In this document: piece after piece, positions 1-64,000 of the stretch
Numbering within the stretch: the stretch's first letter is position 1
How the letters are laid out: each line of letters starts with the position of its first letter
Source of the DNA: Capillimicrobium parvum
Lineage (GTDB): Bacteria; Actinomycetota; Thermoleophilia; Solirubrobacterales; Solirubrobacteraceae
Length of the DNA: 64,000 nt
Direction: 5' to 3'
NCBI RefSeq assembly: GCF_021172045.1
Contig: NZ_CP087164.1
Coordinates: 992,001-1,056,000 of the forward strand
Made by a program: the position numbers and the translations under genes
The notes under the pieces: model-generated
What the model was told of the DNA's origin: nothing
Database searches by the model: none
The model's input: only the letters and a program-made list of their open reading frames with translations

Positions 1-624
1 GGACTCGGCGGCCGACTGCTCCTGGAGCCGTCGCAGGACCTCGCCGACGTTGGCGTGGGGGACCACCACCACGCCGCATTCGTCGCCGACGATGACGTCT
101 CCGGGGTGCACGACGACGCCCCCCGCCGAGATCGGGTGGTTGATCTCACCCGGCCCGCGGTGCAGCGGCCCGATCGGCGTGATCCCGCGCGCGAAGACGG
201 GGAAGTCGCCGAGCGCCTCGATCGCGGGCTGGTCGCGGATCAGCCCGTCCACGACGAACCCGGCGATGCCCCGGTGGCGCGCCTTGGTGGAGATGAGGTC
301 GCCGAGGACGGCGTTCATCGACGACGTGCTCGTGTCGATCACGACGACGTCGCCCGGCTGCGCGACGTCGAGGCTCTTGTGGACCATCAGGTTGTCGCCG
401 GGATAGCAGCGCACCGTCAACGCCGGTCCCACGATGGTGGCCGTCGAGGTCATCGGCTTGATGGCCGTGTGCATCGCGTAGAGGCGGTTGGTGAGGTCGG
501 AGATGTTCGGCGTCGGGAACGCTCCGAGCGCCGCGACGCCGGCGGGATCAGGCCGTTCCATGTCGAGGCGGATGCGGAATCCGGGCCCCGGGTGCATCTC
601 GGCGGACTTCGGCTTGCTGACCAT
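1..624 (-). CDS. RraA-like / HMG aldolase family protein (3' end outside window)
   Basis: The frame runs off the left edge, so 208 codons are visible and the C-terminus is missing. The family contains 4-hydroxy-4-methyl-2-oxoglutarate/oxaloacetate aldolases and the RNase E inhibitor RraA. The signature of the fold is present: GD at residues 108-109, an Ala/Gly-rich strand, then DGLIRD at 126-131, where the Arg-Asp pair contacts substrate and the divalent metal in aldolase members. The start ATG at 624 has a strong ribosome binding site (AGGAGGTTG) 5 bases upstream. An aldolase role is more likely than an RNase E role because the motif is intact, but the substrate cannot be told from sequence. 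No partner gene is visible. Confidence 0.85.
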   Translation of the reverse strand, partial: MVSKPKSAEMHPGPGFRIRLDMERPDPAGVAALGAFPTPNISDLTNRLYAMHTAIKPMTSTATIVGPALTVRCYPGDNLMVHKSLDVAQPGDVVVIDTSTSSMNAVLGDLISTKARHRGIAGFVVDGLIRDQPAIEALGDFPVFARGITPIGPLHRGPGEINHPISAGGVVVHPGDVIVGDECGVVVVPHANVGEVLRRLQEQSAAES

Positions 625-681
625 CGAGCAACCTCCTACTCGCACGTTGTCCCGCCTGGTGTGCGGAACGTCGACATCGCT

Positions 682-1920
682 TCAGGCACCGCGACTCCGC
701 GTCGCGCCCCATGACGCTTTGACCGCGCCGGCGGGCGCGCCGCAGCGGGGCGCGCACCAGCTGGACGGATGGGCCTCGATGACCTTCGCCTGGGACTCCG
801 CCTGGTGCAGGCCCGGCAGGTGCAGGCCGTTGCGGGCCGCGTTGTAGGCCCACAGCCAGTTGTCGTACGCCGAGCTGGCGCCGAAGTAGGTGACGTCCAG
901 CCGCGCCTCGTCGGCCATCTCGTACCACGCGTCGCCCAGCCGGTTCCACTCCGCCGCGCCGGCCGCGCCGACGCGGCGCGCGGACGGCCAGCCGACCTCG
1001 CCGATCGACCCGCGCCGGTCGAACTCGGAGAGCCAGTCGACGAAGTGGCGCAGGTCGTGCAGGAACTCGTCCTGGTCGGCGGCGGTGGGCTCCCGCTGCG
1101 GCTCCTCGGAGGTCATCCCCGGATAGGCGTGGGCCGAGTAGACGTGGCGGTCGATCGGGTCGTCGATCCACGGCTTGGGCTGATGCTCGCGCCACGCTCC
1201 GGCGGACGCGTAGTCGTTGCCCTCGATCCACAGCAGCGTGCGGTCGCCATGCGCGCGCAGCGCCTGCACCACACCCTGCGAATAGCTCTGCCACACGTCG
1301 TCGGCGATCTCGTAGGGCTCGTTCATCAGGTCGTAGGCGTACACGCGCCGGTCGTCGCGGAAGACGTCGGACAGCCGCAGCCAGAGGTCGTCGAACTCCT
1401 CCTGCGAGATGCCGTCGCCGAGCGTGCTGGTCGCCTTGACCACGTCGGGATGGCGGCCGCCGCTGTGGACGTCGATGATCGCCCGCATGCCCGCGCGGCC
1501 GATGGCCGCCACCTCGGCGGTCAGGAGGCGGAGGAACGGCTCGTCGAGTGGGCCGCCGAGGCTGCGCTGCACCGAGCCCCATTGGAATGGCAGCCGGATG
1601 ATCCGATGCCCCCGCGCCGCGAGGTAGCGGTAGGAGGCGCCGGGTTCGCAACGCGAGGCGTAGTTGAGCGTGTAGCTGTTGATGCCTCGCAGGTATGCGT
1701 GGGCGCCGCCGCCCCCGGGGACCGTGAGGGGATGGGGCGCCGGGAGCCGCTCCTCCCCGCAGGCGCCGCAGAGAACGGTCGCGACGGCGCCGAACGCCGC
1801 GCCCACGAGCAGCTGGCGGCGGGTCATGGCCACCTGGGCGCCGTCGGCATTGTGGCCGTGCGAGCGCCGCTCGCAGCGGGGCCGGCGCCGGGGACCGTTG
1901 TCAGAGACGGTGCCTGCCAT
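682..1920 (-). CDS. Exported glycoside hydrolase, family 5-like
   Basis: 412 residues. An N-terminal twin-arginine-type signal (MTRRQLLVG at 32-40, then a hydrophobic stretch to about 51 and Cys-rich CGACG) suggests export through Tat, possibly as a lipoprotein, though the lipobox is poor. The rest is a (beta/alpha)8 glycosidase of the cellulase type. YDLMNEP carries the acid/base Glu (about residue 201), HVYSAHAYPG the substrate-side His/Tyr, and IGEVGWP the nucleophile Glu (about 308). These are the family 5 landmarks; the polysaccharide target is unknown. The ATG at 1920 was chosen because GAGGAG lies 6 bases upstream. It faces a small membrane protein gene 36 bases away and may act on the capsule made by the neighbouring locus (inference). 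Confidence 0.82.
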   Translation of the reverse strand: MAGTVSDNGPRRRPRCERRSHGHNADGAQVAMTRRQLLVGAAFGAVATVLCGACGEERLPAPHPLTVPGGGGAHAYLRGINSYTLNYASRCEPGASYRYLAARGHRIIRLPFQWGSVQRSLGGPLDEPFLRLLTAEVAAIGRAGMRAIIDVHSGGRHPDVVKATSTLGDGISQEEFDDLWLRLSDVFRDDRRVYAYDLMNEPYEIADDVWQSYSQGVVQALRAHGDRTLLWIEGNDYASAGAWREHQPKPWIDDPIDRHVYSAHAYPGMTSEEPQREPTAADQDEFLHDLRHFVDWLSEFDRRGSIGEVGWPSARRVGAAGAAEWNRLGDAWYEMADEARLDVTYFGASSAYDNWLWAYNAARNGLHLPGLHQAESQAKVIEAHPSSWCAPRCGAPAGAVKASWGATRSRGA

Positions 1921-1956
1921 GCGTAGCTCCTCACCGTGGGGCCCCCCCTGTCCGAC

Positions 1957-2331
1957 ATGGAGCAGCTGCTGCGCCGGGCTCGCCCTGAGCCCAGCCTGGC
2001 GTTCACGCAGGACCTCGAGGCATCGCTCGTGGACTCCCGCCGCGCGCGGCGGCGGCCGTCGTGGCGGCCGAGCCCGCGGCGCGCGCAGCGCCTCGTCGTC
2101 GCGGTCGGTGGCGTCGCGGCCTTCGCCGCGGCGATGCTGGTCCTGAGCATCGCCGGCGTCCGCCCGCTCGGCACCGGTGGCACGAACGGAGCCGAGGCAG
2201 GGCAGCGGTGCGTCAGCGTCACGGAATGGCGCGTGCAGCGCGAGCCGGTCGTCACGGTCACCGCGGACGGGCGGCTGCGACTCGGCGGCCGGCCGCGGCT
2301 CGTCCCGCAGCAGCACCTCCGCTGTCGTTGA
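1957..2331 (+). CDS. Small single-pass membrane protein, possible sigma regulator
   Basis: 124 residues. The N-terminus (MEQLLRRARPEPS, then a short acidic helix) resembles the cytoplasmic start of actinobacterial anti-sigma-like proteins. One membrane segment (LVVAVGGVAAFAAAMLVL) follows at about 44-62. The outside part carries two Cys (CVSVTEW and the C-terminal HLRCR) with a beta-strand-like repeat of V-T-x-DGR type. It is convergent with the ECF sigma gene, their stop codons 27 bases apart, so it may act on that sigma factor, but no zinc-binding anti-sigma HxxxCxxC motif is visible. An in-frame GTG at 1936 is an alternative start. Function is inferred from layout only. Confidence 0.6.
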   Translation: MEQLLRRARPEPSLAFTQDLEASLVDSRRARRRPSWRPSPRRAQRLVVAVGGVAAFAAAMLVLSIAGVRPLGTGGTNGAEAGQRCVSVTEWRVQREPVVTVTADGRLRLGGRPRLVPQQHLRCR

Positions 2332-2357
2332 CACCGGGCCCTCGGGGCTGGGACGGC

Positions 2358-2894
2358 TCATGCCGATTCCCTGGCGAGCTGCTGCTGGGGTTGCCCGGTG
2401 GCCGGGTCGACCGTCTCGCGCAGCCGGCGCAGGGCACGCGAGCAGATCTGATGCACGTTGGCGGGCGTCGTGTCCATGCACTGGGCGATCTCGGCGACCG
2501 ACAGGTCGGCGCAGTAGCGCAGCGCGACGACCTCGCGCTCGCGCGGGCGCAGCTGCGAGAGCCACGCCTTGACGCCCTCGACGCTGACCGCCTGGGCGAG
2601 CGGATCCTGGGCGGACACGATGCTGTCGACGATCTCCGGGTGCTCGTCGAGCGAGGGCCCGTTGCGATGGCGCTGGCGGCGGAGATGGTCGATGAGCACG
2701 TTGCGGGCGATGGCGAAGATCCAGGTCTGCTCGCTCGAGCGCGCCGGGTCGAAGCGGTTCCACGAGCGGACGATGCGCTCGAACGTGGCCGCCGTGAGGT
2801 CCTCGGCGGTGTCGCGGCCGACCGAGTAGCTGAAGAAGCCGTAGACCGCGTGAAGGTGCTCGCGGTACACGGTCTCGATGACGTCGACCGGCAT
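2358..2894 (-). CDS. ECF-type RNA polymerase sigma factor
   Basis: 178 residues from ATG 2894. Region 2 is clear (YREHLHAVYGFF, then TAEDLTAATFERI and the -10 reading helix TWIFAIARNVLIDHLRR). Region 4 is at the C-terminus (LRPREREVVALRY, then LSVAEIAQCM as the helix-turn-helix, ending RALRRLRE). There is no region 1 or 3, as usual for ECF (sigma-70 family group 4) factors, which direct RNA polymerase to stress or cell-surface genes. No classical anti-sigma gene is cotranscribed; the convergent membrane protein at 1957 is the only candidate partner. No strong ribosome binding site precedes the chosen ATG, so an upstream GTG start is possible. Confidence 0.9.
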   Translation of the reverse strand: MPVDVIETVYREHLHAVYGFFSYSVGRDTAEDLTAATFERIVRSWNRFDPARSSEQTWIFAIARNVLIDHLRRQRHRNGPSLDEHPEIVDSIVSAQDPLAQAVSVEGVKAWLSQLRPREREVVALRYCADLSVAEIAQCMDTTPANVHQICSRALRRLRETVDPATGQPQQQLARESA

Positions 2895-3286
2895 GGTGCC
2901 GCGGCGCAGGCGCCAGGGGCGCGGACGGTTGCGGGCGCCCGGCAGCCCGACCGGCTGCGGGACGCTCGAGCTAGCCACTCGCTGACCCGAGGCCGATGCT
3001 GTCACCAAGTCGGCAGAAACGCATGCCGTGCCACTCTGCCCACGTCCGGCCCAACATTCCCGGGAGCTTTCGTGGGAGCTTTCTACCTGACAGACGATGT
3101 TGAGCAACCGCGTCAATCCGGGCCTTCCTCCGCGGCCGCGGCGCCGCTGCGCCAGAACCCGGAACCCGCACGTGGTTCGGAAGGGCACTCGCTCCGGCGC
3201 GCGGGCACGACGCCGCGCAACCACGCTCCGGGATGCGGCCCGCTCCCGGCGTGGGTGCGGGTGGGCTTCGTGTCGGACGACCACAT
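2895..3286. other. Gene-free stretch upstream of the ECF sigma gene
   Basis: About 390 bases without a convincing gene. It should hold the sigma gene's promoter. A 10-base direct repeat (3062-3083) lies in it. The open frames crossing it have no recognisable protein features. Confidence 0.5.
3062..3083. repeat. Short direct repeat GGGAGCTTTC, two copies
   Basis: GGGAGCTTTC occurs at 3062-3071 and again at 3074-3083, separated by GT. The 12-base phase puts both copies roughly on one face of the helix, about 170 bases upstream of the sigma start codon. It could be a regulator site, but this is only a shape in the sequence. Confidence 0.5.
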
Positions 3287-3766
3287 TCACCGGATGCGCA
3301 GGGAGCCGGCCACCGAGAGGCCACCGAGCCCGAACAGCGTGAGCACGAGCGCCCAGCCGAAGCCCTGGTCGATGTGTTCCGCGCCGTTCCTCGCGGCGGC
3401 GTCCACCACCGACTTCGGACTCAACGCCGGGCCGGGCAGGAGGGCCTTCACCCTCGGGTCGAAGGAGGTCTGCCGCCGTCCGCCCTGGTGCATGCGGGCG
3501 GGTCCGGCGGGAAGCGCCAGGATGACCTCACCGGCGACGCCCGCCTTCTCGAGCCGATGGACGATCGGCTTGGGGAGGACTGAGGCGAGCGGGCGTGTGG
3601 GCTTGTCGCCCAGATGGGTATCACCGTCCGCTGTAGGGAGGCTTTCGCAGTACTGTTCGACCGCGGCCGTCCCGGGAGGCGCCTTGCAGTTGGTCTTGGC
3701 GTGAGCCGCCGACGCCGGGACGAGAAGCACAAGCAGGAGCGTGAGCAGGATCCACCTGGCGTTCAT
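3287..3766 (-). CDS. Small secreted protein with C-terminal membrane anchor, unknown function
   Basis: 159 residues. A clear signal peptide (MNARWILLTLLLVLLVP, cleavage near AHA-KT) is followed by a hydrophilic region with two Cys (NCKAPPG and QYCESLP), then a C-terminal membrane segment (FGWALVLTLFGLGGLSVAGS) with basic residues after it. This is the layout of a surface protein anchored by its tail. I do not recognise a family. It is divergently oriented to the polymerase gene starting near 3825, so the two may share a promoter region of about 60 bases. Confidence 0.7.
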   Translation of the reverse strand: MNARWILLTLLLVLLVPASAAHAKTNCKAPPGTAAVEQYCESLPTADGDTHLGDKPTRPLASVLPKPIVHRLEKAGVAGEVILALPAGPARMHQGGRRQTSFDPRVKALLPGPALSPKSVVDAAARNGAEHIDQGFGWALVLTLFGLGGLSVAGSLRIR

Positions 3767-3824
3767 ACATCGGCCGGTACGCCCCAGTCGCGCTGTTCAT
3801 GACACCGAGTGGCCGCGCTCCGGC

Positions 3825-5693
3825 GTGACGATCGGGCTCGCCGTGCTGATCGCGTCGGGGCTTCTCGTCGCGGCATTGCGCGGAGGCTCCTACGCCGTCA
3901 TCCCCCGTACGCAGGACGCGATCGCGGTCTGGTGGGTGATCGGGCTGTCCGTCGCGTTCGGGCTCCTGCCGCGCCACCGGTGGTCGGTCGAGGTCCGCTT
4001 GGCGGTCGCGGGGCTGCTGGGCCTGGCGGCCTGGACCGCGCTGGGCCTGCTCTGGACCGACAGCGCCGAGCGCACGCTCGAGGAGGCGCTGCGGGTCCTG
4101 AGCTACGCCGGGCTCGTCATGCTCGTCGCCTGGTCGTTCGGCGCGCGCGACCGCACGCGGGTGGTCGTCCTGCTGACCGCGGTGGCTGGTGTGGTGTGCC
4201 TGCTGGCCCTGCTGTCTCGCGTCGCCCCCGAGCTGCTCGGCACGCAGAGCACGAGCGGCTCCTACGACACCACGCGCCTCGCGTATCCGTTCAACTACTG
4301 GAACGCCGTCGGCTGCTGGGGCGCGATGACGCTCGCCCTGGCGCTGCCCCTGAGCGCCCACGCCCGGCGGCGATGGCTGCGCGCGGCCGCGCTCTGCATC
4401 GCGTCGCTGGCACCCGTCGTGGTGTACCTGACGTACTCGCGAACGGCGGCGCTGGGCGTCGTGCTCGTGGTCGTGCTGGTGGTCGCGCTGTCCCCGCAGC
4501 GCTGGTTCGTGGCCGCCAACGCGCTCATCGCCGGAGTCGGCGCGACAGCGGCCGTTCTCACGATCCGCGGCGCTCCGGAGATCGCCCGGGGGAATGGGAC
4601 GGCGGGCCGCGGAAGCGTCGTGCTCGTGCTCGCGCTGGTGGGTCTGCTGACCGTGGCGGTGGCGTTCGTCGGCCCGCACGAGCGGCTCCGGCGGGTCCGG
4701 ACGCCCCTCCGCGCCGCCCGGATCGCGTTGGCCGGGTCGCTGGCGGCGATCCTGGTCGTGGCCATCCTGGCGGGCCCGCGGGCGTGGGACAGCTTCCAGC
4801 GCGGCTCGGAGCCGGCCGGAAGCGATCCGGTCCAGCGCCTGACCTCGCTGTCCGGGACACGACGACTGCTCTGGACGGCGGCGCTCGACTCCTTCACCGA
4901 CCGGCCGCTGGCCGGCATCGGCGCCGGGACGTTCGAGTTCGCCTGGAACCGCGATCCGCACCGCTCGGGTCACGTGCTGGACGCGCACTCGCTCTACCTG
5001 GAGGCGCTGGCCGAGCTCGGGATCCCCGGTGCGCTGATGGTCATCGCGGCGCTCGCGGCGCTGCTGGCGGGAGCCCTGCGCAGCATCCGGCGTCAGACGG
5101 ACGACACGGCGCGAGCCGTGGCCGCGGGATGCGCCGTCGCGTTCGTCGTGTTCTGCGTCACCGCCGGGGTCGACTGGATGTGGGAGTCGACCGCGGTGAC
5201 CTGCCTGGCCCTCGTGGCCGGGACGCTCGGCGCGGCACCGCCGGGACTGCCGCTGCCGCGCCCGCGCTGGCCGGTGCGGGTGCGTGTCGGGATCCTCGCC
5301 GCCGTCGCGATCGTCGTCCAGCTTCCGGTGCTCGTCGCCGCCACCGAGATCCGCACGAGCCAGCGGGCGGCGGGCCAGGGACGCCTCGTCGACGCGCTGT
5401 CGTCGGCCACCGCGGCCGCCGAAGCCGAGCCCTGGTCGGCCAGCGCCCATCTGCAGCGCGCCCTGGTCCTCGAGCAGCTCGGCCAGCTGCCGGCGGCGGG
5501 CGCGGCGGCCGCCCGGGCCACGCGGCTGGAGCCGGTGAACTGGCAGCCGTGGCTGGTCCGCGGCCGCATCGACGCCGAGCGTGGCAACGTCGCCCAGGCG
5601 CTGGCGGATGTCCGCCGTGCGCGGGCGCTCAACCCCCGCGCCCCGATCTTCCAGCCGGGCGTGGCCCGCGCCCTTGCGGCCCGGTCGCCGTGA
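3825..5693 (+). CDS. O-antigen ligase/Wzy-type polysaccharide polymerase with TPR-like tail
   Basis: 622 residues from GTG 3825; an upstream in-frame GTG at 3741 would overlap the divergent gene. There are about 11-12 membrane segments. The large loop before the last segments carries the family region (SGTRRLLWTAALDSF, then PLAGIGAGTFEFAW and LDAHSLYLEALAELGIPG), where conserved Arg and His residues act in glycan transfer from undecaprenyl diphosphate. After the last membrane segment lies a soluble tail of about 110 residues with two TPR-like repeats (HLQRALVLEQLGQ, VRGRIDAERGNVAQAL). The last 65 bases overlap the 3' end of the convergent pseudokinase gene. This is one of two such proteins in the locus; which one polymerises and which one ligates cannot be told. 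Confidence 0.85.
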   Translation: MTIGLAVLIASGLLVAALRGGSYAVIPRTQDAIAVWWVIGLSVAFGLLPRHRWSVEVRLAVAGLLGLAAWTALGLLWTDSAERTLEEALRVLSYAGLVMLVAWSFGARDRTRVVVLLTAVAGVVCLLALLSRVAPELLGTQSTSGSYDTTRLAYPFNYWNAVGCWGAMTLALALPLSAHARRRWLRAAALCIASLAPVVVYLTYSRTAALGVVLVVVLVVALSPQRWFVAANALIAGVGATAAVLTIRGAPEIARGNGTAGRGSVVLVLALVGLLTVAVAFVGPHERLRRVRTPLRAARIALAGSLAAILVVAILAGPRAWDSFQRGSEPAGSDPVQRLTSLSGTRRLLWTAALDSFTDRPLAGIGAGTFEFAWNRDPHRSGHVLDAHSLYLEALAELGIPGALMVIAALAALLAGALRSIRRQTDDTARAVAAGCAVAFVVFCVTAGVDWMWESTAVTCLALVAGTLGAAPPGLPLPRPRWPVRVRVGILAAVAIVVQLPVLVAATEIRTSQRAAGQGRLVDALSSATAAAEAEPWSASAHLQRALVLEQLGQLPAAGAAAARATRLEPVNWQPWLVRGRIDAERGNVAQALADVRRARALNPRAPIFQPGVARALAARSP

Positions 5694-7161
5694 GGTCGGG
5701 CAGGCGCAGGGGGCCGCGCAGGACGACCGGCCCCTCCGGGGTGTCGTGCACCGCGTGTTCGAGGGTGACGACCACCTCGCGGTAGCGCTCGGCCCCCGCC
5801 GGCAGGTCGCGGTGGTTGACGAAGCGGCCGCTGGTGCCCACCGGGGGCACGACGAAGCCGAGCGGCAGGGCGTCGCTGCTGGACCTGACGAGCCAGACCG
5901 CGTACGCCGCGACGGGCGTGCGCGGCTCGGGCGCCAGGCCCTCGGCCGCGATCGTGATGACGCGACGCCCGCGCAGTGCCTCGACGCGTGTCGTGCCGCT
6001 GGGAGCCGTCGCGCCGGCCTGGCCGCCGGGCGGCAGGAGCGTTGCCGACGCCACCCTGGGCCCCAGCTGTTGCGCGGTGCGTCCCGGCGTCGCGGGGGTC
6101 CCCTGTTCGGCGCCGCCGGCCGAGCGCAGGGCGGCGACCAGGGCGAGGCCGATCAGGAGCACGGCCGGGATCCCGACGGCGAGTGCGCGCACGGTGCCAC
6201 GGGCCCGGGAGCGGCGCGGTGGTGGCACGTTCTCGCCTCGCGACGCCACCTCCCCCGCGGCGGCCCCTCGGATCGGCGAAGCCGCGGGCGGATCCGAAAC
6301 CGGGCCGCAGGCCGGCACCAAGGGCGCATCGACGCAGAGGGCGTCCGCGGCACGGGCGACGAGCTCGCCCGCGGTCGACGGACGCGCGGCGGGGTCCTTG
6401 GCCAGCGCCGAGGCCACGAGCTGGTCGAGCGCAGGCGGCGATCCGGCAACGCGCTCGCAGACGCTCGGCGGCGACGCCGACAGATGGGCGCCCAGCGTGC
6501 CTGCGCGCGATCCGGAGGTGTAGGGCGGGTCGCCGGTCAGACAGCGGACCAGCAGCGCGGCGAGCGAGTAGACGTTGCTGCGCGGGCTCGGCGCCTCGCC
6601 GCGGATCTCCTCCGGGGCCAGGCCGTCGACGTCGCCCAGGAGCCGACCGGGCCGTAGCGAGCCAGGCCAGCGCGGTCCGACGTCGGCCAGGACGCCGGCA
6701 TCCTCGCGCCCCGCGTCGCCGCCGACGAGGATGGCGTGCGCGGTCAGCGAGTCGCAGACAAGGTCGACCGCATGCGCGGCGTCGAGCGCGGCAGCGATCG
6801 CGGCGAGGATCGCGATCGTCCGCTCGGCCGACAGCCGGCGCTCGGCGGCCAGCAGGTCGTCGAGGGTCCGTCCCGGCGCGGGGCGCGTGGCGATCCAGGG
6901 CCCGTGCGGCGAACGCCCGGCGTCGATCACCTCGGCCAGCCCCGGGTGGCGCAGGCGCCGGCGTAGCGCCACCGCGTCGGAGAAGGCGCCCAGCCCGGCC
7001 GGGCGCCGAGCGAGATGGACGAGGACGCGCAGCAGCACCTCGTCGTCCCGTCGCGGGTCCCGGGCCGCGTAGGCGGCGAACACCCCGGGCTGGTGGTCCA
7101 GCGCCCGCTCGATCTCGAACGGCGCGACGGCGAGCCGGGATGACGGCACCCGGCCGATCAT
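5629..7161 (-). CDS. Degenerate Ser/Thr protein kinase fused to a membrane segment and extracellular anti-sigma-like domain
   Basis: 510 residues. Residues about 10-270 follow a Hanks-type kinase fold, but key positions are changed. The VAIK Lys is replaced (VLLRVL), the catalytic HRDLKPxN loop reads VCDSLTAHAIL, and the DFG site is DVG; the APE motif is kept (LAPEEIRG). A pseudokinase is therefore likely. A membrane segment (VLLIGLALVAALRSAGG region, about 335-355) leads to an outer domain with AAYAVWLVRSSSDALPLGF and AERYREVVVTLE. I recognise this domain type from extracellular parts of Thermoleophilia anti-sigma-like proteins. It lies within the polysaccharide locus and overlaps the polymerase gene tail to tail. 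Start ATG 7161 was chosen because the fold begins there. Confidence 0.75.
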   Translation of the reverse strand: MIGRVPSSRLAVAPFEIERALDHQPGVFAAYAARDPRRDDEVLLRVLVHLARRPAGLGAFSDAVALRRRLRHPGLAEVIDAGRSPHGPWIATRPAPGRTLDDLLAAERRLSAERTIAILAAIAAALDAAHAVDLVCDSLTAHAILVGGDAGREDAGVLADVGPRWPGSLRPGRLLGDVDGLAPEEIRGEAPSPRSNVYSLAALLVRCLTGDPPYTSGSRAGTLGAHLSASPPSVCERVAGSPPALDQLVASALAKDPAARPSTAGELVARAADALCVDAPLVPACGPVSDPPAASPIRGAAAGEVASRGENVPPPRRSRARGTVRALAVGIPAVLLIGLALVAALRSAGGAEQGTPATPGRTAQQLGPRVASATLLPPGGQAGATAPSGTTRVEALRGRRVITIAAEGLAPEPRTPVAAYAVWLVRSSSDALPLGFVVPPVGTSGRFVNHRDLPAGAERYREVVVTLEHAVHDTPEGPVVLRGPLRLPDLTATGPQGRGPRPAGRSGRGG

Positions 7162-7415
7162 CGTGGTCCCGGACCGGAGACCGCTCCGGCAGGAGCCTGC
7201 TGTTCGATCGCCGGAACGGCGTCTGGAGATGGGCCCACGAACACTCCTAGCGCACATGCCCGGCGGGGCTCCCGACCTCGCGCGCTGACGGCATGTCCGG
7301 CCGATCACGGTACATCACGGCGCACCTTCGAGCCGCACGTCAGAAAGCTGGGCCACTGCGCGTAATCGTCCGGGCAACAACGAGCCGCGTTCGAAGCGCA
7401 GGGGTGTGATTTTCG

Positions 7416-8951
7416 ATGACGGCAGGGATGCAGATCAACGACGGCGAGCGGCCGAGGCCGCCCCGCGCCATGACGACGACGACGGTCGGCGAGGGCCGCT
7501 TCGAGCGCCGCGTGCGCCGAGCCGGCATCGGCGGGCGCGCGCTTCGCGGCGGCCTGGCGGAGCGGCTCGACGGCACGGGCGCGGTCTGTGCGGCCCCGAT
7601 CGAGGAAGGCCGCCGGGCGCCGCGGACGCTCGTACGCGAGGGACTGCACCGGCGCGCGCTGATCGTCGCCGACGCGCTGGTCGCGGCCTTCATCGTTGCG
7701 GCGGCGGTCGTCGTGAGCAACGACCAGGTGGGCTGGGCCATCCTCATCGCCGAGCCGGCGATGGTGGTCGTCAACAAGGCGGCGGGGCTCTACGAGCGCG
7801 ACGAGCTCGTCCTGCAGAAGTCCACGCTCGAGGAGACGCCCGTGCTGGCGCAGGTGAGCGCGCTCTTCGCGCTGCTCGTGTCGCAGCTGCTGCCCGGATC
7901 CGTGGGCCTTTCGGGCGTCCTGCTTCTCGCGGTCGCGACGTTCGCCTTCCTGTTCACCGGCCGCGTCGCGGCGCGGTGGATCGCGCGGCGCCTCGCCACG
8001 GTCGAGCGCTGCATGGTCATCGGCGACGAGGCGAGCATCGCGACGGTCTCCGCGAAGCTGGCCTCCAGCCCGGCGAAGGCCGCAGTGGTGACCTCGATGC
8101 GACTGCATCCCGGTGAAGGACGCGACGACGTCGCATCCTTCCGCGAACAGGTCGACCGCCATCAGGTCGACCGTGTCGTCATCGCCCCGCTCGAGAGCGA
8201 CCCGACGGAGCTGCTGGAGATCGTCCGGGTGGCCAAGGCGATCGGGCTGCGCGTGAGCCTCATCCCCCGGCTGCTCGAGGTCGTGGGGTCGGCCGTGGCG
8301 TTCGATCAGCTCGACGGCCTCACGGTCCTCGCCGTGCGCTCCGCCGGGCTTGGGCGCTCGTCGCGTGCGCTGAAGCGCACGTTCGACATCGTGGGCTCCA
8401 CGGTCGCGATCGTGCTCCTGGCCCCGCTGATGCTCGGGATCGCTGTGGCGGTGCGCTGCAGCTCGCGCGGGCCGGTGTTCTTCCGCCAGGTGCGCGTGGG
8501 TCGTCACGGGCGTCGCTTCGAGATCATCAAGTTCCGCTCGATGGTCTGCGACGCCGAGGCGATGAAGGCATCGCTGGCGCACCTCAACGAGACCCAGGGC
8601 CTGTTCAAGATCCGCAGCGATCCGCGCGTGACCAAGGTCGGCCGGGTCCTGCGCCGGAGCTGCCTCGACGAGCTGCCCCAGCTGTTCAACGTGTGGCGCG
8701 GCGACATGAGCCTGGTCGGGCCGCGTCCGCTGGTCACCGACGAGGACGCGAAGATCACCGGCCTGGACCGCAGCCGCCTCAGGCTGACCCCGGGGATGAC
8801 CGGCCCGTGGCAGGTCCTCGGGTCGGCCCGCATCCCGCTGCAGGAAATGCTCGCGATCGACTACCTCTACGTCGCGAACTGGTCGCTGTGGACCGACGTC
8901 AAGCTGCTCCTGCGGACGATCCCGCTCGTGCTCTCGCGCGCGGGGCTGTGA
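7416..8951 (+). CDS. Polyprenyl glycosylphosphotransferase (initiating sugar transferase)
   Basis: 511 residues. A basic N-terminus is followed by four membrane segments (about 75-195), then a Rossmann-like middle region (CMVIGDEASI and after). After a fifth segment (FDIVGSTVAIVLLAPLMLGI) comes the catalytic bacterial sugar transferase domain: GPVFFRQVRVGRHGRRFEI, IKFRSM, RRSCLDELPQLFNVWRGDMS and LVGPRP. This enzyme transfers a sugar-1-phosphate to undecaprenyl phosphate and starts repeat-unit synthesis on the inner membrane face. The length and order match WcaJ/WbaP-type proteins. The next gene overlaps its stop codon, so pssD- and pssE-like genes are translated with it. Confidence 0.93.
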   Translation: MTAGMQINDGERPRPPRAMTTTTVGEGRFERRVRRAGIGGRALRGGLAERLDGTGAVCAAPIEEGRRAPRTLVREGLHRRALIVADALVAAFIVAAAVVVSNDQVGWAILIAEPAMVVVNKAAGLYERDELVLQKSTLEETPVLAQVSALFALLVSQLLPGSVGLSGVLLLAVATFAFLFTGRVAARWIARRLATVERCMVIGDEASIATVSAKLASSPAKAAVVTSMRLHPGEGRDDVASFREQVDRHQVDRVVIAPLESDPTELLEIVRVAKAIGLRVSLIPRLLEVVGSAVAFDQLDGLTVLAVRSAGLGRSSRALKRTFDIVGSTVAIVLLAPLMLGIAVAVRCSSRGPVFFRQVRVGRHGRRFEIIKFRSMVCDAEAMKASLAHLNETQGLFKIRSDPRVTKVGRVLRRSCLDELPQLFNVWRGDMSLVGPRPLVTDEDAKITGLDRSRLRLTPGMTGPWQVLGSARIPLQEMLAIDYLYVANWSLWTDVKLLLRTIPLVLSRAGL

Positions 8952-9466
8952 TGGCGGGCGCGCCGCGGTCGTCGCTGCTGCGGCGTCTCGGCTTCCGCCG
9001 CGTCCGCGGATCCGCGCGCAGCGTCCTGCTGGTCTGCTCGCCGGGCGGCCATCTCCAGCAGCTGCTGGCGCTCGAGCCGGCGTGGGACGGCCTGCACACG
9101 AGCTGGGTGACCCTGCCCGGCGCGGACGTCGAGCATCTCCTGGAAGGGCGGGCCGTCGACCTGGCGCACGGCCCGACCAACCGGGACCTCGGCATGCTCG
9201 TCCGCAACCTGCCGCTGGCGTGGCGCATCATCCGCGCGCGCGATCCCGACGCCATCCTCTCGACCGGCGCGGGCGTGTGCGTGCCGTTCTTCTGGGTCGG
9301 CCGGCTGCTCGGCCGCCGCTGCGTCTACGTCGAGAGCTTGACCAGGCTGGACTCGGCGTCGCTGAGCGCGAAGCTGATCTACCCGTTCGCGTCGGAGTCC
9401 TTCGTCCAGTGGCCGGGGGCCCGGCTGCGGCGGCGGCACCGCTACGCGGGGAGCGTCCTGTCGTGA
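8951..9466 (+). CDS. PssD/Alg14-like glycosyltransferase subunit
   Basis: 171 residues. The start ATG overlaps the preceding stop by one base (TGATG). The protein has the Alg14/PssD plan: a nucleotide-fold start (VLLVCSPGGHLQQLL at about 25-39), then ILSTGAGVCVPFFWVGRLLG and CVYVESLTRLDSASLS. In Alg13/Alg14 and PssD/PssE pairs this subunit is the membrane-associated acceptor-binding half and recruits the catalytic half. The catalytic partner is the next gene, whose start overlaps this stop (GTGA), consistent with a stoichiometric two-piece enzyme adding the second sugar to the lipid carrier. Confidence 0.9.
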   Translation: MAGAPRSSLLRRLGFRRVRGSARSVLLVCSPGGHLQQLLALEPAWDGLHTSWVTLPGADVEHLLEGRAVDLAHGPTNRDLGMLVRNLPLAWRIIRARDPDAILSTGAGVCVPFFWVGRLLGRRCVYVESLTRLDSASLSAKLIYPFASESFVQWPGARLRRRHRYAGSVLS

Positions 9467-9990
9467 TCTTCGTCACCGTGGGGACCCACCAGCAGCCGTT
9501 CACGCGCCTGCTCGCCGCGGTCGGCCCGCTGGCCGGCGTCGACGAGCTCGTGGTGCAGCACGGCAGCGCTCCGGCGCCGCCCGAGGCCGCGGTGGCCGTC
9601 CCGTACCTGTCGTTCGCGCAGACCGTCGCCTACGTCGAGCGCGCGAGCGTGGTCGTCACCCACGCCGGCGTCGGCAGCTTCCTCGTCGCCCGCCGCGCCG
9701 GGCACGTGCCGGTGATGGTGCCGCGACTGCGCCGCCTGGGCGAGCACGTCGACGATCATCAGGTGCAGTTCGCCCGTGCGCTCGAGGAGCAGGACGACGC
9801 CATCGCCGTCCTCGACGTCGCCGGGCTCCTGGGGGCCGTACGGGCCGTCCCGCCGCGGCGACCGGTGGCGGCCGCGCGGCCCGGGACCCTGCCCGCGGCG
9901 GTCCGGCGGGCGCTCGACGGCGAGCCGCTCGGGTCGGCGGCGCCGCGCTGGGCGCCCTACGCCGCGGGGCGGCGCTCGGCGGCGACGTAG
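9463..9990 (+). CDS. PssE/Alg13-like glycosyltransferase subunit
   Basis: 175 residues from GTG 9463, which overlaps the previous stop (GTGA). It starts at once with the Alg13-type strand (VIFVTVGTHQQPF) and holds VVTHAGVGSFLVARRAGHVPVMVPR and GEHVDDHQ, which form the UDP-sugar binding half of GT28-type enzymes. It should pair with the product of the preceding gene. The C-terminus is longer than in a minimal PssE and Pro/Ala/Arg-rich. The last 34 bases overlap the 3' end of the convergent deacetylase gene. Confidence 0.9.
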   Translation: MIFVTVGTHQQPFTRLLAAVGPLAGVDELVVQHGSAPAPPEAAVAVPYLSFAQTVAYVERASVVVTHAGVGSFLVARRAGHVPVMVPRLRRLGEHVDDHQVQFARALEEQDDAIAVLDVAGLLGAVRAVPPRRPVAAARPGTLPAAVRRALDGEPLGSAAPRWAPYAAGRRSAAT

Positions 9991-10802
9991 CCGCGGCGGC
10001 GGACCGTGTCGGTCCAGGTCCGCGCCGGCGAGAGCAGGAGTCCCCGTCCGACCGGCGAGAGCTTCAGCGCGAAGCGGCTGCGGTCGTCGCGGTGGTCGAT
10101 GGCGACCCGCGGGATAGACAGCAGGTCCGCCGTGGCCTGGCCCTGGCGCGGGAGCGTGAACGCGTGGCGATACCCCGCATCCCGCGCGGCAGCCGCCACC
10201 CGGGGGTCCCACTCGCCGAAGGGATAGGCGAGCGAGTCGCAGCGGCCGAGCCGCTCCATGATCCGGCGGCGGGAGTCCAGCAGCTCGTCGCGCAGCTCGT
10301 CGTCGCCCAGCGCCGGGAGGTGGAGGTGCCGGTTGGTGTGGCTGCCGAACTCGATCCCGGCCTCGGCCATCGCCTCGGCCGCCGGCCAGTCGAGCGACCG
10401 CATGACCTCGGGGTGCGCGTCGCGGCGCGGCCGGATCTCGGGCCAGTCGAACGCCGCGCCCGAGTCGACCGCGGGCGGCAGCACGAACACCAGCGCCGAC
10501 CAGCCGCGCTCGCGCAGGAGGGGCGCAACCGTCGTGGCGTTGTCGGCGAACCCGTCGTCGAAGGTCAGGAACGCCCACGGCCGTTCGGGCCGGCAGCCGG
10601 CGGCGAGCTGATGCAGCTCGCGCCCGCCGACGCCGCGGTAGCCCCAGCGCGCCAGCAGGTGGAGGTGGCGCTCGAACTGCTCGACGGGGACCGACGACCA
10701 TGCCGGGCCGCGGTCGGCCACCGAGTGATAGGCGAGGAAGACCGCATCGTGTGTGCGGTTGCGCAGCGGATCGCGCACCGGTCGTGCTCCGTTTCCCGTC
10801 AT
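9957..10802 (-). CDS. Polysaccharide deacetylase (NodB/CE4 type)
   Basis: 281 residues. The NodB fold is clear: AYHSVADRG near the N-terminus, FLTFDDGFADN with the catalytic/metal Asp pair, FGSHTNRHLHLP with the metal His residues, and AYPFGEWDP. The enzyme removes N- or O-acetyl groups from a polysaccharide. No signal peptide or membrane segment is evident, so the product may act inside or leave by another route. Its ATG overlaps the stop of the upstream two-domain glycosyltransferase (ATGA), so the two are one operon. A second deacetylase lies at 14695. Confidence 0.9.
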   Translation of the reverse strand: MTGNGARPVRDPLRNRTHDAVFLAYHSVADRGPAWSSVPVEQFERHLHLLARWGYRGVGGRELHQLAAGCRPERPWAFLTFDDGFADNATTVAPLLRERGWSALVFVLPPAVDSGAAFDWPEIRPRRDAHPEVMRSLDWPAAEAMAEAGIEFGSHTNRHLHLPALGDDELRDELLDSRRRIMERLGRCDSLAYPFGEWDPRVAAAARDAGYRHAFTLPRQGQATADLLSIPRVAIDHRDDRSRFALKLSPVGRGLLLSPARTWTDTVRRRGYVAAERRPAA

Positions 10803-13060
10803 CGCACGCCGGCACTCACCGCAGGAGGTGCGGGTGCCAGCTCGCGGTAGAGATCGTCGAGGCGCTGGTAGACCTCCTCGTGGCCCAGCCGGTCGGCCCG
10901 GGCGGCGGCGGCGGCGCCCAGCCGCGTGCGCAGGGCGGCGTCGCCCGCCAGCCGCGCGAGCGCCTGGGCCAGCGCGACGGGATCGGCGGGGTCGACCAGC
11001 ACGCCGTCGACGCCGTCGCTGATGACCTCCGGGATCCCGCCCGCGCGCGTGGCGACCACGGCCTTCCCCTGCGAGAGCGCCTCGAGCAGGACGACGGGCA
11101 GCCCTTCGGAGATCGACGGCAGCACGACGATATCTGCGTCGGCGAGGGCGGCACCGGCCGCGTCGCGCTCGAGCCAGCCCAGCCACCTGACCCGGCCCCC
11201 GGTGTCGCGCAGCTCGGGCGCCGGCCCGAGGCCCGCCATGGTCACCGACACGCGAGGCGCGGCGGCCAGGAGCTCCGGCAGCGCCTCGACGAGCACGTGG
11301 CCGCCCTTGGCCGGGTTGGCGAACCCGCCGAGATACAGGACCTCGACCGCGTCGCGTCCCGGGGCCGACGCCGTGGCCGGGCGCGGCGCAGCGGCCGCGG
11401 GCCTCGGCGGCGCGGCGTTGGGCACGACGACGATGCCATGCACGCCGAGCCCGCGCTCGATCTCAAGGGCCCCGGCGCTCGACACGCTGACCACCCGGTC
11501 GGCGGCGCGGAATGCCCAGGCGAACAGCCGACGCCGCAGGGGCCCGATGCGCTCGCAGAAGGCCGCGATGTCGCCCGGCCCGGCGTGGACGTGCAGGATG
11601 ACCGGACGGCCGGTCGCGCGCGCGGCGAGCACGCAGACGCTCTTGCGGTACCAGCTGCCGCGGGTGGCCGTGTGGATGTGGACGAGGCGCCGGCCTCTCC
11701 GCAGCGACCAGCCCACCAGACGCGCCAGGCCGCCGGCGAACGTGGCCGCGCGGCGCCATGGATCGGCGTCGCCGTACGTCGCGGTGCCATAGGTGGCGAT
11801 GAAGTCGAGCTGGTGGCGCTCGGCGAGCGGTGACGAGAACAGACCTTGCATGACCGCGGGCATCCCGCCGCGGCCATGCAGGTCCGGCCCCACCTGGGCG
11901 ACCCGCAGACGGGACATGGGTGCGGGCCGCCCGGGCAGCGCTGACGCGAACACGTCGGCATAGCGCCGCACCATGGTGTCCGCGTCGTAGCCGGCGGCTC
12001 CCCGCCGGCCAAGGTCGGAGAGCTCATGCCGAAGGCGATCGTCGGCGAGGACCCGGCCGCACGCCGCGGTGAACGCGGCATCGTCCATGTGCGGCACGCA
12101 GACGCCGCCGCCCGTCGCCGCGAGCACCGTGCCGACGTCCCCGACGTCGTAGGCGACGACCGGGACGCCGAGCGCGAGCGCCTCCAGGATGGTCATCGGC
12201 ATCGTGTCGGCGCGCGACGGCAGGACCAGCAGGTCGGCGAGCGCCATCACGCCGGGCGCGTTGCCGCGGCGCCCGAGGAACACCGCCCAGTCGGCACCCA
12301 TCGCCTGCGCGCGGGTGCGCAGCTCGTCCTCGCGCGGCCCGGTGCCGACGAACACCGCGCGCACGTCGCCGAGGGCGTTTCGCAGTGCCGCGACGGTCTC
12401 GAGCGTCTGCTCCTGGTTCTTCTCGGTGCGGAAGTGGGCGACGTGGACGACCACGAGCGCCTGGTCGGGGATCCCGAGCTCCGCCCGTGAGGGCCCGCGG
12501 CCCGCCGCGCCCCGCACCTCGTCGAGCGGGATCCCGTTGGGGATGTGGACCAGCCGGTCGCGCGGCACGCCCTCGGCGGCGAGCAGCTGCTCCTGCGAGC
12601 GCGCGCAGACCACCGTCGTCGCGGTCAGCGGGCCGAGCAGGCGGTGGTGGGCGGAGACCCAGCGCCCGCGGGGCGCGCCTTGGCGCGAGACGTGGATGCG
12701 GCGGTCGGTCGCGTGGTCGGACACGACCACCGGCCGGCGGGCCAGCAACGCGGCGAGGCGCCCGTACAGGGTGGCGTCCCAGCTAGTGCAGTGCACCACG
12801 TCGGCCCGGCGCGCCAGCCGTGTGAGCTGCGGAAGCGCGAGGAGCCGGGCGCGCGGTCCGAACGCGCCGAGCTCGAGGATGCGCACGCCGGCCGACGTCA
12901 GCGCCTCGACGGGAGGCAGCACGCGTCCCAGCGCCACGACCGTCACGTCGTCGCCCTGCTGCGCCAGGCCGCGGGCCAGGTGGCGGACCTGCCATTCGGC
13001 TCCGCCGGTGCCCAGATTCGAGAGCACGAGCAGCAGTCGGCGGGGCCTCGTCATCTCCAC
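10799..13060 (-). CDS. Two-domain GT4 glycosyltransferase fusion
   Basis: 753 residues with two complete GT-B glycosyltransferase units in one frame. Unit 1 (about 1-375) has LSNLGTGGAEWQVRHLARGL and a donor-site region ADLLVLPSRADTMPMTILEALALG. Unit 2 begins near MSRLRVAQVGPDLHGRGG and has LYLGGFANPAKGGHVLVEAL and ADIVVLPSISEGLPVVLLEALSQGK. Both keep the EX7E-like donor motif, so both are probably active and could add two successive sugars. GTG 13060 has AGGA 6 bases upstream; the ATG six bases further in is an alternative start. Ordinarily these are separate genes, so the fusion is real or reflects a lost stop codon; no frameshift is visible. Confidence 0.88.
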   Translation of the reverse strand: MEMTRPRRLLLVLSNLGTGGAEWQVRHLARGLAQQGDDVTVVALGRVLPPVEALTSAGVRILELGAFGPRARLLALPQLTRLARRADVVHCTSWDATLYGRLAALLARRPVVVSDHATDRRIHVSRQGAPRGRWVSAHHRLLGPLTATTVVCARSQEQLLAAEGVPRDRLVHIPNGIPLDEVRGAAGRGPSRAELGIPDQALVVVHVAHFRTEKNQEQTLETVAALRNALGDVRAVFVGTGPREDELRTRAQAMGADWAVFLGRRGNAPGVMALADLLVLPSRADTMPMTILEALALGVPVVAYDVGDVGTVLAATGGGVCVPHMDDAAFTAACGRVLADDRLRHELSDLGRRGAAGYDADTMVRRYADVFASALPGRPAPMSRLRVAQVGPDLHGRGGMPAVMQGLFSSPLAERHQLDFIATYGTATYGDADPWRRAATFAGGLARLVGWSLRRGRRLVHIHTATRGSWYRKSVCVLAARATGRPVILHVHAGPGDIAAFCERIGPLRRRLFAWAFRAADRVVSVSSAGALEIERGLGVHGIVVVPNAAPPRPAAAAPRPATASAPGRDAVEVLYLGGFANPAKGGHVLVEALPELLAAAPRVSVTMAGLGPAPELRDTGGRVRWLGWLERDAAGAALADADIVVLPSISEGLPVVLLEALSQGKAVVATRAGGIPEVISDGVDGVLVDPADPVALAQALARLAGDAALRTRLGAAAAARADRLGHEEVYQRLDDLYRELAPAPPAVSAGVR

Positions 13061-13199
13061 GCCGCTTCCTACGCACGGTCCCGCGGTTTCATGACCCGGG
13101 TACGGCGCGGCATCCACGGCTCGTCCGAAAGCGTCAGAAGGCGGCGATCGTGCGCGTAGAGCGACATGGACGGCGGACTCCCGCCGAGATCGCTCTGCG

Positions 13200-14708
13200 A
13201 TGTCGCTCTTCAAGAACACGGCTGCGCAGTCGCTGAACCTGCTCAGCTCCTATCTGTTCAGCCTCCTGATCGCGCCGGTGATGCTCCACCAGCTGGGACT
13301 CACCATGTTCGGGGTCTGGGCGGTGACCGGCGCGATGGCCACGTACGCCGGTCTCGCGGACTTCGGCATCACGCGGTCCCTGTCGCGCTTCGTCGCCATG
13401 TACGACGTCGAGGGCGATGACCACGCGATCGCCGAGAGCATCGGTCTCGGTCTGATCGCCATCACCGTCGTGACCATCATCGCCACGGGCCTCGCGTTCG
13501 TGACGCTGCCGCTGTTCGCCGACAGCCTCGGTGTGATCAGCGAGGCAGACCTGCGCATCGTCCTGCTGAGCTCCGTCGCGGTCTTCTCGTTCACGGCATA
13601 CCGGCGGGTACTCAACTCGGTCGAGATCGGGCTGCGGCAGATGGTGCCGCCGAACGTGGCCAACCTCTTCACCAACGTGGTGAACTTCGCGTTCAGCCTG
13701 GCCGCCCTCCTGTTGTACCCCGACCTGCCGACCTACGCGGTGGCCAACGCCCTGTCGTACATGGTCGGCATCGGCGCCGCGATCGCCAGCGTCCGGCACG
13801 TGTGGGGGTCGGTCCCGCTGGCCTGGCCGTCGCGACGGCGCGCCCGCGAGATCACATCCTTCGGCGTCAAGGCCCAGCTCCACGGGCTGTCGGACCTGAT
13901 CAACCTGCAGACCGACAAGATCATCCTGGCCTTCGCGGTCGGCGTGCGCGCGGCCGCCAGCTACGAGATCGCGGCCCGCGTCGTCAGCGCGGTCCGGTCG
14001 GTGGGGCTGCTGTCGATAGCGGCGATGATCCCCACGTTCGCCGCGCACATCGCCCAGCACGGACGCGATGATCTGCGGCGCATCTACCGCCGCTACACCC
14101 GGGTGGCGGTCGGCCTCGCCTTCCCGGTGTATGCGCTCACCTGCGTCATGTCGCCGCTGCTGCTGAAGGCCTGGCTGGGTGACGTGCCGCTCCATGCGCC
14201 GGGCGTGGTGGTGCTGCTCACCATCTCGTACCTCTTCGGCACGTCGTGCGAGGTCGCCATGAACATCGCGACCAGCGACGGGCGCCCGGGCCTGGTGGCG
14301 TCGAACTCGATCGTCACGGCGGGCGCGAACGTGGCGCTGACCCTGGCGCTCGCACCGGTGTTCGGGTTCTGGGGCGTGCTCGCGGGCACGGTCCTCGCGC
14401 TGTCGCTGGGCAGCGCTGTCTTCATCGTGCGCTACAACCGGGCGTACGGCCTGTCGTGGAGCGACTACTTCGCCGCCGTCGTCCCGCCGGCCCTGCTGTC
14501 CTTCGGCGTGGCCGCGATCATCGGCGTGTGGGTGCTGCTCCTCGGATGGGGTGAGCCCCTCCGGCTCACGTCGATCTTCCTCGTCATCGGGATAACGGCG
14601 GGCTACACGCTCATCTACTGGCCGATCGCCAGCCGGCTGGGCTTCCTGCCGGCGAAGATGACGCTGCGACCGATGAGAGGAGCCCGGCTCGCGAATGAAC
14701 AGCTCTGA
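13200..14708 (+). CDS. Wzx-type polysaccharide flippase (MATE/MOP superfamily)
   Basis: 502 residues with about 12-14 membrane segments. The first helices (NTAAQSLNLLSSYLFSLLIA, then LTMFGVWAVTGAMATYAGLADFGI) are typical of the polysaccharide transport branch of the MOP superfamily, which flips undecaprenyl-linked repeat units across the membrane. It is divergent from the two-domain glycosyltransferase gene, with 139 bases between them. Its 3' end overlaps the next gene by 14 bases, so flippase, deacetylase and methyltransferase form one operon. Confidence 0.9.
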   Translation: MSLFKNTAAQSLNLLSSYLFSLLIAPVMLHQLGLTMFGVWAVTGAMATYAGLADFGITRSLSRFVAMYDVEGDDHAIAESIGLGLIAITVVTIIATGLAFVTLPLFADSLGVISEADLRIVLLSSVAVFSFTAYRRVLNSVEIGLRQMVPPNVANLFTNVVNFAFSLAALLLYPDLPTYAVANALSYMVGIGAAIASVRHVWGSVPLAWPSRRRAREITSFGVKAQLHGLSDLINLQTDKIILAFAVGVRAAASYEIAARVVSAVRSVGLLSIAAMIPTFAAHIAQHGRDDLRRIYRRYTRVAVGLAFPVYALTCVMSPLLLKAWLGDVPLHAPGVVVLLTISYLFGTSCEVAMNIATSDGRPGLVASNSIVTAGANVALTLALAPVFGFWGVLAGTVLALSLGSAVFIVRYNRAYGLSWSDYFAAVVPPALLSFGVAAIIGVWVLLLGWGEPLRLTSIFLVIGITAGYTLIYWPIASRLGFLPAKMTLRPMRGARLANEQL

Positions 14709-15504
14709 CGGCGCCGCGCCTGTCGGCCGGTCGCGGCGGCGCATCCTGATCCTCGGCTACCACTCCGTCAGCGACACCTGGCCCGCGGCGACGTCGGTCC
14801 GGCCGCGGGACCTGTTCGAGCAGCTGGCCGCGCTCGTGCGGCGCGGGTTCCGGGGCGCCACGCTCACGGAGGCGCTGACCGCCCCGCGCCATCCGCGCAC
14901 GCTGGTGGTCACCTTCGACGACGCGCACCGCTCGGTCCTCGAGCTGGGGCTGCCGATCCTTGAGCGGATGGGGCTTCCGGGCACGGTGTTCGTCCCGACG
15001 GCGTACCCGGCGTCGGGCCGCCCGCTGGACTGGGACGGCTACTCCCGCTGGCTCGGCACCGAGCACGAGCACGAGCTCGCGTGCATGGACTGGGACCAGC
15101 TGCGCCGGCTGGCGCGGCGTGGGTGGGAGATCGGCTCCCACACGCGGTCTCACCCCCGGCTGACGCATCTCGGCGACGCCGATCTGGCGTCGGAGCTGCG
15201 GGGGTCCCGGGAGGACTGCGAGGATGCCCTCGGCCGGCGCTGCGTCTCGATCGCCTACCCCTACGGTGACGTCGACGGGCGTGTGGCCGCCGCGGCCCGC
15301 GATGCGGGGTTCGCCCTCGGCGCCACCCTGCCGAGGCATGCGGCGCCGCCGCTGCCGCTGTTGTGGCCCCGGGTCGGGGTGTACCACGGGGAGGACGCCA
15401 AGGTCGTGCGCAGGCGCGCGTGGCGACGGGCGCATCCGCTGGCGGACGCCGGGATCGGGGCCGTCCTGACGGCGGCCCGAGGAATGCTCGGGCGAGGAGC
15501 TTGA
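14695..15504 (+). CDS. Polysaccharide deacetylase (NodB/CE4 type), second copy
   Basis: 269 residues. LGYHSVSDTW, LVVTFDDAHRSVLEL, IGSHTRSHPRLTHL and AYPYGDVDGRVAAAARDAG mark the CE4 fold. The first motif is FDDA rather than the common FDDG, but the metal Asp/His residues are present. It starts inside the flippase gene (14-base overlap) and is followed after 4 bases by a methyltransferase. It is clearly related to the gene at 9957 but diverged, so the pair probably acts on different residues or steps. Confidence 0.9.
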   Translation: MNSSDGAAPVGRSRRRILILGYHSVSDTWPAATSVRPRDLFEQLAALVRRGFRGATLTEALTAPRHPRTLVVTFDDAHRSVLELGLPILERMGLPGTVFVPTAYPASGRPLDWDGYSRWLGTEHEHELACMDWDQLRRLARRGWEIGSHTRSHPRLTHLGDADLASELRGSREDCEDALGRRCVSIAYPYGDVDGRVAAAARDAGFALGATLPRHAAPPLPLLWPRVGVYHGEDAKVVRRRAWRRAHPLADAGIGAVLTAARGMLGRGA

Positions 15505-15508
15505 TCGG

Positions 15509-16240
15509 ATGACGATGCACGACACGACCGAGCGCTACACCGGGCCCGAATACCGGGAGGCCAACCCCGACTGGCACGTCTCGCACTCGCCCTGGAAGGC
15601 CGATCTGGTGGTGGACGCGCTCGGCGGGTGGCGCCCGCGGTCGATCTGCGAGGTCGGCTGCGGCGCGGGGGAGATCCTGCGCATCCTGCATGACCGGCTC
15701 GAGCCGGACCGCAGCGTCGGCTTCGAGATCGCCCCGGCGGCCTACGAGCTGTGCCTCGGCCGCACGACCGCCGGACTCGAGTTCGTACTCGGCGACGCGT
15801 CCGAGACCGGCGAGCGCTTCGACCTGATGTTGCTGATGGACGTCATCGAGCATGTCGAGGACCCGATCGGCTTCCTGCGCGGGCTGCGCGCGCGAGCGGA
15901 CCGCACGATCCTCCACATCCCGCTCGATCTGTCGGTGCAGAGCGTGCTGCGCCGCGACCGGCTCATGCACGCCCGGCGCAGTGTGGGTCACCTGCACTAC
16001 TTCACGCCCGAGACAGCGGTCGCGACCATCGAGGACGCGGGCTACGCCGTGACCGCGACCGAGATCACCCGCGTGACCGTCGACCTGCCGGTGAAGTCGT
16101 TCAAGGCGCGCGTGGCGCGCCTGCCGCGTCGGGTCCTGCCGCCGGCGTTCGTGGCCCGGACGCTCGGGGGCTTCTCGCTGCTGGTGTCGGCGGTCAACGA
16201 GCCCGCCGCCGTGTTCACGTCGCGCGCGAGCTCTCGATGA
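15509..16240 (+). CDS. Class I SAM-dependent methyltransferase
   Basis: 243 residues. The SAM-binding motif I is ICEVGCGAGEILRIL (about 47-61). FDLMLLMDVIEHVEDP is the motif IV region, and LHYFTPETAVATIEDAGY is a common C-terminal element of small sugar or lipid methyltransferases in polysaccharide loci. The likely role is methylation of a sugar residue or lipid intermediate in the locus (inference). It is last in the flippase operon. Its 3' end overlaps the convergent response-regulator gene by 26 bases. Confidence 0.88.
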   Translation: MTMHDTTERYTGPEYREANPDWHVSHSPWKADLVVDALGGWRPRSICEVGCGAGEILRILHDRLEPDRSVGFEIAPAAYELCLGRTTAGLEFVLGDASETGERFDLMLLMDVIEHVEDPIGFLRGLRARADRTILHIPLDLSVQSVLRRDRLMHARRSVGHLHYFTPETAVATIEDAGYAVTATEITRVTVDLPVKSFKARVARLPRRVLPPAFVARTLGGFSLLVSAVNEPAAVFTSRASSR

Positions 16241-16925
16241 GGCGGGTCGCCACCTCGATCGCCTCCTGTCGCGTGCGAACCTCGAGCTTGCGCATCAGGT
16301 TCTTGATGTGGCTGTAGATCGTGTCCTCGGTGAGGAACAGCGCGTCCGCGATCTCGCTCGTGGTCAGGCCGGCGACGAGCAGGTCGAGGACCTCCCATTC
16401 GCGGTCGGTGAGGTTGCTCTTGACCGGCCGGATTCCGGTCCCGGCCTCCGGGAACTGACGCAGGCGCTCGATCAGCCGCATCGTCAGCGCGCGTGAGATC
16501 GCGGCCTCGCCGCGCATGAGGCCGTGCAGGGCCTGGGCGACGGCCTGCACACCGACGTCCTTGGACAGGAACCCGCGCGCGCCGGCTCGGACGGCCCGTA
16601 GCTCGACCGCCGGCTCGCAGGCCACGGCGAAGACGAGCACCCGGACCTCCGGTGCCCGCTCCACGAGGCGCCGCACGAGCTCGATGCCGTCCATGCGCGG
16701 AAGCGTCACCTCCGTGATCAGCAGCTCGGGGCGGTAGTGCGTCGCGAGCTCGAGCGCCTCGACGCCATCGGCCGCTTCGGCCGTCACGATGAACTCCCGC
16801 CGAGCCTGCAGCTCCTCGCGTACCACCCGCCGAGCCAGCGGATCGGCATCTGCGATGATCACCCGAAGCCGCTCGCCATCGGCGAGCGGGGTCGGGTCGC
16901 CGCTGTTGGTTGCCCCTCCGGCCAT
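16215..16925 (-). CDS. NarL/FixJ-family response regulator with Glu at the phosphorylation site
   Basis: 236 residues. A receiver domain (about 18-135) is followed by a LuxR-type helix-turn-helix (LTDREWEVLDLLVAGLTTSEIA, then TEDTIYSHIKNLMRKL). In the receiver the phosphoacceptor position reads LLITEVTLP, so Asp is replaced by Glu (codon GAG). One Asp of the metal pocket is also replaced (IIADADP). The conserved Lys is kept (FLSKDV). Glu there can mimic constant phosphorylation, so this may be a phosphorylation-independent DNA-binding protein. It is the first of four related receiver genes on this strand. No histidine kinase gene is in the window. Confidence 0.92.
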   Translation of the reverse strand: MAGGATNSGDPTPLADGERLRVIIADADPLARRVVREELQARREFIVTAEAADGVEALELATHYRPELLITEVTLPRMDGIELVRRLVERAPEVRVLVFAVACEPAVELRAVRAGARGFLSKDVGVQAVAQALHGLMRGEAAISRALTMRLIERLRQFPEAGTGIRPVKSNLTDREWEVLDLLVAGLTTSEIADALFLTEDTIYSHIKNLMRKLEVRTRQEAIEVATRLIESSRAT

Positions 16926-17097
16926 TGCTCTCCCGCTGTGCCTCTCGTTGCGCCTGCCCCCGCCGGAAGGTCGGCTCGGCGCACAGCTTACTCGCCGACC
17001 TCGCCCGCGTCGATTTCCTGGCGGGTTTGAAGCACGTTGTTACCCGGTGAGCGAGGATTCAGCCAGAACTGTCGGGGAGAAATCGCCTCCTCGCCCT

Positions 17098-17772
17098 TTA
17101 GGCCCGCAGGCGCCGGCAAGCATCGACGGCTTCCTCGCGGGAATGAACGCCGAACTTGAGAAACACGCTTCTCATATGGCTGCGCACCGTCTCGACCGAC
17201 ACCGCGAGCTGCTTGGCGATCGCGGCTGTGCTCTCGCCGGCGGACATCAGATCCATGACCTGCCATTCGCGCGCGGTGAGCGTGCTGCGCACCGGTCGCA
17301 GGCCGAGGCCCGACGCAGGCGTCTCGCGCACACGCCGCATGAGCGCCGCGGAGAGGCGGCGCGGTATCGGCGCCTCACCCCGCTTGACCGCGATGAGCGA
17401 CCGCGCCAGCGCGTCCATGGGCACGCCCTTGCCGAGGATCCCCACAGCACCGGCGCGAAGCCCGAGGAGCGCCTGCTCGTCGTCGCTGCCGTTCGCGAAG
17501 ACCACGACACCCACATCCGGAGCGACGCCGTGGATCCGCCGCGTGATGCTGATGAGGTCAGGTCCCGGAAGATCGGAGTCGAGCAGGATGACGTCGGGCC
17601 GCAGGCGCCGGATCAGGTCCAGGGCCTGATGAGCATTGGTCGCCTCCCCCTCCACGCGGATGCGGGAATCGCCGGTCACCGCGCGTCGCACCGCGGTGCG
17701 CACGAGGGGGTCGTCGTCGGCCACGACGACCCGCACCTGCCTCGACTGCCGGCTGTTCGGTTCGACGGACAC
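17098..17772 (-). CDS. NarL/FixJ-family response regulator
   Basis: 224 residues from GTG 17772, chosen because GGAGG lies 5 bases upstream. A GTG 21 bases earlier has no such site. The receiver keeps the normal pocket: VVADDDPLVR, phosphoacceptor Asp in VILLDSDLP, and Lys in ILGKGV. The LuxR-type output domain reads LTAREWQVMDLMSAGESTAAIA, then VETVRSHMRSVFLKFGV. It shares the linker pattern RGEAPIP, then R-[RL]-x-RPV, with the neighbour at 16215, indicating gene duplication. Of the four receiver proteins here it is the only one with both a canonical pocket and a DNA-binding domain. Confidence 0.93.
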   Translation of the reverse strand: MSVEPNSRQSRQVRVVVADDDPLVRTAVRRAVTGDSRIRVEGEATNAHQALDLIRRLRPDVILLDSDLPGPDLISITRRIHGVAPDVGVVVFANGSDDEQALLGLRAGAVGILGKGVPMDALARSLIAVKRGEAPIPRRLSAALMRRVRETPASGLGLRPVRSTLTAREWQVMDLMSAGESTAAIAKQLAVSVETVRSHMRSVFLKFGVHSREEAVDACRRLRA

Positions 17773-17941
17773 TCCGTCCTCCGGTCTCGGCACAGAAACA
17801 ACATCCCCCGCTAGTGGGCGCGAGCGACGGGCGCACGCTAACCGCCCGGCCGCGGGAAGCTACGGGGGAATCCCTGAGGCTCCGGTGGCAGGAAGCCCCG
17901 CCTGCTCGGGTGGGTTCCTCACCGCCATTCGCGGAGCATGG

Positions 17942-18409
17942 TCACGCGCTCTCCGGCGCCCGGCGCCGCAGGCCTTCGACGATGCGCATCGCCGTGGCCG
18001 GGGCGATCGCCGCCTCGCCGCGGGCGACCGCTCGGACCGCGGCCGCGAGCCCGGGCTCGTCGCGTCCCTTTACGAGGAACCCCAGCGCGCCGGTGCGCAG
18101 CGCCGCGAGCTCGAGCTCGGCTGTCGACGCAGCGGCGAAGAACAGGATGTGCACGCCGGGCGCCGTGGACCGGAGCGCCTGCGCGACGTCCAGGCCGTCG
18201 CGGCGTGTGAGCGATACATCGGTGACGAGCACGGCCGGGGCATGCCGGTGCACGAGCCGGACGAGCTCCTCGCCGTCCCCCGTGTCGGCTACGACGTCGA
18301 TCCCGCCCGCGTGCGCGAGCTGTTTCCGGATCGCCCGGCGCTCCCCGGGACTGCGGTCCGCGATCAGGAGCCGCAGGGGTGGCCCGGCGTCGACTGTCTC
18401 GGCGGACAT
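17942..18409 (-). CDS. Stand-alone receiver protein, HTH lost
   Basis: 155 residues. This is a receiver domain of the same type as the two neighbouring regulators: LLIADRSPGERR at the start, phosphoacceptor Asp in VLVTDVSLTRRDG, Lys in FLVKGRDEPG. One pocket Asp is replaced by Arg. The protein stops just after RGEAAIAPATAMRIVEGLRRR, the linker helix that in the neighbours leads to the helix-turn-helix. The output domain is therefore missing by a clean truncation, not by a frameshift I can see. It could compete for phosphate or dimerise with the full-length regulators (inference). Confidence 0.82.
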   Translation of the reverse strand: MSAETVDAGPPLRLLIADRSPGERRAIRKQLAHAGGIDVVADTGDGEELVRLVHRHAPAVLVTDVSLTRRDGLDVAQALRSTAPGVHILFFAAASTAELELAALRTGALGFLVKGRDEPGLAAAVRAVARGEAAIAPATAMRIVEGLRRRAPESA

Positions 18410-18904
18410 AGCAGGGATGGTGCGTCGTCCGCCGGGCAGGCGCGGGGGGAGAAATCTCCGCACCTCCGGAGGGATCTGCCCCGATCCGGGCGCGGGCGTC
18501 GTACCCAGTGCTGATGCGAATGCCGCCGAGCGGGTGGGGAGGCGCTCAGTGGGGAGCTTGCTCCCTGTCGGGTTGCAGGAGTTTCCCGCAAGCGGTGGAG
18601 AGGTTCGGCACCCCGGCGCTGAACCCGTCGCCCATGATGCCTCCATGCGTCTCGTCGTGGTCGCGCCGGTGTTCGGCGGCTCCCTCTCCTTCGCCACCCC
18701 GGTGGCGAAGGTGATCGCCGAACGCGGCGAACCGATCGCCACGGAGAACTGCCTGCCGGGCGGGACGCACGGGTGCGGCACGGCGGCGGCCGATGTTGGC
18801 GGGCGGACCAATCCCCGCATAACGGGACGCCCTCGATGCGCAGAGGCTCGCCGCCGTGCTCGCCCCACTGCTCGGGACGTCCGCCCTGGACGCGGGCCCG
18901 GGGC
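18410..18904. other. Gene-free stretch between two receiver genes
   Basis: About 495 bases with no convincing gene. A plus-strand open frame starting at 18644 (MRLVVVAPVFGG) looks protein-like for some 45 residues but then turns into Arg/Pro-rich noise, so it may be a gene remnant. A perfect 24-base palindrome lies inside it (18688-18711). Confidence 0.5.
18688..18711. repeat. Perfect inverted repeat, 11-base arms
   Basis: CCTTCGCCACC, two bases CC, then GGTGGCGAAGG. The arms match perfectly. No T-run follows on either strand, so it is not a typical terminator. It could be a protein-binding site upstream of the receiver gene ending at 17942, whose start is about 280 bases away. Confidence 0.6.
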
Positions 18905-19378
18905 TCAGTCTTCGTCGAACCCCTGATAGCGGCGCACGAGACTGGTCGCGACCTCCGGGGTCACGGCCGCGTCACCGTCCGCGACGCACGCGACCGCGTC
19001 ACAGAGCTCCTGGGCTGACGGCTCGCGCGTCACGACGCCGGAGGCGCCCGCGATCAGCGTCGCGAGTGCGAGGTCGGGCTCGGGGCCCACGACGACGATC
19101 GCGGCTTCGCCGGTCCCCTTCGAGATGAATCGGACGAGTTCGAGGTCGTCGCCGAGTCGCGAGGGCACGTCCACCACCACGACGGCGCTGCCGTTGTCCT
19201 CCGGCGGCCGCGCGGCGATCGCGTGCACCGCGTCGACGTCGCTGCCGTCGCAGTGGACGAGCTGAAGCCGCGCGTCGGTCTCCAGCAGAGCGATGAGCCG
19301 GTGAAGGCGGGCGGGGTCACCGGTGACCACGGCCACCGCGATCGGGCCAGAGATCCGTCCTCCGTTTCCAGCGGTCAT
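18905..19378 (-). CDS. Degenerate stand-alone receiver-like protein
   Basis: 157 residues from ATG 19378, which has a near-perfect ribosome binding site (GAGGAG, 5 bases spacing). The fold order follows a receiver: strand VAVAVVTGDPARLHRL, an Asp at the usual phosphoacceptor place in VVVVDVPSRL, then VVVVGPEPDLALATLIAGA and VVTREPSAQEL, where the usual Lys is Arg. The acidic pocket is mostly lost. It ends DGDAAVTPEVATSLVRRYQG, matching the linker helix of the neighbouring regulators, and lacks any helix-turn-helix. It is divergent from the polysaccharide lyase gene across a 494-base region. Confidence 0.72.
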   Translation of the reverse strand: MTAGNGGRISGPIAVAVVTGDPARLHRLIALLETDARLQLVHCDGSDVDAVHAIAARPPEDNGSAVVVVDVPSRLGDDLELVRFISKGTGEAAIVVVGPEPDLALATLIAGASGVVTREPSAQELCDAVACVADGDAAVTPEVATSLVRRYQGFDED

Positions 19379-19625
19379 GCGCGCTCCTCGATCCGAACGA
19401 TCGTCATGTCCACTGCAACGAGCCTCAAGCGAGGATCTTGCGCCTGGGAAGACGTTCGTGTTGGCCGTGACATCCATGTCTCGAGTCGGCAGGTAACCCC
19501 AAGGCGCCGTCAAAGGTCAGCACCGTTTGATCATATCGCGCAAGTCCAGTCCGCGAGGGGCCTGACGACGCGCGTTCGACGCAACAAACTAGCGGTTTCG
19601 GGGGTCGTAGGGCACTTCTCGATCG

Positions 19626-19640
19626 AATTCTGCGAGAATT
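19626..19640. promoter_or_regulatory. Inverted repeat AATTCT-GCG-AGAATT, candidate operator
   Basis: Six-base arms with a 3-base spacer, perfect match, in an AT-richer patch just upstream of the possible lyase promoter. The shape is that of a dimeric regulator site; which protein binds is unknown. The neighbouring LuxR-type regulators are candidates by position only. Confidence 0.4.
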
Positions 19641-19785
19641 GTCCGCTCAAGGACGAACCAGGTTTAGTTTTCGGGGCTGCGGGGCCGACGAAGACTCCGC
19701 CGCGGGTTCGACGTAGCCGACCGACGAAACCGTCCGACCGCGACGGGGCGCGGCCGGCTGCCTGTGCACGCGACGGCCTGGTCGT

Positions 19786-19872
19786 CGATCACAGAGACCA
19801 AAGCCGGTCGCCATCGCCGCGCAGCTCTGCGCGGCGAGTGTCCGGCCCTACGCAAAAGCAGGGGTAGTTGCC
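19786..19872 (+). promoter_or_regulatory. Structured 5' leader of the polysaccharide lyase, riboswitch-like
   Basis: Upstream of the TTG start the RNA can fold a strong hairpin (CGCCGCGCAG, loop CT, CTGCGCGGCG). A GCCGG/CCGGC outer stem encloses it. Then follows CCCTACGCAAAAGCAGGGG, in which CCCT can pair with the AGGGG ribosome binding site. This would place the binding site under structural control. The ACGCAAA-type segment after a hairpin resembles part of c-di-GMP-I aptamers, but the rest of that consensus is not present, so I do not assign a class. Confidence 0.35.
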
Positions 19873-21000
19873 TTGAAGTTCCGACGCAATTCAATGCTGC
19901 GGCGGGCGCTCGCGCTGTGCGCGTTCGCCCTCGCAGTGCCCGCCGGTGCCCAGGCCTCGGTCGTCTTCGACGGCGACCTGGACACCGGCAACCTCTCGCA
20001 GTGGGGACTGCAGCAGATGTGCTCGCCCGACCGCGCCACCGTGTACTCCGCCGCCTCGCAGCCGACCTGGCCGAAGCCGATCTCGGGCAGCCACGCGCTG
20101 CGCTTCCGCGTCCTCGACTCGGATGTGTCGCCGTGCACGCCCACGCGCAATCCCCGCGCGCAGATCGCCAACTCCGCCTCCTCCCCGGGTGCGTTCCAGC
20201 ACGGCCACGAGCGCTGGCAGCGCTTCAGCGTGTACTTCCCGGCCGGCTTCCCGAAGTTCATGGACAGCTCGAGCTCCGACCAGTGGTTCGTCTTCCAGGA
20301 GGACTACGGCGCGCCGTGGAACGGTTCGCCGCCGATCAGCTTCGGTGTCGTCAACGACCAGGTCATCGCTGCTCGCGGAGCGCAGTATGGCTACGACTGG
20401 GTGTGGAGCAAGCCGCTTCAGCGCGACCACTGGTACACGTTCATCGTCCACAAGCGGTTCGCGAAGGACAGCAGCGGTTTCGTCGAGCTTTGGCTCGACG
20501 GCGTGCAGCAGCGCTTCTCCCCCCGTCCCTACGGCCAGGCGGCGCGTGATGCCGGCGTGACCCGCCTGTCCACGCAGACGATGCACTCGGACGCAACGGG
20601 GCCGTATCAGTTCTTCCTGAACAGCTATCGCTCCAGGGGTTCGGCGTCGGGGGCGGTCGACGCGTACTACGACGGCGCGAAGGTGGGCACCACCCGCGCG
20701 GATGTCGAGGCGTCCGCACCGGCGCCCGCGCCCGCACCGGCGCCCGCGCCCGTGACTGCGCCGAGCGCCGCCTTCACGTTCGCTCCGACGGCGCCGAAGC
20801 GCGGCCAGCTTGTCCAGTTCGACGCGTCCGCGAGCAAGAACGCCGCGTCGTACTCGTGGTCGCTGGACGGCTACACCACGCTCACCGGCGTCAGGCCGAC
20901 GTTCAAGTTCCAGAACGCCGGGACGAAGAAGGTGACGCTGACCGTGACCGCTTCCGACGGAAAGAAGTCGTCGGTCGCTCGCAGCCTGGTCGTCAGCTGA
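19873..21000 (+). CDS. Secreted polysaccharide lyase (heparin lyase I-like fold) with PKD domain
   Basis: 375 residues. The signal peptide is MLRRALALCAFALAVPAGAQA, after a short basic start. The catalytic domain (about 28-270) has the jelly-roll lyase features SHALRFRVLDSD, HERWQRFSVYFPAGFP and SDQWFVFQEDY, then WYTFIVHKRF and GFVELWLDGVQQRF, as in the heparin lyase I/alginate lyase-like family. A Pro-Ala linker (PAPAPAPAPAPV) leads to a PKD domain (SAAFTFAPTAPKRGQLVQFDASAS through VARSLVV) for glycan or protein contact. Start: TTG 19873 with AGGGG 8 bases upstream; ATG 19894 would also give a good signal peptide. It probably trims or releases the polymer made by this locus (inference). Confidence 0.85.
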   Translation: MKFRRNSMLRRALALCAFALAVPAGAQASVVFDGDLDTGNLSQWGLQQMCSPDRATVYSAASQPTWPKPISGSHALRFRVLDSDVSPCTPTRNPRAQIANSASSPGAFQHGHERWQRFSVYFPAGFPKFMDSSSSDQWFVFQEDYGAPWNGSPPISFGVVNDQVIAARGAQYGYDWVWSKPLQRDHWYTFIVHKRFAKDSSGFVELWLDGVQQRFSPRPYGQAARDAGVTRLSTQTMHSDATGPYQFFLNSYRSRGSASGAVDAYYDGAKVGTTRADVEASAPAPAPAPAPAPVTAPSAAFTFAPTAPKRGQLVQFDASASKNAASYSWSLDGYTTLTGVRPTFKFQNAGTKKVTLTVTASDGKKSSVARSLVVS

Positions 21001-21050
21001 CCGGCGACCAGCGATTCCGGGCGCCGATCGCGCCCGTGTGACGGGCCCCG

Positions 21051-21081
21051 ACGGCCGTGCCGCATCCTGCGGCACGGCCGT
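21051..21081. terminator. Bidirectional hairpin terminator
   Basis: ACGGCCGTGCCGCA, loop TCC, TGCGGCACGGCCGT: a perfect 14-base stem between two convergent stop codons (21000 and 21091). TTCTGGGTTCTC follows on the plus strand. It is the clearest intrinsic terminator-like hairpin in the window. Confidence 0.8.
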
Positions 21082-21090
21082 TCTGGGTTC

Positions 21091-21786
21091 TCACCCAACT
21101 CCTCCCGCCACCGCGACGAGCGACTTGGTCAGACCGAGGAAGCGCTCGCGCCAGATCTCCGAGGCCGGGAAGTAGTGGCGCAGCTCCGTGACCGAGACCA
21201 GCTCGGTCGCCAGCACCCAGCGGACCGCCTGGTCGAGCTCGCGCACGGCGCTGTAGCCCCCGAGCGGCCAGCGGAGCGTCACCTCGGCGCGGGCGCGCAC
21301 CGGCAGGAACTGCAGGCCCGGGCACAGCCAGTGCGGCTCGACAGGGAAGTAGCGGTAGGGGGTCTGGATCCAGTGGGCGTCGCCGAGCTCGCGCACCGAG
21401 GCCGCAAAGGCGAGCCGGCGGTCGTGGCCGCCGACGTGCTCGAGCACCGAGTTCGAGTAGACGAGGTCGAAGCGCTCGCCGCGCAGCTCGGCGGGCAGCG
21501 AGCAGGCGTCGCCGACCACCGCCTTGACCGAGCCGTTGCCGTTGCCGCCGCCGTCGACGTCGCTCTGCGCGAACCGGTTGAGCAGCACCAGCTCGCGCGG
21601 CTGGACCGGCGCCAGCCTCCAGGCCCGCATGTCGCCTCCGAGATCCACGATGCGCATCTGGTCGAGCTCCGGGAACCGCCGCAGGAGCTCGTCCCAGCGA
21701 CTGCTGCGCCGGCGGGCGCCGAGCGACGAGGGCGTATACGGGTCGGCGATGGCCCGCGAGACACGCCTGCTGAGCGTCGTGGACAT
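21091..21786 (-). CDS. SAM-dependent methyltransferase domain protein
   Basis: 231 residues. MRIVDLGGDMRAWRL is the SAM-binding loop (a GxG variant with GGD). VVGDACSLP and FDLVYSNSVLEHVGG mark the acidic loop and motif IV. PYRYFPVEPHWLCPGLQFLP is common in methyltransferases of capsule loci. The substrate is unknown. It is convergent with the lyase gene across a strong terminator. The next gene on this strand (CpsB-like) lies 93 bases upstream. Confidence 0.85.
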   Translation of the reverse strand: MSTTLSRRVSRAIADPYTPSSLGARRRSSRWDELLRRFPELDQMRIVDLGGDMRAWRLAPVQPRELVLLNRFAQSDVDGGGNGNGSVKAVVGDACSLPAELRGERFDLVYSNSVLEHVGGHDRRLAFAASVRELGDAHWIQTPYRYFPVEPHWLCPGLQFLPVRARAEVTLRWPLGGYSAVRELDQAVRWVLATELVSVTELRHYFPASEIWRERFLGLTKSLVAVAGGVG

Positions 21787-21879
21787 GACGGATCGGTCCT
21801 GGGTAGGGGCGGCTGGTCGAACTTGCCGGGCTCTCGCCGTGATACGGACCGGGCCGCCGAGGTCTGACGCGTCCGCCGC

Positions 21880-22641
21880 TCAGGCCCGGCGGCGGGGCCT
21901 GGAAGCGCCTGGCCGCGCCGGCAGCGGCTCTCCGGCCAGGATCGCGAGCGGTGCGTCGAGGACCATCCAGCTCGCGACCCGGGGGTCGACGGCGCGCGCC
22001 GCGGCCACCCCCGACGACAGGTTGGGTGGGCGGAACTCCCCCGCTGAGTGCGCGTCCGAGGCGATCACATGGGCCATCCCGTGCTCCACGAGCTGGACGG
22101 CGAGCTCGTGCGATCGCGACCGGCGCCGCGTCTGGACCAGCGACCCGGCGGTCACCTGGATGAGCACGCCGTCGCGCACGAGCTCCAACAGGCGATCCGG
22201 TGCCTGCTGAAACGCGCGGTTGCGTTCGGGATGCGCGAGCAGGATCCGGAATCCGAGCGTCTGCAACCGCTCGACGGCGGCATCGAACGACGGCGCGATC
22301 GCGCCGTACGGCGTCTCCAGCAGCACGTCGGTCCCGCGCTGTCCGTAGGACGCCAGCCGCAGGTCATCTTCGTCGGCCTCCTGAACCCACAGGACGTCGA
22401 GCTCACCGCCCGCGACGACCTCCAGCGCGACGTCGGCGTCGGCGAGCGCCGCGTTGAGCTCCTGGCAGCGCGCCGCGAGCTCGGCCGCCCGCACCTCCGG
22501 ATGATCCTCGCGCAGATGCGGAGTCGCCGCGACGAGCTGGATGCCGTCGGACTCGGCGGCTCGCGCGAGATCGATGCTGCGCTGGATGTCCGGCGGCCCG
22601 TCGTCGACCCGCGGCAGGATGTGGAAGTGCATGTCGATCAC
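21880..22641 (-). CDS. CpsB/YwqE-type protein tyrosine phosphatase (PHP fold)
   Basis: 253 residues from GTG 22641, placed where family members begin (VIDMHFHILPRVDDGP). PHP metal ligands are visible: HFH at the start, ATPHLREDH, LLAHPERNRAF and ASDAHSAG. Such manganese-dependent phosphatases dephosphorylate the tyrosine tail of CpsD-type kinases and tune polymer length and output. Its target is almost certainly the divergent kinase gene starting at 22815, 173 bases away. This head-to-head layout differs from streptococcal cps operons, where cpsB-cpsC-cpsD are co-directional. The Arg-rich C-terminus is unusual. Confidence 0.9.
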   Translation of the reverse strand: MIDMHFHILPRVDDGPPDIQRSIDLARAAESDGIQLVAATPHLREDHPEVRAAELAARCQELNAALADADVALEVVAGGELDVLWVQEADEDDLRLASYGQRGTDVLLETPYGAIAPSFDAAVERLQTLGFRILLAHPERNRAFQQAPDRLLELVRDGVLIQVTAGSLVQTRRRSRSHELAVQLVEHGMAHVIASDAHSAGEFRPPNLSSGVAAARAVDPRVASWMVLDAPLAILAGEPLPARPGASRPRRRA

Positions 22642-22814
22642 CGCCGGTGCCCCTGTCCGCGCCGGACATCCCGGGCCGCCACGCAGCGCAGGGTGGCAGA
22701 CCCTGGCCTCGTCCTGCGTATAGCCACCTGACATGCGTAGGCGAGCCGCTGGGCCGCGCTCATGCGCGCGGGGCGGCTCGACGGGACACCAGCAGAACGG
22801 TCAGGGGCCAGCAC

Positions 22815-24440
22815 GTGATCAGCCCACAGCGCACCCGCGCACCCAAAGGCACTTCGAGCGATTCGATCCTCGACGAGGATCGCCTACGGCTCGCGTCTCC
22901 ACAGCCCATGGATCCGAACGACGACGACAGCTTGGTCGAGAAGCTGCTGCGCCTTCTGCGCAAGCGCTGGTTGATCGTGTTGCAGGCGATGATCGTGATC
23001 CCGCTCGCCGCGCTTCTGTTCTCGCTGACACAGGAGAAACAGTGGACCGCGACGTCCACGCTGCTGGTTCAGCCGGCCCGGCAGAACTCCGGCTCCGTCG
23101 ATCTTACGCGGCAGGCCGCGACGCAGGCCAAGCTCGTCGGGCTGCCGGTCGTCGCGGCGCGGACCGCGCAGCGTCTCGGCGACGGATGGACGCAGGCCAA
23201 GGTCGAGGCCGCCGTGAGCGTGAGCGCCTCGACCGACACGAACCTCATCAACGTCAACGCCACGACGGCGCCCCCCGAGGCGGCCCAGAAGGTCGCCAAC
23301 GCCTACGCCACGTCGTTCATCGACCTGCAGGACGCCTCGAACGCCGCCGATGTCCGGCGCAGGCTCGACGCCTACGACGCGTACTTCCGGTCGCTGCCCG
23401 CGTCCCAGCGCACCGGAGACCGGGCCGCCCGCCTGCAGCGCCAGCTCGACGCGCTGCGGATCTCCAGCACGCTCAACGGCGACAACCAGAGCCCGACGGC
23501 GGAGATGTCGCAGCCGGCGCAGCTGCCGAGCTCGCCCTCCTCGCCGAAGGTCGTGCGCAACGTGATCCTCGCGCTGCTTCTCGGCGGCGTCGTGGGGGTC
23601 TCGCTCGCCGCACTCCGCGAGCGCCTGGACCGTGACATCTCGAGCGTCGACGAGCTCGAGCGCATCTCCGGGCTGCCGATCCTGGCCCGCATCCCGCGGG
23701 CTCGTGGCCTCGACCGGCGGCTGCGTCGCAGCGGCTCGGCGGAGGTGCTGCGCTCCGGGGCGGAGGCGGAGGCGTTCCGGGCCCTGCGGGCAAGCCTGCG
23801 CTACTTCAACATCGGCGGCAACCTGCGCTCGCTGCTCGTGGTCAGCCCGGAGGCCGAGGACGGCAAGTCGACCGTCGCGGCGTGCCTGGCCACCACGCTG
23901 GCGCAGCGCGGCGACCGCGTCATCCTCGTGGAGGCCGACCTCCACAAGCACACCGGGGAGGGGCGGTCGCGCGGCGCCGGCATGTCCCCGGCGGCCGCCG
24001 TGGGGGCGGGCGACGAGCACGCCGATGGAGTCACGACGGTGCTGGCCGGCGGCGACCTCGACGACGCGCTCCTGGCCGTCCCGCTGGGCGACGGCGACGG
24101 CCCGCAACGCGAGCTGATCGTCCTGCCGAGCGGCCCGACTCCGCCGAACCCGTCCGAGCTGCTCGAGAGCGGGCGGATGCACGACCTGATGATGGAGCTC
24201 GAGCGGCGTTGCGACATCGTCGTCTACGACACGCCGGCGCTGACGGCGGTCAGCGACGCACTGGCGCTTCTCCCCGACACCGCCGGGGTGATCGTCGTCG
24301 GCCGGCTGCACCACACCAGCCGAGACACCATCCGCGAGTTGCTCAAGCAGCTGTCGCTGCTGCGCGCGCACGTGCTCGGCGTCGTCGCCAACTGCTCCGA
24401 GCTCCCCAAGCGGCGTGGCTACGACTACTACCGCACCTGA
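22815..24440 (+). CDS. Fused chain-length determinant and BY-kinase (CpsC-CpsD type)
   Basis: 541 residues from GTG 22815, which has AGGGG 7 bases upstream. Part 1 is a Wzz domain with two membrane segments (WLIVLQAMIVIPLAALLFSL at about 55-75 and VVRNVILALLLGGVVGVSLA at about 250-270). Part 2 is a tyrosine kinase of the BY type: Walker A in SPEAEDGKSTVAACL, a Walker A'-like VILVEADLHKH and Walker B in CDIVVYDTPAL. The C-terminus ends RRGYDYYRT, a tyrosine cluster for autophosphorylation. It controls chain length and polymerase activity in Wzy systems and is reset by the phosphatase at 21880. The N-terminal extension before the first membrane helix is about 50 residues. Confidence 0.92.
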   Translation: MISPQRTRAPKGTSSDSILDEDRLRLASPQPMDPNDDDSLVEKLLRLLRKRWLIVLQAMIVIPLAALLFSLTQEKQWTATSTLLVQPARQNSGSVDLTRQAATQAKLVGLPVVAARTAQRLGDGWTQAKVEAAVSVSASTDTNLINVNATTAPPEAAQKVANAYATSFIDLQDASNAADVRRRLDAYDAYFRSLPASQRTGDRAARLQRQLDALRISSTLNGDNQSPTAEMSQPAQLPSSPSSPKVVRNVILALLLGGVVGVSLAALRERLDRDISSVDELERISGLPILARIPRARGLDRRLRRSGSAEVLRSGAEAEAFRALRASLRYFNIGGNLRSLLVVSPEAEDGKSTVAACLATTLAQRGDRVILVEADLHKHTGEGRSRGAGMSPAAAVGAGDEHADGVTTVLAGGDLDDALLAVPLGDGDGPQRELIVLPSGPTPPNPSELLESGRMHDLMMELERRCDIVVYDTPALTAVSDALALLPDTAGVIVVGRLHHTSRDTIRELLKQLSLLRAHVLGVVANCSELPKRRGYDYYRT

Positions 24441-25893
24441 CGCGGGTCGGGTCCGGCGCCTGCGCCTCGGTCCGGCGGCGCTCCGGCGGCCGCTGGCGAT
24501 CGCCGCGATCGCGGTGGGCGTGGTGCTCGTCGAGGTGGTGGTGGCCCGCGGTCTCACCGGCCCGCAGTCGGTCCGGCTGCTGGCGCTGGTGGCGGCCGTC
24601 GCCGGCATGGCCCTGGCCTTCCGGTTCCCGCTCGCCGTCGCCATCGCGCTGTTGGTCATCGCGGGCAGCCTCTTCCACAGCGCCTACTTCACGTGGTCGG
24701 TCGGGCCGGTGCAGCTGCACCTCGAGGAGATCGTCCTCCTAGCGCTCGGGGTCGTGGCGGTGGTCGCCCCGAAGCGCCAGACGTGGGGCGGCGCCGCCGG
24801 CCTGGCGCTCGCCGCCTTCCTCGCCATCGCCACGTTCTGCGCATGGCTCGGCGTCCAGGACGGCCGCGTGGCGGTCGACGACGCGTTCAACTGGGCTCGC
24901 CCGTTCGCGTTCTACGGGATCTTCTGGATCGTCCTGCGCCTGTTTCCCGATGCGCGGTCGCTGCGCCGGCTGCTGATCGCGGGTCTCGTGTGCGGGGCGA
25001 TCACCGGCGTGCTGGCACTCGTGATGCAGTTCACCGGGTCGCTCACCGACGTCTTCCAGGGGTCGGGCGGCCAGCAGATCTACACGCAGGCCACCCAGGC
25101 CGGGCTCGGCGGGCTCAAGCGCATCCGGCAGCCCGGTCTTGCCTTCAGCTACATCCTGTTCTGGTGGTCCATCGTGGCGGCGCTGACCTGGCGCGGCCGG
25201 TTTCGCATGCTCATGTGGGCGCTGGTGACGGCCTCGGCGCTGAACATCGTCCTCTCGTTCAACCGCAACATGTGGGTCGGCGTCCTCGTCGGGCTCGGGC
25301 TCGTGCTCATACTCGGCGGCGTGCGGCTTCGCCACCGGCTGCTGGTCGGACTCGCCATCGGCCTGACCGGGGTGGTGCTGCTGTTCACCGCGGTGGTGAA
25401 CTCGGGCAACACGCAACGGCTCGACCCGATCGTGGAGCGCGCGGCCACGGTGGTGACGCCGCGCCAGATCGGCGAGGAGAGCTCCCTGCGTGACCGCGCC
25501 AACGAGACGGCCCAGGCGTGGCGCACGGTGAAGGCGAACCCGGTGTTCGGCGTCGGCGCGGGGGCCGACTACGGCGTCCGCTTCAACCACGAGGAGGGCA
25601 ACGGCATCTGGGTGAACACCACGCAGCGCTTCCTGCACAACCAGTGGTTGTGGCTGCTGCTCGTCGGAGGCGTTCCGGCGCTGGTCGCCTTCGCCGCGTT
25701 CCTGGGCGTCGTGCTGGCGAAGGCGTGGGGACCGGGCAGAACGGTGTCGCAGACCGCGCTCGGAGCCGGGATCGCGATGATCTGCCTGAGCGCCTTCGTA
25801 ATGCCCTACCTCGGGGTGGAGGAGTTCTGTCTGGCGATCGGCGTCGTCGCTGGCGCGATCGTGGCCTCACGCGACCTCGCGCGCCGCGCCTGA
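24415..25893 (+). CDS. O-antigen ligase/Wzy-type membrane protein, second copy
   Basis: 492 residues with about 11 membrane segments. The start GTG lies inside the kinase gene (26-base overlap), so translation is coupled. The family loop near the C-terminus reads SLRDRANETAQAWRTVKANPVFGVGAGADYG, then TTQRFLHNQWLWLLLVGGVPAL, holding the conserved Arg and His. Its direct coupling to the chain-length/kinase gene makes this the better candidate for the polymerase controlled by that kinase. The protein at 3825 may then be the ligase or serve a second polymer (inference). Confidence 0.85.
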   Translation: MATTTTAPDAGRVRRLRLGPAALRRPLAIAAIAVGVVLVEVVVARGLTGPQSVRLLALVAAVAGMALAFRFPLAVAIALLVIAGSLFHSAYFTWSVGPVQLHLEEIVLLALGVVAVVAPKRQTWGGAAGLALAAFLAIATFCAWLGVQDGRVAVDDAFNWARPFAFYGIFWIVLRLFPDARSLRRLLIAGLVCGAITGVLALVMQFTGSLTDVFQGSGGQQIYTQATQAGLGGLKRIRQPGLAFSYILFWWSIVAALTWRGRFRMLMWALVTASALNIVLSFNRNMWVGVLVGLGLVLILGGVRLRHRLLVGLAIGLTGVVLLFTAVVNSGNTQRLDPIVERAATVVTPRQIGEESSLRDRANETAQAWRTVKANPVFGVGAGADYGVRFNHEEGNGIWVNTTQRFLHNQWLWLLLVGGVPALVAFAAFLGVVLAKAWGPGRTVSQTALGAGIAMICLSAFVMPYLGVEEFCLAIGVVAGAIVASRDLARRA

Positions 25894-25903
25894 GCGAAGA
25901 ACT

Positions 25904-27028
25904 ATGCGACCGACGACCGTCCTGCTGGTCTGCGACTGGCAAGTCCGCTACACCGTCGGCCTCGCCACGGGGCTGGTCGACCAAGGCGCGGAGATCTCGC
26001 TGATGACCCGCAGCCACACCGGGGAGTTCGGCGCCGAGCCGGCGGGGATGCGCGACTTCATCTTCAACGAGCTCGGGCCCGATGTGCCGCAGATGCGCAT
26101 CGGCGGCCGAGTGCGCGACCCCCGCGCCGTGGTGGACGTGGGACGGGCACGCCGTGCCGCCCGTCGGCTCGCGCCGGACGTGATCCACGTCCAGGACAGC
26201 GTGGTCAACGATCCCCGGCTGTTCGCGGCTGCCGCCGCCCGCCGTCGGCGTTACGCGATCACGGTGCACGACGTCGACGTGCACCCGGGCGATCCTGGCA
26301 TGGGCGTCCGCAAGCGCCGCCTCTTCCACGCGCTCGTCCGCCACGCGGGCCTCGTCTTCGTGCATGCCGAGCCGCTGCGCGAGCAGCTGATGGCGCGGCA
26401 TGCCCCGGGCGGCGCGGTGGTGGTCGTGCCGCACGGATCCGGCGCGCCGGAGATGCTGCCGCTCCCGGAACTGCCATCGCTATTGCTCTTCGGGCGCATG
26501 TCGGCGTACAAGGGGCTGGACACGCTGCTTGACGCGATGCCGTTGATCTGGCGCCGGGCGCCCGAGACGCGCCTGACCGTTGCCGGCAAAGGCCGGATCG
26601 CGCCGCATCCGGCACTGGCTGACGCGCGTGTAACCGTGCGCAACGAGTACGTGCCCGATGACGAGGTGCGGGGGCTGTTCGGCGCCGCCACCTGCGTCAT
26701 TCTCCCGTACCGCGAGGCCAGCCAGAGCGGCGTCGCAGCGCTAGCCCGCCGCTTCGGCCGAGGCGTCGTGGCCACCGCGGTCGGCGGCCTGCCCGACATG
26801 GCGCGCGCGGGTGGGGCGCTGGTCGTGCCGCCCGAGGATCCCGCGGCGCTCGCGCACGCCATCGGTAAGGTCGTGCACAGCCCGGAGCTGGCCGGCCGCA
26901 TGAGCCGGGAGGCGGCCGAGGCCGCCCGCACCTCACTGGCCTGGCCGCGGGTTGCGGAACTCACGCTGGAGGCCTACGAGCGGCACCTGAGGCCGCGACA
27001 CCGTTCGCGGGGCATCACGTCCGCATAG
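25904..27028 (+). CDS. Glycosyltransferase family 4
   Basis: 374 residues. GT-B fold: the N-terminal half holds DVIHVQDSVVNDPRLF and ITVHDVDVHPGDPGMG. The C-terminal half holds LLLFGRMSAYKGLDTLLDAM, VRNEYVPDDEVRGLFGAATCVILPY and a donor site where the usual E-x7-E loop reads YREASQSGVAALARRFG. The last segment ends with VVPPEDPAALAHAIGKV. It is the third gene of the kinase-polymerase operon (11 bases after the polymerase stop), so it probably adds a sugar to the repeat unit of that polymer. Confidence 0.9.
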   Translation: MRPTTVLLVCDWQVRYTVGLATGLVDQGAEISLMTRSHTGEFGAEPAGMRDFIFNELGPDVPQMRIGGRVRDPRAVVDVGRARRAARRLAPDVIHVQDSVVNDPRLFAAAAARRRRYAITVHDVDVHPGDPGMGVRKRRLFHALVRHAGLVFVHAEPLREQLMARHAPGGAVVVVPHGSGAPEMLPLPELPSLLLFGRMSAYKGLDTLLDAMPLIWRRAPETRLTVAGKGRIAPHPALADARVTVRNEYVPDDEVRGLFGAATCVILPYREASQSGVAALARRFGRGVVATAVGGLPDMARAGGALVVPPEDPAALAHAIGKVVHSPELAGRMSREAAEAARTSLAWPRVAELTLEAYERHLRPRHRSRGITSA

Positions 27029-27167
27029 CCGCGGGCGCCCGGGCGCTCGGGCCAGAGGCTTGATGCGGGTTCATTCGTAGCAGCGAGCCCGAGTACTAGA
27101 CCGGCCCGCCGCCGATGACGAACGCCGAATCCCACTTACCGGGGACGTGGACCGTCTCGTAATGTAT

Positions 27168-28283
27168 CTATCTGGCCGTCGCACCGCTCGGGGATCCGGC
27201 CGTCCGGCCGGCGGAGCGCCGATCGCGCAGGGCGCGGTACGCCTTGACGCCGCGCGCGACGTCGATCGCGACGCGCGAGCATGGGCCGCGATGCCCCACC
27301 ACCGCTGCGCCGAGGAGCCGATCGGTCGCGCCGTACCAGTACTTGTACTCCTCGGTCCCTCGCGCGAAGTCGAAGTAGTTCCGTCCCTCCTCGATGCTGC
27401 TCCGGATGCTCGCGACGGTCGCGATCTTCCCGATGGCGAGGTGCGCCACGTCAGGCTCGAAGCCGCCGAGGTACGAGTAGAACGAGCGCTCGTCGACGTA
27501 GTTCACGTAGCTTCCGAGCATCCGTCCGCCGGCCCAGAACTCCCAGATGCGGACATGGCCCGGCGGGATGAGGCGCTGCGCGGACGCGGTCATGAAGCGG
27601 CGGAACCGCTCCGTCTCGTGCGATTGCGCGATCACCCGGCCGCGCTCGCGCCACTGCCGGCTGCGGACGTCCTGCCACCTCTGGATGGCCGCAGGCACCT
27701 CCGCAGGCGCGCGCACGTCGCGCAACTGCACCTTGCCGTCGTCGAGCCAGCGCAGGTGACGACGGATGTCGGACCGTCTCTTGCCGGGAAGCGACCCGAG
27801 ATAGGCGTCGAACGTCGCCGGAAGGACGAAGCCGGGGCTCCGCACCGGCTTGCGCGACACGATCCGCAGTCCGCCGTCGGCGAAGACCCGCAGCGTGGAC
27901 GAGCCGGTCGGGAGGCAACGGATCAGCGCCACGTCCCACTCGTTGCGACGCTTGTCCAGCGTCGAGCCCACCGCCGCAGCGACGCGCTCGCGCAGCGCCG
28001 GCTCGGCGACGATGTCCCAGTAGTCCCCCGGCTCCTGGCCGATCGTCCGCAGCACGCGCATCGGCCCACGCCGGGACATCGCGAAGGGTGCGATCCCCAC
28101 GACCTCGCCGCGATCGCGCACGCACACGATCCAGGCGTCTACGGTCGGCTCCCACTCGTCGAGCCACGCCTGGGCCCAGCCAGGCGACGTGAACGGCGTC
28201 GCCCGGTCGTCGAGCGAGGAGAGCCGCTGCCAGTCGGCGAGCACCGCGGGGAGCTCCCCCCGGCCGAGGACGTCGACCTCCAT
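27168..28283 (-). CDS. CelD/FemAB-like acyltransferase (GNAT fold)
   Basis: 371 residues. FTSPGWAQAWLDEWEP near the N-terminus and GEVVGIAPFAMSRR, then the C-terminal GSYVNYVDERSFYSYLGGF and YFDFARGTEEYKYWYGA, match the double GNAT proteins annotated as cellulose biosynthesis protein CelD. In polysaccharide loci these are thought to acylate sugars or aminoacylate the product. The start ATG lies 3 bases after the upstream methyltransferase stop, so the two genes are coupled. The substrate is unknown. Confidence 0.85.
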   Translation of the reverse strand: MEVDVLGRGELPAVLADWQRLSSLDDRATPFTSPGWAQAWLDEWEPTVDAWIVCVRDRGEVVGIAPFAMSRRGPMRVLRTIGQEPGDYWDIVAEPALRERVAAAVGSTLDKRRNEWDVALIRCLPTGSSTLRVFADGGLRIVSRKPVRSPGFVLPATFDAYLGSLPGKRRSDIRRHLRWLDDGKVQLRDVRAPAEVPAAIQRWQDVRSRQWRERGRVIAQSHETERFRRFMTASAQRLIPPGHVRIWEFWAGGRMLGSYVNYVDERSFYSYLGGFEPDVAHLAIGKIATVASIRSSIEEGRNYFDFARGTEEYKYWYGATDRLLGAAVVGHRGPCSRVAIDVARGVKAYRALRDRRSAGRTAGSPSGATAR

Positions 28284-28285
28284 CC

Positions 28286-29338
28286 CTAGATCAGGCGCCG
28301 TGACGCCTCTTCGACGATCTGGCGGCAGCCCGACCATTGGGCGCGATCGCTCACGGCGAGCCGGAGCAGCGCGGGATCGATCGGGTGAAACGCGGGTCGC
28401 GGCCCGGCGGAGACGTCACGGACCTTCTCCCCGACGTACAGCACGCTTCCGCCACCCATCAGCCGGATGTGCAGCTCGGTGAACAGGCTGCGGGAGTTGC
28501 GCAGGCCGGCCACGGGGCGAGCGGCCCGATCCTGGAGCGCGCGGACGACGCGCCGGCGAGGGAGGCTCCAGGTCCAGTACGCGACCGAGAACCACCGGCG
28601 GCGGAATCCGCTGCGCCGCAGCTCGAGCAGATACCGGTCCGGCCAGGCGATGTGGTGGCCCTTGTGGGGGTCGGGATGGCGCAGCGTGTACACCGCGCGG
28701 CGCAAGCTCTGCATCGGGTCCATCAGCATCACGAGGCCGCCTGGCTTGAGGACACGGTTGACCTCGCGCAGGAGAGTGGCCTTGTCCTCGACGTGATGGG
28801 TGAACTCCTTGAGCATCACGACGTCGAAGAACGCGTCGGCGAACGGCGCATAGCGGGCGTCCGCGACGATCCGGCGGCCCGGCCCCAGCCCGTCGTGCTC
28901 GTAGATCCATCCGGAGTACAGGGAGTTGGCTTCGAAGTCGCAGAGGTAGGTGTCGAACCCGGCGCGGGCCATCAACCAGCTCACCCAACCCGCTCCGGAC
29001 CCGAGCTCGAGGGCCTTCAGCCCGGCCCGACGCCCCGTCAGGTCGCGGAGGAGGTTGACCATGTCGACCGCGACCGGCGCGCTGCGGCGCAGGAACTCCT
29101 CGTCGATGGCCAGGCGCTCCGTCGTCCCCTGCCAGACGCGCTCCTCCTCCATCGTCTCCTGGATCATCGCCTCGGAGTCCGCGGCGTAGCCCATGAAGAT
29201 GAGGCCGTCCCGCACGGGGTACGTGCGGGATCCCGACAGCGTCGTGACGTGTCCGTTGCGGGCCACGAGCGGCTCGAGCGTGTCCTGGGTGCGCAGCGGG
29301 CCGAGATCGGCCGGCAGGGGACCGTCTTCCGGGTTCAC
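28286..29338 (-). CDS. SAM-dependent methyltransferase with N-terminal Trm112-like segment
   Basis: 350 residues from GTG 29338 with AAGGA upstream. The first 55 residues (LEPLVARNGHVTTLSGSRTYPVRDGLIFM) look like the short beta-rich segment often seen before methyltransferase domains, though its zinc Cys residues are absent. Then motif I ALELGSGAGWVSWLMA, motif II YLCDFEAN, motif IV FFDVVMLKEFTHHVED and VLKPGGLVMLMDP. It marks the right edge of the polysaccharide locus. The target may be a sugar or lipid intermediate (inference). Confidence 0.86.
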   Translation of the reverse strand: MNPEDGPLPADLGPLRTQDTLEPLVARNGHVTTLSGSRTYPVRDGLIFMGYAADSEAMIQETMEEERVWQGTTERLAIDEEFLRRSAPVAVDMVNLLRDLTGRRAGLKALELGSGAGWVSWLMARAGFDTYLCDFEANSLYSGWIYEHDGLGPGRRIVADARYAPFADAFFDVVMLKEFTHHVEDKATLLREVNRVLKPGGLVMLMDPMQSLRRAVYTLRHPDPHKGHHIAWPDRYLLELRRSGFRRRWFSVAYWTWSLPRRRVVRALQDRAARPVAGLRNSRSLFTELHIRLMGGGSVLYVGEKVRDVSAGPRPAFHPIDPALLRLAVSDRAQWSGCRQIVEEASRRLI

Positions 29339-29375
29339 GCGGGTCCTTACGCCGGACCGGCCGCGGGTCTGACGC

Positions 29376-30764
29376 TCAGGCGAGCTTCGGCGACGTCCAG
29401 GGCGCCTGGAGGCGCGCGGCCAGCCGCTCCGGCAGCTCGTCGATCGCCACGCGGTCCTGCGCGAGGGAGTCGCGGTCGCGGACCGTGACGGTGCGGTCCT
29501 CGAGCGTCTGGTGGTCGACCGTGACGCAGTACGGCGTGCCGATCTCGTCCTGGCGGCGGTAGCGCTTGCCGATGGAGCCGCCCTCGTCGTACTCGACCTG
29601 CATGCGCCGGCGCAGTCCGTCGACGATCTCCTGGGCGACCTCCGGCTGGCCGTCCTTGCGCACGAGCGGCAGGACCGCGACCTTGACCGGGGCCAGCCGC
29701 GGATGCAGCTTGAGCACGGTGCGCGTGTCGCCGCGGGCCCCACCGGCGGAACCTTCCGAATCGGGAGAGCCGCCTCGCTCGGTGGGAACATCCTCCTCGT
29801 CGTAGGCGTCGACGAGGAAGGCGAGGGTCGCACGGTCCGCGCCGGCGGCGGGCTCGATCACCGCGGGCACGTACCGCTCGCCGCTGCCCTGGTCGAAGTA
29901 CTCGAGCTTCTCGCCGGAGTGCGTCGCGTGCTGGGTCAGGTCGAACTGGCCGCGGTTCGCGATGCCCTCGAGCTCCGACCAGCCGATCGGGAACAGGTAC
30001 TCGATGTCCGCGGTGCCCGACGAGTAGTGGCTGAGCTCGTCGGCCTCGTGGGGGCGCAGGCGCAGGTGGTCGGGCCGCAGTCCGAGCTCGACGTACCAGT
30101 CGTAGCGGTGCTTCTGCCAGTACTCGTACCACTGCTGCGCCTGATCGGGCGGCACGAAGAACTCCATCTCCATCTGCTCGAACTCGCGCGTGCGGAAGAT
30201 GAAGTTGCCGGGCGTGATCTCGTTGCGAAACGACTTGCCGACCTGCGCGATGCCGAACGGCGGCTTCTTGCGCGCGGTCTGCAGGACGTTCTTGAAGTTC
30301 AGGAAGATGCCCTGGGCGGTCTCCGGGCGCAGGTAGACGGTCGCGCCGGCGTCCTTCACCGGCCCCATGGTCGTCTCGAACATGAGGTTGAACTCGCGCG
30401 CCTCGGTCAGGTCGCACTCCGGGGTCTCGCCCGGGTGCTTGGACGGCTTGCGACCGCAGGCGAGCTGGTCGAGATGATCGGCGCGGAAGCGCATCTTGCA
30501 CGCCCGGCAGTCGACGAGCGGGTCGGTGAAGCCGGCGAGGTGGCCGGAGGCCTCCCAGGTGCGCGGGTGCTGGAGGATCGCGGAGTCCAGCGCGACCATG
30601 TCGTCGCGCTCCTGGAGCATCGAGCGCCACCACTCGTTCTTGACGTTCGTCTTCAGCAGCACGCCATAGTGCGCGAAGTCGTAGGTCGAGCCGATCCCGC
30701 CGTAGATCTCCGAGCTGGGGAAGATGAAGCCGCGGCGCTTGGTGAGCGCAACGACCTTGTCCAT
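29376..30764 (-). CDS. glyS: Glycyl-tRNA synthetase (dimeric, eukaryote-like type)
   Basis: 462 residues, the usual length for the alpha2 class II enzyme. Motifs: FIFPSSEIYGG at the start, zinc-like Cys residues (DCRACKMRF, then ACGRKP and PECDLTE), YLRPETAQGIFLNF, motif 2 VGKSFRNEITPGNFIFRTREFEQ, and motif 3 near GTPYCVTVDHQTLEDRTVTVRDRD. It charges tRNA-Gly. An extra loop of about 20 Gly/Ser/Glu-rich residues (EEDVPTERGGSPDSEGSAGG) interrupts the region before the anticodon-binding domain. The start ATG 30764 has no clear ribosome binding site. It is divergent from the gene at 30816 with 51 bases between the start codons. Confidence 0.95.
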   Translation of the reverse strand: MDKVVALTKRRGFIFPSSEIYGGIGSTYDFAHYGVLLKTNVKNEWWRSMLQERDDMVALDSAILQHPRTWEASGHLAGFTDPLVDCRACKMRFRADHLDQLACGRKPSKHPGETPECDLTEAREFNLMFETTMGPVKDAGATVYLRPETAQGIFLNFKNVLQTARKKPPFGIAQVGKSFRNEITPGNFIFRTREFEQMEMEFFVPPDQAQQWYEYWQKHRYDWYVELGLRPDHLRLRPHEADELSHYSSGTADIEYLFPIGWSELEGIANRGQFDLTQHATHSGEKLEYFDQGSGERYVPAVIEPAAGADRATLAFLVDAYDEEDVPTERGGSPDSEGSAGGARGDTRTVLKLHPRLAPVKVAVLPLVRKDGQPEVAQEIVDGLRRRMQVEYDEGGSIGKRYRRQDEIGTPYCVTVDHQTLEDRTVTVRDRDSLAQDRVAIDELPERLAARLQAPWTSPKLA

Positions 30765-30795
30765 GGTGACGACGTCCGAGGGCACGCGGCGGCGG

Positions 30796-30805
30796 ACTCT
30801 ACAAT
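30796..30805. promoter_or_regulatory. Overlapping divergent -10 hexamers (glyS and fmdB-like gene)
   Basis: TACAAT at 30800-30805 reads toward the gene at 30816, with a 10-base gap to its ATG. On the other strand TAGAGT (30801 back to 30796) reads toward glyS. The two hexamers share two bases, so RNA polymerase could serve only one direction at a time. No clear -35 box was found for either. Confidence 0.5.
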
Positions 30806-30815
30806 CCTGCGCCCG

Positions 30816-31139
30816 ATGCCCATCTACGAGTACCGCCGCCAGGACGGCACCACGTTCGAGATCCTGGAGTCCATCACCGCCGACCCGCTGACCGAGGACC
30901 CCGAGACGGGACAGCCCGTCGAGCGCGTGCTGCACGCTCCCGCCGTGCACTTCAAGGGGTCGGGCTTCTACAACACCGACTACGGGACCCGCAAGCGCCA
31001 GCGCGAGACGAAGGAGTCCGCGGAGAAGGGCACGGAGAAGACCGACGCCAAGGCGAAGGAGAAGAAGGCCGACACGACGTCGTCCTCGAGCTCCTCGTCC
31101 TCCTCGTCGTCGTCTTCGTCGTCGTCCTCGTCGGACTAG
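30816..31139 (+). CDS. FmdB-family-like small protein without zinc cysteines, poly-Ser tail
   Basis: 107 residues. The start MPIYEYRRQDGTTFEI and the end of the domain HFKGSGFYNTDYG match the FmdB zinc-ribbon family, whose usual start is MPxYEYRCxxCG. Here no Cys is present at all; the usual CxxC pairs are replaced (YRRQDG and EDPETG). A Lys/Glu-rich segment follows, then 18 Ser in a row and a final Asp. The Ser run uses mixed codons, so it is selected at protein level rather than a simple DNA slippage product. Function unknown. The last 4 bases overlap the end of the convergent LCP gene. Confidence 0.8.
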   Translation: MPIYEYRRQDGTTFEILESITADPLTEDPETGQPVERVLHAPAVHFKGSGFYNTDYGTRKRQRETKESAEKGTEKTDAKAKEKKADTTSSSSSSSSSSSSSSSSSSD

Positions 31140-32215
31140 TTCTTCAGGAAACGCCGCACGGCGGCGGCCTTCAGGGTCTCCGGCACGCTGCCGTCGAGGC
31201 TGCCCAGCACCTCCGTGTGCGTCCCACCGCCGATCGCCATCGCCGCGAAGACGCCGCCGAGCGTCGCGCCGCCCATGTCCGACCGGAACGTCCGCGGGGT
31301 GTTCCACGCGATGAACGGCAGGCGGTAGAACGAGCCGTTGGGAACGCCCAACAGCCCCCACGGCGTCGCCAGCTTCGACTTCATGGCGCTGATGAGCTGC
31401 TGCTGGCGCTTGGCCCGGTCGAGGTCGGTCTGGTTCGGCCGGCACAGGTTCTTCCGGGTCCGGGCCAGCGCCAGGGCCTGGTCGCCGTCGATGTGCGTCG
31501 AGCCCTTCTTCAGCCGCAGCGTGTAGCCGCCGTTGGCCTTGCCGCCGTTGATCTTCGACCGCACGCACCCGCCCTTGTACGTCACGCCGCCGAGCGAGTT
31601 GATGAGGGTGGGGAAGTGCTCGAACTTCACCTCGATGACGTGGTTGACCTCGACGCCGAGGTAGTTCCTGACCGTCTGGATCGCCAGCGGCGCGCCACCG
31701 TACGCGTATGCGGCGTTGATCTTGTCGACGCCGTGGCCCGGGATGTCAACGAGGGTGTCCCGGGCGATGGACAGCCGCGAGTTGTGGCCGCCGCCGATGC
31801 GCAGCAGCATGATGCTGTCCGCGCGGCTCGGCCCTGATGTGGACGCACCGGGCTCCTTCGTGCCCTCCTGACGCTGATCGGAGCCGAGCACCAGGATGTT
31901 GTTCGCGGAGCTCAGCGGATAGCCACTGTCGTCGAGCGCCTTCTTCGTCTCGCCGGAGACGTTGCCCGACTGGATCTGCGCGCTGAGGAAGAACAGCACG
32001 ACCGAGAGCGCGATCCATGCGCCGACCGCGATCGCCACCCACTTGAGCACCCGCTTCCACGTCCATCTCCGCCCGCGGGTGCGCGGCGGACGCCCGTCGG
32101 TGCGGCGTAGGTCCGCGATCTCGTCGCCGCCGCGCAGTGGCAGCAGCCGAGGGCGTGCGCGGTACTTCGTGTATTGCGGGGGCGCGTCCGGGAGGCCCCC
32201 CGGGGCGTCCGACAT
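31136..32215 (-). CDS. LytR-CpsA-Psr (LCP) family cell-wall glycopolymer ligase
   Basis: 359 residues. A cytoplasmic, Arg/Pro-rich N-terminus (about 55 residues), one membrane segment (VLKWVAIAVGAWIALSVVLFFL), then the LCP domain outside: NILVLGSDQR, SRADSIMLLRI, LSIARDTLVDIPGHGVDKIN, HVIEVKFEHFPTLINSLGGV and ALALARTRKN. The Arg and Asp residues that bind the polyprenyl diphosphate are kept. These enzymes move glycopolymers such as teichoic acid, arabinogalactan or capsule from the lipid carrier to peptidoglycan. It may attach the polymer of the upstream locus, though it is not in that operon. Confidence 0.93.
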   Translation of the reverse strand: MSDAPGGLPDAPPQYTKYRARPRLLPLRGGDEIADLRRTDGRPPRTRGRRWTWKRVLKWVAIAVGAWIALSVVLFFLSAQIQSGNVSGETKKALDDSGYPLSSANNILVLGSDQRQEGTKEPGASTSGPSRADSIMLLRIGGGHNSRLSIARDTLVDIPGHGVDKINAAYAYGGAPLAIQTVRNYLGVEVNHVIEVKFEHFPTLINSLGGVTYKGGCVRSKINGGKANGGYTLRLKKGSTHIDGDQALALARTRKNLCRPNQTDLDRAKRQQQLISAMKSKLATPWGLLGVPNGSFYRLPFIAWNTPRTFRSDMGGATLGGVFAAMAIGGGTHTEVLGSLDGSVPETLKAAAVRRFLKN

Positions 32216-32222
32216 GGCGCTG

Positions 32223-32228
32223 TATGGT
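32223..32228 (+). promoter_or_regulatory. -10-like hexamer TATGGT before glucokinase
   Basis: TATGGT is followed by 7 bases and then GTG 32236. The spacing predicts transcription starting at or near the start codon (leaderless mRNA), and it is the reason for choosing GTG 32236 over ATG 32224. Confidence 0.4.
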
Positions 32229-32235
32229 GGCGAAG

Positions 32236-33207
32236 GTGCCTAAACGGTGCGTGATCGGCGTCGATCTGGGCGGCACGAAGCTGCTTGCCGGCGCGGTCGA
32301 CGGCGAGTTACGCGTGCATCATCGCGCGCTGCGCTCGTCGCGGGGCAACGTGACGCGCGAGGTGCTGTCGATCATCGAGGGCGCGGTCCGCGAGGCCATC
32401 GAGGCGGTCGGGGGCGCCGCGGAGGGCGTCGGCCTCGGCATCCCGTCGACGATCGACCGCCGCCGGGGCGTCTCGGTCTACGCGACCCACCTGCCGCTCG
32501 CGGGCGTTCCCGTCGCCGACCTGCTCGCCGAGCGCCTCGACCTCCCCGTGTTCATGGACAACGATGCGAACCTCGCGATGCTCGTCGAGCACCGCGCGGG
32601 CGCCGCCCGGGGCGTCGACCACGCGCTCATGCTCACGCTCGGCACCGGGATCGGCGGCGGCATCCTCGTCGACGGCCGCGTCTACCGCGGCTCGCAGGGC
32701 GCCGCCGGGGAGCTCGGCCACATCGTCGTCGACCAGGACGGTCCGCCCTGCCAGGGCAACTGCCCGAACCGCGGCTGCCTGGAGGTGATGGCGTCGGGGT
32801 CGGCGCTCGTGCGCGAGGCGACCGCCATGGCCGGCGAGCGGCCGCGGTCGGAGCTCGGCCGCGCGCTCGCGTCGGGCCGCGGCATCACAGGACCGCTCGT
32901 GACCGAGCTCGCCCACGACGGCGACGAGGCGGCGCGCGACGTACTCGCGCTGATCGGACGTCGCCTCGGCGTCGGGCTGTCGAGCCTGGTCAACGTGTTC
33001 AACCCGGACGTCGTCGTGATCGGCGGCGGCGTCGTCGCCGCGGGCGAGCTGCTGCTCGAGCCGGCGCGGGACGAGCTGCTCACGCGCGGGCTGCCGCCGG
33101 CGCGCGACCACGTGCGGGTCGTCCCCGCCCGCTTCGGCGAGGAATCCGGGATGCTCGGGGCGGCGCTGCTCGCCCGCGACGGCGTCGACGCGCGGGCCGC
33201 TGCGTGA
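32236..33207 (+). CDS. glk: ROK-family glucokinase
   Basis: 323 residues. ATP-binding start CVIGVDLGGTKLLAG, sugar/catalytic site MDNDANLAMLVEHRAG with the base Asp, LTLGTGIGGGILVDG and GAAGELGHIVVDQDG. The ROK zinc motif is CQGNCPNRGCLEVMAS, and the end reads VVIGGGVVAAGELL. It phosphorylates glucose (or a related hexose) with ATP. The start GTG 32236 follows a -10-like hexamer at leaderless distance; ATG 32224 is the alternative. rsmI follows with a 4-base overlap (GTGA). The gene is divergent from the LCP gene with only about 20 bases between the starts. Confidence 0.9.
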   Translation: MPKRCVIGVDLGGTKLLAGAVDGELRVHHRALRSSRGNVTREVLSIIEGAVREAIEAVGGAAEGVGLGIPSTIDRRRGVSVYATHLPLAGVPVADLLAERLDLPVFMDNDANLAMLVEHRAGAARGVDHALMLTLGTGIGGGILVDGRVYRGSQGAAGELGHIVVDQDGPPCQGNCPNRGCLEVMASGSALVREATAMAGERPRSELGRALASGRGITGPLVTELAHDGDEAARDVLALIGRRLGVGLSSLVNVFNPDVVVIGGGVVAAGELLLEPARDELLTRGLPPARDHVRVVPARFGEESGMLGAALLARDGVDARAAA

Positions 33208-34007
33208 GCGGGCGGCTCGTCGTCTGCCCGACGCCGATCGGCAACCTCGAGGACGTGACCCTGCGCGTGCTGGCCGCGCTGCGCGACGCCGACGTCGTCG
33301 CCTGCGAGGACACGCGGCGCACGCGCGTGCTGCTCGACCGCTACGGCGTCTCGGCCTCGCTCGTCTCCTACCACGAGCACAACGAGCGCCAGCGGGCGAG
33401 CGAGCTCGTGGCCCGGATGCGCGATGGTGCGGTCGTGGCGCTCGTCTCCGATGCCGGCATGCCGCTCGTCAGCGACCCGGGATACGTGCTCGTCGAGGCG
33501 TGCGTCACCGCCGGGCTCGCGGTCGAGGTGCTGCCGGGGCCCAGCGCGGCGCTCGCCGCGCTCGTCGCCAGCGCGCTGCCCGCCGACCACTGGCGCTTCG
33601 CCGGCTTCGTCCCCCGCAAGGCGGGCGAGCGCACGGCGCTCTGGTCGGCCGAGGAGACCCTCGTCGCGTTCGAGTCGCCCAAGCGGCTGGCGAGCACGCT
33701 CGCGTCGCTCGCGCAGGCCGATCCGCAGCGGCCCGTGGCGGTGTGCCGGGAGCTGACGAAGGTGCACGAGGAGGTCGTGCGCGGCACGGCGTCCGAGCTC
33801 GCGGCGCGCTATGCGGACGGCGACGTGCGGGGCGAGATCGTGCTGGTCGTCGGCGGGGCGCCGGAGGGCTCGGCCGACCGGGCGGCGGCGCTCGACGCGC
33901 TTCAGCGGCTGGTCGAGGCGGGCGCGCGCGTGCGTCCGGCGGCGGCCGTCGTGTCCGAGCTCACCGGGGTCTCGGCCAACGAGCTGTACCGCTCGCTGCG
34001 CGGCTGA
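33204..34007 (+). CDS. rsmI: 16S rRNA (cytidine-2'-O)-methyltransferase RsmI
   Basis: 267 residues. Family landmarks run in order: CPTPIGNLEDVTLRVL, VACEDTRRTRVLL, SYHEHNE, VALVSDAGMPLVSDPGY, LPGPSAALAALVASALP, FAGFVPRK and VCRELTKVHEEVVRG. It methylates the 2'-OH of C1402 in the decoding centre with SAM. Start GTG 33204 overlaps the glucokinase stop. The last 106 bases overlap the 3' end of the convergent VKOR gene, an unusually long coding overlap; the RsmI tail (VVSELTGVSANELYRSLRG) is conserved, so its frame is certain. Confidence 0.95.
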   Translation: MSGRLVVCPTPIGNLEDVTLRVLAALRDADVVACEDTRRTRVLLDRYGVSASLVSYHEHNERQRASELVARMRDGAVVALVSDAGMPLVSDPGYVLVEACVTAGLAVEVLPGPSAALAALVASALPADHWRFAGFVPRKAGERTALWSAEETLVAFESPKRLASTLASLAQADPQRPVAVCRELTKVHEEVVRGTASELAARYADGDVRGEIVLVVGGAPEGSADRAAALDALQRLVEAGARVRPAAAVVSELTGVSANELYRSLRG

Positions 34008-34414
34008 AGGAAGTCGAACACCGCGAGGGCGAAGAGCCCGGTCATGACCACCGCGCTGCCGACGCACCACTGGCAGATGGCCTCGATCCGGAAGAGCTCG
34101 AGGTAGGTCAGGTAGACGCTGAACGCGAAGCCGAAGCCGGTGAGGGCGACGCGCAGCAGCCGGGCGTTGTCGCCGCGGACGAGCAGCGACGCGAGGATCG
34201 CCACGTAGCCGGCGAGCCCGATGAGCGCGACCGGGATGCCCGCCATCTCGGCGTACTTCGAGTCCTGCACCGTCTGGCATCCGTGGCCGACGGCGCAGAC
34301 CGGCGCGGCATCGGCGTAGTGGACCGAGGTCAGGTAGGCGGAGATGCCGAGACCGGCCAGCGCGAGCACGGCCATGACGATCGTGCGCGGGCCGGTCTCG
34401 GCGCGCCGGATCAC
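33902..34414 (-). CDS. Vitamin K epoxide reductase (VKOR) family membrane protein
   Basis: 170 residues with four or five membrane segments. The loop Cys pair is CAVGHGCQTVQDSKYAEMAG, and the active-site CQWC sits before the last helices. VKOR proteins reoxidise DsbA-like partners using quinone and so drive disulfide formation outside the cell. The partner is the next upstream gene (DsbA-like), whose stop overlaps this GTG start (GTGA). The last 35 residues (RSERYSSLAETPVSSDTT and on) are hydrophilic and coded in the antisense overlap with rsmI; they may be dispensable. Confidence 0.93.
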   Translation of the reverse strand: MIRRAETGPRTIVMAVLALAGLGISAYLTSVHYADAAPVCAVGHGCQTVQDSKYAEMAGIPVALIGLAGYVAILASLLVRGDNARLLRVALTGFGFAFSVYLTYLELFRIEAICQWCVGSAVVMTGLFALAVFDFLQPRSERYSSLAETPVSSDTTAAAGRTRAPASTSR

Positions 34415-35220
34415 GACTGGCCCGCGCTGAGCTGCTGGAGCTCGGAGACGAGGGCGTCCGCGCCGACCGTCTTGAGGGGGCCGTCGCCCGTGCCGACGAG
34501 GAACGTCGGGGTCGAGTTGACGCCGTTGATGCGCGCGAGCGTCTTGGCCTCGGCGAGCTGCTGCCGGACCGTTCCGCTCGTGCGGGTGGCCAGGGCGGCC
34601 TGGACGTCGAGACCGGGCACGCCGTTGCCGATCGCGCGCAGGTAGGCGTCGGTGGCGTAGCCGCTGTTCTCCTGGCCCTGGTTGGCCCAGACGAGCTCGG
34701 CGACGTTCCACAGCTTGCCCTGCTCGCTCGCCGCGGCGCCGAAGCGGGCGAGCCGCTCGGAGTCCGGACCGAGGAAGTGGATGTCGCGCAGCTCGAGCTT
34801 CGCCTTGCCGGGCCGGACGTAGTCGTCGATGACGCTGGGCAGCACCTGCTGGCTGGCGATGGCGCAGGCCGGGCACTGGAGGTCGCCGAACTCGATGATC
34901 GTGATCGGCGCGTCCTTGCGGCCCAGGGTCACGCCGCTCTGCGGGATGCCGGACAGGCGGTCGTTGATCTCGGCCTGGGCGTTCAGCGCGGCGTCCCCGG
35001 TGGTCGAGACGGTCCCGGCGTTCGTGGGCGACGACGAGTCGTTGCTGCCGCCGCCGATGGCGACGATGACGACGACCGCGACGACCGCGACCGCGGCGAG
35101 GATCCCGCCCAGCTGCACGAGCCGCTTCTTGCGCTGGGCCTGCTGTTGCGCGGCCCGTTCGGCCGCCTCGCGCTCGGCGCGGGCCTGCGCGCGCTGTTGG
35201 TCACGGGACGGGCGGGACAT
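34411..35220 (-). CDS. Membrane-anchored DsbA-like thiol-disulfide oxidoreductase
   Basis: 269 residues. An Arg/Gln/Ala-rich cytoplasmic start, one membrane anchor (GGILAAVAVVAVVVIVAIGGG), a Ser/Thr linker, then a thioredoxin-like DsbA domain with active site FGDLQCPACAIA and cis-Pro loop NSTPTFLVG. It introduces disulfides into exported proteins and is recharged by the VKOR protein of the next gene. The start ATG 35220 is preceded at 7 bases by TATCCT, so the mRNA may be leaderless. Confidence 0.94.
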   Translation of the reverse strand: MSRPSRDQQRAQARAEREAAERAAQQQAQRKKRLVQLGGILAAVAVVAVVVIVAIGGGSNDSSSPTNAGTVSTTGDAALNAQAEINDRLSGIPQSGVTLGRKDAPITIIEFGDLQCPACAIASQQVLPSVIDDYVRPGKAKLELRDIHFLGPDSERLARFGAAASEQGKLWNVAELVWANQGQENSGYATDAYLRAIGNGVPGLDVQAALATRTSGTVRQQLAEAKTLARINGVNSTPTFLVGTGDGPLKTVGADALVSELQQLSAGQS

Positions 35221-35227
35221 GAGGTTC

Positions 35228-35233
35228 AGGATA
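35228..35233 (-). promoter_or_regulatory. -10-like hexamer TATCCT before dsbA-like gene
   Basis: TATCCT on the minus strand is separated by 7 bases from the start ATG at 35220. No ribosome binding site fits in the gap, so the transcript probably starts at or next to the start codon. Confidence 0.45.
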
Positions 35234-35256
35234 GGAACGGGTGGCTAACCGGCGCC

Positions 35257-36153
35257 TCAGGATTGGCTCAACGCGCGGTCAAGGTCGGCCTGGGCGGCGT
35301 GCACCGCGGTCTGCGCCGCCTCGAGGGCGTTCTGGGCGTCGCGCTCGGCCTGCTGCGCGTCGGCCAGCTCGGCGCCGCGCCGCTCGGCGGCGTCCTGGGC
35401 CTCGGCGAGCGCGGACTCGGCGGCGGCATGCGCCTTCGCGGCGCGCTCGGCGCCCTGCGCGGCGCGCTTGGCGGCGGCCTCGGCGCTGGATGCCTCGCGC
35501 TCGGCGCGGCGCAGGGCGTCCCGGGCCCCTTGCTCGGCGGCGGCGCGGCGGGCGGCTTCGGCCTGCGCCTGGGCGCCCGCGCTGCTTCTCCTCGATCTCG
35601 CGGCCGGCGCGGGCGTGCGGCCGGTGGGGCGGGGCACCGCGGCGGCGGTGAGGTCGCCGCCGAGCAGGCCGACGGCGCGCAGCTCGTGGGCGAGCCGGCC
35701 GGCGCACACCTCATCGCGCGCGCCGGCGTCGATGGTCGCCGCGTGGAGCGTCTCCCGGATGGCGTCGCGGACCGCGGCGCTCACCGAACCGCGTTCCTCG
35801 CGCACGAGGTCCTCGGCGAGCCGGGCCAGGCGGTCGACGGCTGCCCGCTGCGCGGCGTTGGCCTCGCGCCAGCGATCGCGGTCGCCGTGCTCGACGAGCG
35901 CCTGCTGGGCCTCCTCGAGCCGGCGGCCCGCCGTGACGAGCGCCTGCGTCCATTCGGGCTCGTCGCGCACGAGCGCGTTGATCGCCCAGGCGGCGACGGT
36001 CGGGCGCGCGAGCTTGCGGACGGCGTCCGCCGCGTCGGGCTGCCCGTCGGCGCGCAGGCGCTTGGCGAGGGCGTCGCGGGCGCCGACGAACTCCCCCGGC
36101 CGCAGGCCGTACAGCGCGTCGATCTCGTCCTCGGGTCGTGACGGCTCGGCCAT
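35257..36153 (-). CDS. Conserved Ala/Glu-rich coiled-coil protein, unknown function
   Basis: 298 residues. The N-terminal third (EIDALYGLRPGEFVGARDA, LAKRLRADGQPDAADAVRKL, ARPTVAAWAINALVRDEP) is a conserved helical domain that I recognise from actinobacterial hypothetical proteins with this same start. The C-terminal third is a long Ala/Glu/Arg coiled coil of heptads (AEREASSAEAAAKRAAQ and further). No membrane segment or enzyme motif is visible. It is divergent from the M23-like gene with 85 bases between. A scaffolding or filament-like role is possible but not shown. Confidence 0.75.
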   Translation of the reverse strand: MAEPSRPEDEIDALYGLRPGEFVGARDALAKRLRADGQPDAADAVRKLARPTVAAWAINALVRDEPEWTQALVTAGRRLEEAQQALVEHGDRDRWREANAAQRAAVDRLARLAEDLVREERGSVSAAVRDAIRETLHAATIDAGARDEVCAGRLAHELRAVGLLGGDLTAAAVPRPTGRTPAPAARSRRSSAGAQAQAEAARRAAAEQGARDALRRAEREASSAEAAAKRAAQGAERAAKAHAAAESALAEAQDAAERRGAELADAQQAERDAQNALEAAQTAVHAAQADLDRALSQS

Positions 36154-36224
36154 CGTCCGTGCCAACTCTGACGCACCTTCGTCACGAGAGCGTTGCGCTC
36201 GGCCGGATCCCGCGCGATCGCGTC

Positions 36225-36230
36225 TACGGT
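36225..36230 (+). promoter_or_regulatory. -10-like hexamer TACGGT before M23-like gene
   Basis: TACGGT followed by 8 bases and the start ATG 36239; no ribosome binding site is in between. Confidence 0.4.
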
Positions 36231-36238
36231 CGCCGTCG

Positions 36239-36952
36239 ATGCCATCCCGTCCACCGCTCCTCACCGCTGTCGCGCTCGCCCTCGCCGCGCTGCTGGCGCT
36301 GCCCGCCCGCGCCCTCGCGTCGTGGCGGCTGCCGGTGGACGGTGGGGTCGTGGCGCGGTTCAGCGTGGGGCCGGATCCGTTCGCCGCGGGACAGCGGCGC
36401 GGGGTGGACCTCGCTGCGCCGGCCGGATCCATCGTCGTCGCGCCGTGCGCCGGTCGGGTGTCGTTCGCCGGACGGCTGCCGCACGGCCGTGCCGGCGTGT
36501 CGATCCGCTGCGGCGCGCTCACCGCGACGGTGCTGGGCCTGGCGCGGCCGTCGGTGCGAGCCGGCGACCGCGTGCGGCCTGGCCGGGCGGTGGGAGCGGT
36601 GGGCGCGGACGGGCTCGTGCGCCTGGGCGCGCGCCGCACGGTGCGGCGGTGGGGATACGTGGATCCGCTGTCGCTCGTCGAGGGGGTGCCGCCGCCGCGG
36701 CATGCGCCTCCCGCCGGCCCGGCCGCCCGCCGCGTCCGGCCGGCGCCTCCCGCTCTCCGCCGCTCTCCGTCTCCCTCCGCATCGCCCGTCGCCGTCGCGG
36801 CCGAGCGGACCCGCGCGCCCGCGCAGCGGCGCGTCCCGCTCGCCGCGTGGGCCGGCGTGGCGCTGCTCGCGCTCGCCGTGCCGGGCGGCGCCGTCGCCGG
36901 GCGCGCGCGGCGCCGGCGTCACGCCCGGATCGCCGCGACCGCCGCCGGGTAG
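36239..36952 (+). CDS. Degenerate M23 (LytM-like) domain protein, membrane anchored
   Basis: 237 residues. Signal peptide (LLTAVALALAALLALPARALA), then a LytM-like fold: SWRLPVDGGVVARFSVG, RRGVDLAAPAGSIVVAPCAGRV, then GVSIRCGALTATVLGL and VRAGDRVRPGRAVGAVG. The zinc ligands of active M23 endopeptidases are missing: the usual H-x-G-x-D site reads RRGVD and the usual HxH site reads VLGL. A Pro/Arg-rich stalk and C-terminal membrane segment (LAAWAGVALLALAVPGGAVAG) follow. Like EnvC/NlpD it may bind and regulate a peptidoglycan hydrolase rather than cut (inference). Confidence 0.8.
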   Translation: MPSRPPLLTAVALALAALLALPARALASWRLPVDGGVVARFSVGPDPFAAGQRRGVDLAAPAGSIVVAPCAGRVSFAGRLPHGRAGVSIRCGALTATVLGLARPSVRAGDRVRPGRAVGAVGADGLVRLGARRTVRRWGYVDPLSLVEGVPPPRHAPPAGPAARRVRPAPPALRRSPSPSASPVAVAAERTRAPAQRRVPLAAWAGVALLALAVPGGAVAGRARRRRHARIAATAAG

Positions 36953-36955
36953 CCT
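36950..36955 (+). promoter_or_regulatory. -10-like hexamer TAGCCT before metG
   Basis: TAGCCT overlaps the stop codon of the preceding gene (its TAG) and lies 8 bases before GTG 36964. Leaderless transcription of metG is likely. Confidence 0.45.
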
Positions 36956-36963
36956 GCGTCGCC

Positions 36964-38478
36964 GTGCCGTTCTACGTGACCACGCCGATCTACTACGTCA
37001 ACGCGGCGCCGCATCTGGGCCACGCGTACACCGCGATCGCGGCCGACGTGCTCGCGCGTCACCAGCGCCAGCGCGGGGAGGACGTCTTCTTCCTCACCGG
37101 CACCGACGAGCACGGGGAGCCCGTCGCCATGGCGGCCGAGCAGCTCGGCATCCCGCCGCTGGAGCTGGCCAACCGCAACGCGGCGCGCTTCCAGGATCTG
37201 ATGCCGCTGCTGACGATCTCCAACGACTTCTTCATCCGCACGACCGACCCCGAGCACGTGCGCAAGGTCCAGGGGATCCTCGTCCGGGTCCGCGAGAACG
37301 GCTTCGTCTACGAGGGCCTGTACGAGGGCTGGTACTGCCCCCGCTGCGCGGACTTCAAGACCGATGCCGAGATCGGCCCGGACAACACGTGCCCGATCCA
37401 CAAGATCCCGCTCGTGCGCGAGCGCGAGGAGAACTACTTCTTCCAGCTCTCGGCGTTCCAGGGAGAGCTCGAGAAGCTCTTCGACGAGCGGCCGGACTTC
37501 GTCATGCCGCGCCACCGCTACAACGAGGCGCGCTCGTTCCTGGCCTCCGGCCTGCAGGACGTCAGCCTCACGCGCCCGCGGCTGCGCTGGGGCGTCGAGG
37601 TCCCGTGGGACCGCTCGCAGGTCTTCTACGTGTGGTTCGACGCGTTGCTGAACTACGTCACCGCGCTCTCCTTCGCCCGCGGCAAGCAGCAGGACCTCAC
37701 CCACAAGTTCTGGCCGGCGACGTACCACCTCATCGGCAAGGACATCCTGAAGTTCCACACGATCTACTGGCCCGCGCTGCTCATGGCCGCGGGGCTCGAG
37801 GTGCCGGAGCACGTCTTCGTCCACGGCTTCCTCCTGACGCCGTCCGACGACGGCGGCGAGGGCGAGAAGATGAGCAAGTCGCGCGGCAACGTCATCGACC
37901 CGTTCGCGGTCATCGACGAGTTCGGCGCCGACGCATTGCGCTTCTACCTCACCCGCGAGGTCGCGTTCGGGCAGGACGGGCCGGTCTCCGAGGGCGGCTT
38001 CCTCACGCGCTACGAGAGCGAGCTCGCCAACGACTACGGCAACCTCGCCAGCCGGACGATCGCCATGATCCTCCGCTACCGCGACGGGCGCATCGACGAC
38101 GCCGCGCTCGACGAGGATCTGATGGCGGAGTTCGACGGGCTCGCCGACACGGTCGCCGGGCATCTCGACCAGGTCGAGATGACGCTCGCGCTCGAGGAGA
38201 TCTGGAAGCGGGTGCGGCGCCTGAACCGCTACGTCGAGGAGCGCCGGCCCTGGCAGCTCGCCAAGGACCCCGAGCAGGCTGACGAGCTCGATCGCGTTCT
38301 CGCCTCGCTGCACGAGGGGCTGCGCGTCCTGACCGTGCTGCTCGTCCCGTACCTGCCGACCTCCACCGAGCGGCTGCTGGCCGCGCTCGGGCGGCCGGAG
38401 ACGGCGTTCGACGCCGCCCGCTGCGCCCCCGCGCCGGTACGCGTCGAGGCGCTGGAGCCGCTCTTCCCGAAGCGATGA
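36964..38478 (+). CDS. metG: Methionyl-tRNA synthetase
   Basis: 504 residues. The HIGH-like motif is APHLGHAYTAIAAD (about 15-28), with FLTGTDEHGEP after it and KMSKSRGN at about 302-309. A zinc knuckle of the CxxC...CxxH type (WYCPRCADF, then TCPIHKIPL) is as in the Thermus-type enzyme. The anticodon domain carries NDYGNLASR and RRPWQLAKDP. The C-terminal dimerisation domain is absent, as usual for the short form. It heads a tightly overlapping operon with tatD, rsmA and ispE. The start GTG follows a -10 hexamer at 8 bases. Confidence 0.97.
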   Translation: MPFYVTTPIYYVNAAPHLGHAYTAIAADVLARHQRQRGEDVFFLTGTDEHGEPVAMAAEQLGIPPLELANRNAARFQDLMPLLTISNDFFIRTTDPEHVRKVQGILVRVRENGFVYEGLYEGWYCPRCADFKTDAEIGPDNTCPIHKIPLVREREENYFFQLSAFQGELEKLFDERPDFVMPRHRYNEARSFLASGLQDVSLTRPRLRWGVEVPWDRSQVFYVWFDALLNYVTALSFARGKQQDLTHKFWPATYHLIGKDILKFHTIYWPALLMAAGLEVPEHVFVHGFLLTPSDDGGEGEKMSKSRGNVIDPFAVIDEFGADALRFYLTREVAFGQDGPVSEGGFLTRYESELANDYGNLASRTIAMILRYRDGRIDDAALDEDLMAEFDGLADTVAGHLDQVEMTLALEEIWKRVRRLNRYVEERRPWQLAKDPEQADELDRVLASLHEGLRVLTVLLVPYLPTSTERLLAALGRPETAFDAARCAPAPVRVEALEPLFPKR

Positions 38479-39224
38479 TCGACTCCCACGCGCATCTGTC
38501 CAGCTGCGAGCCGCCGGACGAGGAGCTCGTGGCCGCGGCGGCCGCGGCGGGCGTCGACCACATCGTCACGATCGGGATGGACGGCGCGACCTGCCGCGAG
38601 GCGCTCGCGGCGGCCGAGGCGTTCCCGCAGGTCTACGCCGCGGTGGGCCGTCATCCCAACAGCGCGCACGGCTTCGACGGCGCGGACCTCGCCGAGCTGC
38701 GCGCACTCGCCGCCCACGAGCGCTGCGTCGCGATCGGTGAGACCGGCCTGGACTACTACCGCGACCGCGCCCCGCGCGCCGATCAGGAGCGCGCCTTCGA
38801 GGGGCAGATCGCCCTGGCGTCCGAGACCGGCAAGCCGCTGGTCATCCACACCCGCGAGGCCGAGGACGACACGCTGCGCATGCTGTGCGACCACGCCGAG
38901 GGCGTGACCGTCCTCCTGCACTGCTTCTCGATGCCCGACCGGCTCGAGGAGGTGCTCGATCGCGGCTGGTTCGTCTCGTTCGCCGGCAACGTGACATACC
39001 CCCGCAACGAGGCGCTGGCGGCGGCCGCGGAGCGCGTCCCCGCCGGCCGCCTGCTCGTCGAGACCGACGCCCCCTACCTCACCCCGCAGGCGGTGCGCAA
39101 GGAGCGCAACCAACCGGCGTACGTCGTGCACACCGCACGCTTCATCGCCGAGCGCCGCGGCGTGTCGCTCGAGGAGCTCGACCGCGACGTCGCGCGCACC
39201 GCCGCGCGGCTGTTCGGCTGGTGA
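38475..39224 (+). CDS. tatD: TatD-family metal-dependent DNase
   Basis: 249 residues. Metal-binding motifs: DSHAHL at the start, AIGETGLDYYRD with the metal Glu, LVIHTREA, LLHCFSM and ETDAPYLTPQ. TatD proteins are 3'-5' exonucleases acting in DNA repair and degradation. ATGA overlap with metG and GTGA overlap with rsmA place it in the middle of a coupled operon, the common metG-tatD-rsmA order of Gram-positive bacteria. Confidence 0.95.
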   Translation: MIDSHAHLSSCEPPDEELVAAAAAAGVDHIVTIGMDGATCREALAAAEAFPQVYAAVGRHPNSAHGFDGADLAELRALAAHERCVAIGETGLDYYRDRAPRADQERAFEGQIALASETGKPLVIHTREAEDDTLRMLCDHAEGVTVLLHCFSMPDRLEEVLDRGWFVSFAGNVTYPRNEALAAAAERVPAGRLLVETDAPYLTPQAVRKERNQPAYVVHTARFIAERRGVSLEELDRDVARTAARLFGW

Positions 39225-40105
39225 GCGCGGAGCTGCCGTCCCAGCCCAGCCTGCGCCGCCTCAAGCAGTTCGGCGTGCGGCCCAACCGCGAACTCGGTCA
39301 GAACTTCCTCGTCGACTCGAACATCCTCGGCGTCATCGAGCGCGCGGCCGAGCTCGGCCCCGGCGACGTGTGCCTGGAGATCGGCGGCGGGCTCGGCGTG
39401 CTGTCCGAGCACCTCGCCGAGCGGGCGGCGCACGTGCACGTCATCGAGGTCGACCGCTCGCTGGAGCCCGCGCTGCGTGACGCGCTCGACCCGCACCCCA
39501 ACGCGACGCTGCACTTCGGCGACGCCATGACGCTCGACCTGGGGGCGCTCGACCCGCCGCCGACCAAGGTGGTCGCGAACCTCCCGTACGGGATCGCGGC
39601 GTCGGCGCTCCTGCGCACGATCGAGGAGCTGCCGCACGCGGAGCTCTGGGTGGCGATGGCCCAGAAGGAGGTCGGCGAGCGCCTGGCCGCCGCGCCCGGC
39701 AGCGCCGCGTACGGGATCCCGAGCGTGATCGCGCAGCTCGCCGCCGACGTCCGCGTGCTGCGGGGCGTCTCGCGCCGCGTGTTCCATCCCGTGCCGAACG
39801 TCGACTCGGTGCTCGTCCTGGCGCGGCGGACCGGGCCGGCGGCGGCGCCCGAGCTGCGCGTGCTCGTGCAGCAGGCGTTCGCGCACCGGCGCAAGGCGCT
39901 CGCTCGCTCGCTCTCCCTGGCCGCCGGCGCGCCGCCCGGCATCCGCGACCGCGCCCGCGCCGCGCTCGAGTCGCTCGGCTTCCCCGCCGACGCTCGCGCG
40001 GAGCGGCTCGCGCCCGCGGACTTCCGCGCGCTGTACGAGACGCTCGCCGCCGGCGGCCCGACCACCGCCGCCCACACGCCCACGACGGACGACGGCCCGC
40101 AGTGA
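39221..40105 (+). CDS. rsmA: 16S rRNA dimethyladenosine transferase RsmA (KsgA)
   Basis: 294 residues. The start pattern LKQFGVRPNRELGQNFLVDSN is typical. SAM motif I is LEIGGGLGVLSEHLAE, HVIEVDRSLEP binds the ribose, and the catalytic motif is NLPYGIAAS. The C-terminal helical domain includes FAHRRKALARSLS. It dimethylates A1518 and A1519 of 16S rRNA during 30S assembly. Start GTG 39221 overlaps the tatD stop; its own stop overlaps the ispE start. Confidence 0.96.
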   Translation: MSAELPSQPSLRRLKQFGVRPNRELGQNFLVDSNILGVIERAAELGPGDVCLEIGGGLGVLSEHLAERAAHVHVIEVDRSLEPALRDALDPHPNATLHFGDAMTLDLGALDPPPTKVVANLPYGIAASALLRTIEELPHAELWVAMAQKEVGERLAAAPGSAAYGIPSVIAQLAADVRVLRGVSRRVFHPVPNVDSVLVLARRTGPAAAPELRVLVQQAFAHRRKALARSLSLAAGAPPGIRDRARAALESLGFPADARAERLAPADFRALYETLAAGGPTTAAHTPTTDDGPQ

Positions 40106-40983
40106 CCCTCACCGAGCGCGCCCCCGCGAAGATCAACCTCTGCCTCCACCTCGGGCCGACCCGCCCGTCGGACGGCCGGCACGAGCTCGTCTCGGTGATG
40201 CAGTCGCTGACGCTCGCCGACGAGCTGACGCTCGAGCCGGCGCCCGAGGGAGCTGGTGAGGACCGCATCGTCTGTCCCGGCGTCGAAGGCCCCAACCTCG
40301 GCGGCGCGGCGCTCGCCGCGTTCCGCGCCGCGACCGGCTGGGAGGCGCCGCCCCAGCGGCTGACGATCGTCAAGCGGGTCCCCGTCGCGGCGGGCATGGG
40401 CGGCGGCTCGGGCGACGCCGCGGCGGCGCTGCGACTGGCCGCGCGGGCGTCCGGTCTGGGCGGCCACGCGCTGATGCATGAGCTCGCGACCGGGCTCGGC
40501 GCCGACGTGCCGGCACAGGTCCGGCCGGGCCGCGTGCTGGCCACCGGCGCCGGCGAGCGCGTCGAGCGCCTTCCCGACGGCGGTTCGTTCGGCGTGCTCG
40601 TCCTGCCGGGGACCCGCGAGCTGTCGACCGCGGCCGTCTACCGTGAGGCCGATCGCCAGGGCCTCGCCCGCGACGAGGGGCACCTGCGCCGGCGCCACGC
40701 CGAGGTGCAGGAGGCGGCAAGCGGGGGAGACCTACCACTCGAGATGCTCGTCAACGACCTCCAGCCCGCCGCGCTCGCGCTCGCGCCCGAGATCGACGAG
40801 GCCCTCGCCGCCGCCCGGGCCGCGGGCGCCGACGTCGCCTTGGTGAGCGGCTCGGGCCCCACCGCGCTGGGCCTGTTCCTCGGCTCGGACGGCGCGCAGC
40901 GCGCGCGGCTGGCCGCGGATGCGCTGGCCGGCCGCCGGCCGGCACCGCTCGTCGCGGCGCCGGAGCCGAACTGGCCCGCATGA
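40102..40983 (+). CDS. ispE: 4-diphosphocytidyl-2-C-methyl-D-erythritol kinase
   Basis: 293 residues. A GHMP kinase: RAPAKINLCLHLGP at the start, the ATP loop PVAAGMGGGSGDAAAAL (about 93-109), and SGSGPTALGLFLGS near the C-terminus. The enzyme phosphorylates CDP-methylerythritol in the MEP isoprenoid pathway, which supplies undecaprenyl carriers for the wall and the polysaccharide locus. Start GTG 40102 overlaps the rsmA stop (GTGA), an arrangement common in actinobacteria. Confidence 0.96.
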   Translation: MTLTERAPAKINLCLHLGPTRPSDGRHELVSVMQSLTLADELTLEPAPEGAGEDRIVCPGVEGPNLGGAALAAFRAATGWEAPPQRLTIVKRVPVAAGMGGGSGDAAAALRLAARASGLGGHALMHELATGLGADVPAQVRPGRVLATGAGERVERLPDGGSFGVLVLPGTRELSTAAVYREADRQGLARDEGHLRRRHAEVQEAASGGDLPLEMLVNDLQPAALALAPEIDEALAAARAAGADVALVSGSGPTALGLFLGSDGAQRARLAADALAGRRPAPLVAAPEPNWPA

Positions 40984-41011
40984 CGCTGCATCCCCGGCCC
41001 GCCCGGCTCGC

Positions 41012-42577
41012 ATGAAGATCATCCCGCTGCTCGCGGCGATCGCCCTCGCCGCGTGGCTCGTCTGGCGCCGGCGCAAGCTCGGCCGCGTCGAGCTGGGCAT
41101 CGGCATCGTGGTCGTCGCGGCGCTCGGCGTGTACTCGACCGGCGTCATCCACCTGCCGAGCCTCGAGCACCTCATCGAAGATCTCGGGCAGGCGCTCGGG
41201 CCGTGGACGTACCTGCTCGTCGGCGTCATGGCCTTCCTGGAGACCGGGGCGTTCGTCGGCCTGGTCGCCCCGGGGGAGACGACGATCCTCGTCGGCGGCG
41301 TCGTCGCGGGGCAGGGCGAGATCAACATCTTCGCGCTCATCGCCCTCGTCTGGTTCTGCGCGGTGGCGGGCGACCTCACGAGCTACATGCTCGGCCGCAG
41401 GCTCGGGCGCGAGTTCCTCGAGCGCCACGGCTCGAAGGTCAAGATCACGCACGAGCGCCTGGAGCAGGTCGAGCGCTTCTTCGACCGCCACGGCGGCAAG
41501 GCGGTGCTCATCGGCCGCTTCGTCGGGCTCATCCGCGCCGTCGCGCCGTTCATCGCCGGCTCGTCGCGCATGCCCCTGCGGCGCTTCCTGCCCTACGACA
41601 TCATCGGCGCGGGCCTGTGGGGCACGACGTTCTGCGTCCTCGGCTACATCTTCTGGCAGAGCTTCGGCACGATCGCCGACTACGCCGGGCGCGGCGCGCT
41701 CGCCCTCGGCACGGTCATCGTCGTGGTCGTCGGCGGCATCTGGGCCTACCGGTGGCTGCGCGTGGCGGAGAACCGCGAGAAGGCCCACGCCTGGCTGCAC
41801 AAGCAGGCCGAGCGCCCGCTGCTGCGGCCGGTCGCCGCGGTGGTGCGGCCCGTCGTCCGTCGGGTCGTCGTGCCGGTCAGCCGTCGCCTGAAGGGCCCGG
41901 CGCGCTTCACCCTGGAGCGGTTCACCCCCGGCGACCTGGGCCTCGAGGTCACCACTCTGTTCGCCATCGCGGCGGTCGGCAGCTTCGGCTTCGTGGCGCT
42001 GGCCTTCAACGTCGGGCCGGGCGACGCGCCGCTCGTCACCGATCGCCGCGCGTTCGAGCTGGCCGACGATCTGCGCGCCGACTGGCTGGTGGACGTCGCC
42101 AGGGCGGTCACGTGGCTCGGGTCGATCTGGGTGGTCATCCCGGTCTCCGCCGTGGTCGCCGCGATCCTCGCGCGCCGGCGGCGCTGGGGCGCCGTGGCCG
42201 TCCTCGCGGCCGGCCTGGCCCTGACCGTCATCGCCGTGAACGTGACGAAGGCCATCGTCGACCGGCCCCGCCCCGAAGGTGCGCTGGTCGCCACGAACAG
42301 CAGCTCGTACCCGTCCGGACACGCGGCCAACTCGATCGCCTGGGTGGCGATCGCGGTGCTCCTCTCGCGGTTCGTGCCCCGGCTCGCCGGCCGCGCCTTC
42401 GTGCTGGTGATCGGGATCGTGATCAGCGTCGCGGTCGGGCTCAGCCGCATCTACCTCCACGCGCACTGGCTCTCGGACGTCCTCGGGGGGTGGGGGCTGG
42501 CCGCCACGATCTACGCGCTCTGCGGCGTCATCGGCCTGGTCGTCGCCTACATCGGCAAGAATCAGGTGGCCCGATGA
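41012..42577 (+). CDS. DedA/SNARE-associated domain fused to PAP2 phosphatase
   Basis: 521 residues. N-terminal half is a DedA membrane protein: FLETGAFVGLVAPGETTILVGG and YMLGRRLGREFLERHG, then VLIGRFVGLIRAVAPFIAGSS. DedA proteins recycle undecaprenyl phosphate across the membrane. C-terminal half is a PAP2 lipid phosphatase with all three motifs: KAIVDRPRP, SYPSGHAAN and SRIYLHAHWLSDVLGG. The fusion would couple removal of the phosphate from undecaprenyl diphosphate on the outer face with return of the carrier (inference). It follows ispE, which makes the isoprenoid precursor. The next gene overlaps by 4 bases. Confidence 0.92.
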   Translation: MKIIPLLAAIALAAWLVWRRRKLGRVELGIGIVVVAALGVYSTGVIHLPSLEHLIEDLGQALGPWTYLLVGVMAFLETGAFVGLVAPGETTILVGGVVAGQGEINIFALIALVWFCAVAGDLTSYMLGRRLGREFLERHGSKVKITHERLEQVERFFDRHGGKAVLIGRFVGLIRAVAPFIAGSSRMPLRRFLPYDIIGAGLWGTTFCVLGYIFWQSFGTIADYAGRGALALGTVIVVVVGGIWAYRWLRVAENREKAHAWLHKQAERPLLRPVAAVVRPVVRRVVVPVSRRLKGPARFTLERFTPGDLGLEVTTLFAIAAVGSFGFVALAFNVGPGDAPLVTDRRAFELADDLRADWLVDVARAVTWLGSIWVVIPVSAVVAAILARRRRWGAVAVLAAGLALTVIAVNVTKAIVDRPRPEGALVATNSSSYPSGHAANSIAWVAIAVLLSRFVPRLAGRAFVLVIGIVISVAVGLSRIYLHAHWLSDVLGGWGLAATIYALCGVIGLVVAYIGKNQVAR

Positions 42578-42804
42578 CCAACGAACAGGTCACCTACGTC
42601 GTCGCCGGGGCGTGCGCGCTCATCGCGCTCGTCGCCTTCGTCATGCTCATCCTGCGCCCGGCCTGGACGAGCTACAGCCGCGTCTGGGAGCGGATGGCCG
42701 CGGCGTTCCTGTCGCTGTACGTCCTCGCGGCCTTCGTCGGCGTCGGGGTGGCGGGCGGGCTGGCGATCACCTGGTTCTGGGACCGCATCGAGGGCAATTT
42801 CTGA
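42574..42804 (+). CDS. Small two-segment membrane protein, unknown function
   Basis: 76 residues with two membrane segments (VVAGACALIALVAFVMLIL and AFLSLYVLAAFVGVGVAGGLAITW) and a short basic loop between (RPAWTSYSRVWERM). Its ATGA overlap with the DedA-PAP2 gene ties expression to it, so it may be an accessory subunit. Similar small proteins with the loop WTSYSRxWER follow other actinobacterial genes in my recollection, but I assign no function. Confidence 0.8.
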   Translation: MTNEQVTYVVAGACALIALVAFVMLILRPAWTSYSRVWERMAAAFLSLYVLAAFVGVGVAGGLAITWFWDRIEGNF

Positions 42805-42827
42805 GCAGCGCGCCCGCGGGCGCCAGA

Positions 42828-42833
42828 TAGCCT
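42828..42833 (+). promoter_or_regulatory. -10-like hexamer TAGCCT before PucR-type gene
   Basis: TAGCCT, 8 bases, then ATG 42842. A 14-base GC palindrome (42810-42823) lies just upstream. Confidence 0.4.
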
Positions 42834-42841
42834 CTCCTCCG

Positions 42842-44083
42842 ATGTCCATGCCGGCGGCAACTGCTCAGGCGGCGATCGACCTCGCGGCGCTGGACTCGAT
42901 CACCGCGGCGCTCGAGTCCGGGGCCGGCCTGCCGGCGGTGGTGCGCGCCGCCGAGCGGGCGCTCGACGCCAGCCTGGCGGTGATCGATCGCTCGGGCGTC
43001 GTGCTCGCCGTCGCGGCGCGCTCCCCCAGCGACGAGCAGCGCCTGCTCGCGGCCGCTCATGGGGTCGAGTCCCACGAGCTGCGGGTCGCCGACCGCGCCG
43101 TCGGTCAGCTGCGCATGGGTGCCCGCTCCCACCCGGGCCCGGGCCTCGTCCGGCTCGTGCTCACCCTGATCGCCTCCGAGGTGGAGCGCGTCCGGGGGCC
43201 GGCGCTCGCGACCGAGGAGGCGTCGGCAGGATTCGTCGCCGCCCTGCTCGCCGGCGAGGCCGGCGAGCCCGCCCTGGCGGTCGCCCGCGGCCGCGAGCTC
43301 GGCATCGAGGTCGAGGCCGGCGGCTCCGTGGTCGTCGCCCGGGCGCACCCGCTCGCCCTCGCCGACGAGGGCTGGCGCGAGCGCTTCCTCGGAGTCGCCC
43401 AGCGCGGCGCCCGGGCCGCCGCGCCCGGCAGCATCGCGATCCTGCGCCCGCGTGGGGACGCGCTCACCGCCGAGGCGGTCGTCCTGCTGCCCGGCGCCGG
43501 CGAGGACGCCGCCGCCCGGGCCGTCGACGCGCTCGTACGTGAGCTGCATGCGGCGCTCACCGGTTTCTCGTTCGCCGTCGGGCGCAGCCGGCGGGCGGCG
43601 CAGCCCGGCGAGATCGGCCGTGCGGCCAACGAGGCGCTGCTCGCGGCCAACGTCGCCGAGGGCCACGCCGAGCGCGACGCGCTCGCCTTCGAGGAGACCG
43701 GCGCCTACCGGCTGCTGCTGTCCGCCATGAGCGAGGACCCGGCCGAGCTGCAGCGCTTCTACGCCGAGACCGTCGAGCCGCTCGTCGCCTACGACGAGCA
43801 GTACGAGACCGACCTGGTCAAGACGCTCGAGTCGTTCCTGGAGGCCGACGGCAACGTGGCGGGCACGGCCCAGCGGCTCTTCACGCACCGCCACACGATC
43901 CGCTACCGCCTCGAGCGCGTCCGCGACCTGAGCGGGCTCGACGTCGGCTCCAGCGACGGGCGCGAGAAGCTGTCGCTCGGGCTGAAGGCGATGCGCGTGC
44001 TCGGCATCGCCGCCCGCGGCGGGCCGGCGACGGAGGCGGGCAGCGCGGGCGGCCGCGTCAGCGCGCCGGGCCGCGGCCGCTGA
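42842..44083 (+). CDS. PucR/CdaR-family transcriptional regulator
   Basis: 413 residues. The C-terminal helix-turn-helix is diagnostic: LVKTLESFLEADGNVAGTAQ, then FTHRHTIRYRLERVRDLSG. The middle part has a GGDEF-like sensor fold (GSIAILRPRGDALTAEAVV, then FAVGRSRRAAQ). The N-terminal 100 residues look GAF-like (LDASLAVIDRSGVVLAVAA). Such regulators respond to small metabolites, often in nitrogen or purine use. Its target genes are not evident; the MTAP-like phosphorylase 1.7 kb downstream is one possibility. The start follows a -10-like hexamer at leaderless distance. Confidence 0.88.
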   Translation: MSMPAATAQAAIDLAALDSITAALESGAGLPAVVRAAERALDASLAVIDRSGVVLAVAARSPSDEQRLLAAAHGVESHELRVADRAVGQLRMGARSHPGPGLVRLVLTLIASEVERVRGPALATEEASAGFVAALLAGEAGEPALAVARGRELGIEVEAGGSVVVARAHPLALADEGWRERFLGVAQRGARAAAPGSIAILRPRGDALTAEAVVLLPGAGEDAAARAVDALVRELHAALTGFSFAVGRSRRAAQPGEIGRAANEALLAANVAEGHAERDALAFEETGAYRLLLSAMSEDPAELQRFYAETVEPLVAYDEQYETDLVKTLESFLEADGNVAGTAQRLFTHRHTIRYRLERVRDLSGLDVGSSDGREKLSLGLKAMRVLGIAARGGPATEAGSAGGRVSAPGRGR

Positions 44084-44097
44084 GCGCGGGCGCGCGG

Positions 44098-44244
44098 ACC
44101 GCCTCGGCGACCGGTCAGCGCACCCGCCTCGGCGACCGGTCAGCGCACCCGCCTCGGCGACCGGCCCCCGCACCCGCCTCGGCGACCGGCCCGCGCACCC
44201 GCCTCGGCGACCGGCCCCCGCACCCGCCTCGCCACTGGCCCGCG
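44098..44244. repeat. Tandem repeat, 25-base unit, about six copies
   Basis: Units begin ACCCGCCTCGGCGACCGG and end TCAGCGC, CCCCCGC or CCCGCGC. Copies start at 44098 (one base short), 44122, 44147, 44172, 44197 and 44222 (degenerate). It lies between the PucR-type gene and the TSP3 gene promoter. Such short arrays can vary in copy number between strains. Confidence 0.9.
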
Positions 44245-44364
44245 AAGCGAGACATTGACATCGCGTCATCGCTCTCGCAACGGCCTGCTGCGACCACCTC
44301 GGGACGCTGCGGACACCGCGAATCTCCTGTCGGAATGCGGGGTCGGGGCTTCCTGAAGTTCCGC

Positions 44365-44391
44365 TCAAGGTTCTGGGTGCATAGCCGATAA
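44365..44391 (+). promoter_or_regulatory. Sigma-28 (FliA/WhiG)-like promoter
   Basis: TCAAGGTT, an 11-base spacer, then GCCGATAA. The known FliA consensus is TAAAGTTT-N11-GCCGATAA, so the -10 matches in all eight positions and the spacer is exact. The start codon of the TSP3 protein (GTG 44399) begins 7 bases after the -10, so the mRNA should be leaderless. Confidence 0.75.
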
Positions 44392-44398
44392 CCAATAC

Positions 44399-45712
44399 GT
44401 GGGCGTGCCGCAACGGCCAGCTGCCCGGCTCCGGCGTCGGGCCTCCAACGTCGCGTGGTTCGCTGCCGGGATGGCAGCGTCGGCGACGCTGATCGCCGGG
44501 AGCCTCTCGGGGCTCAACGTCCACGTGCTCGGCTTCACGGACTGGCCCCTGTGGCGCAGCGAATCCGCGCGCGACCAGGTGCTGCCCGCGGTCGAGGCCC
44601 GCGTCGTTCGCGTCCTGCCCACCGGCACCCTGCAGCGCTCGGACCTGCTCGACTCGCCCACACGCGAGCCGGCCCGCGCCATCGGGGCTTCCGGCGGCGA
44701 GGTCCGCTCGGCTGACGGCCTGGCCGCCACGGACGGCGCCGGCGCGCCCGGCGGCGTCGTGAACGTCGCCGCCTCGCTCTCCGGCGACGGCGCGGCCGGC
44801 GCCGCGACCACCCACGGCGGCGGCACGGGCATCCGGGCGCGCGGCCCCGTGGCCCACGCCGCGGCGGACTCCGACGGCGACGGCCTGCCGGACGCCCGCG
44901 AGGAGCGCATCGGCACCGACCCGCAGCGCAGCGACACGGACGGCGACGGCGTGCCCGACGCGTTCGAGGTCGACCACGGGCTCGACCCGCGCGCCACCGC
45001 CGACGCCGCCTACGACCCCGACGTCGACGGCGTCAACAACCGCAACGAGTACCTCGTGAAATTCGACCCGCAGAAGCCGGACACGAACGAGGACGGCGTC
45101 TCCGACGGCGAGGACGACTCCGACGGCGACGGCCTGCCCAACGCCGTCGAGCAGAAGCTCGGCCTCAACCCGTCGACCGCGGTCACGCGCGGCGCGACGA
45201 GCGGGCCGATCCCCGTCGTCGGGTCCGGCGGGCCGGGCACCGGCGGGACCGCCGCACGTGCGCCGATCGCCCAGAGCGACAGCAAGTCGGTCGTGAGCCC
45301 GGCGGCGTCGGGCCCTCGCAACGACGGCGATCTGGACAGCGACGGCGACGGCTTCACGAACGCCGCCGAGGTCGACGCCGGGACCGATCCGGCCGACCCG
45401 ACCTCGCATCCGCCCAAGCCGCCGCCGGATCCACCGGCGCCGGATCCGCCGGCCCCGGCTCCGCCCCTCGATCCCGCACTGCCGCCCGACCCGGCCCCGC
45501 CGGTCGATCCGGCGCCGGTCGACCCGGGCCCCGTGGATCCCGGACCCGTCGACCCCGGTCCGGTGGACCCCGGCCCCACGGACCCGACCGATCCGGTCCC
45601 GGACGGCCCGCCGCCCGCGGACCCGACCGACACCCCGCAGCCGCCCGACACGACGCCGGCGCCGCCGGCGGGCCCGTCGGACCCGGCGCCGGGCGCCCCC
45701 ACGGCCCCGTAG
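44399..45712 (+). CDS. Surface protein with thrombospondin type 3-like Ca-binding repeats and Pro/Asp-rich tail
   Basis: 437 residues. One N-terminal membrane segment (VAWFAAGMAASATLIAGSLSG, signal or anchor). At about 160-260 lie Ca-binding repeats of the DSDGDGLPDAREE type (DTDGDGVPDAFEV, DPDVDGVNNRNEY, DTNEDGVSDGEDD, DSDGDGLPNAVEQ), with another at about 310 (DLDSDGDGFTNAAEV). A C-terminal tail of about 110 residues is almost only Pro, Asp, Ala, Gly and Thr, with VDPGPVDPGPVDPGP repeats. It looks like a surface or filament-associated adhesin. The sigma-28-like promoter suggests it is expressed with motility or development genes. GTG 44405 is an alternative start. Confidence 0.85.
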   Translation: MGVPQRPAARLRRRASNVAWFAAGMAASATLIAGSLSGLNVHVLGFTDWPLWRSESARDQVLPAVEARVVRVLPTGTLQRSDLLDSPTREPARAIGASGGEVRSADGLAATDGAGAPGGVVNVAASLSGDGAAGAATTHGGGTGIRARGPVAHAAADSDGDGLPDAREERIGTDPQRSDTDGDGVPDAFEVDHGLDPRATADAAYDPDVDGVNNRNEYLVKFDPQKPDTNEDGVSDGEDDSDGDGLPNAVEQKLGLNPSTAVTRGATSGPIPVVGSGGPGTGGTAARAPIAQSDSKSVVSPAASGPRNDGDLDSDGDGFTNAAEVDAGTDPADPTSHPPKPPPDPPAPDPPAPAPPLDPALPPDPAPPVDPAPVDPGPVDPGPVDPGPVDPGPTDPTDPVPDGPPPADPTDTPQPPDTTPAPPAGPSDPAPGAPTAP

Positions 45713-45747
45713 CGCGCGGCCGGGCTCTCGGCGCGCGCGGCGCTCCG

Positions 45748-45753
45748 TAGGAT
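45748..45753 (+). promoter_or_regulatory. -10-like hexamer TAGGAT before MTAP-like gene
   Basis: TAGGAT, 8 bases, then ATG 45762; no ribosome binding site between. Confidence 0.4.
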
Positions 45754-45761
45754 GGCGCGCC

Positions 45762-46553
45762 ATGAAGGTCGGGATCATCACCGGCTCGGGCACGTACGCG
45801 CTGCCGGGCTTCGAGGACGCCGAGGCACGCACGGTCGACACCCGCTTCGGCCCGGCGCCGGTGACCACGGGCACGTGGGCGGGCGTCGAGGTCGTCCACG
45901 TCTCGCGCCACGGCGAGGGCCACCGGCGGCTGTCGAGCTCGGTCAGCCACCAGGCCAACGTGCTCGCCCTCAAGGAGGCGGGCGCCGGCTGCGTCCTCGC
46001 GGCCACCGTCTGCGGTGCGCTCGACCCGGAGCTCGAGCTCGGGACGCTGGTCGTCTTCGACGACCTGCACTTCCTCGCCAACCGCCTGCCCGACGGATCG
46101 CTGTGCACCCTGTACACCGAGCCGGGAATGCCCGGCCGCGGGCACTGGATCTTCGACCGGCCCTTCGCGCCGGAGCTGCGCGGCGTGCTGCTCGACGCCG
46201 CCCGCGCCGCCGGCCATCCGGTCCGCGATGGCGGCTGCTACGGCCATGTGGACGGCCCGCGCTTCAACACGCGCACGGAGATCCGGATGCTCCGGCAGGC
46301 CGGGGTGACGGCGGTCTCGCAGACCGCCGGCCCCGAGACGGTGCTCTGCGGCGAGGCCGAGCTGCCCTACGCGCTCGTCGGCTACGCGACCGACTACGCC
46401 AACGGCGTCCCCGACGAGCCGACGCCGGTGCAGACGCTCATCGAGCTCATCGGCCGCTCGGGCGCGGTGTTCGCCGGCACGCTGCGCGCGGCCGTCGGCC
46501 GCGTGCCCGCCGCCGGCCCGCGCCCCGTCGGCACCCACTTCCGGTTCGATTGA
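45762..46553 (+). CDS. MTAP/PNP-family nucleoside phosphorylase
   Basis: 263 residues. Family features: IITGSGTYALPGFED (phosphate-binding start), VSRHGEGHRRLSSSVSHQANVLAL, VLAATVCGALDPEL, GGCYGHVDGPRFNTRTEIRML and SQTAGPETVLCGEAELPYAL with the purine/ribose contact region. It cleaves methylthioadenosine or a purine nucleoside with phosphate. MTAP-type enzymes normally have MTG or MTN near the phosphate site; here the Thr/Ser pattern fits MTAP or MTIP phosphorylase better than classical PNP, but specificity is not certain. A DUF2064 gene starts at its stop codon. Confidence 0.88.
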   Translation: MKVGIITGSGTYALPGFEDAEARTVDTRFGPAPVTTGTWAGVEVVHVSRHGEGHRRLSSSVSHQANVLALKEAGAGCVLAATVCGALDPELELGTLVVFDDLHFLANRLPDGSLCTLYTEPGMPGRGHWIFDRPFAPELRGVLLDAARAAGHPVRDGGCYGHVDGPRFNTRTEIRMLRQAGVTAVSQTAGPETVLCGEAELPYALVGYATDYANGVPDEPTPVQTLIELIGRSGAVFAGTLRAAVGRVPAAGPRPVGTHFRFD

Positions 46554-47179
46554 CCGACCTGGCCGTCGTGGTGCTCGCCCCCGGCGCGGGCGGCCGCACG
46601 GGGCCCGCGGGGCTCGGGGCGGCGGCGACCGCCGACCTGCGGCGGCTGCTCGGGGCCCGGACCGAGGCGTGGGCGACGGCCACGGCGGCGCCGGGCGCGG
46701 CCTACCTGGCGGTCGGCCCGGAGGGGGCGGGCGGGGACCGCCCGGCCGCCCTCGAGACGTTCTCGGTCGAGGGAGCCCACGCCGGCGAGCGCCGGGCCGC
46801 CGCGCTCGCCGAGGCCGTCCGCCGCACCGGCCTGCCCACCGTGCTCGTCACGGAAGCCCCGCCCGCGCTCGGCCCGCACCACGCGTGGTCGGTGCGCGAC
46901 GACCTCGCCGACGGCATCGACGTCGTCTTCGGCCCCGCCTACGACGGCGACTACTACCTGCTCGCCGCCCGCGAGCCGCACCGCGCGCTGTTCGGCCTCG
47001 ACCCGGCGCAGTGGGACGGCCCGGAGGTCCTGCAGCTCTCCCGGGAGGCGGCGATGGCGGCGGGCCTGTCGATCGGCTGGCTGCGGCCCGAGCGCGGGCT
47101 CGCCACGCCGGCCGACGTGGCCGCCCTGCTCGCCGACCCGGCCACGCCCGCCGACGTGCGCGCCGCGCTCGGCGGGTGA
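46550..47179 (+). CDS. DUF2064 (GT-A-like nucleotidyl/glycosyltransferase) protein
   Basis: 209 residues from TTG 46550, overlapping the preceding stop (TTGA). The fold is like small GT-A or cofactor guanylyltransferases: VVVLAPGAGGRTGPAG at the start, PTVLVTEAPPAL, and FGPAYDGDYYLLAAREPHRALF, which matches the DGGYxLLG motif of DUF2064. Catalytic role unknown in the family. The N-terminal nucleotide loop lacks the usual Lys. The coupling to the phosphorylase suggests a shared pathway, but which one is not clear. Confidence 0.75.
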   Translation: MTDLAVVVLAPGAGGRTGPAGLGAAATADLRRLLGARTEAWATATAAPGAAYLAVGPEGAGGDRPAALETFSVEGAHAGERRAAALAEAVRRTGLPTVLVTEAPPALGPHHAWSVRDDLADGIDVVFGPAYDGDYYLLAAREPHRALFGLDPAQWDGPEVLQLSREAAMAAGLSIGWLRPERGLATPADVAALLADPATPADVRAALGG

Positions 47180-47194
47180 ACGCGACCGGCCCGC

Positions 47195-47950
47195 TCAGTT
47201 GCCGAGCGCCGGCCCGACGAGCCCGAGCCCACCGTCGACGATGAGCGAGGCCCCGGTCGTGTAACCGCTGCCGGGGCCGACGAGCGCCACGATCATCGCG
47301 GCGACCTCGCGCGCGTCGCCCGGCCGGCCGAGCGGGATGTTCGGCCGCGCGATCGTCCGCGGATCGACGTCCTCGTTGCTGGTCATCGCGGTGGCGATCT
47401 GCCCGGGTGCGACGGCGTTGACCGTGATGCCGTGCTCGGCGAGGTCGAGCGCCATCGCCTTCGTCAGGCCACCCAGCGCGTGCTTGGCCGAGACGTAGTC
47501 CGACGAGCCGGGCAGCGGCAGATGCTCGTGGATCGAGGTGACGTTGACGATCCGGCCCCGGGTGCCGTCGCGCACCATCCGCTGGGCGGCGCGCTGGGCG
47601 CAGGTGAAGGCGCCGGTCAGGTTCACGCGGACGGTGCGCTCGAAGGTCTCGACGTCCGCCTCGAGGAACGGCCCGGCGTTCCCGCCACCGGCGTTGTTGA
47701 CGAGCACGTCGAGCCCGCCGAGGGCGTCGGCGAGCTCGTCGATGACCGGTGGGCCGTTGCGGGGATCGTCGAGGTCGAGGTGGCGCACCTCGGCGCGGCG
47801 GCCGGTCGCGCGGACCTCCGCCGCGGTGCCCTCGGCCCCCTCGGCGTCCGAGCGCCAGGTGATGCCGACGTCGCAGCCGGCCGCGGCCAGCGCGACCGCC
47901 GTCGCGCGGCCGATGCCGGAGTCCGAGCCGGTGACGATGGCGACGGGCAT
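47195..47950 (-). CDS. Short-chain dehydrogenase/reductase
   Basis: 251 residues. Classical SDR: cofactor loop VTGSDSGIGRATAVAL, NNAGGGNAGPF, the catalytic Ser in VTSIHEHLPLPGSSDY and YVSAKHALGG with the Tyr and Lys, then VAPGQIATAM and the end SGYTTGASLIVDGGLGL. WRSDAEG after the second strand suggests NADP(H). The substrate is unknown. ATG 47950 was chosen where SDR proteins start; another ATG 27 bases upstream is possible. It is convergent with the DUF2064 gene, 15 bases apart. Confidence 0.9.
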   Translation of the reverse strand: MPVAIVTGSDSGIGRATAVALAAAGCDVGITWRSDAEGAEGTAAEVRATGRRAEVRHLDLDDPRNGPPVIDELADALGGLDVLVNNAGGGNAGPFLEADVETFERTVRVNLTGAFTCAQRAAQRMVRDGTRGRIVNVTSIHEHLPLPGSSDYVSAKHALGGLTKAMALDLAEHGITVNAVAPGQIATAMTSNEDVDPRTIARPNIPLGRPGDAREVAAMIVALVGPGSGYTTGASLIVDGGLGLVGPALGN

Positions 47951-48068
47951 GGGCGCGCATCTGCCCCCTCGGCGCATCGGTCAATCGTCGGCCGGTGTCC
48001 GCCACCGCACCGCCGGGAGGGCAATCGCGGATGAAAACCGAGCGGACGTGGTATTTCCATCGGGCCCC

Positions 48069-48464
48069 ATGGCGAACTCACCCCGCCTGCTGGTGTGCGA
48101 CGACGCGCCCGGCTTTCGCCTGATCATCCAGACCGTGTTCGAGGACGGCGGGTTCCGCGTGGTGGGGACCGCCGACGCCTGGGATCTGGCGGAGGCCCTC
48201 GCCCGGGACCTGCAGCCCGACGCGATCCTGCTCGACCTGTGGCTGCCGACCTTCGAGCGCGACGGCGTCAGCCGGGTCCGCGCGGCGGCGCCCGCCGCGG
48301 TGCTGGCCGTGGTGTCGTCGCTGGCCGCCGGTGAGATCGGCGAGCTGACCGGCGGGTTGTCGGGGATCGACCTCGTCCTGTCGAAGCGCGACGCTCCCGA
48401 CGTGCTGCTGCATTCGATGCTCGGCACCTTGCGCGAGCGGTCCGATCCGGCGTCGCGACAGTAG
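48069..48464 (+). CDS. Stand-alone receiver (CheY-like) protein
   Basis: 131 residues, one receiver domain with a complete pocket: LLVCDDAPGFRLI, phosphoacceptor Asp in AILLDLWLP, and Lys in LVLSKRDAP. No output domain. Its likely role is phosphotransfer or protein-protein signalling; no kinase is adjacent. It is separate from the four-receiver cluster at 16-19 kb and is not of the same linker type. It ends 16 bases before the tRNA-Gln gene, whose promoter hexamer overlaps its stop codon. Confidence 0.88.
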   Translation: MANSPRLLVCDDAPGFRLIIQTVFEDGGFRVVGTADAWDLAEALARDLQPDAILLDLWLPTFERDGVSRVRAAAPAAVLAVVSSLAAGEIGELTGGLSGIDLVLSKRDAPDVLLHSMLGTLRERSDPASRQ

Positions 48465-48467
48465 GAT
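48462..48467 (+). promoter_or_regulatory. -10-like hexamer TAGGAT before tRNA-Gln/glmU
   Basis: TAGGAT overlaps the stop codon of the receiver gene and lies 13 bases before the tRNA 5' end. That gives a short pre-tRNA leader and should drive the tRNA and glmU together. Confidence 0.45.
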
Positions 48468-48480
48468 CCGCGGTCCCCGG

Positions 48481-48552
48481 TGCGGGGTCGTCTAACTGGT
48501 AGGACGGGAGGTTTTGGTCCTCCAAGACGAGGTTCGAGTCCTCGCCCCGCAG
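48481..48552 (+). tRNA. tRNA-Gln (anticodon TTG)
   Basis: 72 bases. The acceptor stem is TGCGGGG/CCCCGCA with discriminator G at 48552. The anticodon stem-loop is GGAGG-TTTTGGT-CCTCC, giving anticodon TTG, which reads CAA (Gln). The T arm holds GGTTCGAGTCC. CCA is not encoded. The glmU start codon lies 2 bases after the discriminator base, so there is no room for a separate promoter or ribosome binding site. Confidence 0.97.
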
Positions 48553-48554
48553 CT

Positions 48555-49940
48555 ATGACCCATCCCACCGTCGTCATCATGGCCGCCGGCCAGGGCACGC
48601 GGATGCGCTCGCGCGTGCCGAAGGTCCTGCACCCGGTCTGCGGCCGCGAGATGGTCCTCTGGCCGGTCCACGCGGCGCTCGCGGCGGGCGCGCGCCGGGT
48701 GGTCGTCGTCGGCGGACCGGACCGCGCCCTGGCGGACGTCCTGGAGGGCGTCGCGGCCGGCGGTGGGGCCGAGGTGGCGCTCGCCGTGCAGGAGCGGCCG
48801 CTGGGCACCGGCGACGCGATGCGCAGCGCGGCGGACCACATCGGCGCCGGCGACACGGTCGTCGTGCTCTCGGGTGACGTGCCGCTCATCACCGCCGAGG
48901 CGATCGAGGGGCTCGTCGCCGCCCACGAGCAGGCGGGTGCGCAGGCGACGATGGCCACGATGGTGCTCGACGACCCTGCCGGCTACGGGCGCGTCGTGCG
49001 GGCGGCAGACGGCAGCGTCGAGCGGGTCGTGGAGACCAAGGCGCCGGGCGACGCCACCGCCGCCGAGCTGGCCATCCGCGAGGTCAACACCGGCGTCTAC
49101 GCCTTCTCGGGCGGTCCGCTGGTCGAGCAGCTGGCCGCGCTGTCCAACGACAACGCCCAGCGCGAGTACTACCTCCCGGACGTCCTGCCCGCACTCCACC
49201 GCGTCGCGGCGCACGTCATCGGGGACCCGACCGTCATGCTCGGGGTCAACGACCGCGTCGACCTCGCCCGGGTCACCGAGATCGCCCAGCGCCGCATCGT
49301 CGAGGAGCACGCACGCGGCGGCGTGACGTTCATCGCGCCGGCCACGACCGTCATCGACGTGGGCGTGCAGATCGGCGCCGACACGACCGTCGAGCCGGGG
49401 TGCTCGCTACGCGGGAGGACGGTCGTCGGCGAGCGCTGCACGGTCGGCGCCCACAGCACCCTGCTCGACAGCCGTCTCGGCGACGAAGTGGTGGTGCGCC
49501 ACTCGCACCTCGACGGCGCGGAGGTCCGCAGCGGGGCGAGCGTCGGGCCGTTCGCCTACCTGCGCCCCGGCGCGCTCCTGCGCGACGGCGCCAAGGCCGG
49601 CACGTTCGTCGAGATCAAGAACTCGGACATCGGCGAGGGCACGAAGGTGCCGCACCTGTCCTACATCGGCGACGCCGACATCGGCCCCGGCACGAACATC
49701 GGCGCGTCCAACGTCACCGCCAACTACGACGGCGTACGCAAGCACCGCACGACGATCGGCGCGGGCGTCAAGAGCTCGGTCGACACGACCTTCGTGGCGC
49801 CCGTGACGGTCGGCGACGGAGCGTTCACGGCGGCCGGATCGGTCATCGTCAGCGACGTCCCGCCGCGCGCGCTGGGGGTGGCGCGCAGCCGCCAGACGAA
49901 CATCGAGGGCTACGCGGACCGCCGCCGAGCCGACGGGTAG
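48555..49940 (+). CDS. glmU: Bifunctional N-acetylglucosamine-1-phosphate uridyltransferase / glucosamine-1-phosphate acetyltransferase
   Basis: 461 residues. The uridyltransferase half has IMAAGQGTRMRSRVPKVLHPV, LGTGDAM and LSGDVPLI. The C-terminal left-handed beta helix of hexapeptide repeats carries the acetyltransferase site with catalytic His in NYDGVRKHRTTIG and GAGVKSSVDTTFVAPV. The product UDP-GlcNAc feeds peptidoglycan and surface polysaccharide. ATG 48555 begins 2 bases after the tRNA-Gln gene and has no ribosome binding site. 3' processing of the tRNA would leave an mRNA that begins almost at the AUG. prs follows. Confidence 0.97.
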   Translation: MTHPTVVIMAAGQGTRMRSRVPKVLHPVCGREMVLWPVHAALAAGARRVVVVGGPDRALADVLEGVAAGGGAEVALAVQERPLGTGDAMRSAADHIGAGDTVVVLSGDVPLITAEAIEGLVAAHEQAGAQATMATMVLDDPAGYGRVVRAADGSVERVVETKAPGDATAAELAIREVNTGVYAFSGGPLVEQLAALSNDNAQREYYLPDVLPALHRVAAHVIGDPTVMLGVNDRVDLARVTEIAQRRIVEEHARGGVTFIAPATTVIDVGVQIGADTTVEPGCSLRGRTVVGERCTVGAHSTLLDSRLGDEVVVRHSHLDGAEVRSGASVGPFAYLRPGALLRDGAKAGTFVEIKNSDIGEGTKVPHLSYIGDADIGPGTNIGASNVTANYDGVRKHRTTIGAGVKSSVDTTFVAPVTVGDGAFTAAGSVIVSDVPPRALGVARSRQTNIEGYADRRRADG

Positions 49941-49986
49941 CATCCGTCCCGGCCCCCACGCACACGTCCACCGGGAACCGACCTCC

Positions 49987-51012
<1,026 letters not shown>

Positions 51013-51035
51013 GCGACGGCGGGGCGCACCGGTTG

Positions 51036-51317
51036 ATGGACCGCCTCGGGCTCACCGAGGGCGAGCTCTGCCAGGTGCTCGGCACCGATCCGCTGACGAT
51101 CGTCTCGGGGCAGGCCGACGCCGACCCGCGGCTGCGGATCCTGCTCGACCTCACGGCCGAGGCGGCCGAGCGGGTGGGGGACGGGATGCTGCGCGTGTGG
51201 GTGCGCCGCGGCGCGCCGCTCGAGCACCTCCTGGCGGGCGACTTCGCGGCGTTCGAGGACGACCTCGGCGATCTCGCCGAGCGCGGCTTCACCGTCCGCC
51301 GGCGCGGCGGCGCCTGA
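51036..51317 (+). CDS. Small hypothetical protein with HTH-like start
   Basis: 93 residues. The start MDRLGLTEGELCQVLGTDP reads like a small helix-turn-helix, followed by two amphipathic helices (PRLRILLDLTAEAAERVG, GMLRVWVRRGAPLEHLLAG, DFAAFEDDLGDLAERGF). The pattern of a short HTH and a C-terminal 'LLAGDFAAFEDDL' segment is reminiscent of Xre/MbcA-type antitoxins, but no toxin gene is adjacent, so I do not call it one. It begins 23 bases after the prs stop and is probably cotranscribed. Confidence 0.6.
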   Translation: MDRLGLTEGELCQVLGTDPLTIVSGQADADPRLRILLDLTAEAAERVGDGMLRVWVRRGAPLEHLLAGDFAAFEDDLGDLAERGFTVRRRGGA

Positions 51318-51414
51318 GCGGGCGGGCTGGGGGTGCCGGCGCCGGGCCGGCGGGACGGGGTCCGCAAGGTGGGCTCGCAGCGTCTGCCGGCGGGAGGCGG
51401 GCCCCCGAGGGTTC

Positions 51415-51690
51415 TCACTTCGGGTCGGGCCGCTTCTCGCCCGGCCACACGCCGGTCAGGTGCGCGTAGCCCTTGGCCCCGCCGCGGTTCACCGCGGCGC
51501 GGACGGTGGCGAAGATCGCGCCCTGGAGCGCCGCCGCCAGCACGACCTTCTTCAGCGGCGCCTCTTCCGTCGTCGCCTCGGGCGGCTCCTCGTCGTCGAG
51601 CTTGCCCCACACGACGTTGAAGACCTGACGGCCGGCGAGGCCGGCGAGAATGCCCAGGATGATGCCGAAGGGCTTGTAGATCAGCTTCAC
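51415..51690 (-). CDS. DUF4235 family membrane protein
   Basis: 91 residues from GTG 51690 with GAGGGA 9 bases upstream. Pattern LIYKPFGIILGILAGLAGRQVFNVVWGKLDDEEPP, then LKKVVLAAALQGAIFATVRAAVNRGGAKGYAHLTGVWPG, with two membrane helices around an acidic loop, is the actinobacterial DUF4235 family. Its function is unknown. It is divergent from the gene at 51767 (76 bases between starts). Confidence 0.88.
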   Translation of the reverse strand: MKLIYKPFGIILGILAGLAGRQVFNVVWGKLDDEEPPEATTEEAPLKKVVLAAALQGAIFATVRAAVNRGGAKGYAHLTGVWPGEKRPDPK

Positions 51691-51766
51691 GATGTCCAGT
51701 CCCTCATGCGTCGTTCTGTCCGCGCGGTCGGTTGAATCCAGTACCCGGCAGGGGAAGAATCGCACC

Positions 51767-52471
51767 ATGAAGGACGAAGGGCATAGCGACGAGCTTCTCA
51801 GGCGGGCCCTGATCGACGAGGCGGATGCCGCCGCGGTCGCGCTCAAGGTCGCGCCCCTCTCGATGTGCGACGCGCTGACCGTCATCTTCCACGGGCGCCG
51901 GGACCTCGGCACGATCCAGACGTACGTGGCTCACGGCGGGCTCGGTGCGGGGTCCGCGGTGGGCGCCGGCGACCTGCTGCGCGTGCCGTGCGATCTCGAC
52001 CTCGCGGACGCCGAGGACCGCGACGCGGCCGAGGAGCTCTACGCGGCACAGGCGCGAGCGCTGCGTGACGCGCTCGTCGCCGCCGACACGGTGCTCGCCG
52101 TCTGGCGCGAACCGCTGGCCGCGGCGGTCGGGCCGGAGGTGACGGTCGACCGCTCCATCGAGATCGACGTCCGGCTGCCCGCGCACCGGCTCATGCCGGT
52201 CGCGCTCGTCGCGCCGGAGCGCCAGATCACGGTCGCGCCGGTCTGCGGCGCGCGGACGCTGGCCGAGGGACGCCCGCCGATGGGCATCGCGCTCGCCCAG
52301 CCGGACGTCGCGTGGGTGTATCCGCTGCCCGACGATCCGGAGCGCTGCCTGGAGGACTTCCTGGAGCGGGCGGCCGCGCACGCGCACGAGACCGCGGAGC
52401 GCCTGGAGCATCAGGAGGCCTCGGTCGTGCGGTTCCTCGAGCTCAACGGCGACGACCCGCCGCTGCTGTAG
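51767..52471 (+). CDS. Hypothetical cytosolic protein
   Basis: 234 residues, acidic, no signal peptide or membrane segment. I see no known motif. A central region (APLSMCDALTVIFHGRRDL, then RLPAHRLMPVALVAPERQI) and the C-terminal half with WVYPLPDDPERCLEDFLERA look like a compact alpha/beta domain. AGGGGAAG lies about 10 bases before the ATG. The next gene starts 40 bases later after a -10-like hexamer, so it may be separately transcribed. Confidence 0.7.
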   Translation: MKDEGHSDELLRRALIDEADAAAVALKVAPLSMCDALTVIFHGRRDLGTIQTYVAHGGLGAGSAVGAGDLLRVPCDLDLADAEDRDAAEELYAAQARALRDALVAADTVLAVWREPLAAAVGPEVTVDRSIEIDVRLPAHRLMPVALVAPERQITVAPVCGARTLAEGRPPMGIALAQPDVAWVYPLPDDPERCLEDFLERAAAHAHETAERLEHQEASVVRFLELNGDDPPLL

Positions 52472-52494
52472 CGCCGAGCGGGCGGTCGGTCGCG

Positions 52495-52500
52495 TAGCCT
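52495..52500 (+). promoter_or_regulatory. -10-like hexamer TAGCCT before gene at 52511
   Basis: TAGCCT, 10 bases, then GTG 52511; no ribosome binding site between. Confidence 0.35.
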
Positions 52501-52510
52501 GCCGCGGCGC

Positions 52511-52948
52511 GTGCGCCGCCTCGCCGTCATCATCGCCGCCGTGGTCGTCTTCCTGGCGATCTCGTTCGGCCTCGCCCGCTGGCTGACGACCGAGAACGCC
52601 GAGCGCGACGCCGTGACGAAGCTGCTGGCGGCGCAAGCCCGCGGCGACGTCCCGGCCATGCTCGACCGGCTCGACGGCTGTGCCGAGGATCCGCGCTGCG
52701 CGGCGACGGTGCGTGAGAACGCCCGCACGCTGAGGTCGCCCGGCAAGCTCGACGTCGTCGCCTACGACTCGGGCACGTCGTACTCGCTCGGCTCGGCCAG
52801 CGGGCCGACGCGGGTCGTCTGGACGGCGCCCGGCCGGCTGACGACGGTCCAGTGCGTCGCCGTGCGGCGCACGGGGAACGTGCTCTCCGGGCTGTCCGTT
52901 AGCCTGACCGCCCTGAGCAGACCCATCGGCCGGACCGCCGCCTGCTAG
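52511..52948 (+). CDS. Small exported or membrane-anchored protein, unknown function
   Basis: 145 residues. N-terminal membrane segment (LAVIIAAVVVFLAISFGLA) with a short cytoplasmic start, so anchored or secreted. The outer domain begins with a helix (ERDAVTKLLAAQARGDVPAML) and holds four Cys (GCAEDPRC, then TTVQCVAV and the C-terminal Cys), likely forming disulfides through the DsbA-like/VKOR pair. I do not recognise the family. Confidence 0.72.
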   Translation: MRRLAVIIAAVVVFLAISFGLARWLTTENAERDAVTKLLAAQARGDVPAMLDRLDGCAEDPRCAATVRENARTLRSPGKLDVVAYDSGTSYSLGSASGPTRVVWTAPGRLTTVQCVAVRRTGNVLSGLSVSLTALSRPIGRTAAC

Positions 52949-53017
52949 CGGGCCGTCTCGCACTCGCGAGCCGGAGCGCAACAATCCGCGCCGGCCGGTG
53001 TTCCTGCCCCGGTCCAG

Positions 53018-54835
53018 ATGCTTCGCCGCTCCCATCTCCTCGCCGCCCTCCTCGCCGCCGCGCTGCTCGTGCCGGCGGCCGCCGCGGGTGCGGACACGCC
53101 GGCGAAGGGCGCGCTGTACCACGACGGCCCGAGCGGCCGCTACCTGCTCGGCGGGACCTGGCAGCTGCGCACGACGGGCGCCTGGCAGGACATCACGGTT
53201 CCGTACGCCTGGAACAAGGGCGACGACCTGCAGAGCTACCTCGGCGGCGTGGCCTACTACCGCAAGCAGTTCACGCTGCCGAGCGCGCCGCGCGGGCGCA
53301 GCTGGGTCGTCCGCTTCGAGTCGGTGAACTTCCGCTCGTCGGTGTCGATCAACGGCCACCGGCTCGGCACGCACGTCGGTGCCTTCCTGCCGTTCGAGTT
53401 CGTCATCCCCGCGCGCTACCTGCATCGCGGGACGAACACCCTCCTCGTCCGCACCGACTCCAAGACGCATGCGCTCGACGTGCCCTACCAGCGCCTCAGC
53501 TCCCGGGGCGTGCCGAACGCGGGCTGGTGGCCGTACGGCGGCATCCTGCGCGAGGTGTACCTGCGGGAGGTCGACCAGGTCGACCTCGAGGACGTGCAGA
53601 TCCTGCCGCGGCTGCCCAGCGTCAGCGGTCCGGCGCAGGTCCTCTTCCGCGTCAACGCCCGCAACCTCTCCGGCCACACGGTCCGCGCCTCGATCACCGG
53701 CCGCTTCGGCTCGCAGCGGGTGCGGCTCGGCTCGGTGGTCCTCGGTCGCGGCGGGTCGCGCCAGGTCAGCGGCTCGCTGACGGTGCGCAACCCGCGCCTG
53801 TGGGAGCCCGACCGCCCGACGCTCTACGACGCGTCGGTGGACGCCTCGGTCGGCGGCCGGCGCGTCCAGCAGTACGCGGTGCGCACCGGCATCCGCCAGC
53901 TGCGCGTCACCGGCAGCGGCACGTTCCTCATCAACGGCCACCTGCTCAACGCCCGCGGCATGTCGCTGCACGAGGACACCCCCGACAAGGGCTCCGCGCT
54001 CGACAACGCTGACCGCAACCGCCTCCTCGACTGGGTCCAGCAGGCCGGCGGCTCGATGATCCGCGCGCACTATCCGCTGCACCCGCAGATGTACGAGGAG
54101 GCCGACCGCCGCGGCATCCTCGTCTGGTCGGAGATCCCCTTCTACCAGGTCAAGACGAACTACCTGACGAACGGCGCGGTCCTCGCCCGGGCCGACGCGC
54201 AGCTGCGCGACAACGTCATCGACAACGGCAACCACCCGTCGATCATCGTGTGGTCGATCGGCAACGAGCTCAACTCCACGGTCGGCCGCTTCCAGACCGC
54301 CTACATCGCCCGGGCGACGCGCACCGCCAAGGCGCTGGACCCGACCCGCCCCGTCGGCATCGCCTTCGCCGGCTATCCCTCGAGCGGCTGCCAGAAGGGC
54401 TACGCGCCCCTGCAGGTCCTGGGGGTCAACCTGTACTTCGGCTGGTACCTCGGGCGGCTCGGCGAGATCTCCGACCGGTCGCTGTTGTCGGACTATCTCG
54501 ACCAGCTGCACCGCTGCTACCGCGACAAGGCGATCATCGCGACCGAGTGGGGGGCCGAGGCCAACCGCGACGGCCCGGTCGACGAGAAGGGCACGTACGC
54601 GTTCCAGGCCCAATGGGTGCGCGACATCCTCACGATCTTCGACAGCAAGCCGTGGCTTGCCGGCGCGCTGTACTGGACGGTCCAGGAGTTCCGGATCCGC
54701 CCGGGCTGGGACGGCAGCAACCCGTGGCCGACGTCGCCCCTGCACCAGAAGGGCCTGATCACGCTCGACGGCCAGAAGAAGCCGGCCTACGACGTGGTGG
54801 CGCAGATGTACCGGGCACACCGCCAGCTGCGCTGA
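53018..54835 (+). CDS. Secreted glycoside hydrolase family 2 (beta-galactosidase/glucuronidase-like)
   Basis: 605 residues. Signal peptide (HLLAALLAAALLVPAAAAGA). Sugar-binding jelly roll (WQDITVPYAWNKGD, YYRKQFTLPS, FRSSVSINGHRLGTHVGAFLPFEF), an immunoglobulin-like middle domain, then the TIM barrel: RGMSLHEDTPDKGSAL, MIRAHYPLHPQMYEEADRRG, WSIGNELNS with the acid/base Glu, and IIATEWGAEANRD with the nucleophile Glu. The lack of the long C-terminal domains of LacZ fits beta-glucuronidase or beta-mannosidase-like members. It is a single gene between unrelated neighbours; the substrate is unknown. Confidence 0.92.
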   Translation: MLRRSHLLAALLAAALLVPAAAAGADTPAKGALYHDGPSGRYLLGGTWQLRTTGAWQDITVPYAWNKGDDLQSYLGGVAYYRKQFTLPSAPRGRSWVVRFESVNFRSSVSINGHRLGTHVGAFLPFEFVIPARYLHRGTNTLLVRTDSKTHALDVPYQRLSSRGVPNAGWWPYGGILREVYLREVDQVDLEDVQILPRLPSVSGPAQVLFRVNARNLSGHTVRASITGRFGSQRVRLGSVVLGRGGSRQVSGSLTVRNPRLWEPDRPTLYDASVDASVGGRRVQQYAVRTGIRQLRVTGSGTFLINGHLLNARGMSLHEDTPDKGSALDNADRNRLLDWVQQAGGSMIRAHYPLHPQMYEEADRRGILVWSEIPFYQVKTNYLTNGAVLARADAQLRDNVIDNGNHPSIIVWSIGNELNSTVGRFQTAYIARATRTAKALDPTRPVGIAFAGYPSSGCQKGYAPLQVLGVNLYFGWYLGRLGEISDRSLLSDYLDQLHRCYRDKAIIATEWGAEANRDGPVDEKGTYAFQAQWVRDILTIFDSKPWLAGALYWTVQEFRIRPGWDGSNPWPTSPLHQKGLITLDGQKKPAYDVVAQMYRAHRQLR

Positions 54836-54848
54836 GCCGGACCGGCGC

Positions 54849-54854
54849 TACCAT
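54849..54854 (+). promoter_or_regulatory. -10-like hexamer TACCAT before L25 gene
   Basis: TACCAT, 10 bases, then ATG 54865; the gap (CGTCCGTCCC) has no ribosome binding site. Confidence 0.4.
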
Positions 54855-54864
54855 CGTCCGTCCC

Positions 54865-55560
54865 ATGGCCAAGACTTCTGCGACCAAGCTCGAAGCGCAT
54901 CCGCGCTCCGCCGAGGGCTCTCGCGCCGCGCGCCGCCTGCGCCGCGAGGGCCGCGTTCCCGGCGTCCTCTACGGCGGCGGTGAGGACCCCGTCGCGTTCG
55001 ACGTCGATGCCCGTGAGCTGCGCCAGGCGCTGGCCGCCCGCGGCGCCGTGCTCGACCTCGCCCTTGGCGGCCAGAGCAGCTCCGCCGTCGTCAAGCACGC
55101 CGACCATCACCCGGTCCGCGGCGACACGATGCACATCGAGCTCATCCGCGTGCGGCTCGACGTCGCCATCCAGGCGACAGTCATGGTCGATCTCACCGGC
55201 GCCGAGGATGCCCCGGGCGTCCGCGAGGGCGGCGTGCTCGAGCAGGTCACCCGCGAGGTGACGATCGAGGCGCTCCCGAACGAGATCCCGGAGTCCCTCC
55301 AGCACGACGTGTCCGGCATGGCGATGAACGACACGCTGTTCCTCAGCGCGCTGAGCGCGCCGAGCGGCGTCACGATCGTCGACGCCTCCGAGGAGATCGT
55401 CATCGCGACGCTCACGCCGCCGCGCCTGGCCGTCGAGTCCGAGGACGAGATCGAGACCGAGACCGAGCGTGTGGGCGAGGGCGAGGCGCCCGCGGCCGCG
55501 GCCGAGGCCGGCGGCGGCGACGAGGCCGCCGCGGGCGACTCGGGCGACAACGCCGAGTAG
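54865..55560 (+). CDS. rplY: 50S ribosomal protein L25 (bL25, CTC type)
   Basis: 231 residues. The N-terminal L25 domain binds 5S rRNA (SRAARRLRREGRVPGVLYGGG, then VKHADHHPVRGDTMHIELIRV). The C-terminal TL5/CTC beta domain follows (GVLEQVTREVTIEALPNEIP and on). An acidic Ala/Glu/Asp-rich tail of about 40 residues closes the protein, as often in actinobacteria. The stop is followed after 6 bases by the pth start, the usual rplY-pth order. A TACCAT hexamer 10 bases before ATG 54865 replaces a ribosome binding site. Confidence 0.95.
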   Translation: MAKTSATKLEAHPRSAEGSRAARRLRREGRVPGVLYGGGEDPVAFDVDARELRQALAARGAVLDLALGGQSSSAVVKHADHHPVRGDTMHIELIRVRLDVAIQATVMVDLTGAEDAPGVREGGVLEQVTREVTIEALPNEIPESLQHDVSGMAMNDTLFLSALSAPSGVTIVDASEEIVIATLTPPRLAVESEDEIETETERVGEGEAPAAAAEAGGGDEAAAGDSGDNAE

Positions 55561-55566
55561 GCCACC

Positions 55567-56133
55567 CTGCCGGTCGACTGGCTCGTCGTCGGGCTGGGCA
55601 ATCCCGGCTCGGAGTACGCCTACACCCCGCACAACGTCGGGTTCGAGGTGGCGGCGGAGCTCGCGCGCCGCTGGGACCTGCCGCGGGCCAGGAAGAAGTT
55701 CGCGGGGCTGATCACCGACGGTCGGATCATGTCGGCGGGGGTGGGCGGTCCGCGGGTGGCCGTCCTGCTGCCGCAGACCTACATGAACGACGCCGGGCGG
55801 TCGGTCGGCCCGGCGCGCGGCGCGCTGCAGGCCGACCTGGACCGCGTGCTCGTCGTCCACGACGAGATCGACCTGCCGTTCGGCGAGATCCGCGCGCGGC
55901 TCGGCGGCGGGCTCGCCGGCCACAACGGGCTCAAGTCGCTCCGGCGCGAGCTCGGCAGCCCGGACTTCGCCCGCGTGCGCATCGGCGTGGGCCGCCCGGA
56001 CTCGACCGATCCGGACATCGTGGCCGGGTACGTGCTCGGCCGCTGGCGCCAGGACAAGAACGACGTGGCCGACCTCGTGCAGCGGGCGGCGGACGTCGCC
56101 GAGCGCATCGTGCTGGGCGAGACCCAGCTGTAG
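55567..56133 (+). CDS. pth: Peptidyl-tRNA hydrolase, probable CTG start
   Basis: 188 residues if translation begins at CTG 55567. The frame between the L25 stop (TAG 55558) and the first GTG (55648) has no ATG, GTG or TTG, yet it encodes the essential N-terminus: WLVVGLGNPGSEYAYTPHNVGFEV with the catalytic Asn and His. Later motifs QTYMNDAGRSV, VLVVHDEIDLPFGEIR and LAGHNGLKSLRRELGSPDF are intact. GTAGG lies 5 bases before the CTG, acting as ribosome binding site. The enzyme frees tRNA from stalled peptidyl-tRNA. A start at 55648 would remove the active site and is not credible. Confidence 0.93.
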   Translation: MPVDWLVVGLGNPGSEYAYTPHNVGFEVAAELARRWDLPRARKKFAGLITDGRIMSAGVGGPRVAVLLPQTYMNDAGRSVGPARGALQADLDRVLVVHDEIDLPFGEIRARLGGGLAGHNGLKSLRRELGSPDFARVRIGVGRPDSTDPDIVAGYVLGRWRQDKNDVADLVQRAADVAERIVLGETQL

Positions 56134-56145
56134 CCCCCGCCGCGC

Positions 56146-56191
56146 CGAGCGTCGATTCTCTCCGCCTGACGCTGAGGAAGTCGACGCTCGG
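56146..56191. repeat. 46-base palindromic element, copy 1
   Basis: Begins CGAGCGTCGATTCTCTCC and ends GAAGTCGACGCTCGG. The outer 10 bases form a perfect inverted repeat (CGAGCGTCGA/TCGACGCTCG), extended to 11 here by an upstream C. An identical 46-base copy is at 58268-58313. It lies 13 bases after the pth stop. Confidence 0.95.
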
Positions 56192-56278
56192 CGCACTCGA
56201 CAAGATCCGTAGTCCGGGCGGAGGTACCGGGGCATACGTGCGGTTGCGACGGGCGCTGCGACGAGGTCGAATGGGCCC

Positions 56279-58264
56279 ATGCGCGGATCCGCTGTCCTCC
56301 GCACCCTCGCCCTCGGCGGCCTCGTCGCGGTCGCCGTCGCCGCTTCGGCCGACGCCCGAACGCTCTCGACCTGCACCTACGATGCGCTGGCCGCCGAGGT
56401 GGCTGCGGGTGGGTCGATCGTCCTCGACTGCAGCGGGACGATCCCCTTCCCGGCGCCGCTCGCCGTCCCGGCCGGGCGTGGCGTCACGCTCAGCGCGGCG
56501 GGCTCGAGCGTGACGCTCGATGGCCGGCGGCGCACGCGGCTGTTCGAGGTCTCGGGCGCGCTGACCTTGATCGACCTGCGGCTCGTCGACGGGCGCGTCG
56601 ATGGCGCGACTGGGGCGCGGGGCGAGGACGCCGGCGGCGGAGGCGAGGCGTCCTACGGACAGGACGCACACAGCTGCGCGAACTCGGCCACGTCCGGCGA
56701 TGACGGGCGGGCCGGCGGCGACGGGGGTCCCGGCGTCGACGGCGACGCGGCCATGGGCGGCGCGATCCTCGTCGCCGAGCGCGGGCGGTTGACGCTCGTC
56801 GGCGGCCGGGTGAGCGGAAGCGTCGCGAAGGGTGGCGCCGCAGGCCCGGGCGGCCGCGGCGGCCTCGGCGAGACCGGGGGCCAGGGCGGCCGCGGCTGGT
56901 CGGACTACGACTCGTGGGAGGACGTGTACTGCTGGCAGCTGCCGGGCGACGGCGGCCATGGCGGCGCCGGCGGCCCTGGCGGCGGCGGGGGCGCAGGCGG
57001 CGCCGCGACGGGTGGAGCGATCGCGAACCTCGGCAGGACCGTCGTGGACGGCACGGTCCTCGCAGGCAACATGGCGCAGGGCGGGCGTGGCGGCAGCGGC
57101 GCCCCCGGCGGCGTCGGCGGTGACGGCGGCGTGGGCGGGGACACGTTCATCGCGGACGATTACGCGCGCAGCCTCGACGGCGGGGCCGGCGGCGTCGGCG
57201 GCAACGCCGGGGAGACCGGTCGCCCAGGGACGGGCGGCGCGGCCCACGGCGGCGCGATCGGGGGCCCGGGCGAGCTGATGCTGATCGGTGCGCGCTTCCT
57301 GGACGACGAGGCGGCGGGCGGACGGCCCGGCACGAGCACGTCCGTCGCTCCGAGCGGCTTCGGCGGCGCAGGCGGATGGACGCGGTGGGACTTCGGCTAC
57401 GAGGAGCAGACCGGCCCCTTCGGCGCGTCCGGCGCGGCGGCGCCGCCACCGGAGGAGGGCGACGGCGCAGGCGCCTCGGGCGGCGGAGTTTCGCTCACCG
57501 GCTCGACCGGGCTGATCCAGGCGAGCTCGTTCGAGCGCAACGCCGCCCTCGGCGCCGCCGGCGGCACCGGCACCGGACCGGCAGGGGACGGCGGCGACGC
57601 CCGGGGCGGAGGGGTCTTCAGTGCCTTCGCGACGGCCACCGCGCAGCTTGCCTTCACGGCCAACCAGGCCGTCGCCGGTGCGGCCGGTATCGGCACGCCC
57701 AACGGCACGCCCGGCCAGGCCGACGGGCCGGACATGTCCGGGCAGACCCTCGCGGCGGGCCTGCTCGCCGTCGATCCGCGGCCGGCGACGACACGGGCGA
57801 CGACGAGCGTCCCGCTGTCGCTCTCGTTCACCGCATCGGATGGCACCGCGCCGTATGCGTTCACGTTCTACGGCCTACCGCCGGGCGTGCGCGGCGACGC
57901 CTCGGGGCAGGCGACCGGCGCACCCACGCGCCCGGGCGTCTACGACGTCCACGCGCTCGTCCGCGACGCCGGCACCCCCGCCCGCCTCGGGGCGCACTCG
58001 TGGCGCATCGAGGTGGCGCCGCTCGTCTCGCGGATCAAACCGGCGCGCGGGCCCGAGGGGACCGCCGTGACGATCTCCGGCAGCGGCTTCACGCCGCAGA
58101 GCACGGTGCGCTTCGGCTCGGTCCCGGCGGCGAGCGTGACGTATGCCTCGTCACACACCGTGACGGCGGTCGTGCCGGCCGGCCTCGCGCCGGCCACGCC
58201 CGTCACCGTGTCGGTGACGACCAACGGCGTCCGCGGAACGGGCCCCGCGTTCACGACGAGCTGA
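56279..58264 (+). CDS. Secreted Gly-rich beta-helix-like protein with C-terminal IPT/TIG domain
   Basis: 661 residues. Signal peptide (LRTLALGGLVAVAVAASADA). The N-terminal region has short parallel-beta-helix strands (GSIVLDCSGTIPFPAPLAV, VTLSAAGSSVTLDGRRR, FEVSGALTLIDLRLVDG), as in choice-of-anchor or pectate-lyase-like surface proteins. It is interrupted by long Gly-rich inserts rich in GGxGG and GAGG, similar in look to PE-PGRS proteins. Near the end come a putative Ig-like domain (VPLSLSFTASDGTAPYAFTFYG) and an IPT/TIG domain (PARGPEGTAVTISGSGF, then STVRFGSVPAASV and TNGVRGTGPAFT). Function unknown. It is flanked by two identical 46-base palindromes. Confidence 0.8.
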   Translation: MRGSAVLRTLALGGLVAVAVAASADARTLSTCTYDALAAEVAAGGSIVLDCSGTIPFPAPLAVPAGRGVTLSAAGSSVTLDGRRRTRLFEVSGALTLIDLRLVDGRVDGATGARGEDAGGGGEASYGQDAHSCANSATSGDDGRAGGDGGPGVDGDAAMGGAILVAERGRLTLVGGRVSGSVAKGGAAGPGGRGGLGETGGQGGRGWSDYDSWEDVYCWQLPGDGGHGGAGGPGGGGGAGGAATGGAIANLGRTVVDGTVLAGNMAQGGRGGSGAPGGVGGDGGVGGDTFIADDYARSLDGGAGGVGGNAGETGRPGTGGAAHGGAIGGPGELMLIGARFLDDEAAGGRPGTSTSVAPSGFGGAGGWTRWDFGYEEQTGPFGASGAAAPPPEEGDGAGASGGGVSLTGSTGLIQASSFERNAALGAAGGTGTGPAGDGGDARGGGVFSAFATATAQLAFTANQAVAGAAGIGTPNGTPGQADGPDMSGQTLAAGLLAVDPRPATTRATTSVPLSLSFTASDGTAPYAFTFYGLPPGVRGDASGQATGAPTRPGVYDVHALVRDAGTPARLGAHSWRIEVAPLVSRIKPARGPEGTAVTISGSGFTPQSTVRFGSVPAASVTYASSHTVTAVVPAGLAPATPVTVSVTTNGVRGTGPAFTTS

Positions 58265-58267
58265 CAG

Positions 58268-58313
58268 CGAGCGTCGATTCTCTCCGCCTGACGCTGAGGA
58301 AGTCGACGCTCGG
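58268..58313. repeat. 46-base palindromic element, copy 2
   Basis: Identical over 46 bases to 56146-56191, in the same orientation, 4 bases after the stop of the Gly-rich protein gene. The same 10-base terminal inverted repeats form a stem; it could act as a terminator or as a REP-like element. Confidence 0.95.
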
Positions 58314-58341
58314 TGGCGGTGGCGGTGGCGGTGGCGGTGGC
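58312..58341. repeat. GGTGGC hexamer repeat, five copies
   Basis: Five perfect GGTGGC units directly after palindrome copy 2, then a degraded GGCGGGGC tract to about 58375. It lies upstream of the mfd promoter region (TAGACT at 58385-58390). Confidence 0.9.
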
Positions 58342-58441
58342 GGGGCCGGCGGCGGGGCGGTGGCGGGGCCGGCGCGGCGCTCTCGTAGACTCGGTGCAGG
58401 CACCGGCCGCGCCCTCGCGCGGGCGGTCGGTGTGCGCGCAC

Positions 58442-61400
58442 ATGGCCCTCAGACCCCTCCTTGCACTCATCGAAGACGACCCCGGCGGCTCCACGCTCGT
58501 CCGCGACGGCGGGCGCGCGTTCGCGTCGTCGTCGCTGCGCCCGTACGTCCTCGCCGCCCTCGCCGACCAGGACGCGTCGAAGCCCGCGATCGTCGTCGCC
58601 GGCGACGACCGCCAGGCCCGCGACCTCGCCGCCGACCTGCGCGCCTGGCTCGCGCCGCGGCGGGTGCGCTTCTACCCGAGCCGCGGCGTCGCGTACGAGT
58701 CGCACCTCGCGCCGCCGCCGCACCTCGTGGGCCTGCGCGTCGCGGCACTCGACGCGCTGCTGGATCCGGGCACCGTGGACGCGCCGGTCGTCGTCGTCTC
58801 CGCCGTCGCGCTCTCGGAGAAGGTCCCCGACCCCGAGCTGCGCCCGCACTCGCTGCGCCTCGTGGTCGGCGACCTGATCGACGTCGACGAGTTCACCCAG
58901 CAGCTCGCCGACGCCGGCTACGAGCGCGTCGACCAGGTCTCCGACCGGGGCCAGTTCGCCGTCCGCGGCGGCATCCTCGACATCTATCCGGCCACCGAGG
59001 ACCGCGCGGTCCGCGTCGACCTCTTCGACATCGAGATCGAGTCGCTGCGCTGGTTCTCGACGTTCACGCAGCGCTCGCTGGGGGACGCCGAGGCGGTCGA
59101 GATCGCGCCGGCCGCCGAGCTCGCGCCCGAGCACCGAGAGCTGGCGGAGATCGCCGCCCTGTCGAGCGAGGACGAGCGGCCCGGGCACCGCGCGCCCAGC
59201 ACCGACGAAGCTGACGAGCGGTGGTTCGCGCGCGGTCGGATCGCGGAGTTGCTGCCCGTCGACCGCTTCCGCGCGTTCCTCGATCTCGCCCCGGACGACG
59301 CGCTCCTGCTCGTCGCCGCCGAGGAGGAGATCGCGCCGGCGCTCGCCGACCACTGGCAGGACGTCTGCGCCGCCTTCCACGCCGAGGACGCCCACGACCT
59401 CTACGTCAAGCCCGAGGAGATCCAGGCGGCGCTCGACGCGCGCGCCCGGGTCCGGCTCTCCGCCATCTCCGGCGACCAGCCGATCGAGCTGCGCGGCCAG
59501 GCCGCCGACACGGGCTCGCGCTCGCTCAAGGAGGCCGAGTCCGAGCTCGAGAAGCTCGTGCGCTCCGGCTACCGCACGGTCGTGACGTGGGCGCGCCACG
59601 GCGAGGGCGAGCGGGCCGCGTACAACCTCGCACGGTTGAAGGCGGGGTGGCTGGACGGCGTGCCGGTCTATGACGCCAGCCTCCATTTCGCCACGGCGTC
59701 GCTGCGCGACGGCTTCATCGCGCCGTCGCTCAAGCTCGCCGTCGTCCCCGAGCACCGGCTCATCCGCCGGCGCCGCGCCGAGCCGTCCGGCCCGGCGGTC
59801 TCCGGCAAGCGCGGCGTCCTGCGCTCGTTCGCCGACCTGCGCGCCGGCGACATCGTCGTCCACGAGGACCACGGCATCGCCCGCTTCGCCGGCTTCGACA
59901 CGAGAACCGTCGCCGGCGTGACCCGCGACTACCTGCTGCTCGAGTACGCCGGCGAGGACCGCGTCTTCGTGCCCAGCGACCAGCTGGCGAAGATCTCGCG
60001 CTACGTCGGCGCGGGCGGCGAGCACCCGCCGCTGAGCAAGCTCGGCGGCACCCGGTGGGACACGATCAAGGCCCGGGCCCGCCGCGCCGCCCAGGAGCTC
60101 GCCGGCGAGCTGCTGAACCTCTACGCCGAGCGCAAGCGCCGCAGCGGCTTCGCCTTCGATCCCGACGGCGACTGGCTGCGCGACTTCGAGGCGAAGTTCC
60201 CGCACACCGAGACCGCCGACCAGCGGGAGGCGATCGAGGTGGTCAAGGCCGACATGGAGACCGCGCGGCCGATGGACCGCCTCATCTGCGGCGACGTCGG
60301 CTACGGGAAGACCGAGGTGGCGCTGCGCGCCGCGTTCAAGGCGGTCGAGGGCGGCAAGCAGGTCCTGATGCTCGTGCCGACGACGATCCTCGCCCAGCAG
60401 CACTTCGGCACGTTCTCCGAACGCCTGCGCGACTACCCCTTCACGATCGAGCACGTCAGCCGCTTCCGGCCCGCCAAGGAGCAGCGCGAGGCCGTCGCGC
60501 GCTTCAACCAGGGCAAGGTCGACATCCTCATCGGCACGCACCGCCTGCTGTCGCGCGACGTGCGCCCCAAGGACCTCGGCCTGCTCATCGTCGACGAGGA
60601 GCAGCGCTTCGGCGTCAAGCAGAAGGAGCTGCTGCGCCAGCTCAAGCTGCGCGTCGACGTCATCGCGATGAGCGCGACGCCGATCCCGCGCACGCTGCAG
60701 ATGTCGCTGGCCGGCGTGCGGGACATCTCGGTCATCGAGACGCCCCCCGAGGGCCGGCGGCCCGTGAAGACCTACGTCGGCGAGTACGACGAGGACCTCG
60801 TCAAGCAGGCGCTCGAGCGCGAGCACAAGCGCGGCGGCCAGGCGTTCTTCCTGCACAACCGGGTCGAGACGATCGACGAGACCGCCGAGCGGCTGCGGGC
60901 CCTGTGCCCGGGGATGACGTTCGCGGTGGGCCACGGCCAGCTCGACGCCGACGAGCTCGAGCAGCGGATGCTGTCGTTCCTGCGCGGCGACGCCGACGTC
61001 CTCGTGGCGACGTCGATCATCGAATCGGGCATCGACATCCCGCAGGCGAACACGCTCGTCGTCGAGCGCGCCGACGTCTTCGGCCTCGCCCAGCTCTACC
61101 AGATCCGCGGGCGCGTCGGCCGGTCCCGCGAGCGGGCATACGCCTACCTGCTGTATCCGAGCGCCGATGCGCTGACGCAGGAGGCCGCGCAGCGCCTCGC
61201 CGCGCTCAGCGACTACACCGAGCTCGGCGCCGGCTTCAAGATCGCCATGCGCGACCTCGAGATCCGGGGCGCCGGCAACCTCCTCGGCGACGAGCAGTCC
61301 GGCCACGTCGCCGCGCTGGGCTTCGAGCTGTACCTGCAGATGCTCGACGAGGCGGTGCGCGCCGCGGAGGGCATGGCCGACGACGCGCCCGAGCCGGTGC

Positions 61401-61834
61401 GCTTGGACGTCAACGTCGACGCCTACGTCCCCGCCGACTACGTCCCGTACGAGCAGGCGAAGATCGACGTGCACCGGCGCATCGCGGGGGCGGCCGAGGT
61501 CGCCGACCTGGCGCTGCTGCGCGACGAGCTCGAGGACCGCTTCGGACCCGTCCCGGAGCCGCTGTCGAACCTGATCTCCCTGCAGCAGGCGCGCATCAAG
61601 CTCGGCCAGGCCGGCGCGCAGGCCGTGACGTTCCGGGGCGGACGGCTGGCGGTCACGCCGGTCGAGCTCGACTCCGTGCGCGCGAAGCGCATCCGCGAGC
61701 AGATCCCCGGCGCGCTGTACGAGTCCGGCAAGTCGCAGCTGTCCGTTCGCGTCCCCGACGACCCCCAGCAGCGCTTCCCCGCGGTCGTCCACGCGGCCGA
61801 CGTGCTTCTTTCGGTGACTCGAGAGGCCGCTTGA
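58442..61834 (+). CDS. mfd: Transcription-repair coupling factor
   Basis: 1130 residues, normal length. UvrB-homology region at the N-terminus (FASSSLRPYVLAALADQ, FYPSRGVAYESHLAPPPHLVGLR, GQFAVRGGILDIYPATED). RNA polymerase-interacting domain (ADLRAGDIVVHEDHGIARFAG). RecG-like ATPase motor with Walker A GDVGYGKTEVALRAAF (about 616), DEEQRFGVKQKELL (about 718), MSATPIPRTLQMSLAG, TSIIESGIDIPQANTL and QIRGRVGRSRERAYAYLL. It removes stalled RNA polymerase and recruits UvrA. The start ATG 58442 sits 51 bases after a TAGACT hexamer. Confidence 0.97.
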   Translation: MALRPLLALIEDDPGGSTLVRDGGRAFASSSLRPYVLAALADQDASKPAIVVAGDDRQARDLAADLRAWLAPRRVRFYPSRGVAYESHLAPPPHLVGLRVAALDALLDPGTVDAPVVVVSAVALSEKVPDPELRPHSLRLVVGDLIDVDEFTQQLADAGYERVDQVSDRGQFAVRGGILDIYPATEDRAVRVDLFDIEIESLRWFSTFTQRSLGDAEAVEIAPAAELAPEHRELAEIAALSSEDERPGHRAPSTDEADERWFARGRIAELLPVDRFRAFLDLAPDDALLLVAAEEEIAPALADHWQDVCAAFHAEDAHDLYVKPEEIQAALDARARVRLSAISGDQPIELRGQAADTGSRSLKEAESELEKLVRSGYRTVVTWARHGEGERAAYNLARLKAGWLDGVPVYDASLHFATASLRDGFIAPSLKLAVVPEHRLIRRRRAEPSGPAVSGKRGVLRSFADLRAGDIVVHEDHGIARFAGFDTRTVAGVTRDYLLLEYAGEDRVFVPSDQLAKISRYVGAGGEHPPLSKLGGTRWDTIKARARRAAQELAGELLNLYAERKRRSGFAFDPDGDWLRDFEAKFPHTETADQREAIEVVKADMETARPMDRLICGDVGYGKTEVALRAAFKAVEGGKQVLMLVPTTILAQQHFGTFSERLRDYPFTIEHVSRFRPAKEQREAVARFNQGKVDILIGTHRLLSRDVRPKDLGLLIVDEEQRFGVKQKELLRQLKLRVDVIAMSATPIPRTLQMSLAGVRDISVIETPPEGRRPVKTYVGEYDEDLVKQALEREHKRGGQAFFLHNRVETIDETAERLRALCPGMTFAVGHGQLDADELEQRMLSFLRGDADVLVATSIIESGIDIPQANTLVVERADVFGLAQLYQIRGRVGRSRERAYAYLLYPSADALTQEAAQRLAALSDYTELGAGFKIAMRDLEIRGAGNLLGDEQSGHVAALGFELYLQMLDEAVRAAEGMADDAPEPVRLDVNVDAYVPADYVPYEQAKIDVHRRIAGAAEVADLALLRDELEDRFGPVPEPLSNLISLQQARIKLGQAGAQAVTFRGGRLAVTPVELDSVRAKRIREQIPGALYESGKSQLSVRVPDDPQQRFPAVVHAADVLLSVTREAA

Positions 61835-61886
61835 TCCGCGGTTCAGGAACTCACGCCACCCTGCGCCGGATGCGCCATCGTTCCGC

Positions 61887-61892
61887 TACCCT
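61887..61892 (+). promoter_or_regulatory. -10-like hexamer TACCCT before PrsA-like gene
   Basis: TACCCT, 10 bases (CTCGCGCCCT), then ATG 61903; no ribosome binding site. Confidence 0.4.
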
Positions 61893-61902
61893 CTCGCGCC
61901 CT

Positions 61903-63111
61903 ATGCGCTCGACGCTTCGACTTCTGCTGCCCATCGGGCTCCTCGCCCTGCTCGCCGTCGGCCTGGCGGCCTGTGGCGGCGGCGGTGACGGCGACAACGG
62001 CGCCAGCAGCAACGACCTCCCCGGCAACGCCGTCGCCCAGGTCGGCGAGGTGTCCGTGACGAAGGACGACTTCACGCACTGGCTCAACGTGGCGGCCGTC
62101 TCGTCGGCCCAGCAGACCGGGGCCAAGGGGGCTGCCGCCCAGGCGCCCGTCCCGCCGGACTTCACGGCCTGCGTGGCGGGCAAGAAGGAGAACGCGCCCA
62201 AGCCGGCCAAGGGCCAGCCGACCACGACGGACGCCCAGTACAAGGCGCAGTGCAAGCAGGAGTACGAGTCGCTGCGCGACCAGGTCATGTCGTTCCTGAT
62301 CTCGGCGCAGTGGATCCAGCAGGAGGCGGCGAAGCGCAACATCACGATCACCGACGCGCAGCTGCAGAAGGACTTCGACAAGACGAAGAAGCAGTCGTTC
62401 CCGAAGGACGCCGACTACCAGAAGTTCCTGAAGTCGTCGGGCATGACGGAGCAGGACATCCTCTTCCGGGTCAAGCTGGACTCGCTGAGCAACAAGCTGC
62501 GCGAGCAGGTCGTCAAGGGCAAGGACAACGTCACCGACGCCCAGATCGCCACCTACTACAACAAGAACAAGCAGCGCTTCGCGACCCCGGAGACCCGCGA
62601 CGTGCGCATCGTGCTGACGAAGACCGAGGCGCAGGCCAACGCGGCCAAGAAGGCGCTGGAGGGCGGCGAGAGCTGGAGCAAGGTGGCCAAGCAGTACTCG
62701 ATCGACGAGGCCTCCAAGGGGCAGGGCGGGCTGCTGTCGGGCATCGCCAAGGGCCAGCAGGAGAAGGCGCTCGACGACGCGCTGTTCGGCGCGAAGAAGA
62801 GCACCATCGGCGGCCCGGTCAAGACCCAGTTCGGCTGGTACGTCTACGAGGTCGAGAAGATCACGCCGGCCAACCAGCAGACGCAGCAGCAGGCCTCCGC
62901 GACGATCAAGCAGCTCCTGCAGTCCCAGAACCAGCAGAAGGCGCTCGACGGGTTCGTCAAGGACTTCCAGAACCGCTTCAAGGGATCCACCGTCTGCCGC
63001 ACCGGCTATGTGACGCAGGACTGCAGCAACGCGCCCAAGCAGAAGACGAACACGACGACGACGCCCGCGGGCGGCGCGACGACGAACCCCGCGCCCGCGA
63101 CGACGGGCTGA
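61903..63111 (+). CDS. PrsA/SurA-like peptidyl-prolyl isomerase lipoprotein
   Basis: 402 residues. Lipoprotein signal (LLLPIGLLALLAVGLAAC, Cys at about 24). N-terminal SurA-like helical domain (AQVGEVSVTKDDFTHWLNVA, VMSFLISAQWIQQEAAKRNITIT). Then a parvulin rotamase domain (VRIVLTKTEAQANAAKKAL, SWSKVAKQYSIDEASKGQGG, STIGGPVKTQFGWYVYEVEK). A Thr/Ala/Pro-rich tail ends the protein. It should help exported proteins fold outside the membrane. The position between mfd and mazG is common in actinobacteria. Confidence 0.93.
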   Translation: MRSTLRLLLPIGLLALLAVGLAACGGGGDGDNGASSNDLPGNAVAQVGEVSVTKDDFTHWLNVAAVSSAQQTGAKGAAAQAPVPPDFTACVAGKKENAPKPAKGQPTTTDAQYKAQCKQEYESLRDQVMSFLISAQWIQQEAAKRNITITDAQLQKDFDKTKKQSFPKDADYQKFLKSSGMTEQDILFRVKLDSLSNKLREQVVKGKDNVTDAQIATYYNKNKQRFATPETRDVRIVLTKTEAQANAAKKALEGGESWSKVAKQYSIDEASKGQGGLLSGIAKGQQEKALDDALFGAKKSTIGGPVKTQFGWYVYEVEKITPANQQTQQQASATIKQLLQSQNQQKALDGFVKDFQNRFKGSTVCRTGYVTQDCSNAPKQKTNTTTTPAGGATTNPAPATTG

Positions 63112-63156
63112 GCGGCACTGAGACGAGGCGGCGGTCGCCGAGAGGCGCCGCCGCCA

Positions 63157-63162
63157 TATCCT
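63157..63162 (+). promoter_or_regulatory. -10-like hexamer TATCCT before mazG
   Basis: TATCCT, 7 bases, then GTG 63170. A GC-rich hairpin (about 63126-63155) lies immediately upstream and may end transcription of the preceding gene. Confidence 0.4.
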
Positions 63163-63169
63163 GGCGTCC

Positions 63170-63952
63170 GTGCCCGACCGCGACGAGATCACCGAGGCCC
63201 TCGGGCGCCTGGACGACCTGACGCGCCGGCTGCGGCGCGAGTGCCCGTGGGACCGCGAGCAGGATGAGCGCTCGATCGTCCCGCACACCGTCGAGGAGGC
63301 CTACGAGCTCGCCGACGCCGCCGGCCGCGGCGACGACGCCAAGCTCCTGGACGAGCTCGGCGACGTGCTCTTCCAGGTCCACTTCCTCTCCCTGCTGCTC
63401 GAGGAGCGCGGCGCCGGCGACCTCGCCCAGGTCGCCGAGCACTGCCGCCAGAAGCTCATCCGCCGCCACCCGCACGTCTTCGGCACGGCCGAGGTGGACA
63501 ACGCGGCCGAGGTCCTGGCCAACTGGGACCGCATCAAGGAGGGCGAGGCGGGCCGCGAGCGCGGCGTCTTCGCCGAGGTCCCGGAGAACCTGCCCGGGCC
63601 GCTGCTGGCGCGCAAGGTCCAGCGCCGCGCCGCCTCCAGCGGCTTCGACCCGCTCGACGCCGGCGAGGCGCTCGACGCCGCCCGCGCCACCCTCGAGCAG
63701 GTGGGCGCCGGCCCGACCGAGGACACGGTCGGCGACGCGCTCTTCGCGCTCGTCAACGTGGCGCGCAAGCACCGCATCGACCCCGAGCTCGCCGTCCGCG
63801 CCTCCGCCGCCCGCTTCCGCGGCCGCGTCGAGGCGGCCGTGGCGCTCGCGGAGGCCGCCGGGGCGAGCTGGAGCGACCTGACCGACGACCAGCGGCTCGC
63901 GCTGTACGCGCAGTCGCGCCTGACCCCACAGGAGACACCCCAAGACCCATGA
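63170..63952 (+). CDS. mazG: Nucleoside triphosphate pyrophosphohydrolase MazG
   Basis: 260 residues. MazG motif: CPWDREQDERSIVPHTVEEAYEL, with the metal-binding EExxE-type helices (LLDELGDVLFQVHFLSLLLEE), then KLIRRHPHVFG and a second, weaker repeat (EDTVGDALFALVNVARKHRIDPE). It hydrolyses aberrant NTPs to NMP and pyrophosphate. The start GTG follows a TATCCT hexamer at 7 bases. Its stop overlaps the eno start (ATGA), the common actinobacterial mazG-eno order. Confidence 0.95.
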   Translation: MPDRDEITEALGRLDDLTRRLRRECPWDREQDERSIVPHTVEEAYELADAAGRGDDAKLLDELGDVLFQVHFLSLLLEERGAGDLAQVAEHCRQKLIRRHPHVFGTAEVDNAAEVLANWDRIKEGEAGRERGVFAEVPENLPGPLLARKVQRRAASSGFDPLDAGEALDAARATLEQVGAGPTEDTVGDALFALVNVARKHRIDPELAVRASAARFRGRVEAAVALAEAAGASWSDLTDDQRLALYAQSRLTPQETPQDP

Positions 63953-64000
63953 GCCAGATCGAGAAGGTCCACGCCCGCCAGATCCTCGACTCCCGGGGCA
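63949..64000 (+). CDS. eno: Enolase, first 17 codons only
   Basis: MSQIEKVHARQILDSRG is the typical enolase N-terminus (I-x-x-V-x-A-R-x-I-L-D-S-R-G). The gene continues beyond the right edge. The ATG overlaps the mazG stop, so the two are cotranslated. Enolase makes phosphoenolpyruvate in glycolysis. Confidence 0.93.
   Translation, partial: MSQIEKVHARQILDSRG

What the first reader, a model, noticed from the sequence alone, without database searches (positions are those of the whole stretch)
16215..19378. Four tandem receiver genes, two cut at the same linker helix, one with Glu in place of the phosphorylated Asp
All four share a linker of the type RGEAAI followed by a short Arg-rich helix. 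Two go on to LuxR-type DNA-binding domains (16215, 17098); two stop right after the helix (17942, 18905). The pocket decays along the row: canonical (17098), Asp to Glu (16215), one pocket Asp lost (17942), pocket and Lys lost (18905). No histidine kinase is nearby. They sit within the polysaccharide locus. This looks like a duplicated regulator family in which DNA-binding-less members could titrate or dimerise with the full ones.
Basis: partly seen in the sequence, partly recalled or inferred. Interest (0 to 1): 0.7.

Follow-up and report, generated by a model that had tools for sequence, protein, structure and literature searches.

The report
Kinase-free regulator set of polysaccharide loci
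Inside a soil actinobacterium's polysaccharide genes sits a row of four switch proteins that appear to have given up their usual chemical trigger; two have also lost the part that grips DNA, so they probably work by pairing with one another, a mode known from only a few bacterial systems.

Summary
Four minus-strand receiver genes lie in a polysaccharide locus; R1 and R2 end in GerE (LuxR-type) DNA-binding domains, R3 and R4 stop after the linker helix. No HTH remnant follows R3 or R4, and no histidine kinase lies within about 34 kb. R2 is not canonical (switch Thr/Ser is Ala), and R1 has also lost the second Mg-binding Asp. 'Decay along the row' is wrong. The four belong to one Solirubrobacterales subfamily but to separate old lineages: their grouping as one clade is rejected (AU p 0.0003). 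R1's Glu is invariant in same-genus relatives, and nearly all Glu members (28 of 29) lack the second acidic residue. R4 belongs to an HTH-less lineage of four genes in three genomes. A second polysaccharide locus in this genome carries five more members, one HTH-less. New: GATTTCTCCCC occurs three times in the 5.95 Mb genome, each time upstream of a family gene (R1, R3, the second-locus HTH-less gene); all non-RBS intergenic matches to the wider pattern lie upstream of family genes. Best reading: a phosphorylation-independent, cross-regulated NarL/FixJ network, with HTH-less pseudo-receivers as likely dimerisation modulators. Heterodimerisation is inferred, not shown.

The parts
16215..16925 (-). 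R1: Glu-receiver (D-A-E-A-K pocket) + GerE/LuxR HTH, close relatives in all three same-genus genomes searched
   Evidence: Pfam; pocket; Glu invariant in alignment A2; tree
17098..17772 (-). R2: receiver with complete acidic pocket and Lys but Ala at the Thr/Ser switch, + GerE HTH; GTG start at 17772 (GGAGG before it) preferred over 17793
   Evidence: nearest relative L090:1848-2612 (98/74 support)
17942..18409 (-). R3: HTH-less pseudo-receiver (D-R-D-A-K) ending after linker helix
   Evidence: no HTH remnant downstream
18905..19378 (-). R4: HTH-less, strongly degenerate pseudo-receiver (T-G-D-G-R) with sixth helix
   Evidence: fold; lineage with L052, L051 and L084 members
17074..17084 (+). 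cis-element GGGGAGAAATC (GATTTCTCCCC on gene strand), 149 bp upstream of R1 start
17909..17923 (-). cis-element GGTGAGGAACCCACC upstream of R2
18446..18456 (+). cis-element GGGGAGAAATC (within near-palindrome GGAGAAATCTCC), 37 bp upstream of R3 start
7416..15504 (.). polysaccharide locus, left side: sugar transferase 7416-8951, Alg14-like/GT28 8948-9990, deacetylases 9957-10778 and 14695-15504, GT4 10799-13060, flippase 13200-14708
   Evidence: Pfam
19894..27028 (.). polysaccharide locus, right side: polysaccharide lyase 19894-21000, CpsB/CapC 21880-22641, chain-length/ParA-like 22908-24440, O-antigen ligase 24514-25893, GT4 25904-27028
   Evidence: Pfam

Best explanation
R1-R4 belong to an orphan, phosphorylation-independent NarL/FixJ regulator network that serves the two polysaccharide loci of this genome. 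R1 is a Glu-receiver: without the second Mg-binding Asp it should not be phosphorylatable, and the Glu-Lys pair probably holds it in a dimer- and DNA-competent state. R2 has the most complete pocket and is the one possible phospho-input. R3 and R4 keep the receiver and the linker helix but cannot bind DNA; they most likely pair with R1/R2-type subunits and take them off DNA or change their specificity. Several family genes in both loci share a private promoter element, so output is probably set by the relative amounts of the members through auto- and cross-regulation rather than by a kinase. Shown: architectures, pocket losses, conservation, lineages, kinase absence nearby, shared element. Inferred: Glu mimicry, heterodimerisation, that family members bind the element, control of polysaccharide genes.
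For: Glu invariant in 10 R1-type proteins; 28 of 29 Glu members lack an acidic DD2 while 28 of 36 Asp members keep it. Family members with a full D-D-D-T-K pocket exist in Solirubrobacter and another genus of the family; in one of these (L093) the regulator is immediately followed by a HisKA/HATPase_c kinase, a stand-alone receiver and a second regulator, while the window genome has no HATPase_c within 34 kb. HTH-less R4 lineage of four genes in three genomes (95/95 support; sharp score gap to all others, where the four were also the model's own rows). Conserved neighbour order: R2-like then R1-like in L090, R4-like then R1-like in L084. Second polysaccharide locus with five members, one HTH-less. 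Shared element: 3 of 3 genomic copies of GATTTCTCCCC upstream of family genes; of 12 matches to GGKGAGRAAYC, 7 are inside genes, 1 is a ribosome-binding site, and the other 4 lie upstream of family genes; held-out same-genus family promoters score higher than controls (Mann-Whitney p 0.0003). Precedent: BldM/WhiI heterodimer of atypical NarL/FixJ regulators (PMC4125116).
Against: No interaction, binding or expression data. Glu at this position often fails to mimic phosphorylation (PMC4395418; PMC12632262). R3 has no HTH-less relative found elsewhere. R4's helix is acidic, unlike R1's. The element was first spotted by eye in the R1 and R3 promoters (only the third site and the held-out genes are independent), is missing upstream of R4 and several relatives, and was not found strongly at window polysaccharide genes. 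Not every family gene sits in a polysaccharide locus (L084, L086). The coupled loss of DD2 and Asp rests on very few independent events (4 and 2 changes on the tree).
Confidence: 0.45

Rival explanations
1. R3 and R4 act as stand-alone adaptor pseudo-receivers for something other than R1/R2 (a distant kinase, a biosynthetic or chain-length protein), as FrzS-type pseudo-receivers do; they share history and promoter element with the regulators but not a dimer interface.
For: R4 tail charge differs from R1; pseudo-receivers can act through protein-protein contacts (PMC12632262); canonical stand-alone receivers also accompany family regulators in other genera.
Against: R4 and R3 keep the NarL-family linker helix and are linked to, and partly co-marked with, the HTH members; best folds are dimerising NarL-family receivers.
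Confidence: 0.25
2. R3 and/or R4 are relics: HTH loss and pocket decay without remaining function.
For: R3 is on a long branch with no HTH-less relative found; pockets degenerate.
Against: Both reading frames are intact with coding-type composition; R4's HTH-less lineage persists in three genomes with a conserved core; R3 carries the shared promoter element 37 bp upstream.
Confidence: 0.15
3. Ordinary orphan two-component regulators: R2 (and perhaps others) is phosphorylated by a distant kinase or acetyl phosphate, and R1's Glu is neutral.
For: R2 keeps DD1, DD2, Asp and Lys; the genome holds 55 HATPase_c matches; a relative with a full pocket sits beside a kinase.
Against: R2 lacks the switch Thr/Ser; R1, R3 and R4 lack Mg ligands; R1's Glu is invariant, not drifting.
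Confidence: 0.13
4. Sequencing or assembly frameshifts cut R3 and R4.
For: Both end at the same structural place.
Against: No HTH-like sequence in any frame downstream; independent genomes show the same cut for R4's lineage; single-contig genome.
Confidence: 0.02

Closest known systems
BldM/WhiI, Streptomyces (atypical NarL/FixJ regulators, heterodimer; PMC4125116)
   Same: Orphan NarL/FixJ regulators of an actinobacterium, degenerate pocket in one member (WhiI lacks Lys and one of the paired Asp), pairing as the proposed logic, no kinase gene next door.
   Different: Both BldM and WhiI keep DNA-binding domains; R3/R4 do not. R1 has Glu; BldM has Asp. Setting is polysaccharide loci, with several paralogues sharing a promoter element.
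RcsB with auxiliary RcsA (capsule control; as described in PMC4125116)
   Same: NarL-family regulator of exopolysaccharide, modified by a non-phosphorylatable partner; R4's model matches RcsB receivers.
   Different: RcsA has an HTH and no typical receiver, the reverse of R3/R4; RcsB has a phosphorelay.
Aspartate-less receivers and pseudo-receivers (PMC4395418, PMC12632262), e.g. ChxR with natural Glu
   Same: Glu in place of Asp, frequent loss of DD2 (acidic in only 29% of ALRs), retained Lys.
   Different: Here a NarL/FixJ clade with fixed Glu, plus HTH-less companions, tied to polysaccharide loci.

Membership tests
NarL/FixJ response regulator | receiver plus GerE/LuxR HTH | tested here: met
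   R1 and R2 met; R3 and R4 lack GerE, so they are not full members, only receiver relatives
Aspartate-less receiver (ALR) | phosphorylatable Asp replaced | tested here: met
   R1 only (Glu); R2, R3, R4 keep Asp and are not ALRs
Pseudo-receiver (lacks key catalytic residues) | one or more of DD1, DD2, D, T/S, K missing | tested here: met
   R1 (DD2, D, T), R3 (DD2, T), R4 (DD1, DD2, T, K); R2 only T/S missing, borderline
BldM/WhiI-type heterodimer pair | functional heterodimer between two atypical regulators | not testable with these tools
   no complex prediction or binding assay available
BldM/WhiI-type heterodimer pair | orphan: no kinase gene adjacent | tested here: met
   nearest HATPase_c about 34 kb away
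VpsT-type c-di-GMP receptor regulator | W[FLM][TS]R motif in the sixth receiver helix (motif from own knowledge) | tested here: not met
   no Trp in that helix of R1-R4 (sequences)
Canonical two-component response regulator | full pocket and cognate kinase | tested here: not met
   no member of the row has all five residues; no nearby kinase

The most novel reading that the evidence does not exclude
A self-contained transcriptional circuit that has dropped phosphorylation: Glu-locked DNA-binding receivers and DNA-binding-less pseudo-receivers, expressed from promoters with one private element in two polysaccharide loci, set output by competition between homo- and heterodimers, the HTH-less members being dedicated receiver-type antagonists that close a feedback loop.
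Probability: 0.3. Interest if true: 0.75.

Novelty: new variant of a known kind. Interest (0 to 1): 0.52.

Why it matters
How bacterial pseudo-receivers are switched on and off is described as a mystery in a 2025 review (PMC12632262). This family offers a natural series: relatives with full pockets (one beside a kinase), Glu-receivers without a kinase, and HTH-less companions, plus a candidate binding element for a direct test.

Tried and rejected
Frameshift or pseudogene remnants of an HTH after R3/R4: none. Rfam hit in the region: only a sub-threshold sX7 match, treated as noise. An R4-like receiver fused to GGDEF in L087:3892-4728: not supported (hhalign probability 6%). The motif GGKGAGRAAMYC was mis-registered and gave little excess over its reversed control (7 against 3); corrected to GGKGAGRAAYC. 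GAGGAACCCRCC: 8 of 10 genomic sites are inside genes and treated as chance; the two intergenic ones lie upstream of family genes. Phylogenetically independent test of Glu with DD2 loss: too few events. Single origin of HTH loss for R3 plus R4 lineage: not rejected (p 0.35), not shown. A literature search for Solirubrobacter regulators of exopolysaccharide found nothing relevant.

Full report
Setting. The window is C1:992001-1056000 of a single-contig 5.95 Mb genome. The genes lie among a sugar transferase, glycosyltransferases, flippase, deacetylases, polysaccharide lyase, CpsB/CapC and O-antigen ligases.

The four genes. All four ORFs are open, minus strand, and have coding-type GC by codon position, whereas the 492 bp between R4 and R3 does not. 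Pfam gives Response_reg + GerE to R1 and R2, Response_reg alone to R3, and no receiver hit to R4. R4 folds as (beta-alpha)5 plus a sixth helix and its best solved matches are LiaR, RcsB, DesR and VraR, so it is a NarL-family receiver with its linker helix and nothing after it. No HTH-like sequence follows R3 or R4 in six frames. Pocket residues (DD1, DD2, D, T/S, K) are D-A-E-A-K, D-D-D-A-K, D-R-D-A-K and T-G-D-G-R.

Not a decaying local array. A receiver tree of 55 sequences puts all four in one subfamily of 43 rows (87/90), drawn almost entirely from Solirubrobacterales genomes, but in different lineages. R1 sits in a supported group with members from G001 and G003, with a G002 member next to it. 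R2 sits with L090:1848-2612 (98/74). R4 sits with L052 (97/86) inside a set of four HTH-less receivers (95/95). R3 is loosely placed. Forcing R1-R4 together is rejected (p 0.0003) while a single origin of the HTH-less state for R3 plus the R4 lineage is not (p 0.35). The R4-lineage rows have long branches, so that grouping carries some risk. Gene order is partly conserved: R2-like then R1-like in L090, R4-like then R1-like in L084.

The Glu state. Glu at the phospho-site is invariant in ten R1-type proteins. Across the subfamily 28 of 29 Glu proteins have lost the acidic DD2, while 28 of 36 Asp proteins keep it; the loss is concentrated in few events, so it is descriptive. Members from Solirubrobacter and from another genus have the full D-D-D-T-K pocket, and in G032 the row reads regulator, HisKA/HATPase_c kinase, stand-alone receiver, regulator. 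Members at E up to 1e-55 occur in 37 of 146 family genomes. The window genome has no HATPase_c within about 34 kb of the row. A path from kinase-coupled to kinase-free regulators is the simplest reading, though the Solirubrobacter members also lack an adjacent kinase.

A second locus and a shared element. The nearest paralogues in the genome are at 4.315-4.323 Mb, again among polysaccharide genes: four full regulators and one HTH-less receiver. The promoters of R1 and R3 share GATTTCTCCCC, noticed by eye. A genome-wide search finds it three times, and the third copy lies 131 bp before the HTH-less gene of the second locus. Flanks of the three copies are unalike, so it is not a simple duplication. 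The wider pattern GGKGAGRAAYC has 12 genomic matches against 8 for its reversed control: seven inside genes, one a ribosome-binding site, and four intergenic upstream of family genes. The related form GAGGAACCCRCC has ten genomic sites, eight inside genes and two intergenic, both upstream of family genes, and also occurs upstream of the R1- and R2-like genes of G001. With a matrix from eight sites, held-out same-genus family promoters score above controls (p 0.0003; 4 of 14 reach 11.5 bits against 6% of controls). The excess is in position more than in number. Binding by family members is inference.

Mechanism. By analogy with BldM/WhiI (PMC4125116) and general properties of pseudo-receivers (PMC12632262; PMC4395418), R1 is proposed to be active without phosphate, R2 a partner with the most complete pocket, and R3/R4 receiver-only subunits that pair with them and reduce or redirect DNA binding. 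The shared element would give feedback: HTH-less members are made from promoters of the same type as the regulators. None of the pairing or binding steps has been shown here.

Standing. As a kind this is a variant of orphan atypical NarL/FixJ regulators. What is unusual is the combination: a fixed Glu clade, an HTH-less pseudo-receiver lineage of its own kin, and a private promoter element across two polysaccharide loci.

Noticed in passing
L051:7165-15050 (genome C1 about 4.315-4.323 Mb): Second cluster of five family members in another polysaccharide locus, including an HTH-less one (14604-15050) and one with Ser at the phospho-site (8147-8800).
   Followed up: partly
L093:6698-9228: Compact row in another genus: full-pocket regulator, HisKA/HATPase_c kinase of 227 aa, stand-alone receiver, second regulator; possible full-pocket counterpart of the family.
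   Followed up: partly
window 18413-18904: 492 bp between R4 and R3 without coding-type composition; longer than the other gaps in the row, role unknown.
   Followed up: partly
window 16215-16240: 3' ends of R1 (minus) and the methyltransferase gene 15509-16240 (plus) overlap by 26 bp, convergent.
   Followed up: no
window 5629-7161: Weak protein-kinase domain match in a gene at the edge of the polysaccharide locus; a possible non-His phospho-input.
   Followed up: no
L087:700-7288: Same-genus row of five full-length family regulators interleaved with a sugar transferase gene and a GGDEF protein.
   Followed up: partly
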